Of a DNA stretch of 33,474 nucleotides, positions 1-33,474 are shown piece after piece. Below the pieces are notes generated by a model. The model ran no database searches. It was not told where the DNA came from and saw nothing but the letters and a program-made list of their open reading frames with translations. The stretch spans positions 1 through 33,474 of the forward strand of contig NZ_JAHKRR010000015.1 in the NCBI RefSeq assembly GCF_018863395.1. Reading direction: 5' to 3'. The DNA is from Sinomicrobium weinanense (GTDB lineage Bacteria > Bacteroidota > Bacteroidia > Flavobacteriales > Flavobacteriaceae). The number at the start of each line of letters is the position of its first letter. Position 1 is the stretch's first letter. Made by a program: the position numbers and the translations under genes.

Positions 1-77
1 TCAACGGCTGATTTGCCGTTGTCAAACTCTTTTAAAATCCTGGCGATTTGCTGGGGTGAAAATTTACTCTTTTTCAT
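1..77 (-). CDS. IS3-family transposase OrfA, 5' part only
   Basis: Only the first 25 codons are in the window; the rest lies beyond the left edge. The peptide starts MKKSKFSPQQIARILKEFDN, which matches the N-terminal helix-turn-helix start of IS3-family OrfA proteins (the 'Q-I-x-x-I-L-K-E' pattern). This protein binds the element's ends and is normally extended by frameshifting into the OrfB DDE integrase. The ATG lies 53 bases inside the terminal repeat ending at 130, the usual layout. It is transcribed out of the window. It differs from the OrfA at the right edge, so the two flanking elements are relatives and not the same copy. Confidence 0.8.
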   Translation of the reverse strand, partial: MKKSKFSPQQIARILKEFDNGKSAV

Positions 78-147
78 TTTTTGAACTGAGGTTTAAAATT
101 AATCATTTTTATAATTTTAAACAGTTCGGTTTTTAGGGAAGCTTACA
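1..147 (-). mobile_element. IS3-family insertion sequence, left-edge partial copy
   Basis: The element begins (reading the minus strand) at about 147 with the terminal repeat TGTAAGCTTCCCTAAAAA, followed by a leader and OrfA starting at 77. It starts with TG, as IS3-family ends do. Only the 5' end is visible, so completeness and target-site duplication cannot be judged. A second, near-identical terminal repeat follows at 148-165. Confidence 0.7.
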
Positions 148-165
148 TTTTTAGGGAAGCCTACA
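130..165 (-). repeat. Two tandem copies of an 18-bp IS terminal repeat
   Basis: Positions 130-147 and 148-165 are consecutive direct copies of the same 18-mer. They read on the minus strand as TGTAAGCTTCCCTAAAAA and TGTAGGCTTCCCTAAAAA, with one difference. The right-edge IS carries the related TGTAAGGCTCCCTAAAAA. A doubled end suggests either one element inserted directly beside the end of a related one, or a slipped duplication of the end. Confidence 0.7.
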
Positions 166-395
166 AGACGACGCTCCCTAACCCGAGCTTTGTTGAAGTT
201 ATTGCATAAACTGTTAGCTTTTGTAAAACAACTGCAAAGGCCATATGGCTTTATGATGCCTGAACGATTTTATGATCGGCTAAGAACCATCCAAAAGGTG
301 TATGCCAACAGTATACTTACTTTAACTTTAACAGTTAAACTCCTTAGATGTTTTTGCGGAATGAAAGGACAGAAAATAAGTTATAGTTTCTTTTT

Positions 396-590
396 TTATT
401 TTTCCGATTTCCGTTCTTGTTGGTCTATATGGTTAATAACGCGGGTATAGGCCGCCTCCATGTCATTTTCCAGAAGGGCTAGGTTAAGGTCATGATCTGC
501 CAGTATGTGACCTTTTAGAATAGCCCAATTTTCTGGGATTTTTAACCAATTGTGAAATTGTGCCAACTCCTGTGTCTTACAATTTTCCAT
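396..590 (-). CDS. Small hypothetical protein
   Basis: This is a 64-residue reading frame, MENCKTQELAQFHNWLKIPE at its start, with balanced charged and hydrophobic residues, no signal peptide and no membrane segment. The composition (many E, N, K, W, H) looks like a soluble helical protein, unlike the skewed composition of most spurious frames here. I do not recognise a family. It sits between the left IS and the MG2-type gene on the same strand, about 110 bases downstream of that gene's stop, and could be cotranscribed. It may equally be a chance frame in IS-scarred DNA. Confidence 0.4.
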   Translation of the reverse strand: MENCKTQELAQFHNWLKIPENWAILKGHILADHDLNLALLENDMEAAYTRVINHIDQQERKSEK

Positions 591-704
591 AAGTAGGTTT
601 GCTTAAAGGTTTTACTATTTAAATCTATAATTGGTATCAAAACATGACATGTAAATTCTTTTAACCAGATAACTTCTGTAGATTTGGGAAAAGGTTACAG
701 CTAT

Positions 705-3002
705 TTAGTTCTTTCTCACGAAAAATTTAAAGTTTTGATGTCCTAATTGTCCTTCACTTCCCATCCCCTCAATGATTCCGATAAACTGTGTGTTGATGTC
801 TGAGGTGTAAAAATGAATGGTAGCCTCCCCGTTTTCATCTGTTCTGATAGATGGAGCCCAAAGCAGGGTGTTGCGATAGTCGGGAAAGGGGTCTTCTAAT
901 GTTTTTTTGTCATAAATGGGGCTATAGAACACTTTTTTACCGTAGTAACCTTGCACCTTTGTCAAATTATGCTTTTTTAAAATTTCCTCTTCTGTAAATT
1001 CCGGATAGTGGTATTTGATTGCTCTCTTTCCCTTGATCGTATAGCCTGACCGATCTGTATTCCATTGGAATCCGATGTAGGATTCGTATGCTTCCCCTTC
1101 GACAGGTCTACGATTCCTTGAATCATTTTCGTGCACCGGACAATTTAAAATATTACTTATACAAACATAATCCGTATTGATGTCCAATTTGGCCAAGCTA
1201 TCCAATTGCCCAAGATATTTATCTCTAAACACACTCTTTTTTTTAGCACTTACCCTAACCTCTTCCAAAGATATGATCCTCTGTTCCCGCTTGGCTATCA
1301 TTAGAGAATCGAATGGTTGTGGTTTGTCTTTATTATCAAATACGGGATATGGCTTATTTTTCCCCGTCAGGGCGGTTTTTATCTTATCGAAAGTATTTAT
1401 TAGATAGACTGCATATTTATCATCGTCCTTTGGAAAATGTTTTAGGTATAGTCTTCGACCTAATTTAAATGAGGATTCATCCAATTTAAATGTTCCATCA
1501 TCATCCAATACCAGCATCTGCCTTGTATTGTTAGTAGGGTTAAACAGCATCATGGTGTGTTGGGGGGAATTATTCTTTTTGATTTTTATGGCTTGAAGCG
1601 TACCCGTTTCAACGGGGGGGATTATATTTTTTGTCGTGGCACGTTTTTGTAAAGATTCTTCATTCCACGTATATTTTCGCCATCCTTGGGTAAGCATCAA
1701 CAGGTCCAGCGCTTTATTGCTGTTTTTATGAGAAGTATCAAAATAATACTCAGGGTTATAGATTTGGCCTTTTAATTGGGTTGATAGAAAATAATGTGTA
1801 AGGATGTTTTTCCGTTTGGAATATTGATATATATGATCGGATACACTAACAGATAACTGTGCTCGTACAGGATTGTTTTTGCTATCACTGGTTTTTATTT
1901 TGAGCTTTACTTTTTTTCTGGTTCCATAAAATTCTTCCAGCCCAGTAATCGAGAGGTTCAGTTTTTTTCCCATATTGATATAAACCAATCTTTCTGCCAA
2001 GGGTTTTAGATCACTATCGAATAAAGTTACCTCTGCCACGCCCTGGGGAATTTTCTGTAAGGGGATTTTGATACGCAAGCTGTCCTTTAACATACCACGT
2101 GCGATGAATTGGACGATCCCTCGGGTTTGTATCCTTAAATAAACCTTTTGTTCTGGATATATTGGTGTTTGGACGACTTTAAAGACAAGTTTTTCTTTGG
2201 TTTGTGATTCAAGGTGGAGTAGAGTCCCTTGCTTTTTTGGGACCGGCAAGGTATAAATTGTGTCGGTTTGTTTGTCTAATTGAATGGTATATCTCTTACT
2301 TCCATTAGGCACAAAATCAAATTTACCCATCCCATCGTGAAAGCTTTGAATGGGTAAAATCACTTTACCGTTTTCATAGAGTGCCCCTTTTATTTTAACA
2401 GGCTTTCCATCGGAAGAAACAGCTTTAAAAGCGACTGTATTATTCAACTCAGAAATCAAATGACCTCCTTCGGGGAACACATTAAACTGAATGTGCTTGT
2501 TAACTTGATTATTATTTTTATGTGAGGTCTTTATATTGATGTCTGCGATATTGGGAACAATATTGATTTTACGCCTGTCATAAAAAGGCATATCATTGTT
2601 GTAAACAGAATGTCCGGAATAGGAGGAAAGCCAATATTCTCCTTCCGGCCATGTGTCCTTAATATAAATGTGCCCGTTGGTAGTGCCGTTCTTAATTTGA
2701 TATTTTTCTCTAAAAACAACGCTGTCATTAGATGCTTTGGACAAGGTTACATAGAGGGTTTTATCCAAGGGACTGAACAGGTGTGATTTACTATCAAGTA
2801 CCCATGCCTTAAACCAAAAATCCTCATCATATACATAAATATCCTTGTTTGTTTGTAGATAAACAGAATTGGTCTCATTTTTAGCAGACGGCCTATTTAC
2901 CGAAATGGCTAATTGGTCCATTGTGAAATCCGTTTGTTGCCCACGAGTATTCGTATAGACTAAAATAAACAAAATCAGTATGGCTACGGATCGACAGAAC
3001 AT
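705..3002 (-). CDS. MG2-domain (alpha-2-macroglobulin-like) exported protein
   Basis: A large exported protein of Bacteroidota, about 765 residues from the ATG at 3002. I prefer this start to the upstream one at 3038 because MFCRSVAILILFILVYTNTR is a clean signal peptide ending near 'RGQQ'. After it comes the hallmark MG2-like start 'VYLQTNKDIYVYDEDFWFKA', seen in Bacteroidota proteins where macroglobulin-like beta-sandwich domains precede a carboxypeptidase-regulatory or TonB-plug-like part. The middle contains 'VFPEGGHLI' and 'LLMLTQGWRKYTW', also family-typical. Near residue 590 lies 'SLEEVRVSAKKK', resembling a plug-domain start, but no clear plug follows. The C-terminus ('LLWAPSIRTDENGEATIHFY') matches the macroglobulin-like end. 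It is the left counterpart of the 29890-32616 gene and the last member of the left module. A terminator-like hairpin separates it from the upstream CxxC pseudogene, so it probably has its own promoter in 3003-3400. Substrate unknown; a role at the outer membrane is inferred. Confidence 0.8.
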   Translation of the reverse strand: MFCRSVAILILFILVYTNTRGQQTDFTMDQLAISVNRPSAKNETNSVYLQTNKDIYVYDEDFWFKAWVLDSKSHLFSPLDKTLYVTLSKASNDSVVFREKYQIKNGTTNGHIYIKDTWPEGEYWLSSYSGHSVYNNDMPFYDRRKINIVPNIADINIKTSHKNNNQVNKHIQFNVFPEGGHLISELNNTVAFKAVSSDGKPVKIKGALYENGKVILPIQSFHDGMGKFDFVPNGSKRYTIQLDKQTDTIYTLPVPKKQGTLLHLESQTKEKLVFKVVQTPIYPEQKVYLRIQTRGIVQFIARGMLKDSLRIKIPLQKIPQGVAEVTLFDSDLKPLAERLVYINMGKKLNLSITGLEEFYGTRKKVKLKIKTSDSKNNPVRAQLSVSVSDHIYQYSKRKNILTHYFLSTQLKGQIYNPEYYFDTSHKNSNKALDLLMLTQGWRKYTWNEESLQKRATTKNIIPPVETGTLQAIKIKKNNSPQHTMMLFNPTNNTRQMLVLDDDGTFKLDESSFKLGRRLYLKHFPKDDDKYAVYLINTFDKIKTALTGKNKPYPVFDNKDKPQPFDSLMIAKREQRIISLEEVRVSAKKKSVFRDKYLGQLDSLAKLDINTDYVCISNILNCPVHENDSRNRRPVEGEAYESYIGFQWNTDRSGYTIKGKRAIKYHYPEFTEEEILKKHNLTKVQGYYGKKVFYSPIYDKKTLEDPFPDYRNTLLWAPSIRTDENGEATIHFYTSDINTQFIGIIEGMGSEGQLGHQNFKFFVRKN

Positions 3003-3038
3003 TTTAATAACTCGGTTTGCAAATGAAACTCTGAGCAA

Positions 3039-3400
3039 GGAATGAATATCGATACGGAGTCAGTTTCGATTTAGAGGTCTTGTTATTTATGTAAAATACT
3101 ATTGTCATCATCGGTCATTTTAATTTCTTCCCCATTGTTTAACCCCTTCGATTGCTATGGTTTCAAAATAAAAAGGAATATAACAAAATCATAATTTTTT
3201 TCTGGCCTCTTCTAAGTCTTCGATTGAATAGCACAGCTATAACTATGGTATCATTACAGTAGAAAAATAGTTCTTGTTTTTGGTGCGGACTTGATAAAGG
3301 TGTGTTGAACAACAGACATAATAAGACGAATTCTTACCAAAGTGCGATAACATGTGAAATGGGGTTGAAATGCTGTTAAAAATTATGTGTTTTCTTGAAC
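3039..3400. other. Intergenic spacer upstream of the MG2-type gene
   Basis: About 360 bases of AT-rich sequence between the terminator-like hairpin at 3401-3420 and the MG2-type gene. No reading frame here resembles a real protein. It presumably holds the promoter of the minus-strand MG2-type gene, but I cannot place a convincing -33/-7 pair. Confidence 0.5.
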
Positions 3401-3420
3401 AAAAGAACGGATGTTCTTTT
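3401..3420 (-). terminator. Rho-independent-type terminator after the CxxC pseudogene
   Basis: An 8-bp perfect stem (AAAAGAAC and GTTCTTTT) with a 4-base loop directly follows the stop codon of the minus-strand CxxC pseudogene. Reading the minus strand, the stem ends in TTTT. It would separate the peptide/propeller/CxxC transcript from the MG2-type gene downstream. Confidence 0.6.
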
Positions 3421-3900
3421 TTATAATTGATTGTTTTCCAAACGACTTTTGATTTGTTCAAATGCTAGAGGATTATCCGGTGATGAAAACTCTATACTTT
3501 TTATTTTTTTGTTCTCTAGTCCAATTATACAAGAATAAATACTGTTGTCTGTTGGCACTACAAATTTGTCTTTTGTATCATAGTATACATTGGAATAATC
3601 CTTTAACCGTTTGTTTATCTTTTGTTGCAAGATCTTTAAAGATTCTATTTTGGTAAGGACAAAGAGTATTTCCTGATTATCCAGAAACTCTCCCATAAAA
3701 AACTCAGCCTCTTGGATACAGCCGGTACATCCCCAGACCAGGTAAAATGACTAACCAGTCAACAGGGAGGCATAATCAATATCAGTCAGAGCTTTAGTTA
3801 GTATTTCCTGTTCTATTTTGTTTTCTTTTTCTTGAAATGAAATTGTCAAGAAGAAAATTGTTGAAAAAAGAAAGGCCGTTCTTTTTGAAATTACTTTCAT
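3421..3900 (-). pseudogene. CxxC lipoprotein pseudogene (thioredoxin-like), two compensating frameshifts
   Basis: This is the left homologue of the intact gene at 29176-29637. From the ATG at 3900 the frame encodes MKVISKRTAFLFSTIFFLTI, then runs to an in-frame TAG in the region matching 'KWVVILPGLGCHGC' of the intact copy. The lost segment is found in another frame as 'DWLVILPGLG'. The original frame then resumes with 'CTGCIQEAEFF' and continues through 'LTKIESLKILQQK', shared with the intact copy, to the stop at 3421. So two indels of opposite sense flank about ten codons, creating one stop while the rest stays in frame. The CxxC pair is still readable but lies after the stop. Total length (160 codons) matches the homologue (153). 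The start is 11 bases after the propeller gene, as in the intact operon. An internal restart at the ATG at 3696 would give a 91-residue protein lacking the signal peptide and CxxC. Confidence 0.85.
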
Positions 3901-3911
3901 TTTAAAAGGCT

Positions 3912-5105
3912 TTAAGGAATTTGTTTTGGTTCAAATATCTTAAAAACCATATATACTTCATTGATATCACCCTCATCCAAATACTCAATATTTAACCCTT
4001 CTTTGGTAACAAAACAATTATCCCAATTCCATTCGTGACTATCACCAATTACGGTTTCTCCTAAATATTCAAAATTCTCATCCATAATAATAATTGCAAT
4101 TGGCTTGTCTTTTAGTCCGTTATGTATCGTTGGGTTTGGTATGGCTTTACGAAGGAACCGGTAATAGACCTTTCTATATTTATCATATAGTAATGCCGAA
4201 TATAAATCTTGTTCATTTATATGGTGTATTAATTCCTGCCTGGAAATGTTCTCGGGATTTTTTTTCGATGGCTTGATGGTGCCTGCAAAATTACTTCCAC
4301 CATAAACTTCAGTATAGGTGTCATTGTCTAAACTTTTAATAAAAAGGTTATGCGATACGGGAAAGCTGTAAATCATTCTGTTTCTTTCTAAATCTATTTC
4401 CGGATACACTTTGGTGTAAAAAGGATCACTCCACGTAAAATTCGAACCATATAATTTAGAGGGATATGGACTATGATGTTCAATTTCACCTGTTTTGTAT
4501 TCAATTTGGGCTATAAAATTGACTTTGTTACTTAAAGAATCTGGAATTATCCTCATATAAAATCCCGGAAGCATTAATGTGTTTTTTGTTTCAATGAAAG
4601 GAGTTGATGTTTCGGGAAAATATTGACAATTACTAATTAATAATTCAGGAGAACTCCTAAAATCTTTTTCTCCCATCAATGGCGTTTTTTTGATTACTTC
4701 AGATTTGTCATTGACCAATAATAATTCCATAGTTTGGTAGTCTGCAATATATATGGAGTCCATGTTTTTAATGTGATACCCCGTTGGATATGGGACTGCA
4801 TTAGGACCCTGTTTTTCAAACTTTATTAGGTCTTCAAACACGGAACTACTATAATCATAAATATAAATTGAGTTATCAAAGCTGTTTAGAAACGTAAGTT
4901 TCCTTTTGCCTGTAGAGTCAATAAATATCTCCAAATATCTAGGTTTAGGTGCTGTATTTGAATCCAATGGAAACTTTTTAATATTGGTTTCCATCAGTTC
5001 CATAGTAGCTTTTAAACTCCCTTTTTTTAGGTTTTTTATTTCTGGCTGGTCAGTAGAGCAAGAAAAAAATGCTGAAAATATTACTATTAAATATATTGTT
5101 TTCAC
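3912..5105 (-). CDS. Beta-propeller-like lipoprotein (DUF4221/BF3164 type)
   Basis: A 397-residue lipoprotein starting at GTG 5105: MKTIYLIVIFSAFFSC gives a lipobox with Cys16. The repeated pattern of short beta-rich segments ('SFDNSIYIYDYS', 'IKNMDSIYIADYQTMELLLV', 'VSHNLFIKSLD', 'EVYGGSNFAGTI') is what is seen in Bacteroidota lipoproteins of the 6-bladed beta-propeller/DUF4221 group. The exact family assignment is from memory and unverified. It is closely related to the 27971-29167 protein, sharing 'YDKYRKVYYR' near residue 310 and 'VTKEGLNIEY' near 370. It lies downstream of a four-Cys peptide gene across a 44-bp palindrome, and 11 bases before the CxxC pseudogene. A role in binding or handling the neighbouring peptide is inferred from this conserved order only. 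Confidence 0.8.
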   Translation of the reverse strand: MKTIYLIVIFSAFFSCSTDQPEIKNLKKGSLKATMELMETNIKKFPLDSNTAPKPRYLEIFIDSTGKRKLTFLNSFDNSIYIYDYSSSVFEDLIKFEKQGPNAVPYPTGYHIKNMDSIYIADYQTMELLLVNDKSEVIKKTPLMGEKDFRSSPELLISNCQYFPETSTPFIETKNTLMLPGFYMRIIPDSLSNKVNFIAQIEYKTGEIEHHSPYPSKLYGSNFTWSDPFYTKVYPEIDLERNRMIYSFPVSHNLFIKSLDNDTYTEVYGGSNFAGTIKPSKKNPENISRQELIHHINEQDLYSALLYDKYRKVYYRFLRKAIPNPTIHNGLKDKPIAIIIMDENFEYLGETVIGDSHEWNWDNCFVTKEGLNIEYLDEGDINEVYMVFKIFEPKQIP

Positions 5106-5122
5106 CTTTATCGATTATGGTT

Positions 5123-5166
5123 TTTAGCTTAGCAAGGCCAATTATAATTGGCCTTGCTAAGCTAAA
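5123..5166 (-). other. 44-bp perfect palindrome between peptide and propeller genes
   Basis: The sequence from 5123 to 5166 is its own reverse complement (arm begins TTTAGCTTAGCAAGGCCAAT, centre TATA). In RNA it would form a very stable hairpin 23 bases after the peptide stop codon. It has no T-run after the stem on the minus strand, so it is not a classical terminator. A 3' stabilising or attenuating hairpin fits better. The right module has an unrelated hairpin at the same place. Confidence 0.85.
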
Positions 5167-5189
5167 GTTAATGGATGCATTACTATATG

Positions 5190-5417
5190 CTATAAATGGC
5201 ATTCTCTTGCCGAGGTGTCATATAAACAATTGTTAGAAGCAGTACATTTAGCATTCGCCGAACTAGAATTTGATTCTGGACAGGCGGCTTCAGCAGGATT
5301 CAGACTTATCAATGAATTTAAGTTTAAATCACTGGAAACTTTAGCAGTGGTATTTGTGCTTAAGAACATACCAAGTGCTAAGGCAATAATTCCAAAAACT
5401 CCTATTATCTTTTTCAT
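5190..5417 (-). CDS. Secreted four-cysteine peptide, NVEALA-like
   Basis: A 75-residue precursor. Residues 1-24 form a positively charged start and hydrophobic segment (MKKIIGVFGIIALALGMFLS). A polar linker with 'NLNSLISLNPAEA' follows, then a mature part beginning at Ala45/Cys46. The segment resembles the 'sLaNVEALA' leader of NVEALA peptides, although the exact motif is not present. The mature part has four Cys (46, 58, 64, 73). The last three spacings (C-x5-C-x8-C) are identical to those of the peptide at 27701-27910, pointing to two disulfides. The AxA-type site lies about 20 residues after the hydrophobic segment, farther than in normal signal peptides. It is the first gene of the left module, with the conserved inverted repeat 48 bases upstream. 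Its function (signal, toxin or surface ligand) is unknown. Confidence 0.75.
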   Translation of the reverse strand: MKKIIGVFGIIALALGMFLSTNTTAKVSSDLNLNSLISLNPAEAACPESNSSSANAKCTASNNCLYDTSARECHL

Positions 5418-5465
5418 TTTGTTGGTTTTTTAATAATTAATAAAATCATATTTGTTATTTTTCTT

Positions 5466-5496
5466 GCAAAGGTCTTTAGGGAAACACTACCTTTGC
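5466..5496 (-). promoter_or_regulatory. Conserved inverted repeat upstream of the left peptide gene
   Basis: On the minus strand GCAAAGGT and ACCTTTGC form 8-bp arms around a 15-base spacer, 48 bases before the peptide ATG. The same element, with 7-bp arms and the same 15-base spacer, lies 59 bases before the right peptide gene. The distal part reads GACCTTTG, one mismatch from the Bacteroidota -7 box TAnnTTTG. The element could therefore be a promoter with an operator, or a hairpin in the 5' leader. Confidence 0.6.
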
Positions 5497-5599
5497 CAAA
5501 TGTCATGCTCATTTTATTTCTAATAAAACTTGGCATAGTTAAAAACTTCCCCTGGGGCGTTTCTGTATTACATAGGCATAGATTTTGTTGGTTTAACAT

Positions 5600-6497
5600 T
5601 TATTTTACTTGATGTTATTTCATTAAATACCAGGGGATTTTGTACTCCTCAATGACAAAATACTCTATGAGAAATCTAGATCCAGGATTTAAAAATATTA
5701 CCTCCAATTTATATCTTACGTTACCTTTTATAAAATATTAATATGTTGTAAAAACAACTATTTAAATTTTTAATTACCTGGTTATTAATTTACATTGGAA
5801 TTTACAGGCAAAGGCTGGTATTTCAATTTCGAAGGAACCAGAATTTTACAGGACTTACGATAATTGAATTAAGCAAAAAAGATTGAACAATTTATGCTTA
5901 ATTGTTGAGCGAAAACTTACAAATCTATTTACACATATTTCACCTTAGACAAGGCTACGATTCAACCTTGAGAGGGTAGACGCTTACTTTAACACCTGAA
6001 AATCCCTACTAATATAATTAAATTTTCTTCAAATTCAGAAAATTTTTACTACGTTTATAACTGAAACTTTTAGTAGTTGGCAATTTCAATCGGTGTAGTT
6101 TATTGTTTTGAACTTTGCTTTGGTCAATGAAAATGAAGATTTTCTTTCCCGGGATAGAATCCTTAAAATGTAGAACTTGTTTTTTTAATGTTGACTTTTA
6201 GGCCTTGAAATAAATTTAAAAGTATGGCAAAGGAGCATTCTGAAATTTGAGGGAAATATCTATTTTGGAAAGGGGATAAAGTGTTATTTACCCAGTATAA
6301 TCTCTCATTTTAAGAAATATCTTTCGGTTAGATTGTGTATTTACTATATATTGGAGATAATTTTAGTTCATTTAATAGAATGTTTTGATGTCTGAATGCA
6401 AGTTTTGCTCTTCCTTTGTGAGTATGTAACAGGTTTAAAGGGAAGGGTCAGTCTTTTCTATTTCTTGTGTTCTCATTCCTATATATGAATTATGTGA
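5600..6497. other. Long divergent intergenic region without a recognisable gene
   Basis: About 900 bases of AT-rich DNA between the left peptide gene (minus) and the transglutaminase-like lipoprotein gene (plus). All six frames are short. One stretch around 6030-6190 stays open on the minus strand for about 50 codons and could be a worn gene remnant, but I recognise nothing in it. It should contain the promoter of the plus-strand gene. Confidence 0.4.
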
Positions 6498-6542
6498 TTG
6501 TTTTATATCGAATTTTTGCAATTTTTTAATATTAAGTATAAA

Positions 6543-8519
6543 ATGAAACAAACCTACTTATTATTTCTCCTCTTTCTAATAGTATTGAGTTCTTGCAAAA
6601 ACAATAGTCAAAGGGAATTGGAGTGGGCATTGGGCTTAGCAGGAGAAAACAGAGATGAATTGGAGAAAGTATTAGAGCACTATTCGAAGGCAGAAGAAGA
6701 TAGTTCAAAATATAAAGCTGCATGCTTTTTAATTACAAAAATAATGCCTTATGAGACTTATATGGATACTCCAAATTATCGTAAAATGAAGGTGTTAGGT
6801 GAGCAAATAAAAGACTTGATTAGAGATTATGGACAAACCATTGATAAGGACAGTTTAACGAGAAGAAATCAACTGGTAACCGAAATGATTAAGGAATATG
6901 AAAATAAAAATGGTAAAATAATAGATGCTAATGCACTTATGAGGAAGGACGTTGAAACCCTATCCTCTACATTTCTTATTGAAAATATTGAATATGCTTT
7001 TAAAGCATGGGATTTGCCTTGGGCCAGGACGTATAATTTTCAGGAATTTTGCGAATATATATTGCCTTACAGAAGTGGAAAGCAGAGGCCCGAGCCTTGG
7101 CGTAAATTTTTTTTTGAAGAATTGACTTCTTTTAGAGAAGGTTTAAAGGGAGAGACTGATCCCGTTGAGGTCTGTAACAAACTAAACACTTTTTTGACAA
7201 AAAGAAAATTTATGTGGTCACAAGCCTTAGATCATGCACCTCAATTCTTAAGTGGGCCTTTTATGTATGAATGCAAGGTTCATGGAAATTGTGAAAGTAT
7301 GTCTAATCTTGTTGTGGAAGCGATGCGATCTATTGGAATATCGGTTACTGAAATAATTTATAATAAATATGGGCATGTGAGTCAAAGTCATCAAACAAAT
7401 GCTGTTCTTGCATCAGACAGAAACTGGAAATTGTTCGATCCCTTAACAGAATCCCCTGCAGGTGAAAGTGCTCCTGGAGCTAGTGCGACTAAGATATATA
7501 GAAGAAGACTCATTAAAAGAGAGGATTTAAATAATGCTGCTCTTCAAAAATTACGACTTTTTGGATGGGATGACATTACAAGTGAAGTAACTAAGGCCTA
7601 TGATATTCCTGTCCGTTTGACAAGCCCCATATCAAGCTCTAAAGAAATAGTGTATTTGTGTATTTTTAACCGGAACCATAGAAATGCTTGGGAGCCTATT
7701 GATTGGACGTTAGTCAAAAACGATTCAGTAACCTTTAAAGATATAGGAGGGAAGGGTGTAGTATACTTAGCCATGATTGAAGATTCTAATGGAGGATTAA
7801 TTTCTGTGTCTAACCCTTTTATATTGCATGAGGATGGTCGTCAGACATATATTGTCCCTCAAAAAGAGAGAGATACCATGAGATTACTAAGAAAATATCA
7901 TCCAAAAAATGATTTTTTGGGACAAACAATTGGAGGGGTGTTTCAGGCATCAAATGACAAAGAGTTTAGGGACAAGGTTGACTTATACCAAATTCAAGAT
8001 ACACTTAGATTGATAAACCATGAAATATCAATTAAAATGCCTACCAAGTATCAGTATATACGTTATTTATTCCCTAAAGAGAGTCCAGGAAATATAGCCA
8101 AAATAGAAATCAAAGGAGGTGGTGGAGAAAGACTAAGCGGGAAAATAATGACAGATAAAAAAAATGTAGAAACCCCATCTATGAAAAATGCTTTCGACGG
8201 TGATCCTTTGAGTTTTGTCTATACGGGATATCAGGAGGATGGACAATGGTTAGGGTTAGATTTAGGAGAGCAGAAAGAGATAAAGTCAATTGTATTTTGC
8301 CCCAGGACAGATAAAAATGATATATGGCCTGGATGTATTTATGAATTACTTTATTGGGATGGTCAATGGATCTCTCTTGGGAGAAAACAGGCGTTTGATG
8401 ATTATCATATAACTTATAATGAGGTTCCCGAAGGAGCGCTTTTTTGGCTAAGAAACCATACTGAGGGTAGAGAAGAAAGGATTTTTACCTATGAAAATCA
8501 AAAACAGGTATGGTGGTGA
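6543..8519 (+). CDS. Transglutaminase-like lipoprotein with C-terminal discoidin-like domain
   Basis: A 658-residue lipoprotein from ATG 6543, preferred over the upstream start at 6498 because MKQTYLLFLLFLIVLSSC gives a clear lipobox with Cys18. The N-terminal third is helical ('ALGLAGENRDELEKVLEHY'). A transglutaminase/cysteine-protease-like core follows with a plausible triad: Cys250 in 'GNCESM', His283 in 'SHQTNAV' and Asp299 in 'KLFDPL'. The C-terminal part (about 420-658) is a galactose-binding/discoidin-like sandwich ('GQWLGLDLGEQKEIKSIVF', 'CPRTDKNDIWPG', ending 'RIFTYENQKQVWW'). Such proteins are exported surface or periplasmic lipoproteins that may cleave or bind glycan-linked peptide; the substrate is unknown. 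It is paralogous to 21451-23403 and to the fragments at 24507-25378 and 32649-33338. It stands alone on the plus strand with a long upstream region. Confidence 0.8.
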   Translation: MKQTYLLFLLFLIVLSSCKNNSQRELEWALGLAGENRDELEKVLEHYSKAEEDSSKYKAACFLITKIMPYETYMDTPNYRKMKVLGEQIKDLIRDYGQTIDKDSLTRRNQLVTEMIKEYENKNGKIIDANALMRKDVETLSSTFLIENIEYAFKAWDLPWARTYNFQEFCEYILPYRSGKQRPEPWRKFFFEELTSFREGLKGETDPVEVCNKLNTFLTKRKFMWSQALDHAPQFLSGPFMYECKVHGNCESMSNLVVEAMRSIGISVTEIIYNKYGHVSQSHQTNAVLASDRNWKLFDPLTESPAGESAPGASATKIYRRRLIKREDLNNAALQKLRLFGWDDITSEVTKAYDIPVRLTSPISSSKEIVYLCIFNRNHRNAWEPIDWTLVKNDSVTFKDIGGKGVVYLAMIEDSNGGLISVSNPFILHEDGRQTYIVPQKERDTMRLLRKYHPKNDFLGQTIGGVFQASNDKEFRDKVDLYQIQDTLRLINHEISIKMPTKYQYIRYLFPKESPGNIAKIEIKGGGGERLSGKIMTDKKNVETPSMKNAFDGDPLSFVYTGYQEDGQWLGLDLGEQKEIKSIVFCPRTDKNDIWPGCIYELLYWDGQWISLGRKQAFDDYHITYNEVPEGALFWLRNHTEGREERIFTYENQKQVWW

Positions 8520-9072
8520 ATAAATAGGGATAAAGGAAGAAAATAGATAAATTAAAATATAGGAATCGCTTAAAGGAGGGAATATCGAAATAGACTTTGA
8601 AGATGCTATTTGTATAAGATGGATTGAATTTTATATACTTGACTTGAGTTTTTGATTATAGTTCTTCATCTGGGTTTTTAGAATTCCATACTAATCAATA
8701 AAGCTACGGCTGTAATATTGGAGTAGTATTGCGCTTTGAAAAATAATTGTATTTTTTATATTAAAATTTTTGGTTTTAGCTTTTTTAAACTTGATTTTTA
8801 TAAATCCTATATGGATCTAAATCAGCTACTTGTGAAAATTCTGTTTTACCGAAAGGATGGAAGAATCTTTACTTATGAGAATGATATTCAGATCTGGTGG
8901 TAATAGGTGTTTTATAGGTAAATGTATTCTATGACAAATGTAAATTTAACATATTAACTAATGTTCCTAGTAAAAATATTTTTAAATTGGTGCATGTTTA
9001 AAATATATATTATGAATAAATAGATTACAACAATTCCCTCCCCTGAATACTTATGAAAACCCTACATGAACT
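8520..9072. other. Intergenic region with a remnant of a discoidin-tailed gene
   Basis: This 550-base stretch holds no intact gene. From about 8845 to 9072 it matches the region before the intact O-antigen ligase gene (about 25320-25553), including the tail of a discoidin-type gene and the following spacer. The part before 8845 shows nothing I can name. Confidence 0.6.
8845..8903 (+). pseudogene. 3' remnant of a transglutaminase/discoidin lipoprotein gene
   Basis: The last 17 or so codons read RKDGRIFTYENDIQIWW followed by TAA. This matches the conserved C-terminus 'ERIFTYENQKQVWW' of the intact gene just upstream, and even better the end of the pseudogene at 25378 ('ERIFTYENDTQIW'). Sequence upstream of about 8845 does not continue the homology. 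It is the deleted stub of another copy, lying in the same position before the O-antigen ligase fragment as the fuller pseudogene does before the intact ligase. Confidence 0.75.
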
Positions 9073-9584
9073 ATGGCAAGATGCAAAACTTTTATCGACG
9101 CTATATTATTAGGTGCCATTTGTCTGCTTTTGACCGTATTGGCTTCTATAAATATCCCATATTTAATAAATTCGACACAAACAGGAAAGTCTGTTTTTTT
9201 CTTGTATAGTGTCATTTTCATACTAACCCTATCCCTTGGAAAATTCTTGTTTTCCCCCTTGGCAATACGCATCAGGCTTATAGATGTGTGTTTGTTGATC
9301 TTGTTCTTCTATATATGGATTAATAGATATTGGGTTCAGTCTGTTTCTGTCTTTTCTTTAAAATATTATGAATTAATAGGATTATCTTTTTTATATATAG
9401 CTTTAAGGAATATCTCTTTCAAGGCAATCCCTTACTTTTTACTATCCGTATCCTTATTTGGTATACTACAAGCAGTCATTGGCTTTGCGCAATTATTGGA
9501 GAATATTCCTTCCAATCGTGCCGGTTTTAAAATGACAGGGAGTTTTTTTAATCCGGGACCTTTTGGCGGTTTTTTGGCCATAGT
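9073..9584 (+). pseudogene. O-antigen ligase/PglL-like protein, truncated N-terminal part
   Basis: The first 171 codons match the first 171 codons of the intact 643-residue gene at 25554, with the same start context (ATGGC after 'catgaact'). They include the first membrane segments and the family motif 'TGSFFNPGPFGGFLA'. At 9584/9585 homology stops abruptly within 'FLAIV'; the frame then reads eight foreign codons to a TAG at 9609. The rest of the catalytic periplasmic loop and the TPR domain are missing, so it cannot be functional. The junction joins it to the 3' end of a propeller gene, showing a deletion or recombination event. Confidence 0.85.
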
Positions 9585-9776
9585 GCCTTATACAATGGAA
9601 ATAATATAGAAAATGATCATGGGAAAGAAGTGTATGTTATTAATTTTCAGGGTGAAGTTGTGAGAAAATATGTTTTAGATCAGGAACTTGTAAAGTTTGA
9701 TATATACAAAGACAAGTTTATATATGGGTTGAATATGAAAACGGAGCCTAAAATATTTAAATTCGAAATTATATGA
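9585..9776 (+). pseudogene. 3' remnant of a 6-bladed beta-propeller (BF3164-type) lipoprotein gene
   Basis: Sixty-three codons and a TGA, in a frame different from the preceding ligase fragment, encode a propeller-like tail: 'EVYVINFQGEVVRKYVLDQE', then 'YKDKFIYGLNMKTEPKIFKF'. The '(F/Y)..D.....IYGLN....P.I..F' ending is typical of BF3164-family propeller lipoproteins of Bacteroidota. It has no start and lies six bases before the thioredoxin-like lipoprotein gene. The lost propeller gene was therefore probably the cotranscribed upstream neighbour of the central operon, the same propeller-then-CxxC order as in both outer modules. Confidence 0.65.
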
Positions 9777-9782
9777 TTCATA

Positions 9783-10313
9783 ATGAGAAAATTAGTTTTT
9801 ATACTATTTTTAGTATTATTTGCTTGTGAACAAGAAAATAATACATCTGATGAACTCAACCAAAAATGGAGGGGGAAAAAGGTTTCTTTTACAGATGATC
9901 TTGAACCATTTGTGACTCAAGCTAACAGAAAATCTGATTCCGGAGTGAAAAATCGTACTGTAGTCGCCTATTATGACGGAAACTGTTCCTCTTGCTATAA
10001 GGAGTTATTGAAATGGATTCATGTAAAAGAAGATTTTATTGAAAAAGGATATCATGTAGATTTCAAGTTTATTTTATCCGGATATAATAAGGCTCTTGTT
10101 AAAGGATACTTGAAACAAGTTAAATTTCCCTTAGAAGATGTATTCTATGCTTCTAAAAATAGTTTTATAGAAAAGTATTCTTTTTTGACAGAGATAAACT
10201 ATGAATACTCTTCCATGTTGCTAGATAGAAATAATAAAATATTATTAATAGGAAACCCTACAACATCAGAGAGGATATTGAAAATTTTCACTGAATTGGT
10301 CAGACAGGATTGA
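9783..10313 (+). CDS. Thioredoxin-like CxxC lipoprotein
   Basis: A 176-residue protein with a lipoprotein signal (MRKLVFILFLVLFAC, Cys15). A thioredoxin-like motif follows: 'VVAYYDGNCSSCYKELLKW' places the CxxC pair at Cys68 and Cys71 right after a beta strand. Later segments ('DVFYASKNSFIEKY', 'SSMLLDRNNKILLIGNP') fit the remaining strands and the hydrophobic edge of the fold. It probably acts as a membrane-anchored periplasmic thiol oxidase, isomerase or reductase. It is the first intact gene of the operon running into the RND genes and directly follows a propeller tail. It is only distantly similar to the CxxC lipoprotein at 29176. Disulfide formation in the four-Cys peptides is an attractive but inferred role. 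Confidence 0.7.
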   Translation: MRKLVFILFLVLFACEQENNTSDELNQKWRGKKVSFTDDLEPFVTQANRKSDSGVKNRTVVAYYDGNCSSCYKELLKWIHVKEDFIEKGYHVDFKFILSGYNKALVKGYLKQVKFPLEDVFYASKNSFIEKYSFLTEINYEYSSMLLDRNNKILLIGNPTTSERILKIFTELVRQD

Positions 10314-10399
10314 TTTCATTAAAAAATGTGTGTAATTATATATGAAATAAATCGGAACTCAGACATGAAGGTGAATTTCAATATGTAAAAAAACTAAAT

Positions 10400-10852
10400 A
10401 TGAAAAATAGTGGTAAATTCAAAAAACTATTATTGCTGTTTATAACTTTAGCATCTTGTAAATCAAATTTTGTTGAAGTAAAGAATCCTGAAAAAATTAA
10501 TTTAAAACAACAGTGTCCATTAATTAGTCTCAAAAAAACGGTAAATTACACTAATGAAGTAGATGCATTGAGCAATGAGTATAAAAATGAAGTCATTGAA
10601 ATTGAATCCACGGAAGTAGACTCTTTAAAATATGATGTTATACTAGACCTTAAAGAATCTAGCCAGTATTTATGGTTACTTAAAAGTGATTTAGAAAGAA
10701 ATACGGACTCCATTCTTATTCATTGTATAGACTCCACTAAAGGAGTAGAATCTGAATTTGATATTGATAATTGCCAAATAGAAATTATGGAAACCGAGTT
10801 TTATACCACTGGAGAGCCAAAAGTGTCAAAGTCCAAAACTATACAATTTTAA
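10400..10852 (+). CDS. Lipoprotein of unknown function
   Basis: A 150-residue protein with a clear lipobox (MKNSGKFKKLLLLFITLASC, Cys20). The mature part is acidic and rich in Glu, Asp, Ser and Lys, with predicted beta strands and two further Cys near residues 39 and 109-124. I do not recognise the family. It lies 86 bases after the thioredoxin-like gene and 4 bases before the TTG start of the RND adaptor gene (31 before the ATG), so it belongs to the same operon and may be an accessory subunit of the export system. Confidence 0.6.
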   Translation: MKNSGKFKKLLLLFITLASCKSNFVEVKNPEKINLKQQCPLISLKKTVNYTNEVDALSNEYKNEVIEIESTEVDSLKYDVILDLKESSQYLWLLKSDLERNTDSILIHCIDSTKGVESEFDIDNCQIEIMETEFYTTGEPKVSKSKTIQF

Positions 10853-10856
10853 GAGA

Positions 10857-12062
10857 TTGGGAAATAGTCAAATCCACAATGATATGGCAGGGTTAGGAAT
10901 AAAAAGGTTTTTTATAAATAAAGGAAGTTCCTTTTGGAAAATTAGGTTTTCAATAATCTTCATTTGGTTATTTTCTTTTTGGGGTGTGATGACAAGTTGC
11001 TCCGATAAAAAGAATAAGGAAGAAGTCTCTGTTGATAAAAAGCAATATCTTCAGGAAAAGAATGATGTAGGGATAGTAATCCTGGAAAGACAATCTTTCG
11101 ACAAGGAATTATTATCTAATGGAAAACTGACAGCTAATCAAAAAAATGTGCTTAAATTCAAAGTTGATGGGAATCTAAAAAAACTTCTCGTTAAAAATGG
11201 AGATGTGATAAGAAAAGGCCAACCTTTAGCCTATCTGGACGATTTCGAATACCAACAAGAACTGAACAGTTCAGAAATTTCTTTTAAAAAGGCCCGGTTG
11301 GAATTTGAAGATATGTTGGTAGGACGTGGGTATGATTTGCAGAACAAGGAGAATATTCCTGAAAATATTTATGAAATGGCTTCTATTCGCTCTGGTTACA
11401 GCGAAGCAGAAAATCAATTAGAAAATGCCAAATTCGATGTCAACTCTACGGTTTTACGTGCTCCCTTTAGTGGTAAAGTTGCTGATATAAAATTCAAGGA
11501 ATTTGAACAAGTTAATGCGGGTGAAGAATTTATGAGTTTAATTGATGATTCTGTGTTTGATGTAGAATTCAATTTGATCGAATCCGAAGTGAATCAGATT
11601 AAAAAGGGGGAAGATGTCGAAATACAACCTTTTAATACTGGTAAAGGATACTTTGGGAAAATTATAAGTATCAACCCGATCGTTAAAGAAAATGGAATGG
11701 TAGATATAAAAGCCCGTGTACAAAACGATGGACCACTTATGGAAGGAATGAATGTAAAGGTGATCATTCAGAAAAATGTTCCTAATCAATTTGTTGTCCC
11801 TAAAGATGCTGTGCTTATTCGGGACAATCAGGAAATCCTGTTTAAATATCAAAAAGGAAAGGCTTACTGGACTTACATACAAACCATTTATGAAAATAGT
11901 ACCTCTTATGCTATTATCGCCGATCCCAATAAAAATAGTGCTCATTTACGGGAAGGGGATTCGATTATTGTATCAGGAAACTTAAACCTAGCACATGATA
12001 GTGAAGTTACAGTTAAATCAACTTTTGAACCTTCTCTTGCTAAAGAAACCCAGACGAAATAA
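10857..12062 (+). CDS. RND efflux periplasmic adaptor (membrane fusion protein), lipoprotein
   Basis: The adaptor of a tripartite RND pump, linking inner-membrane permease and outer-membrane channel. The longest frame opens at TTG 10857; ATG 10884 gives 392 residues with a hydrophobic segment ending 'WGVMTSC' (Cys39 from that start), suggesting a lipid anchor. Then follow a first lipoyl half ('LKVD'-like 'VLKFKVDGNLKKLLVKNGD', 'KGQPLAYLDD'), a short helical hairpin ('SFKKARLEFEDM' to 'YSEAENQLENAKF'), the second lipoyl half ('VLRAPFSGKVADIKF', 'GEEFMSLID'), and beta-barrel and membrane-proximal domains ('GMNVKVIIQKNVPNQFVVPK'). This is the canonical HlyD/AcrA order. The helical hairpin is short, as in CzcB-like or Bacteroidota adaptors. 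It is followed 5 bases later by the permease gene. Confidence 0.9.
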   Translation: MGNSQIHNDMAGLGIKRFFINKGSSFWKIRFSIIFIWLFSFWGVMTSCSDKKNKEEVSVDKKQYLQEKNDVGIVILERQSFDKELLSNGKLTANQKNVLKFKVDGNLKKLLVKNGDVIRKGQPLAYLDDFEYQQELNSSEISFKKARLEFEDMLVGRGYDLQNKENIPENIYEMASIRSGYSEAENQLENAKFDVNSTVLRAPFSGKVADIKFKEFEQVNAGEEFMSLIDDSVFDVEFNLIESEVNQIKKGEDVEIQPFNTGKGYFGKIISINPIVKENGMVDIKARVQNDGPLMEGMNVKVIIQKNVPNQFVVPKDAVLIRDNQEILFKYQKGKAYWTYIQTIYENSTSYAIIADPNKNSAHLREGDSIIVSGNLNLAHDSEVTVKSTFEPSLAKETQTK

Positions 12063-12067
12063 TATTT

Positions 12068-15000
12068 ATGGTTAAATTTCTTATCCATAAACCCATTGGC
12101 TCTTTAATGACTACCCTGGCAATTGTTATTTTGGGACTAATTGCCATAACCCATGTTCCAATATCTCTGATGCCCGACTTAGATATTCCCGAGATAACCG
12201 TGCAACTTAATGCGGATAACATGTCGGCCCGGGAATTGGAAGATGCTATTGTAACCCCCCTGCGTAACAGTCTGATGCAGGTTAGTCACCTTGAGGATAT
12301 TCAAAGTGAGGCCTCTAATGGAAATGCTATTATACGTCTTCATTTTACCTATGGTACCAAAACGGACTATGCTTTTATTGAAGTTAATGAAAAGGTCGAC
12401 AGAGCTATGGCTTCCTTACCACGGGAATTGGAACGCCCCAAGGTAATCAAGGCCAGTTCTTCTGATATCCCGGTTTTTTATTTAAATCTAACTTTAAAGC
12501 ATGGGCAGGCTATAAAACCTAACGGAAAAGTATCCCGTGAATTTATAGATTTCAACCGTTTTGTCAGTCAGGTCGTGCGAAAACGTATCGAACAAGTACC
12601 TGAGGTAGCAATGGTTGATATTAATGGTTTGGTATATTCAGAAATTCTTGTCCTCCCGGACCATAATAAACTAAGAGCGTTGGGCTTTAGTCTGGACGAT
12701 TTGGAAGCCGCTATTAAAAAACAGGATATTGAAGTAGGGAGTATTTTGGTCAAGGAAAGTCAGTATCAGTATAATCTGCGGTTAGGTACTAATCTGGGGA
12801 ATGTCCGAGATATTGAAAATATCTATCTCCAAAAAGATGGTAGAGTTTTCCAAATTAGGGATTTAGCAGAAGTGAGGGAACAACCTCAAAAGCGTACCGG
12901 TTTAGTGCTTTCTGATGGTAAGGAAGCAATAAGTATGGCCTTGATCAAGCAGAGCGATACTCGAATGAAAGACTTGAAAGAATCCCTGAAAGTTCTTATG
13001 GTCCAAATGCAGGAAGACTATCCTGATATTGATTTTTCAATCACTAGAGATCAGACCAGACTATTGGACTATTCCATAAACAATTTGGCCCAAAGTTTGT
13101 TGTGGGGTATCCTTTTGGCTTTTGCCATTATGTTCCTATTCCTTAGGGACTTGAAATCCCCGGTTCTTATCGGGATCAGTGTACCTGTTTCCATGATTGT
13201 CTGTATCCTCTTTTTCCATCTCTTGGATATATCCATTAATATCATTTCGTTGTCAGGCCTTATTCTTGGTACTGGCTTAATGATAGATAATTCTATCATC
13301 GTTATTGACAATATTACTCAGTATCGAGAAAAGGGATATTCGCTTTCTGATGCATGTGTTTTAGCCACTAATGAAGTATTTAAGCCTTTATTAAGTTCTG
13401 CGCTTACGACTTGTGCAGTTTTTATTCCATTGATCTTTTTAAGCGGTATTGCCGGGGCTTTGTTTTATGATCAAGCCATGGCTATTACGATTGGGTTATT
13501 TGTTTCCCTAATAGTCTCTGTTACTGTTTTACCAGTTTTATACCGGTTGTTTTATTTAAAGAATAATACTAAAGATAGTAAAATTACCAGGTTAATTCGT
13601 AGATTAAATACCCTTGATTATAATCGATTTTATGAAAGAGGTTTCCGATGGACTATGCGAAAGCAAACTATGGCATTCGTTATTTTCACCATTTTGGCAG
13701 TATGTACTATCGTTTTATTTTCAATCCTTCCCAAAAATCGTATGCCGGAGCTTTCGACCCCGGAAACCCTCCTTGTTATAGACTGGAATGACCCTATTCA
13801 TGTGGAAGAAAACAAACGAAGGCTATTGGAATTGATCGAATCATTACAAGAAAATTTAGAAACTTATCATTCGCATGTAGGACAGCAGCAGTTTTTATTG
13901 GACAAGAACAGCGAAGCAAAAAGTTCCGAAGCCACATTATATCTTCAGGCAGAAAGTGAAGAAAAACTTCAACGGCTTGAAAATGATATAATGCATTTTA
14001 TAACGGAAAACTATCCACGTTCGATTGCCGAATATAAGGAGGTTGATAATGTCTTTAATATGATATTTTCAGATAACTCCGCTCCGCTTACTGCGAGGCT
14101 TAGACCTGTGGAAAACATTGTACAAAACGAAGAACTTCAAATATTATGGCAGGAACTGAAGAGAGAACTTCCGGATGTTGATTTGTCGCCCATAGCTTGG
14201 GAAGAATCCCTTACTTTCAGGGCTAATGGGGAAAAAATGATAGCCTATAATGTTTCAGAAGATAGACTTAGTAATACTCTCCAAAGTGCCTTTAATGAAA
14301 AGGAAGTACTTTCCATAATGAACAACCAGGAATTTGTTCCGGTTGTGTTAGGAGGTGAAGAAAACAACATCTCTAAGATCTTACAGGAAACAATGGTAGG
14401 AGCTGATGATAGTACATATTATCATGTCAATGAATTTTTAATTTCAAGCAGAGGTTTGGATTTAAAAACAGTAATAGCGGGAAAAGAAGGAGAATATTAT
14501 CCTCTGGATTTAGAAGTAGAAAGTTCCAGTGCATCTCAAATTATAGAGAAAATAAAAAATGTTATAGATAAAAACTCGTTTTACGATGTATCTTTTAGCG
14601 GAAGCATTTTTAAAAATCAACAGCTTATTCAGGAGTTGCTTATCGTGCTGAGCATTACTCTGATCCTGTTATATTTTATTTTGGCTTCTCAGTTTGAATC
14701 GTTAACTCTACCTCTGATTATTCTTATCGAAATACCGGTTTCCATTTCAGGAACTTTGTTCTTGTTGATTTTATGTGGTATGGGACTTAATTTGATGTCT
14801 ATGATTGGTATTGTGGTCATGTGTGGTATTGTTATTAATGATTCCATTCTAAAGATTGATACGGTCATCCAGTTACAAAAACAGGGATACGGTTTGTTAA
14901 GGAGTCTACTTATCGCAGGACAACGAAGGCTAAAACCCATACTAATGACCAGCTTGACTACTATTTTAGCTCTATTGCCTGTTTTGTTCACTGGCGGTCT

Positions 15001-15145
15001 TGGAGGAGAATTACAAACTCCCTTGGCAATAGCCCTTATTGGTGGGATGTTGTTGGGTACAGTAGTCAGTCTATACCTAATCCCACTTTGTTATTATCAT
15101 CTTGTAAGGAAAAAGGCTTATGTTTATAAAAAAGGGGAAATATAG
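12068..15145 (+). CDS. RND transporter permease, first of two
   Basis: A 1025-residue inner-membrane pump of the AcrB/CzcA superfamily. The N-terminal helix ('MTTLAIVILGLIAITHVPISLMPDLDIPEITV') and the first porter-domain start are typical. TM4 carries 'GTGLMIDNSIIVIDN', giving Asp407 but Asn408 where AcrB has a second Asp. TM10 has 'GIVINDSILKID', placing Asn924 where AcrB has its proton-relay Lys940. The proton pathway is therefore not the AcrB one, although an acidic residue in TM4 remains. The gene starts 5 bases after the adaptor and its 3' end overlaps the OMF gene by 26 bases. The substrate is unknown; context (signal peptidase, peptides, CxxC lipoproteins) suggests a peptide. Confidence 0.9.
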   Translation: MVKFLIHKPIGSLMTTLAIVILGLIAITHVPISLMPDLDIPEITVQLNADNMSARELEDAIVTPLRNSLMQVSHLEDIQSEASNGNAIIRLHFTYGTKTDYAFIEVNEKVDRAMASLPRELERPKVIKASSSDIPVFYLNLTLKHGQAIKPNGKVSREFIDFNRFVSQVVRKRIEQVPEVAMVDINGLVYSEILVLPDHNKLRALGFSLDDLEAAIKKQDIEVGSILVKESQYQYNLRLGTNLGNVRDIENIYLQKDGRVFQIRDLAEVREQPQKRTGLVLSDGKEAISMALIKQSDTRMKDLKESLKVLMVQMQEDYPDIDFSITRDQTRLLDYSINNLAQSLLWGILLAFAIMFLFLRDLKSPVLIGISVPVSMIVCILFFHLLDISINIISLSGLILGTGLMIDNSIIVIDNITQYREKGYSLSDACVLATNEVFKPLLSSALTTCAVFIPLIFLSGIAGALFYDQAMAITIGLFVSLIVSVTVLPVLYRLFYLKNNTKDSKITRLIRRLNTLDYNRFYERGFRWTMRKQTMAFVIFTILAVCTIVLFSILPKNRMPELSTPETLLVIDWNDPIHVEENKRRLLELIESLQENLETYHSHVGQQQFLLDKNSEAKSSEATLYLQAESEEKLQRLENDIMHFITENYPRSIAEYKEVDNVFNMIFSDNSAPLTARLRPVENIVQNEELQILWQELKRELPDVDLSPIAWEESLTFRANGEKMIAYNVSEDRLSNTLQSAFNEKEVLSIMNNQEFVPVVLGGEENNISKILQETMVGADDSTYYHVNEFLISSRGLDLKTVIAGKEGEYYPLDLEVESSSASQIIEKIKNVIDKNSFYDVSFSGSIFKNQQLIQELLIVLSITLILLYFILASQFESLTLPLIILIEIPVSISGTLFLLILCGMGLNLMSMIGIVVMCGIVINDSILKIDTVIQLQKQGYGLLRSLLIAGQRRLKPILMTSLTTILALLPVLFTGGLGGELQTPLAIALIGGMLLGTVVSLYLIPLCYYHLVRKKAYVYKKGEI

Positions 15146-16631
15146 GATCTTACTCTATACGGTTTTTTTCTGTACTGTATCTGGGGTGTTGGCACAGGGT
15201 AATATAAATAATCCAACGAAAACACTGACCATGGAAGAAACTTTGGAAATGGCCTCTCAAGAGTCTTTGGATGCTTTTAAGGCCAAAAGACAGTACGGGG
15301 CGGATTATTGGAGATACCGTTCTTTTGAAGCTCGGTTGCTTCCCCATGTGGACTTTGAAATGGAACCTTTGACCTATAATCGATCCTTTATACAACGTTA
15401 TGATCCCGACAATAACATTGATGTATATCGTCTGCAACAAAACCTCAATACTTTTGCTCAAATTTCAGTGAGTCAGAATATTATGGCAACAGGGGCTAAA
15501 ATATATCTGAATTCCAGCTTTAATCGCTTAGTTAATTATAGTGAATCCAATATAGAAAATTACAGCACTACTCCGATACGCATAGGGCTCAATCAACCTA
15601 TTATGGCTTTTAATGAATTAAAATGGCTTAATAAAACGGCTGAAATGGAGTATGAAAAAGCCAAAAAGGATTTTCTTTACGAACAACAACAAATCTATCT
15701 TAGAACCCTTTCCATGTTTTTTAGGTGGGCCCTTGCACATACTCAGGTGAAAATAGCTGTGGAAAATAAGGAAAATGCACACAGGCTATATAATATTGGG
15801 AAAAAAAGATATGATTTGGGTTCTATCGAAAAGGATGAGCTTTTAAACCTGGAGTTAGATGATTTTACATCCACCACAAATTTAAACCAAGTCCAACAAC
15901 AACTACAAGAAGTAATCTCTGAACTCAATCTCTATCTCAACAGGGACGATCTTTCGGAGTATACTCCGGAACTTCCCGAAATGGTATCTCACCTTAAAAT
16001 ATCGGTAGAGGAAGCTAGGGAATACGCTAGTCAAAACAACCCGAATTTACTTAATATAAACATCCGGAAGATCAATGCTGAAAAAAATTTAGACCAGACT
16101 ATTAAGGATAATCGGTTTGACTTGTCTATTAACGCAAGTTATGGGCTTAACCAACAAGCAAACACTTTTGCTGATGCTTACAGCCACTTTTTGGATCAAC
16201 AGATTGTGGCTGTGCAGTTTAGCATGCCTCTACTCGATTGGGGAGAACGGAAAGGGAATATACGAGTAGCCAGGATGACTAAAGAGGTTCAAGATATAGA
16301 GATCTCTCAAGATGAAAACGACATTCATCGACAACTGGAACTCAAGGTTAGTAACTTTAACCTACAGGAAGAGCAGGTAATGGCTGCTTTAAGGGCTCGG
16401 GAAATTTCCCGAGAATCCTATAAAATTACTGAAAAGCGGTTTTTATCTGGAAAAGTAGATTTATTGCGATTGTCGTCAGCAAGGGAGGCTTGGCAAAATG
16501 CCTCAGAACAGTATATTGAGAGTTTACAGAATTATTGGAATTATTATTACGAGGTACAACAGCTTACATTATATGATTTTATTCATGATTCTGCTTTAAG
16601 TAAAAACTTTGATAAATTACTTGAAGAATAA
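15120..16631 (+). CDS. TolC-like outer-membrane efflux protein
   Basis: The outer-membrane channel of the tripartite pump, 503 residues. The signal peptide 'ILLYTVFFCTVSGVLAQ' is followed by two structural repeats of long amphipathic helices and beta strands. These include 'TLTMEETLEMASQES', 'LEYEKAKKDFLYEQQQIYLR', then 'VEEAREYASQNNPNLLNINI' and 'FSMPLLDWGERKGNIRVAR', the conserved 'P.L..G' element of the second repeat. No lipobox Cys is seen. The start overlaps the end of the permease gene, indicating translational coupling. The signal peptidase I gene begins 14 bases downstream. Confidence 0.9.
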   Translation: MFIKKGKYRILLYTVFFCTVSGVLAQGNINNPTKTLTMEETLEMASQESLDAFKAKRQYGADYWRYRSFEARLLPHVDFEMEPLTYNRSFIQRYDPDNNIDVYRLQQNLNTFAQISVSQNIMATGAKIYLNSSFNRLVNYSESNIENYSTTPIRIGLNQPIMAFNELKWLNKTAEMEYEKAKKDFLYEQQQIYLRTLSMFFRWALAHTQVKIAVENKENAHRLYNIGKKRYDLGSIEKDELLNLELDDFTSTTNLNQVQQQLQEVISELNLYLNRDDLSEYTPELPEMVSHLKISVEEAREYASQNNPNLLNINIRKINAEKNLDQTIKDNRFDLSINASYGLNQQANTFADAYSHFLDQQIVAVQFSMPLLDWGERKGNIRVARMTKEVQDIEISQDENDIHRQLELKVSNFNLQEEQVMAALRAREISRESYKITEKRFLSGKVDLLRLSSAREAWQNASEQYIESLQNYWNYYYEVQQLTLYDFIHDSALSKNFDKLLEE

Positions 16632-16645
16632 ATGAATAAGAAACC

Positions 16646-17845
16646 ATGAAAGATAGTTTAAACCATATGCCAAAATATTTTTCTCAGTCATGGAGGTTTT
16701 GGCTACTCTTTCTGGGAGTGGTTTTCCCATTATTCTTTGGTCTTATTTGGCTAACATTATTGCAACTTTTATTGTTTGGGGTATACAAATGTATGCTGTA
16801 CGTTACGGGGTGGATTAAAAATATGACTCTTAGAAAACTAATACGTGGTATTTTTCTTTTCTTGTGGTTGTTACTTATAAGTGTTTGTGCAAAAGTATTT
16901 TTGGTAGAGATTTATAAAATCCCGAGCAATTCTATGGAGAATACTCTGTTCTCTAATGATGTTATTTTAGTGAATAAACTTACGTATGGCCCCAAGTTAC
17001 CCAGAAGTCCTTTTGAGATTTCTTGGGTGAACCTTTTGTTTTATCTGAATGACAATGCTCGGAATGCTATGGAAGAAAATTGGTGGTCTTACCGTAGATT
17101 GGACGGAATAAGAAATGTCAAGCAAGGGGATGTCCTAGTATTCCAAGAGTCCAGAACTTTGTTTGTGATTAAGCGATGTGTTGGAGTGGCAGGGGATACA
17201 TTATCCATTATTGCTGGAAAAGTGTATACTAATAGTGAAAAATATTTTCCACCATCAACTGTAAAGAAAAAATATAATTTTAAAGTAACGAATAGGCGAA
17301 AGTTTTTTAAACGGAAGGATTCGATAATACCAAATGTATATTTCTCTGCAGGAGATGATGCTATTAATAGTTTTCAAGGAAACTTTACATATGATGAATG
17401 GGAACGAATTAGTAAGATTCCGGAAGTTTATGACTTGAAAAAAGAGCTAGATACTTATGATGCTCAAAAGGGATTATTCGCAATGCCACGGGGCTCTAAA
17501 TGGACATTAGATAATATGGGACCCTTTCTCATTCCTAAAAAAGGGCTTGAAATAAAGCTGGATGCTTTTAATTTTCATATATACAAAAAAGCTTTAGAAA
17601 AGTATGAAAAAGTTGAAATACATGAGCGTAATGGAGGTTATTTTATAAACGGAGAAAAAGCAAAATCGTATAGGTTTAAACAGGATTACTTTTTTGTCAT
17701 GGGAGATAACCGAGAGGGGTCTTTAGATTCCAGGTATATAGGTTTTATTCCGGAAGAACATATTGTAGGTAAGGTGCCATACATATTATTTTCTTATTAT
17801 CGGAGGCAATTCCGATGGAATAGGTTTTTTAAAAAATTGCTATAA
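16646..17845 (+). CDS. lepB: Signal peptidase I
   Basis: A 399-residue membrane-bound type I signal peptidase that removes signal peptides after AxA sites. Two to three N-terminal membrane segments precede the catalytic domain. The Ser nucleophile is Ser96 in 'YKIPSNSMENTL' and the general base is Lys176 in 'LFVIKRCVGVAGDTL'. Box E, 'FVMGDNREGSLDSRYIGFIP', starts near residue 350. About 160 residues lie between the Lys box and box E, a large insert also known from long Bacteroidota signal peptidases. It sits between an OMF gene and a second RND permease with spacings of 14 and 7 bases, so it is part of the export operon. The housekeeping LepB is expected elsewhere; this looks like a dedicated copy. 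The gene symbol denotes the family. Confidence 0.9.
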   Translation: MKDSLNHMPKYFSQSWRFWLLFLGVVFPLFFGLIWLTLLQLLLFGVYKCMLYVTGWIKNMTLRKLIRGIFLFLWLLLISVCAKVFLVEIYKIPSNSMENTLFSNDVILVNKLTYGPKLPRSPFEISWVNLLFYLNDNARNAMEENWWSYRRLDGIRNVKQGDVLVFQESRTLFVIKRCVGVAGDTLSIIAGKVYTNSEKYFPPSTVKKKYNFKVTNRRKFFKRKDSIIPNVYFSAGDDAINSFQGNFTYDEWERISKIPEVYDLKKELDTYDAQKGLFAMPRGSKWTLDNMGPFLIPKKGLEIKLDAFNFHIYKKALEKYEKVEIHERNGGYFINGEKAKSYRFKQDYFFVMGDNREGSLDSRYIGFIPEEHIVGKVPYILFSYYRRQFRWNRFFKKLL

Positions 17846-17852
17846 ACAGGAT

Positions 17853-20800
17853 ATGAGCCAGAAAGTTTCTACATTCAGGGTCATTACGATTTTTATTTGC
17901 TTAGCAATAGTAGGGGGAGGCTTGATTCCCCTGCTCAGTATTCAACTAGTTCCTTCTCGTTCCTTGCCCGCAGTATATGTATCTTATTCATGGCCTGCTG
18001 CTTCAGCGAAAGTAATTGAACAGAAGGTGACTTCTAAGTTGGAAGGTCTCTTTAACAGTATGAGGGGAGTGAAAGAGATTAGTTCGACCTCTCGTAAAGG
18101 GAATGGAGATATTAGTATTCAATTTAAAAAAAACACGGATATGGATGCTGTCCGGTTTGAAATGGCAGCCCTTATTCGCCAAAGTTACCCTCAAATGCCC
18201 GAGGGGGTAAGCTACCCTTTTCTTTCTTTGAGTATTCCTTCTGAAAACAATTCATCTGTTTTGTCTTATAGTGTCAATGCTAATGAAAGTTCATACTATA
18301 TTAAAAAATATGTCGATCATTATATTCTTCCCAGGCTATCTAATATTAAAGGGGTAAGTCAAGTTGGCTTATATGGTGTTTCTCCTTACGAATGGGTAGT
18401 AACATACAATGCTGATAAGTTGTCCAAACTTGGGTTGACTGTAGATCAGGTAACCCTTGCAATTAATACTTTTCTGAAAAAAGATGAAATCGGAAAGGGC
18501 ACTGAGGTTTTGTCTCAAGGGAACTCTCCTCGGGAAATTAGAATACTTTATACACATCAATCTCAGGAAGAGTTCAACTGGAACAAAATCCCTGTAGCAA
18601 AAAGTGGGGGTCGTATCATTTACATGGAAGACATTGCTTCGGTACGTTTCAAGGAACGTCCACCAAGTGCTTATTACCGAATTAATGGTTCGAATACTGT
18701 GAATTTGGTTATATATCCGGAAAAAGGGGTCAATACTATTGAACTCTCCAAAAGGATAAAGCGTAGGGTAGAAGATATTAGAAATGAACTACCTGTTGAA
18801 TATCATCTCAAACTTACACAGGATACAACAGCACATCTTATCGATGAACTGCTAAAAATACAATGGCGAACACTGTTTTCCTTAATTATTTTATTAGCAC
18901 TGTCTATTGTAATATACCGTAATACCAGATATGTTTTCGTTTTATTTTCGAGCATCTTCATCAATTTTTTTGTGGCAGTAATATTCTATTATTTACTTCA
19001 AGTAGAGTTGCAGTTATATTCCTTTGCAGGTATTACTATTTCTTTCGGTATTATCATAGACAATACGATCATTATGATGGATCACTTTCGTCATAAAGGA
19101 AACAAAAAAGCTTTCCTGGCTATTTTGGCGGCTACACTAACTACTATAGGGGCAATTACGGTAATCTTTTTACTAGAGGAATCTCAACGGATCAACCTAT
19201 GGGATTTTGCCCTGGTTATTGCAATCAATCTAGGGGTGTCTCTTTTAGTGGCGTTGTATTTAACTCCTGCTTTATTAGAGAAATTCAAAATAACACACAA
19301 AAAAAGACACTTTTCCAGAAAGCGAAAAAAACGTATTGTCTGGTTTACATCTCAGTACGAATACTTTATAATTTTTTTAAACAAACCAATGCCAAAGTGG
19401 GGACTCATTATAATAATGATTTTGGGGTTTGGTTTACCATTGCATCTAGCTCCGAAACAAATAGAATCGAAAGGATTGTTAGCAGATTTATATAATCAAA
19501 CTATGGGAAATGGATGGTTTGAAGAGAACATTCGCCCTGCTATGGAAAAGATTGTTGGAGGATCTCTACGTCTTTTTACAGAAAATGTGTTTGAAAAATC
19601 TTATTACCAGGAACCACAGAAAACAACACTTAATGTTACCGGGACAATGCCGGAAGGCAGTACCATAGAACAATTAAATAAGGCGATACTGAAAATGGAA
19701 AATTATATCGCATCTTTCAAGGAAGTAGAACTTTTTGAAACTCAGATCAAAAGTTACAATGATTCCAGAATCACCATTCATTTTAAAGACGAGTATGAAT
19801 CCGGTGCATTTCCATATGTTTTAAAAAGTCTTCTGGAAACTAAAGCAGTAAGCCTGGGGGGGCTGGATTGGAATATATATGGTGTAGGAAGGGGATTTTC
19901 CAATGCCTTGAACACAGGGTATCTCGCTGATCAGATTGTTTTGGAAGGGTATAATTATGATGAATTGTATCAATATAGTCAAAGATTACGGGATAGCCTT
20001 TTAGTCCAATCTAAAGGCAGGGTAAAGGAAATAGAAATCAACACAGGAGAGTGGTTCAGCAAAACTTTATATGAGTATCATTTGGAATTTGAACCACAAG
20101 GCATAGCTTTGGCTGGGATAACGGAATCGCAGGTTTATAATACTCTTAAAAATCAACTTCACTCGGCAAATCTGTCCCCTGTGATTAGAAATCACGAATT
20201 GCAGGAGGCAAAATTGGTCTCTGATCAACATGAACAATTTACGGTGTGGGATTTAAAGAACACTCCTGTAGATATCGATGAAAAACAATTCAAACTACAT
20301 GAACTTACTACTATAGAAAAACGAAAGACGGGTAATGATATTAAAAAAGTAAACCAACAGTATCATTTGGTTGTTGCCTTTGAGTTTATCGGTCCAAGAC
20401 TTTTGGCTGAGAAATTTAAAGAAGAAAGGATACAAGCAATTTCTAATGTTTTACCTGTTGGTTATAAGGTGTTTAAGCGTGATAATTATGGGTGGAATAA
20501 AGAAGAAAAAAAGCAATACTACTATATTTTTATTATTGTCGCGATAATTTTTTTTATATGTGCTATTCTCCTGGAATCCCTTCGGCAGCCATTGGTCATT
20601 TTGAGCATGATTCCTATTTCATTTATTGGGGTATTTCTTACTTTTTATTTTTTTGAGTTTAATTTTGATCAAGGAGGTTATGCCTCTTTTATCCTTTTGT
20701 GTGGTATTAGTGTAAATGCGGCTCTTTACATTGTAAATGATTTTAATAATTTAAAACGACACTACCCGGGACGGGATATTAGAAAATTATATTTTAAGGC

Positions 20801-21014
20801 TTATAATCATAAAATTCTCCCTGTATTTCTAACCATTATCTCTACCATAGCTGGTTTGTTGCCGTTTGTTTGGGGAGGTCAAAGGGAAGTTTTTTGGTTT
20901 TCATTTGCAGTAGGTTCTATTGGAGGATTAATTTTTTCCCTTTTGGCCATCTTATTATATTTACCTTTATTTCTAAATTTAAAGAACAAAGAAAGGAAAG
21001 TGAAAAACGATTAA
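17853..21014 (+). CDS. RND transporter permease, second divergent copy
   Basis: A 1053-residue RND permease, last gene of the operon. The N-terminus ('LAIVGGGLIPLLSIQLVPSR', then 'VSYSWPAASAKVIEQKVTSK') and the TM4 motif 'SFGIIIDNTIIMMDHF' (Asp403, Asn404) identify the superfamily. At the TM10 relay position 'LLCGISVNAALYIVNDF' has Asn955 instead of Lys. Both permeases of the operon thus share the Asp-Asn/no-Lys pattern while differing strongly elsewhere. With only one adaptor and one OMF gene, the two may form a mixed complex as MdtB/MdtC do, or share parts. No further gene follows on this strand until about 24507. Confidence 0.88.
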   Translation: MSQKVSTFRVITIFICLAIVGGGLIPLLSIQLVPSRSLPAVYVSYSWPAASAKVIEQKVTSKLEGLFNSMRGVKEISSTSRKGNGDISIQFKKNTDMDAVRFEMAALIRQSYPQMPEGVSYPFLSLSIPSENNSSVLSYSVNANESSYYIKKYVDHYILPRLSNIKGVSQVGLYGVSPYEWVVTYNADKLSKLGLTVDQVTLAINTFLKKDEIGKGTEVLSQGNSPREIRILYTHQSQEEFNWNKIPVAKSGGRIIYMEDIASVRFKERPPSAYYRINGSNTVNLVIYPEKGVNTIELSKRIKRRVEDIRNELPVEYHLKLTQDTTAHLIDELLKIQWRTLFSLIILLALSIVIYRNTRYVFVLFSSIFINFFVAVIFYYLLQVELQLYSFAGITISFGIIIDNTIIMMDHFRHKGNKKAFLAILAATLTTIGAITVIFLLEESQRINLWDFALVIAINLGVSLLVALYLTPALLEKFKITHKKRHFSRKRKKRIVWFTSQYEYFIIFLNKPMPKWGLIIIMILGFGLPLHLAPKQIESKGLLADLYNQTMGNGWFEENIRPAMEKIVGGSLRLFTENVFEKSYYQEPQKTTLNVTGTMPEGSTIEQLNKAILKMENYIASFKEVELFETQIKSYNDSRITIHFKDEYESGAFPYVLKSLLETKAVSLGGLDWNIYGVGRGFSNALNTGYLADQIVLEGYNYDELYQYSQRLRDSLLVQSKGRVKEIEINTGEWFSKTLYEYHLEFEPQGIALAGITESQVYNTLKNQLHSANLSPVIRNHELQEAKLVSDQHEQFTVWDLKNTPVDIDEKQFKLHELTTIEKRKTGNDIKKVNQQYHLVVAFEFIGPRLLAEKFKEERIQAISNVLPVGYKVFKRDNYGWNKEEKKQYYYIFIIVAIIFFICAILLESLRQPLVILSMIPISFIGVFLTFYFFEFNFDQGGYASFILLCGISVNAALYIVNDFNNLKRHYPGRDIRKLYFKAYNHKILPVFLTIISTIAGLLPFVWGGQREVFWFSFAVGSIGGLIFSLLAILLYLPLFLNLKNKERKVKND

Positions 21015-21079
21015 GTTTATAATGTTAATGTTTTTTGTGGATTAAAGCCAACAAAAAAACTAAAAATAAAGCAGGTGTA

Positions 21080-21175
21080 GTGATGAGTTTAACCTTTTGA
21101 CCTGTGTTTTTTTGGTAAAAATGTTTTTAAATTGTTGAATTTCTGGAAAAATAGTTTGTGCCTAAATAAACATTT
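21080..21175 (+). repeat. Dispersed ~90-bp spacer repeat, copy after the RND operon
   Basis: It shares the order 'AGTTTAAC', 'TGTGTTTTTT', 'TAAAAATG/ATGTTT', 'TTTAAATTGTTG' and a final 'CTAAATA/CAAATA' block with the spacers at about 8925-9025 and 25415-25505, which precede the ligase genes. Here no ligase follows, suggesting a recombination scar or a mobile regulatory spacer. Confidence 0.55.
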
Positions 21176-21217
21176 GTAATTCCAACTCAGAGACCAAAAA
21201 TATCCTCAAAAAAGAAA

Positions 21218-21253
21218 AAACTCAGGTCATCCATACTTAAATCGCCTGAGTTT
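21218..21253. terminator. Bidirectional intrinsic terminator
   Basis: A 9-bp perfect stem (AAACTCAGG and CCTGAGTTT) with an 18-base loop. Downstream on the minus strand is a strong T-tract (TTTTTTCTTTTTT). On the plus strand a T-rich stretch follows. It can end the minus-strand gene at 21451 and stop leftover transcription from the RND operon. Confidence 0.65.
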
Positions 21254-21450
21254 GTTATTTATTTTTTTAGGGAAATTAACTTACTTCTGAAAGTGCCTAA
21301 TAAAATGCTTTTTTAACGGTTTTGGCACATTTAGAAGTGAATAAATATTTGTAATTCAACTCTGAAAGTGCCTGTTTAACTCAGGATAAAGGGGAGAGGG
21401 GATTGTTTCTTTATTTAGATGTAAAAAGATGTTCTTAGTCGGCCGGATAT

Positions 21451-23403
21451 CTAATACCATATCTGTTCCCCATTTTTATACTCAAAGATTCTTTCTTGGC
21501 GGCCTTCATCAAGGCATTTTAGATATAATAAACCATTTTTAGGAACATTTTTGTATTTCAATTCATAATCTTCTGCTTTTTGTTGGCCCAAGGAAACGAA
21601 AACTCCTTTATCCACATAAAACAGCTCATAGTTAAGCCCTTTTAATACATGATTTAGATTGTTTGGAGGGGCAAATGTGATTTTTGAAACATACTGTTTT
21701 TTTTTCAAATCAATACCTTTCCAAGTAGTTGAATCATTCTCCGTAGACGGACTACTTGTTATAAAATTTCCTTCTAATTGGATCTCCTTGTTTTCAGATT
21801 CCTGGTACGACAATTTGATTTCTTTGATTGTGATAACATTTCTGGATAGAATTCTAAAATACCTGTACTTTTTTTTAATGTTCAATGGAATCTCATATGG
21901 CCTTAATTCTGGCTCAAAATCGATTTGTTCAATAGTGACCGCATCTCTAAAATCCCGATTGTTTGATGCTTGTATTAATGATCCTTTTATGCGTTTTGCG
22001 TCCTTTTCCAGTCCTTTCTTGGCCGGGTACTTTCTTTTTATTACTACATCACTGGTCGAATTTCCAGGAATAAATTCCTTTTTATTTCCATTATGGTCAA
22101 GATGGAAAGGAGTGCCAAAAGGAATTGTTCTGCCATTTTTATAAAATATCGGTTGATATACGATGTCAGTTCCCATTTTATTAAAAATCACCATATTACC
22201 TTCTATTTTCCCCCATTGCACAGGAACCCATCTTTTATTTACCCCTAAGACACTTAGGTAAGCATAATAAGTATTTTTTGGTATTTTCTCTTTTGTGATT
22301 TCGTGGCTTAGGTTAATAGTATTGAAATAATCATTTGACACATCCTTTTGTTTTACATTTCTGAATAATTGAGGTATATTTTCAAGTTTTATTCTTTTAT
22401 CTGAGATTGGGCCTTCCATATGTGTAGAAAAAGTATGCCTGTAAACTTTGGGGAGTCTTATTTTTCCACTCCAATCATCCTCAAACTTATTGTTGTTGAT
22501 ATCAGGATTATAAAACCAACTATGTCCCTTCTCCCAATATGATTCAAAATATAATGTTCTTCCCCCATATAAGAGGGCATTCCATTGATGATTATCCTCT
22601 TTATTGCCCCATGCAGGGACAAAATCAACAACCATAGGGATACCTTCAGTATTGACTATATAAGTATTAAACCAACTCTTTACAGTACATTTACCACTTT
22701 TAATTTTCATGAAATCCTTAAATTTCAAAATGGGTAGTCCCTCCGTCAATTCATAATTGAATTTGTACGTTTTATATTGCCCAAATAAAGAATCACAGGC
22801 TTTAGTAAATGGAATTGGATATAAATCCTTAAAATGATCTTCATTTTCACTTTTAAAGAAATCTCTCCAATTCTCGAGAGCCTTTCCCTGTATATGTCGA
22901 TAGGGTAAAATATATTCACAAAAGTCTTCAAAAGATACACTGTCACGGGCGTACGGGTTATTCCTCCATGAGTTATAAGCATCATCAATGTTTTTAATTA
23001 GAAATTTGCTAGTCACAAACTTGATGTCTTCCTGTACAGGTTTGGAATAAATATAGGTGTGAGCTGGGGATATTATCTTGAGGCTATCCCATAATTTATT
23101 TAACTTATTAGGATCAATGCTGTCATCTTGTTCCCATTGTGATTTGGCCATAAGGGGGATAATTCTATATTTTTTTAGGTTGGTAGTGTCATAAGAATAA
23201 TTATAGGGAAGATTAGAAATAAGAAATTTTGCGGCCTCCAATTTCATAGAATCCCCTTCTTTTTTATAGTACTCAAGAACTTTGATGAGTTCGCCTTTGT
23301 TTTTTCCACTCAGCTCTAAAGCATTTCTTATTTCGACATCATATTTATGGCAGGAAACTAACAATAGAATCCAAAAATATAGCATTGCCTTTTTATTATT
23401 CAT
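21451..23403 (-). CDS. Transglutaminase-like lipoprotein with discoidin-like tail, second intact copy
   Basis: A 650-residue lipoprotein from ATG 23403; the frame opens farther upstream at 23481, but MNNKKAMLYFWILLLVSC supplies the lipobox (Cys18). It is a diverged paralogue of the 6543-8519 protein: 'ALELSGKNKGELIKVLEYY' corresponds to 'ALGLAGENRDELEKVLEHY', and 'FCEYILPYR' is shared. The core keeps Cys239 ('SGKCTVKSW') and His272 ('NHQWNAL') with the same 33-residue spacing. The third member is Glu287 ('LYFESYW') where the paralogue has Asp299, so catalysis may be altered or lost. The C-terminal discoidin-like region ends 'RQERIFEYKNGEQIWY'. It is convergent with the export operon, with a terminator between. 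Confidence 0.8.
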   Translation of the reverse strand: MNNKKAMLYFWILLLVSCHKYDVEIRNALELSGKNKGELIKVLEYYKKEGDSMKLEAAKFLISNLPYNYSYDTTNLKKYRIIPLMAKSQWEQDDSIDPNKLNKLWDSLKIISPAHTYIYSKPVQEDIKFVTSKFLIKNIDDAYNSWRNNPYARDSVSFEDFCEYILPYRHIQGKALENWRDFFKSENEDHFKDLYPIPFTKACDSLFGQYKTYKFNYELTEGLPILKFKDFMKIKSGKCTVKSWFNTYIVNTEGIPMVVDFVPAWGNKEDNHQWNALLYGGRTLYFESYWEKGHSWFYNPDINNNKFEDDWSGKIRLPKVYRHTFSTHMEGPISDKRIKLENIPQLFRNVKQKDVSNDYFNTINLSHEITKEKIPKNTYYAYLSVLGVNKRWVPVQWGKIEGNMVIFNKMGTDIVYQPIFYKNGRTIPFGTPFHLDHNGNKKEFIPGNSTSDVVIKRKYPAKKGLEKDAKRIKGSLIQASNNRDFRDAVTIEQIDFEPELRPYEIPLNIKKKYRYFRILSRNVITIKEIKLSYQESENKEIQLEGNFITSSPSTENDSTTWKGIDLKKKQYVSKITFAPPNNLNHVLKGLNYELFYVDKGVFVSLGQQKAEDYELKYKNVPKNGLLYLKCLDEGRQERIFEYKNGEQIWY

Positions 23404-24086
23404 AATTTCGTTTTTTCTTATTTTTATCATTATGCAAAAGCGAATATAGGATTGATTTGTTCCGCACCTTTTTTTAGACATATCCTCGTTATATAGGTCG
23501 TCTATAGGTTCAGCATTGTTTCCTTCTTTGCTGCAAGTAGGTTCGATTTAACCATCGATATATAGTTTATACCCGGTTATGTTTCTTCTTCTCCATCATT
23601 GATCTTGTGGTGACTTTGTAGTTTGCAAAAGGGTTTGAAATACGCTAGGGTTTGATAAATTTTGATCCATTTATAGATAAAATTCCTGGTGTTAGTATAA
23701 ATGTGTCTGCTATGGTCTTTCTTGATGTTTAAAATCTTCCATGTATTCCACACAGTAACAATACCAAAACTCAGCTTTACGCATAGTACGTATCCCATCC
23801 TACTAATAAAAAATAAGATATCCTTATTTCACCAGGAAATGGCTAACGGCCCATTCAAACATGGAAGTGCCTATTGGAACTCTGCGGTAGGATGATCATT
23901 TTGCTCCAGGGAGGATAGGCACAGAGTAGGCCACTATGGGCCCACTCCTGATGCATATTTATAGCCCTGTCAGGGGGGGCATCCTCAATCTGTAATTTGG
24001 TAAGAAAAGACATAAGCAATTAGGTTTTGCAGATTATAAGATCTGATGGATAGTACGGAGTATAAATATAAAGATTTTCGCTTATA
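23404..24086. other. Intergenic region without a recognisable gene
   Basis: About 680 bases. Several frames of 50-75 codons exist on both strands (for example 23577-23798 minus and about 23858-24013 minus), but none shows family motifs, a signal peptide or conserved context. The GC-richer part around 23840-23980 looks foreign to its surroundings and may be a worn remnant. Confidence 0.4.
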
Positions 24087-24506
24087 TTACTCTTTACGTT
24101 TCTTTACAGGATATTTTTCAACACACACTTTCATCATTTCACCGGGTTCTTTTCCCACGGCTTTTTCGATAATCAGGAATTCATAAGGCTCAGGTGCACC
24201 GGTATTGAAATAGATATCGATTAATGGTTGTTTCTCTATTCCGGTCTTACTCTGGATCTCCTCAAAAGTGTTTTCCCCTTCGAAGTTTTCTCGCATAAAT
24301 AGGCCGAAATTGGTTCGCTTTTCCAGTTTGTATTTTTTCTTTAGTTCCAAACTACGATGAGTGTAGACTGCATCCCGTACATTTTTAATCGTGTCACCTG
24401 TATTTACGGCGATATTATAGAAGGAATGGAGCGATACTCTTTTCTTCTTTTTGATGATTATCTTACTAACCTTCCCGTCTGAAACAAGCTCTATATCGAT
24501 TCCAGG
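24087..24506 (-). pseudogene. 3' fragment of an unknown gene, cut by recombination
   Basis: The frame is open on the minus strand without stops from 24506 to the TAA at 24087, 139 codons, with no convincing start (a TTG at 24350 exists). It encodes a charged soluble segment: 'VSKIIIKKKKRVSLHSFYNI', then 'AVNTGDTIKNVRDAVYTHRS', later 'FEEIQSKTGIEKQPLIDIYF' and 'EPYEFLIIEKAVGKEPGEMM'. The last two resemble a helix-turn-helix of an XRE-like fold, but I cannot assign a family. Its upstream limit coincides with the start of homology to the transglutaminase/discoidin gene on the other strand, so both genes were cut at the same junction. It may be translated from the TTG as an 87-residue protein. 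Confidence 0.55.
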
Positions 24507-25378
24507 AAAAATAGTGTATTTGTGTATTTTCGATAGGAATTATAGAAATGGTTGAGTACCTATTGGTTGGATATTTGTCAAAAATGGTGATGTAACCTTT
24601 GAGGATATACAAGGGAAGGGAGTGATATATTTAGCCATGGTTTAAGATTCTAATGGTGGGTTAATTCCTGTGTCTGATCCTTTTACATGAGGATGGTCGT
24701 CAGGGCATATATAGCCCCTCAAAAGGAGAAAAATACCATGGAGTTACAAAGAAAATATCATATCAAAGATGATTTTTTAGAACAGACAGTTGAAGGGGTA
24801 TTTCAGGCATCAAATGACAAAGAGTTCAGAGGTAAGGTCGATCTATACCAAATTCAAGATACCTTTAGGTTGATAAACCATGAAGTATCAGTGACAACTC
24901 TTGTTAGGTATCGGTATATCCGTTATTTATTCCCTAAGGGTAGACCGGGAAATATGGCCAAAATTGAAATCAAAGGAAGTGATGGAAAAAAACTAAGCGG
25001 GAAAATAATGACAGATAAAAAAATACGGAAACACCATCTATGAAAAATGCTTTTGACGATAATCCTTTGAGTTTTGTCTATACTGGTTATCAGGATAATG
25101 GACAATGGGTGGGAGTAGATTTAGAAGAGGAGAAACAGATAAAATCAATTGTATTTTGTCCTAAAACAGATAAAAATGATATATGACCGGGATTAAGATA
25201 TGAAATACTTTATTGAGATGGACGATGGGTTTCTCTCGGGAGAAAACAGGCTTATGATGATTATCATATATCTTATAATGAGGTTCCTAAAGAGGCACTT
25301 TTTTGGTTAAGAAACCATACTGAGCGTATGGAAGAAAGGATTTTTACATATGAAAATGATACTCAGATTTGGTAGTGA
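24507..25378 (+). pseudogene. Degenerate transglutaminase/discoidin lipoprotein gene, 3' half
   Basis: It matches the last ~870 bases of the intact gene at 6543-8519 (from about 7646) along its whole length, including 'FQASNDKEFRGKVDLYQIQDT' minus its last residue in both. It is clearly dead. There are stops at the positions of a Trp (TGG to TGA in 'AWEP'), a Glu, two more Trp in the discoidin region ('DIWPG' and 'YWDG'), and the penultimate Trp (TAG). There are also a 5-base deletion near 24688 and a 1-base deletion near 25020. Four of the five stops are former Trp codons. The 5' half is missing and replaced by the fragment ending at 24506. It lies in front of the intact ligase gene. Confidence 0.85.
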
Positions 25379-25414
25379 TTGAAATTCTATAAGTAAATGT
25401 GTTTTTAAGACAAA

Positions 25415-25505
25415 CGTAAGTTTAACATTTCGGCTTGTGTTTTTTATAAAAATATGTTTAAATTGTTGCATGTTTAAAAAATAGCTTATGACCAAATAGC
25501 TAATA
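25415..25505 (+). repeat. Dispersed ~90-bp spacer repeat, copy before the intact ligase
   Basis: It matches the spacer at about 8935-9025 and, less well, 21080-21175 (core TTTAAATTGTTGCATGTTTA). Its place 50-140 bases before the ligase ATG makes a promoter role likely, but no box is certain. Confidence 0.55.
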
Positions 25506-25553
25506 AGAGCCCCCCTCCCCCCGCCCTGAATAGAATGAAACCCTACATGAACT

Positions 25554-27485
25554 ATGGCAAAATTTAAAATTTTTATCGATGCTATATTATCAGGTGCAAT
25601 ATGTTTGCTCTTGATCGTATTGGCATCAGTAAATGTTCCGGATTTAATAAATTCGACGCAAACGGGAAAGTCTATTTTTTTCTTTTATAGTGTTATTTTT
25701 ATTGTCATACTAACCTTTGTAAAGCTCTTATTTTCTCCTTTGATCATCCGCATCAAATTATTAGATGGGTGTTTATTGATCTTGCTTTTTTATATAAGCA
25801 TTAACAGGTATTGGATTCAGTCTGTTTCTGGTTTTTCTTTACGATATTATGAATTCATAGGATTATCTTTTTTATATCTGGCCTTGAGGAATACCTCTTT
25901 CAAGGCGCTTCCTTATTTTTTACTATCTGTATGCTTATCCGGGATATTGCAAGCCATACTAGGCTTTGGGCAATTATTGGGATATATTCCTTCGAATCAT
26001 GCCGGTTTTAAAATGACAGGGAGTTTTTTTAATCCGGGGCCTTTTGGGGGATTTTTAGCCATAGTTTTTGTAATAAGTTTAGGGAGTTATCTTTTTAGAG
26101 AACAAATCATGTCCATAATAAGCTCTAAAGAAGATAAAGTATCAATTTTATGGGTCAGGATACAGTCTTTTTTGTTTCATTATGTGCCGCTTGTCAGTTT
26201 AATTTTAATATTGATCATTCTGCCTTCGACACGCTCCAGGGCAGCTTGGTTTGCTGTTCTGGTAGGTGGCGGTTTTGTGCTATTATACAAGTATAATAGA
26301 ATATTGCTTCCCATGATACAGCGTTGGAGAAAAATGTTGTTATGGCAAAAGGCACTTTTGGGGGTTATAGCATTACTCCTTATGTGCTCGAGTATATTTG
26401 GGGTATATCATTTTAAGAAAAATTCTGCAGATGGTCGTATTTTAATATGGAAGGTATCGACTTCGGGTATCATCATGCATAATCCAGCTTTTGGAGTAGG
26501 CTTTGATCGTTTTAAGGCCAATTATATGAATGATCAGGCGGATTACTTTAAAGAAGTTGGAGAAGGGAAAGAAGCTGCGTTGGCAGATAATACCTATTAT
26601 GCTTTTAATGAAGTATTACAATTTATTGCTGAAAATGGATTTATAGGTTTTGTTATACTCGGATTGACAGGGATTGTATGCTTAGGAATTAAGACGAGTA
26701 GGCAGGAACGATTTTTAAAGATAAAGTCATTAGGTGTTTTATTGTCGCTTTTAGCTTTTGGATTGTTTTCGTATCCGATGCAAATATTACCGATTAAGAT
26801 GGAGATGATCTTGGCTTTGGCGTTACTTTCCAGATCAGATAGAAGAACTATTTACGGGATCTCATCAACTCCTTCTCGTATAAGGAATGTGTTGGTAATG
26901 AAAACTTGTATGATATGTGTATTGGGGTTAGTTGTATGGCAAAGTATACCTAAAATCACATCAATAAAGGATAATTTTCAGGTGTGGCGAAGGGCACTTG
27001 ACATTTATAATTCCGGTTTATACAAGGAGAGTCTTTCAGAGTTTAAGTGGGCTTATTCTGGGATAGGAAGTGATGGAGATTTTCTGATGAATTATGGTAA
27101 GGCCCTGGTTATGGCGAATGAACATAGGCGGGCAAGGGAAGTTTTAGAACAGGCCAAAAAATATTTAAACACAACCATTATAGAAACAGCTTTGGGAGAC
27201 ACTTACAAAGGTTTGGGGTTGTATGAAGAAGCAGAAGAGGCATATCAGAGAGCGTCATATATGATTCCGGGGAGGTTCTACCCGGAATATTTATTGGCTA
27301 AACTTTATGTAGAGACAGGGCAACACATAAAGGCAAAAAACAAAGCAGAAGAGGTATTAGGTAAGAAGGTGAAAATTCCATCGATGGCTATAGAAGAAAT
27401 AAAGGCCGAGATGAGAAGAATAATAAACGATATAGAGGTAGACCAAGGGGAGGAAGAAAATCCTCCGGGGTTTGAAAATAGTTAA
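25554..27485 (+). CDS. O-antigen ligase/PglL-like polytopic protein with C-terminal TPRs
   Basis: A 643-residue inner-membrane protein with about ten hydrophobic segments over residues 10-440, carrying the Wzy_C/O-antigen-ligase motif 'GSFFNPGPFGGFLA' near 160. A periplasmic loop has 'IWKVSTSGIIMHNPAFGVGF' and 'NEVLQFIAENGFIGF', the conserved region with the catalytic-type 'H' and 'E'. The C-terminal ~150 residues form TPR-like helices ('LLKES'-type 'YKESLSEFKWAY', 'RREVLEQAKKY'-type, 'LYEEAEEAYQRAS'). Relatives transfer lipid-linked glycans to lipid A, or to proteins (PglL-type O-oligosaccharyltransferases). Here peptide and surface lipoprotein genes follow directly, so protein glycosylation is the more interesting option, but it is inferred. 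The truncated duplicate is at 9073. The peptide gene starts 215 bases downstream. Confidence 0.8.
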   Translation: MAKFKIFIDAILSGAICLLLIVLASVNVPDLINSTQTGKSIFFFYSVIFIVILTFVKLLFSPLIIRIKLLDGCLLILLFYISINRYWIQSVSGFSLRYYEFIGLSFLYLALRNTSFKALPYFLLSVCLSGILQAILGFGQLLGYIPSNHAGFKMTGSFFNPGPFGGFLAIVFVISLGSYLFREQIMSIISSKEDKVSILWVRIQSFLFHYVPLVSLILILIILPSTRSRAAWFAVLVGGGFVLLYKYNRILLPMIQRWRKMLLWQKALLGVIALLLMCSSIFGVYHFKKNSADGRILIWKVSTSGIIMHNPAFGVGFDRFKANYMNDQADYFKEVGEGKEAALADNTYYAFNEVLQFIAENGFIGFVILGLTGIVCLGIKTSRQERFLKIKSLGVLLSLLAFGLFSYPMQILPIKMEMILALALLSRSDRRTIYGISSTPSRIRNVLVMKTCMICVLGLVVWQSIPKITSIKDNFQVWRRALDIYNSGLYKESLSEFKWAYSGIGSDGDFLMNYGKALVMANEHRRAREVLEQAKKYLNTTIIETALGDTYKGLGLYEEAEEAYQRASYMIPGRFYPEYLLAKLYVETGQHIKAKNKAEEVLGKKVKIPSMAIEEIKAEMRRIINDIEVDQGEEENPPGFENS

Positions 27486-27612
27486 AGAAGGTACAAATAT
27501 GTTTAACTATAAAAAAACAGCCTATGAGATAGACTTTTATTACCCGGAGGAACTCTTTAAATATTTAAAGATGACAAAAACTTAAAGATATTAAGGGTTT
27601 TGTAATGTTTAG

Positions 27613-27641
27613 CAAAAGTAGCATTTCCTCGAAGACTTTTG
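27613..27641 (+). promoter_or_regulatory. Conserved inverted repeat upstream of the right peptide gene
   Basis: CAAAAGT and ACTTTTG form 7-bp arms around a 15-base spacer, 59 bases before the peptide ATG. Compared with the left copy (5466-5496), one stem pair changed from G:C to A:T on both sides, and the spacer core 'TTTCC....AAG' is kept. The end reads GACTTTTG, near the -7 consensus TAnnTTTG. Confidence 0.6.
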
Positions 27642-27700
27642 TAAGTTTTAAAAATCATTTTAATGGCAATTGATGCCAGAAACCATTTAAAGTTTTAGTT

Positions 27701-27910
27701 ATGAAACAAATAGTAGGAATTATGGCTGTAGCAGCTTTGGCGGTTGGAGTGTTTTTTGTAGACACTACTAAATCAAATTATGAAGTGAACTTGGCTTCAT
27801 TAATTCAAGATGCCAATGCTGATTGTGAAATTTGGGCTTGGCCTCAGAAATGTAATTCTTTTGGTAGATGCTCTTCATTTGGCTCCGGCGGTGGTTGTGA
27901 TGTGCGATAA
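27701..27910 (+). CDS. Secreted four-cysteine peptide, NVEALA-like
   Basis: A 69-residue precursor: hydrophobic segment MKQIVGIMAVAALAVGVFFV, linker 'NYEVNLASLIQDANA', and mature part from Asp41. It has four Cys (42, 51, 57, 66) with C-x8-C-x5-C-x8-C; the last two spacings equal those of the left peptide (5190-5417). The mature region has 'WAWPQ' and a Gly/Ser-rich end ('SFGSGGGC'), whereas the left peptide is Ser/Asn/Ala-rich, so the sequence diverged while the cysteine frame stayed. The AxA-like site (ANA) lies about 20 residues after the hydrophobic segment. It is followed 6 bases after the stop by a strong hairpin and then the propeller lipoprotein gene. Target and activity are unknown. 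Confidence 0.75.
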   Translation: MKQIVGIMAVAALAVGVFFVDTTKSNYEVNLASLIQDANADCEIWAWPQKCNSFGRCSSFGSGGGCDVR

Positions 27911-27915
27911 TTAAT

Positions 27916-27952
27916 AAAGACGGATTCGTTATTTTGTAACGAATCCGTCTTT
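27916..27952 (+). other. Strong intercistronic hairpin after the right peptide gene
   Basis: A 16-bp perfect stem (AAAGACGGATTCGTTA with its complement) closes a 5-base loop TTTTG, five bases after the peptide stop and 19 bases before the propeller ATG. There is no long T-tract, so partial termination or mRNA 3'-end stabilisation is more likely than full termination. The sequence is unrelated to the palindrome at the matching place in the left module. Confidence 0.85.
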
Positions 27953-27970
27953 AAATAAAAGAAGCAAATT

Positions 27971-29167
27971 ATGAAACATATTTTTTTTAATTACTGTTTT
28001 CTTCTGTTAGTGTTTGTCTCCTGCAATAATCAACAGGTTACATTACCAAATGATAGGAAAGGAGAAATGCACGCTTCCATGAAACTTGCTGAAGTAGGTT
28101 CTAAGTCATTTTTGCTAGATAATGAAACATCTACAAAACCCTTGTATATTCAAATGATTAAAGATTCATTAGGAAGTAGACAGTTAACCTTTTTAAACAA
28201 TTATAACAATTCTATTTATTTCTATCAATACAATAACCCAAGATTTGTAAAAAAAATAACCTTTGATAAAGATGGGCCATCTGGTGTTCAGATGCCCGAA
28301 GGATATTACATCAAAGATCCGGACTCTATTTATATTTTCAGCAGATTGTTAAAGGTATTCCTTGCGAATAGTAATGCAGATGTGTTAAAAAAGATTTCTT
28401 TAAATGGAGGTAATGATATTACAAATCGCGATAGAAATTGGGCATATCGGTATCCGGAATTTTATGTAGAAACTGTTAGCCCGTTTATGGATAACTCTAA
28501 TGAACTATTGCTGACGGGGATATTTGGAGGTACTATGCCTGATTCCATTGTGGACAAATTCAAGTACACTGCGCGTATAGATTATGATCTGTCCAACGTT
28601 AATTATGTTCATACTTACCCACGTTCTATATTTGGAGGCAATGTCAATTGGGGAGAAGGGTTGTTTGTACAAGTATTTCCCCAGCTACATCCTGATGGTA
28701 AAAAAATGATATATAGCTTACCAATGTCACACGATTTGTTTATAACAGATATAAATGCTAACTCGCATAAGAAGATTTATGCTGGTAGTAATTTTGCTGA
28801 CACCAATAAATCTATTGACAAAAGCCCTAACAAAGCATCAGCCGAGTCAATTCTGTCATCATTTGTAAGACAAGATATGTATGCTGCTATTATTTATGAT
28901 AAGTACCGAAAAGTATATTATCGGGTTTTAAGAAAGGCATTTCCCAATGCTCCGAAACAAACCTCATGGAAAGAAAAGAACATTGCGATTATTATTATGG
29001 ACGATGATTTTAATTATCTTGGAGAGACTGTTTTGGGGACGGAAAGAGAATGGAATTGGCATAACTCATTTGTAACAAAAGAGGGGTTGAACATTGAATA
29101 CCAAGATGAAAATAATATAGATGAAGTAAATCTGACATTTAAGATCTTTATTCCTAAAAAAATATAA
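27971..29167 (+). CDS. Beta-propeller-like lipoprotein (DUF4221/BF3164 type)
   Basis: A 398-residue lipoprotein, the intact right-module homologue of 3912-5105. The signal MKHIFFNYCFLLLVFVSC gives Cys18 as the lipidation site. It shares with the left copy 'LTFLNNYNNSIYFY', 'GSNFADT', 'YDKYRKVYYRVLRKA', 'IAIIIMDDDFNYLGETV' and 'FVTKEGLNIEY'. The repeating short beta segments agree with a propeller, though the fold is inferred. It lies between the peptide gene (with hairpin) and the CxxC lipoprotein, which begins 8 bases after its stop, so all three are presumably cotranscribed from the promoter before the peptide gene. Confidence 0.82.
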   Translation: MKHIFFNYCFLLLVFVSCNNQQVTLPNDRKGEMHASMKLAEVGSKSFLLDNETSTKPLYIQMIKDSLGSRQLTFLNNYNNSIYFYQYNNPRFVKKITFDKDGPSGVQMPEGYYIKDPDSIYIFSRLLKVFLANSNADVLKKISLNGGNDITNRDRNWAYRYPEFYVETVSPFMDNSNELLLTGIFGGTMPDSIVDKFKYTARIDYDLSNVNYVHTYPRSIFGGNVNWGEGLFVQVFPQLHPDGKKMIYSLPMSHDLFITDINANSHKKIYAGSNFADTNKSIDKSPNKASAESILSSFVRQDMYAAIIYDKYRKVYYRVLRKAFPNAPKQTSWKEKNIAIIIMDDDFNYLGETVLGTEREWNWHNSFVTKEGLNIEYQDENNIDEVNLTFKIFIPKKI

Positions 29168-29175
29168 TTAATTGT

Positions 29176-29637
29176 ATGAGAACTATAAACTTAATACTAA
29201 CCTTTGTGATTATTGCCCTGTCAACTTCTTGCAAAAAGGGAGAGAAAGAAATTGAACGTGATCATATAGTGAAATTTTTGGACACTTTTTCAGTAAATGA
29301 TTCTACAAAATGGGTAGTTATACTTCCGGGATTAGGTTGTCATGGTTGTATACAGGAGGGTGAAGTCTTCATGATGGATAATATAGACAATAAAGATATT
29401 TTCTTTGCCTTAACCAAAATAGAATCTCTTAAAATATTGCAACAAAAAATAGGTATAAAACTAAGAGGTCGTTCGAATGTTTATATTGACCCAAAAGAAA
29501 GTTTCAAAATACCAACTAATAGTATTTACCCCTGCGTGGTATACTTGGATGGTGGAAACGTAAAATATCATGAATTTCAATCACCTGGAAACAACGCTTT
29601 TGAAAAGCTTCGAACTGAGATTAAGGATACTGAATAA
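29176..29637 (+). CDS. CxxC lipoprotein, thioredoxin-like
   Basis: A 153-residue lipoprotein (MRTINLILTFVIIALSTSC, Cys19) with a redox-type motif 'VVILPGLGCHGCIQEGE', placing Cys55 and Cys58 right after a hydrophobic strand, as in thioredoxin folds. Further strands 'DIFFALTKIESLKI' and 'IYPCVVYLDGG' follow. The domain is shorter than a full thioredoxin. It is the intact counterpart of the pseudogene at 3421-3900. Likely a membrane-anchored thiol-handling partner of the four-Cys peptide encoded two genes upstream; that link is inference from gene order. Confidence 0.72.
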   Translation: MRTINLILTFVIIALSTSCKKGEKEIERDHIVKFLDTFSVNDSTKWVVILPGLGCHGCIQEGEVFMMDNIDNKDIFFALTKIESLKILQQKIGIKLRGRSNVYIDPKESFKIPTNSIYPCVVYLDGGNVKYHEFQSPGNNAFEKLRTEIKDTE

Positions 29638-29889
29638 AACCTGTTAGATTCAAAGATTTTAATAGTCATTAGATATTCTCATATATTTTAGGTGTTTAAT
29701 TTTTTTTGCAGGTTGATCCCTATTGGATGTGAAATAGTTTTTCATTCCCATTCTTTTATTGTTGAATATTGTAAACGGGATATGTGTAGGGAGAAAAGAA
29801 TTTAGAATAGATGTAAGACTTTTATGGATGTTTGTTTTTTGAAACATATTGCGATCTTAATGGAAGTTAAAACACAAAATCAAAGAGGA

Positions 29890-32616
29890 ATGATTCTCAG
29901 ACTAATATGGTTAAGTTCAGTAAAGAGGCTTTTTTTATTTGTTCTTCTATTCCCTCTTTTCGTTTTTCCACAAAAGAATTATAATAGGTTACTCGATTTA
30001 TCTATGGCAGAAAAGGTATATCTGCAACTTACCTCTCAGGTGTATGCTTTGGATCAACCTATATGGTTCAAAGCGATAGTTGCAGAAGCTAAATACCATA
30101 GGCCCGCGGCATATAACGGCGTACTCTATGTGGATTTGATTGGTCCCAATGAAGAAATAGTATCCCATAAACAGGTAAAGCTAAATAATGGAATAGGTAG
30201 GGGGGCCATAGAGTTAAGAGATGATTTTACGGAAGGCCGTTATTTGATAAGAGCCTATACACAATGGAATCGGAATTTCGGGAATGATTTTGTGTATAAA
30301 GCTTATGTGAATCTGGTTTCTGAATCGAGAAACATAGGGGAAAACCCGATTAATACCCTAAGATTGGTTGAAAAGGAACCGGGACGGTCTCTATTGCAAG
30401 GAGAGTTTCGTCCTGAAGTCATGGAGTCTGTTGATGAAAGACGGATTCCGGTATATATAGACTGGGGTCAAGGGCAGGATACAATAATGGTAAAAAGAAA
30501 AAAAAATACTTATTCGTTCGAATATGAAGTTCCTGATGATCTGGATTGGGTCACCCTTGCCTTGGAAAGTTCTGATGAGACATGGCATTCCGAAACCGTT
30601 GTGCTAAACGAAAGTGCTCCGGATGTACAATTCTTTCCCGAAAGTGGTCAGTTAGTTCACGGATTCCGGAACAAGATCGGTTTTAAATCCGTAGGTATAG
30701 ATGGAAAGGGAAAAGTTGTACAGGGATCAATTTTCGATGACAAGGGCCAACATGTTGTTGATTTTAAAAGCAATTATTTGGGTATGGGAACCTTTTCGTT
30801 AGAAGCTGATAGCACCAGAACTTACTATGCCAAAGTTTTCCGGCCAGGTGATTCGGTTCATACAAATACGTATCCCTTGCCCCGGGTTATGTCAAAAGGT
30901 AGTATTCTATCTGTATCTGGGACCAATGAAAAAATCTGGATTCGGGTAGCATCGAATAAGGTGACTGATTATGTATACGTTAAAGTAGCTTGTAGAGGTG
31001 TGGATTATTTTTTAGTGGAAGGCCCTTTGCACAAAGGACATTTAACTAAGGATCTACCTTCTGAACAGTTGCCGGAGGGGATTCTTGTTTTTACCCTTAT
31101 GGATAGGGAGAAGCGCTCCTTGGCTGAACGTTTATTTTTTAATAAATCAGATAGAGATCGGTTGGATATTTCATTAACAATGGATAAGAACACTTATGAG
31201 AAGAGGGAGGAAACCAAATTGGATATTCAGGTTAGAGGACAAGATGTCGATTCTGAAAGATTTAACATGTCTGTTATGGCAATTAATAAGAATCACTGGC
31301 ATCGAGGGAAAACTATACGATCCTTTTTTTTGTTGGATTCTGAACTCCGGGGGGAGATCGAGGAACCGGATTATTATTTTAGGGAGGAAAACCCGGACCG
31401 CATGAATGATTTGGATGCTCTATTGCTTACCCAGGGCTGGCGTAATTATAAATATCCAATAAAGCGAAAGGGATCTACTTTCTTTTGGCCTCAAAAGGGG
31501 ATTGAGATAAAAGGGAGGGTAACGGGCCATTTTAATAAAAGAAAGTCCCCTGGGGAAGTAAATATGACCTTGGCCACATTCGGTGAAGAAACCACCTTTT
31601 ATACTAGTGCTGTGGATAGTTTGGGCGGCTTCTGTTTTTTGTTGGATGATGTATATGGCCAAAAGATACCAATATTGCTTAGTGCGACGGATGCATTAGG
31701 GAAGAAAACAAACTATAAAATAATGCTGGATACCTTGAAGTCTCTCAAAGTGACCTATGAACGAAAACCAGTTTTCCGTAAATTGGATACGGTAGTTAAG
31801 GCGATCATGAATGTTCAGAAAAAACGGGCCCGTGTTGAGTTTGCATTTGATTCTTTAGATGGAGTTACCCAGTTAGACGAAGTAGTGGTGTCGGATCGTC
31901 ATTTGACTTCGGAACAATTGAAATTCTACAAAAAATATGGAGAACCGGATGTAGTTATCACAGGAGATGAAATCAGGGAGAAAGAAAAAAAATGGTCGTA
32001 TGGTCTTTACAGTATATTGATGTTTAATTATGGAGATCAGGTTGAAGTAGAACAGTTTCCAGATGGGTTTATGCTGGCTCACATTCGTGCCGGAAGTAAA
32101 GAACCCACCTTGTTGATTGTAGATGGTCACCTCTTGAGAAAACATGAATATGAGTTTGTTCCTCACATGTCTCCGAAAATTGTGGAACGGGTGGAGTTGA
32201 TTAAATATGCTAAGTTTTTTAAATCCCGTTATTTAACGGTTTTTCCGGAAACAAATCCATTAGATGCGCCACCCTTAGGTCACATTATTTCAATCACGAC
32301 CAAGGGAGGTGGAGGCATTTATGCGTCTCACCGACCCGCCCCTGGTACGCTTAACGCTTCTATTACTCCATTTTCTCCAATAAAGGAATTCTATGCTCCG
32401 AAATATAGCCGTCCATTATCTGGGAACGAACAAAAACCCGATTTTAGATCTTTAATCTATTGGGACCCCGATATTAAGGGCAATCAATCAGAGAAGGAAT
32501 CGATAAGTTTTTACAATGGAGATATTTCGGGAGAATATGTTGTCATTGTGGAGGCGATTTCAGAAGAGGGACATATAGGTTACCAAGAAAAAATGTATCA
32601 TGTTGTTGAGGAGTAA
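29890..32616 (+). CDS. MG2-domain protein with TonB-plug-like C-terminal region
   Basis: About 908 residues from ATG 29890, chosen over the upstream start at 29824 because MILRLIWLSSVKRLFLFVLL begins a good signal peptide ending 'FVFPQ'. The N-terminal 'AEKVYLQLTSQVYALDQPIWFKA' is the MG2-type signature. Family motifs in the middle include 'VQFFPESGQLVHGF' and 'LDALLLTQGWRNYKY'. Near residue 660 'LDEVVVSDRHLTSEQ' begins a TonB-plug-like part ('PTLLIVDGHLLRKHEYEFVP', 'VERVELIKYAKFF', 'GHIISITTKGGGG'). A macroglobulin-like end follows ('RSLIYWDPDIKGNQSEKESI'). The left counterpart at 705-3002 lacks the clear plug. Such proteins may interact with TonB-type outer-membrane complexes; the partner is unknown. 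A 190-base gap after the CxxC gene may hold a separate promoter. Confidence 0.8.
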   Translation: MILRLIWLSSVKRLFLFVLLFPLFVFPQKNYNRLLDLSMAEKVYLQLTSQVYALDQPIWFKAIVAEAKYHRPAAYNGVLYVDLIGPNEEIVSHKQVKLNNGIGRGAIELRDDFTEGRYLIRAYTQWNRNFGNDFVYKAYVNLVSESRNIGENPINTLRLVEKEPGRSLLQGEFRPEVMESVDERRIPVYIDWGQGQDTIMVKRKKNTYSFEYEVPDDLDWVTLALESSDETWHSETVVLNESAPDVQFFPESGQLVHGFRNKIGFKSVGIDGKGKVVQGSIFDDKGQHVVDFKSNYLGMGTFSLEADSTRTYYAKVFRPGDSVHTNTYPLPRVMSKGSILSVSGTNEKIWIRVASNKVTDYVYVKVACRGVDYFLVEGPLHKGHLTKDLPSEQLPEGILVFTLMDREKRSLAERLFFNKSDRDRLDISLTMDKNTYEKREETKLDIQVRGQDVDSERFNMSVMAINKNHWHRGKTIRSFFLLDSELRGEIEEPDYYFREENPDRMNDLDALLLTQGWRNYKYPIKRKGSTFFWPQKGIEIKGRVTGHFNKRKSPGEVNMTLATFGEETTFYTSAVDSLGGFCFLLDDVYGQKIPILLSATDALGKKTNYKIMLDTLKSLKVTYERKPVFRKLDTVVKAIMNVQKKRARVEFAFDSLDGVTQLDEVVVSDRHLTSEQLKFYKKYGEPDVVITGDEIREKEKKWSYGLYSILMFNYGDQVEVEQFPDGFMLAHIRAGSKEPTLLIVDGHLLRKHEYEFVPHMSPKIVERVELIKYAKFFKSRYLTVFPETNPLDAPPLGHIISITTKGGGGIYASHRPAPGTLNASITPFSPIKEFYAPKYSRPLSGNEQKPDFRSLIYWDPDIKGNQSEKESISFYNGDISGEYVVIVEAISEEGHIGYQEKMYHVVEE

Positions 32617-32648
32617 TCCTTGTAAAAAAAGTTATAGAACGTCCTATC

Positions 32649-33338
32649 TTACCACCATACCTGTTTTTCATTTTCATATGTAAAAATCCTTTCTTCAACT
32701 CCTTCATCAAGACATTTTAAAAGATATAGGCCATTTGAAAAGGGGGAATTAAAATCCAATGTATGGGTTGTAGCTATCTTTTTTTCAATAGATTTCCATC
32801 CAGAATTCCAATAGAATAATTCATATCTTAATCCAGGCCAGATATCATTCTTATCTGTTCTTGGGCAGAAAGTGATTTCAGATAGTTCTTTTTTCTCTCC
32901 AAAATCAAGTCCAACCCACTGGGGTTCTGCATCCTTTTTGATGTTTATGAAACTTAGAACATTATTGTCAAATCCGAAATCAAGGGTAGGATTATCCTTG
33001 ATACTTTTTGAAGAAATGAGCTTGCCCTTTAATTTTTCACCTTTATTAGTGACAAACATCATTTCAGAAATATTTCCATTATTGTGAGGAGGTATAAGGA
33101 AGCGAACAAATCTATACTTTTGTCGAGGGTTAATTTTTTTGTTATAAATAATTATGCGGTCTAAATCTCCTATAGAATAAAGGTTTTCGAATTGACTAAA
33201 GTTAATATCATTTGAAGCCTGAAATGTACATTCAGATAAACTTGGCGTTAGATCCTTTTTAAACCAGTATTTTCTTTTGAGCTTCATGGAAATTGGTCGT
33301 TCTTGATATTTAATATGGGTGATTTCTCCCGTTGAATC
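32649..33338 (-). pseudogene. Transglutaminase/discoidin lipoprotein gene cut by the right IS
   Basis: The frame is open from the IS boundary at 33338 to the stop at 32649 (229 codons). Codons upstream of the ATG at 33287 continue the homology ('GEITHIKYQERPISMKLKRKY', minus one residue, matching the linker before 'RKY' in the paralogues). It holds the complete discoidin-like region ('FQASNDINFSQFENLYSIGD', 'TFCPRTDKNDIWPG', end 'ERIFTYENEKQVWW'), but the signal peptide and transglutaminase-like core lie beyond the IS or are lost. The IS thus sits inside the gene. A 212-residue product from 33287 would lack a signal and probably be non-functional. Confidence 0.8.
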
Positions 33339-33474
33339 TGTAAGGCTCCCTAAAAAACAAAGCGTTCTTAATTAGAAAAACGTTTAAATTTAGGGTAATG
33401 AAAAAAACACGACACACCGAAACACAGATCATCAAGATCTTAAAGTCTCAGGAAGCCGGACAGTCTGTTACAGA
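33339..33474 (+). mobile_element. IS3-family insertion sequence, right-edge partial copy
   Basis: It begins with terminal repeat TGTAAGGCTCCCTAAAAA (33339-33356), with a 41-base leader before OrfA at 33398. The insertion interrupts the minus-strand discoidin gene exactly at 33338. Only the 5' end is visible. Its end is nearly identical to that of the left IS, but the OrfA sequences differ. Confidence 0.75.
33398..33474 (+). CDS. IS3-family transposase OrfA, 5' part only
   Basis: The first 25 codons read MKKTRHTETQIIKILKSQEA and onward, the typical start of an IS3-family (IS407/IS2-like group) OrfA helix-turn-helix protein. The rest is outside the window. It is transcribed outward on the plus strand, a mirror image of the left edge. 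Confidence 0.82.
   Translation, partial: MKKTRHTETQIIKILKSQEAGQSVT

Follow-up and report, generated by a model that had tools for sequence, protein, structure and literature searches.

An RND pump operon of Sinomicrobium weinanense with two permeases and a signal peptidase: a candidate export machine for small disulfide-type peptides

Drugs, metals and lipophiles are the known substrates of RND pumps, and the question raised here is what would be exported by an RND operon which encodes two different permeases together with a signal peptidase. This operon lies within a stretch of 33,474 nucleotides (the window) from Sinomicrobium weinanense, probably a marine bacterium. The initial annotation had proposed that it matures and exports four-Cys peptides encoded in both arms of the window, with a CxxC lipoprotein forming their disulfides. 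The genes concerned are:

9783..10313, + strand: CxxC (CSSC) thioredoxin (Trx)-like lipoprotein; no Pfam family at E<=0.01
10400..10852, + strand: small lipoprotein between the CSSC lipoprotein and the adaptor; no Pfam family at E<=0.01
10857..12062, + strand: RND periplasmic adaptor (MFP); TIGR01730 162.1 bits, cut-off 94.9; lipobox by eye
12068..15145, + strand: RND1 permease; ACR_tran PF00873 566.6 bits, cut-off 28
15120..16631, + strand: TolC-type outer membrane factor (OMF); OEP PF02321 110.4 bits, cut-off 22
16646..17845, + strand: operon signal peptidase I (LepB), Ser96/Lys176; TIGR02227 124.3 bits, cut-off 47
17853..21014, + strand: RND2 permease, a divergent subfamily and the marker of the system; PF00873 346 bits, cut-off 28

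The ORF coordinates and profile scores bear out the composition first described, the adaptor, RND1, OMF, LepB and RND2 genes being separated by 5, −26, 14 and 7 bases, with the adaptor, permease and TolC-type OMF of a tripartite RND efflux system encoded together. The adaptor is listed with a TTG start, and an in-frame ATG lies at 10884. The CxxC lipoprotein does precede the operon, but the small lipoprotein gene intervening before the adaptor had been omitted.

To classify the permeases, the AcrB residues that mark the drug type (HAE1), namely the Asp-Asp pair D407/D408 in TM4 and the Lys K940 in TM10, were used as reference. One Asp of the TM4 pair was found in 72/72 of the RND1 family and 98/99 of the RND2 family, with Asn at the position of the TM10 Lys in 72/72 and 99/99, respectively; as the Asp-Asp pair and the Lys are not kept, neither RND1 nor RND2 was assigned to the drug type. 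Their genes share one operon, and may encode a heteromeric pump of the MdtBC type, with two permeases in one trimer. MdtABC and MuxABC likewise combine one adaptor with two different RND permeases, and roles are split between the permeases of the MdtB2C heterotrimer; however, MdtB and MdtC are 50% identical and the substrates are drugs (PMC4338810), whereas RND1 and RND2 share only about 21% identity over their longest match. An RND1-type BLAST match was present in 43 of the 50 named RND2 loci with enough upstream sequence.

We know of no signal peptidase gene with MdtABC or MuxABC. An ordinary multidrug operon with a stray lepB was rejected, because LepB model matches occurred in 33/80 named RND2 loci against 0/40 control RND loci. 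The window protein scores above the TIGR02227 cut-off and its dyad is intact as claimed, Ser96 and Lys176 aligning with the nucleophile and base of Escherichia coli LepB. In a LepB tree of 58 rows it groups with operon sequences only, in a clade of 28 (97/93). The second operon clade, with 10 rows (100/100), includes L251 and L252, which were first labelled housekeeping and adjoin genes of the NVEALA family (PF14055), and the main housekeeping clade holds 18 rows (100/99). The long-branch housekeeping tandem copies L250 and L253 weakly join the second operon clade (90/42). Judged by these sequences, the operon LepB is of a dedicated, non-housekeeping type, forming two supported clades apart from the main housekeeping clade.

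The peptides which such an enzyme might process are encoded in the two arms:

5190..5417, − strand: PepA, precursor of a four-Cys peptide; long leader with PAEA at its end, followed by four Cys
27701..27910, + strand: PepB, precursor of a four-Cys peptide; long leader with DANA at its end, followed by four Cys

Both are real ORFs, as the initial annotation held; PepA lies beyond the ±8.45 kb range used for peptide detection around RND2. Neither matched the NVEALA profile at its 27-bit cut-off and they were not counted as formal members, in contrast to the peptides of Phocaeicola vulgatus, G505 and G597 (PF14055 >27 bits), with which they share the kind of leader and the neighbouring genes. They were also not classed as bacteroidetocins, ribosomal peptides of 42–53 residues from Bacteroidota whose leader is cut at GG (PMC8546649), since the window leaders have predicted signal peptidase I sites of the AxA type instead.

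In the curated set of precursors the median leader was 41.5 residues and the median core 39, with the predicted AxA site 19–39 residues past the hydrophobic core in many members. The Cys count was even in 73/78 curated cores, and in 72/79 detected ORFs with nothing dropped. The curated cores omit detector matches of G440, G640, G575, L163, L174, L229 and L237, one L201 ORF and every ORF without a parsed cleavage site, and add 13 of 16 peptide rows from further loci (the three omitted rows have 4, 4 and 2 core Cys). A long leader was present in 21/27 loci with LepB against 2/13 without, an association confounded with phylogeny and based on a cut of 18 residues chosen after the values had been seen, with LepB status assigned by hand and for some loci from copies elsewhere in the genome. 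Short leaders despite LepB were found in G030a, G030b, G754 and L209, with G761 and L201 just under the cut, and long leaders without LepB in L217 and G575.

Relatives of RND2 are patchily distributed across Bacteroidota, P. vulgatus ATCC 8482 included; RND2 was found in 11/295 genomes of the class and 8/199 of the family, and was absent from the one listed genome of the same genus. The named relatives were found with an alignment as query, none being found with a single protein. Small secreted Cys peptides were detected near 20 of 32 RND2 loci against 3 of the 40 control loci, which are other RND pumps in the same genomes (Fisher p 6e-7), using one detector for both sets and a distance of 8.45 kb from RND2. 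This detector was made stricter by filters on cleavage site, lipobox and overlap once the targets had been seen and before the controls were run; 10 distant RND2 loci were hand-picked from 67 same-phylum genomes, the 40 controls were hand-picked from the listed matches, and G582 (one of 33 loci) was dropped from the count, its RND2 ORF being unlabelled. Within 8.45 kb no peptide was detected in 12 of the 32 RND2 loci, half of the 32 regions being truncated at a contig end or at the edge of the sequence retrieved. An operon widespread without nearby peptides, which would speak against the proposal, is thus mostly not what was observed.

The operon itself contains peptide genes in G682, L169, L176 and L191; in several loci they stand between OMF and LepB/RND2, and in L232, Bacteroides cutis (L265+L210) and P. 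vulgatus (L262+L237) they are placed a few kb upstream. Peptide, propeller, CxxC and LepB genes are all found inside the operon of G682 and that of Aestuariibaculum sp. M13, and just upstream of that of B. cutis. NVEALA exceeded its cut-off in 3/295 class genomes, all among the 11 with RND2 (p 4e-5); a fourth genome, G039, has a match below cut-off and no RND2. In 20 RND2 genomes, chosen by hand out of the 80 named loci, NVEALA was present in 14; 23/86 of its genes lay no farther than 30 kb from RND2 (1.75 expected), and many islands lay far from the pump (G1090: 0/23 near).

Further genes of the window are:

27971..29167, + strand: DUF4221 propeller-fold lipoprotein, 60 bases after PepB; PF13970 132.2 bits; structure model
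3912..5105, − strand: DUF4221 propeller lipoprotein of the left module; PF13970 139.3 bits
29176..29637, + strand: CxxC (CHGC) lipoprotein with predicted Trx fold, paralogue of 9783-10313
3421..3900, − strand: left-module CxxC lipoprotein gene, broken; present as two ORFs, of which the longer has 49% identity to 29176-29637
6498..8519, + strand: transglutaminase-like and F5/8 lipoprotein; PF00754 29.8 bits (cut-off 28.2), PF01841 19.5 (below 23)
21451..23481, − strand: second transglutaminase-like protein, adjoining RND2; Pfam matches below cut-off
25554..27485, + strand: Wzy_C/TPR membrane protein, RND2-associated in other loci; PF04932 63 bits
29824..32616, + strand: MG2-like large exported protein; weak Pfam match below cut-off, E 0.035
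705..3038, − strand: MG2-like protein of the left module; weak Pfam match below cut-off, E 0.026

The propeller, transglutaminase-like and Wzy-like partners did not figure in the initial annotation, and decayed or degenerate duplicate copies are also present in the window. The gene order with the MG2-like protein was seen again in Flavivirga rizhaonensis (L268). DUF4221 membership agrees in profile and fold, the model of 27971-29167 having 3s9j, a DUF4221 structure, as best PDB match (TM 0.73). Nearly all of the 50 listed structure matches of the 29176-29637 model are Trx-fold (TM 0.34–0.49, only one with E<=0.001), with the CxxC predicted at the helix start as in Trx-fold oxidoreductases. Across 11 aligned rows of proteins chosen by Trx-type model the CxxC, that of 9783-10313 included, does not vary. 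Disulfide handling would agree both with this invariance and with the even Cys counts. The transglutaminase-like protein 6498-8519 retains Cys and His.

Matches to these partners were found in named RND2 loci and control RND loci at 26/80 against 1/40 (propeller), 18/80 against 0/40 (transglutaminase), 15/80 against 0/40 (Wzy) and 10/80 against 0/40 (Trx); 7 of the 50 named loci with enough sequence had no peptide, propeller, LepB, Trx, transglutaminase or Wzy match. In 28 genomes, 16/54 DUF4221 genes over cut-off lay no more than 20 kb from RND2, where 0.57 would be expected, with 0/32 near RND2 in G469, G394, G537 and G575. Chance accretion in a gene-rich accessory island, with LepB and pump functionally unlinked, would agree with the degenerate duplicates of the window. 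It is nevertheless made extremely improbable by the enrichment of peptides and partners over controls, by the operon LepB clades and by the same gene set in many genera, the order LepB-(TGase)-Wzy-MFP-RND1-OMF-RND2 being shared by Bacteroides, Phocaeicola and Parabacteroides loci (L223, L228, L233 and L237).

As pump genes travel with genes for peptides and likely processing enzymes across the phylum, a hitherto undescribed small-peptide secretion machine is suggested. It is proposed, with a probability of roughly 0.7, that the operon is central to export in a secretion system dedicated to small disulfide-type peptides; the peptide cargo is read from gene neighbourhood, which alone cannot prove cargo. 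The counts near RND2 and the genes inside operons such as that of G682 favour the original claim of maturation and export, while its strict form does not hold throughout, as LepB was near RND2 in only 10/28 genomes (one copy, in G761, being broken) and in none of the other 18, and 12/32 loci had no detected peptide. Those 12 loci would suit a pump for another product (drug, glycan or lipid) beside a separately co-inherited module, e.g., a surface complex or sensor, as would the distant NVEALA islands and the Wzy_C-type protein of 15/80 named loci. Such a pump is considered unlikely, given that the module does not accompany the other RND pumps of these genomes (peptide detector 3/40, LepB 0/40) and that several loci interleave peptide genes with those of the pump. 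The Wzy-like family also offers it little: WaaL/PglL O-ligases have the motif H[NSQ]x9Gxx[GTY] with a conserved His, which is replaced by Phe in 20/21 rows and Tyr in 1/21 (two rows being the same gene), and a normal O-antigen ligase was rejected on this basis despite the Wzy_C score.

In the proposed secretion system, precursors would cross the inner membrane by Sec, and the operon signal peptidase I would cut after the predicted AxA site, as the association of LepB with long leaders suggests. For loci without local LepB, where leaders are mostly conventional, the housekeeping enzyme would suffice. The CxxC Trx-fold lipoproteins may then form or proof-read disulfides, and the adaptor-RND1/RND2-OMF pump, whose genes are associated with those of the peptides, would take the peptide from the periplasm and eject it. 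A propeller lipoprotein gene lies within 700 bases downstream of 27/69 peptide genes and its product may be a specific partner, be it chaperone, receptor or immunity protein. Leaders were more alike than cores in 50/64 within-locus pairs, the opposite being seen in G030a, L169, L176 and G436. These two observations, the patchy distribution and the decayed copies would also suit an antagonism island of bacteriocins with propellers as immunity proteins or receptors, the pump being either exporter, a sub-case of the secretion system, or a self-protection pump. This is possible but somewhat doubtful, and pheromone or host-signal roles fit equally. A wider form of the secretion system, put at slightly below even odds, would extend across the phylum Bacteroidota: arrays of ribosomal disulfide peptides, of NVEALA type or related to it, would be secreted by an RND heteropump in place of an ABC transporter, every peptide having a propeller partner of its own and being matured by a private signal peptidase reading the extended leader; transglutaminase-fold and His-less Wzy-like proteins would add processing, and gut Phocaeicola/Bacteroides might use it in competition or signalling.

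No paper describing this system, nor any containing the name NVEALA, was found in the literature searched. If the proposal is correct, Bacteroidota, a main phylum of both the human gut and the sea, would have a further route of secretion: an RND pump reserved for ribosomal disulfide peptides and equipped with a signal peptidase of its own. It would offer a testable export path for NVEALA peptides and suggests that tractable strains, e.g., P. vulgatus ATCC 8482, hold a store of secreted peptides yet to be characterised.

To our knowledge, STII enterotoxin and MacAB-TolC in E. coli are not accompanied by a gene for a dedicated signal peptidase, a propeller or a Trx protein. STII is exported by that pump as a small signal-peptide-bearing peptide, with Sec export, two periplasmic disulfides and tripartite TolC-type ejection from the periplasm (PMC5985334), a route resembling that suggested for the window. 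It differs in that MacB is an ABC pump which also exports drugs (PMC5985334), whereas in the window a pair of RND permeases is encoded along with a processing set nearby. In Bacteroides thetaiotaomicron, genes for an O-antigen ligase, a hypothetical protein, a 6-bladed propeller, lepB and an RND adaptor are numbered together as BT0662-BT0669 (PMC10434189), and by comparison of gene labels this is probably the same type of locus.

The window comprises one entire contig of a 5.36 Mb genome. The five-gene core proposed in the initial annotation, namely an adaptor (10857-12062), a first RND permease (RND1, 12068-15145), an outer membrane factor (OMF, 15120-16631), a signal peptidase I (LepB, 16646-17845) and a second permease (RND2, 17853-21014) with gaps of 5, -26, 14 and 7 bases, was borne out exactly on gene coordinates. 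Family models confirmed the identities of these proteins, and the Ser96/Lys176 dyad of LepB, described there as intact, is so when aligned with E. coli LepB. The CxxC lipoprotein gene and the adaptor gene are separated by an additional lipoprotein gene (10400-10852). The two permeases share approximately 21% identity, and among 80 named RND2 relatives kept of at least 579, the closest is that of Arenibacter algicola (65%), which makes a marine member of the Flavobacteriaceae the likely host.

To either side of this core lies a module of a peptide gene, a DUF4221 propeller, a CxxC lipoprotein and an MG2-like protein. The features of the arms are as follows.

27701-32616, plus strand: right-arm module, with its genes in the order given above
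705-5417, minus strand: left-arm module, in mirrored order, with the CxxC gene broken
3421-3900 (minus), 9073-9609 (plus), 8736-8903 (plus), 24687-25043 (plus): broken or truncated gene copies (CxxC lipoprotein, Wzy-like, transglutaminase-like)

Given these broken and truncated copies, the arms look like decayed duplicates. The module order is identical in Flavivirga rizhaonensis. The CxxC protein at 29176-29637 has a predicted thioredoxin fold (pLDDT 86.5), nearly all PDB matches listed being of this fold with modest TM-scores, and the DUF4221 protein is a predicted propeller (pLDDT 79.1) whose best structural match is 3s9j, a DUF4221 structure from P. vulgatus.

The expectation that peptide genes accompany the operon more often than chance found support. 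Besides the window, 22 loci at 34-59% RND2 identity and 10 distant loci were compared with 40 control loci encoding other RND permeases in those genomes, using a detector for ORFs of 45-110 aa with a signal peptide and at least two Cys, without a lipobox and not within a longer ORF. Such peptides were detected in 20/32 RND2 regions (34 ORFs, 589 kb) versus 3/40 controls (800 kb; p 6e-7). By eye, the matches of G440, G505, G575 and G640 seemed spurious or doubtful, leaving 16/32 without them, and the three control matches seemed no more convincing than these; G505 does hold true NVEALA (PF14055) peptides farther from RND2. Models of partner genes, trained on the first RND2 set, were run on the 80 named loci (3.4 to 24.7 kb; L171 and L181 duplicate the records G682 and G783) and the 40 controls (20 kb). 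LepB was found in 33 named loci, the transglutaminase-like protein in 18, the Wzy_C/TPR membrane protein (Wzy) in 15 and the CxxC lipoprotein (Trx) in 10, versus none of the controls, and the propeller in 26 versus one. At least one partner marker or detector match occurred in 43 of the 50 named loci having at least 9 kb upstream of RND2. No LepB nearby and no detector peptides were found with the adaptor-RND1-OMF-RND2 operon in G009, G023 and G035 (one genus, genomes of 1.7-1.8 Mb); the G009 locus has a single weak propeller match. Distant RND2 relatives (25-29% identity) in G531, G417, G538, G455, G496 and G582, genomes assigned to the same phylum only, adjoin small Cys peptides with mostly conventional signal peptides, with no LepB near RND2. 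The Parabacteroides distasonis MAG G1090 has 24 NVEALA matches (23 over the cut-off), none of which is on the RND2 contig, so peptide islands also exist away from the pump.

In G682 the gene order is Wzy, adaptor, RND1, OMF, peptide, DUF4221, Trx, LepB and RND2, followed by a transglutaminase-like gene on the opposite strand. Bacteroides cutis, with two stretches taken as adjacent (contig coordinates are consistent with this), has repeated peptide-propeller(-Trx) units, two transglutaminase-like genes, propeller, Trx, LepB and Wzy, then more peptides, adaptor, RND1, OMF and RND2. In P. vulgatus the order is LepB, transglutaminase-like gene, Wzy, adaptor, RND1, OMF and RND2, and a pair of NVEALA peptides precedes LepB by 3-5 kb; the gene between these (L262:3621-4487) matches the Trx model and has a DUF1573 Ig-like domain.

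An even number of Cys was found in 73/78 curated cores (38 with four, 20 with six, 14 with two and one with eight) and in 72/79 with nothing dropped; the binomial p of 1e-14 or less is indicative only, as related peptides are not independent. Leaders were more similar than cores in 50/64 within-locus pairs (Wilcoxon test at the level of 21 loci, p 0.004); four loci showed the opposite trend. A same-strand propeller gene lies within 700 b downstream of 27/69 peptides.

LepB was present within 25 kb of RND2 in 10/28 genomes, the G761 copy being broken. Operon LepBs formed two supported clades apart from the main housekeeping clade, one of which is weakly joined by two long-branch housekeeping copies. 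A distance of at least 18 residues from the hydrophobic core to the AxA site was found in 21/27 LepB-plus versus 2/13 LepB-minus loci (p 4e-4), a cut set after the data were seen and a link confounded by phylogeny; LepB status of truncated loci was filled in from a separate check. The distance is short despite LepB in G030a, G030b, G754 and L209, and just under the cut in G761 and L201; G575 and L217 have a long distance without LepB.

Judged by the AcrB relay residues, both permeases keep one TM4 Asp and have Asn in place of the relay Lys. In TM10, RND1 has Asn-Asp and RND2 Val-Asn, with Asp beside Asn in RND1 only. This would be in keeping with the two permeases splitting their roles as in MdtBC (PMC4338810). 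STII is exported by Sec, acquires disulfides and is then ejected from the periplasm by MacAB-TolC, according to PMC5985334, which shows that a tripartite pump is able to eject such a peptide. By analogy, the order of steps here would be Sec, LepB, CxxC protein and RND pump. The transglutaminase-like proteins (Cys kept in 23/23 rows, His in 22/23) might act as an additional protease or ligase. Pump-linked Wzy_C/TPR proteins (window 25554-27485 and relatives) have Phe in 20/21 rows, and otherwise Tyr, at the O-ligase motif His, making glycosylation doubtful.

With an E-value of 1e-60 or below, RND2 matches were found in 8/199 family, 5/296 order and 80/395 phylum genomes, 67 of these 80 being assigned to the same phylum only (23-30% identity). 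A model built from 13 rows matched 11/295 class genomes. Named carriers include Prolixibacter, Odoribacter laneus, Draconibacterium, Parabacteroides gordonii, Bacteroides and Phocaeicola vulgatus ATCC 8482. In the literature searched, which excludes most subscription papers and bioRxiv preprints, neither the name NVEALA nor DUF4221 occurred and combined-term searches found no description of the system, which may be described elsewhere. Gene labels in a B. thetaiotaomicron expression table (PMC10434189) suggest the same locus.
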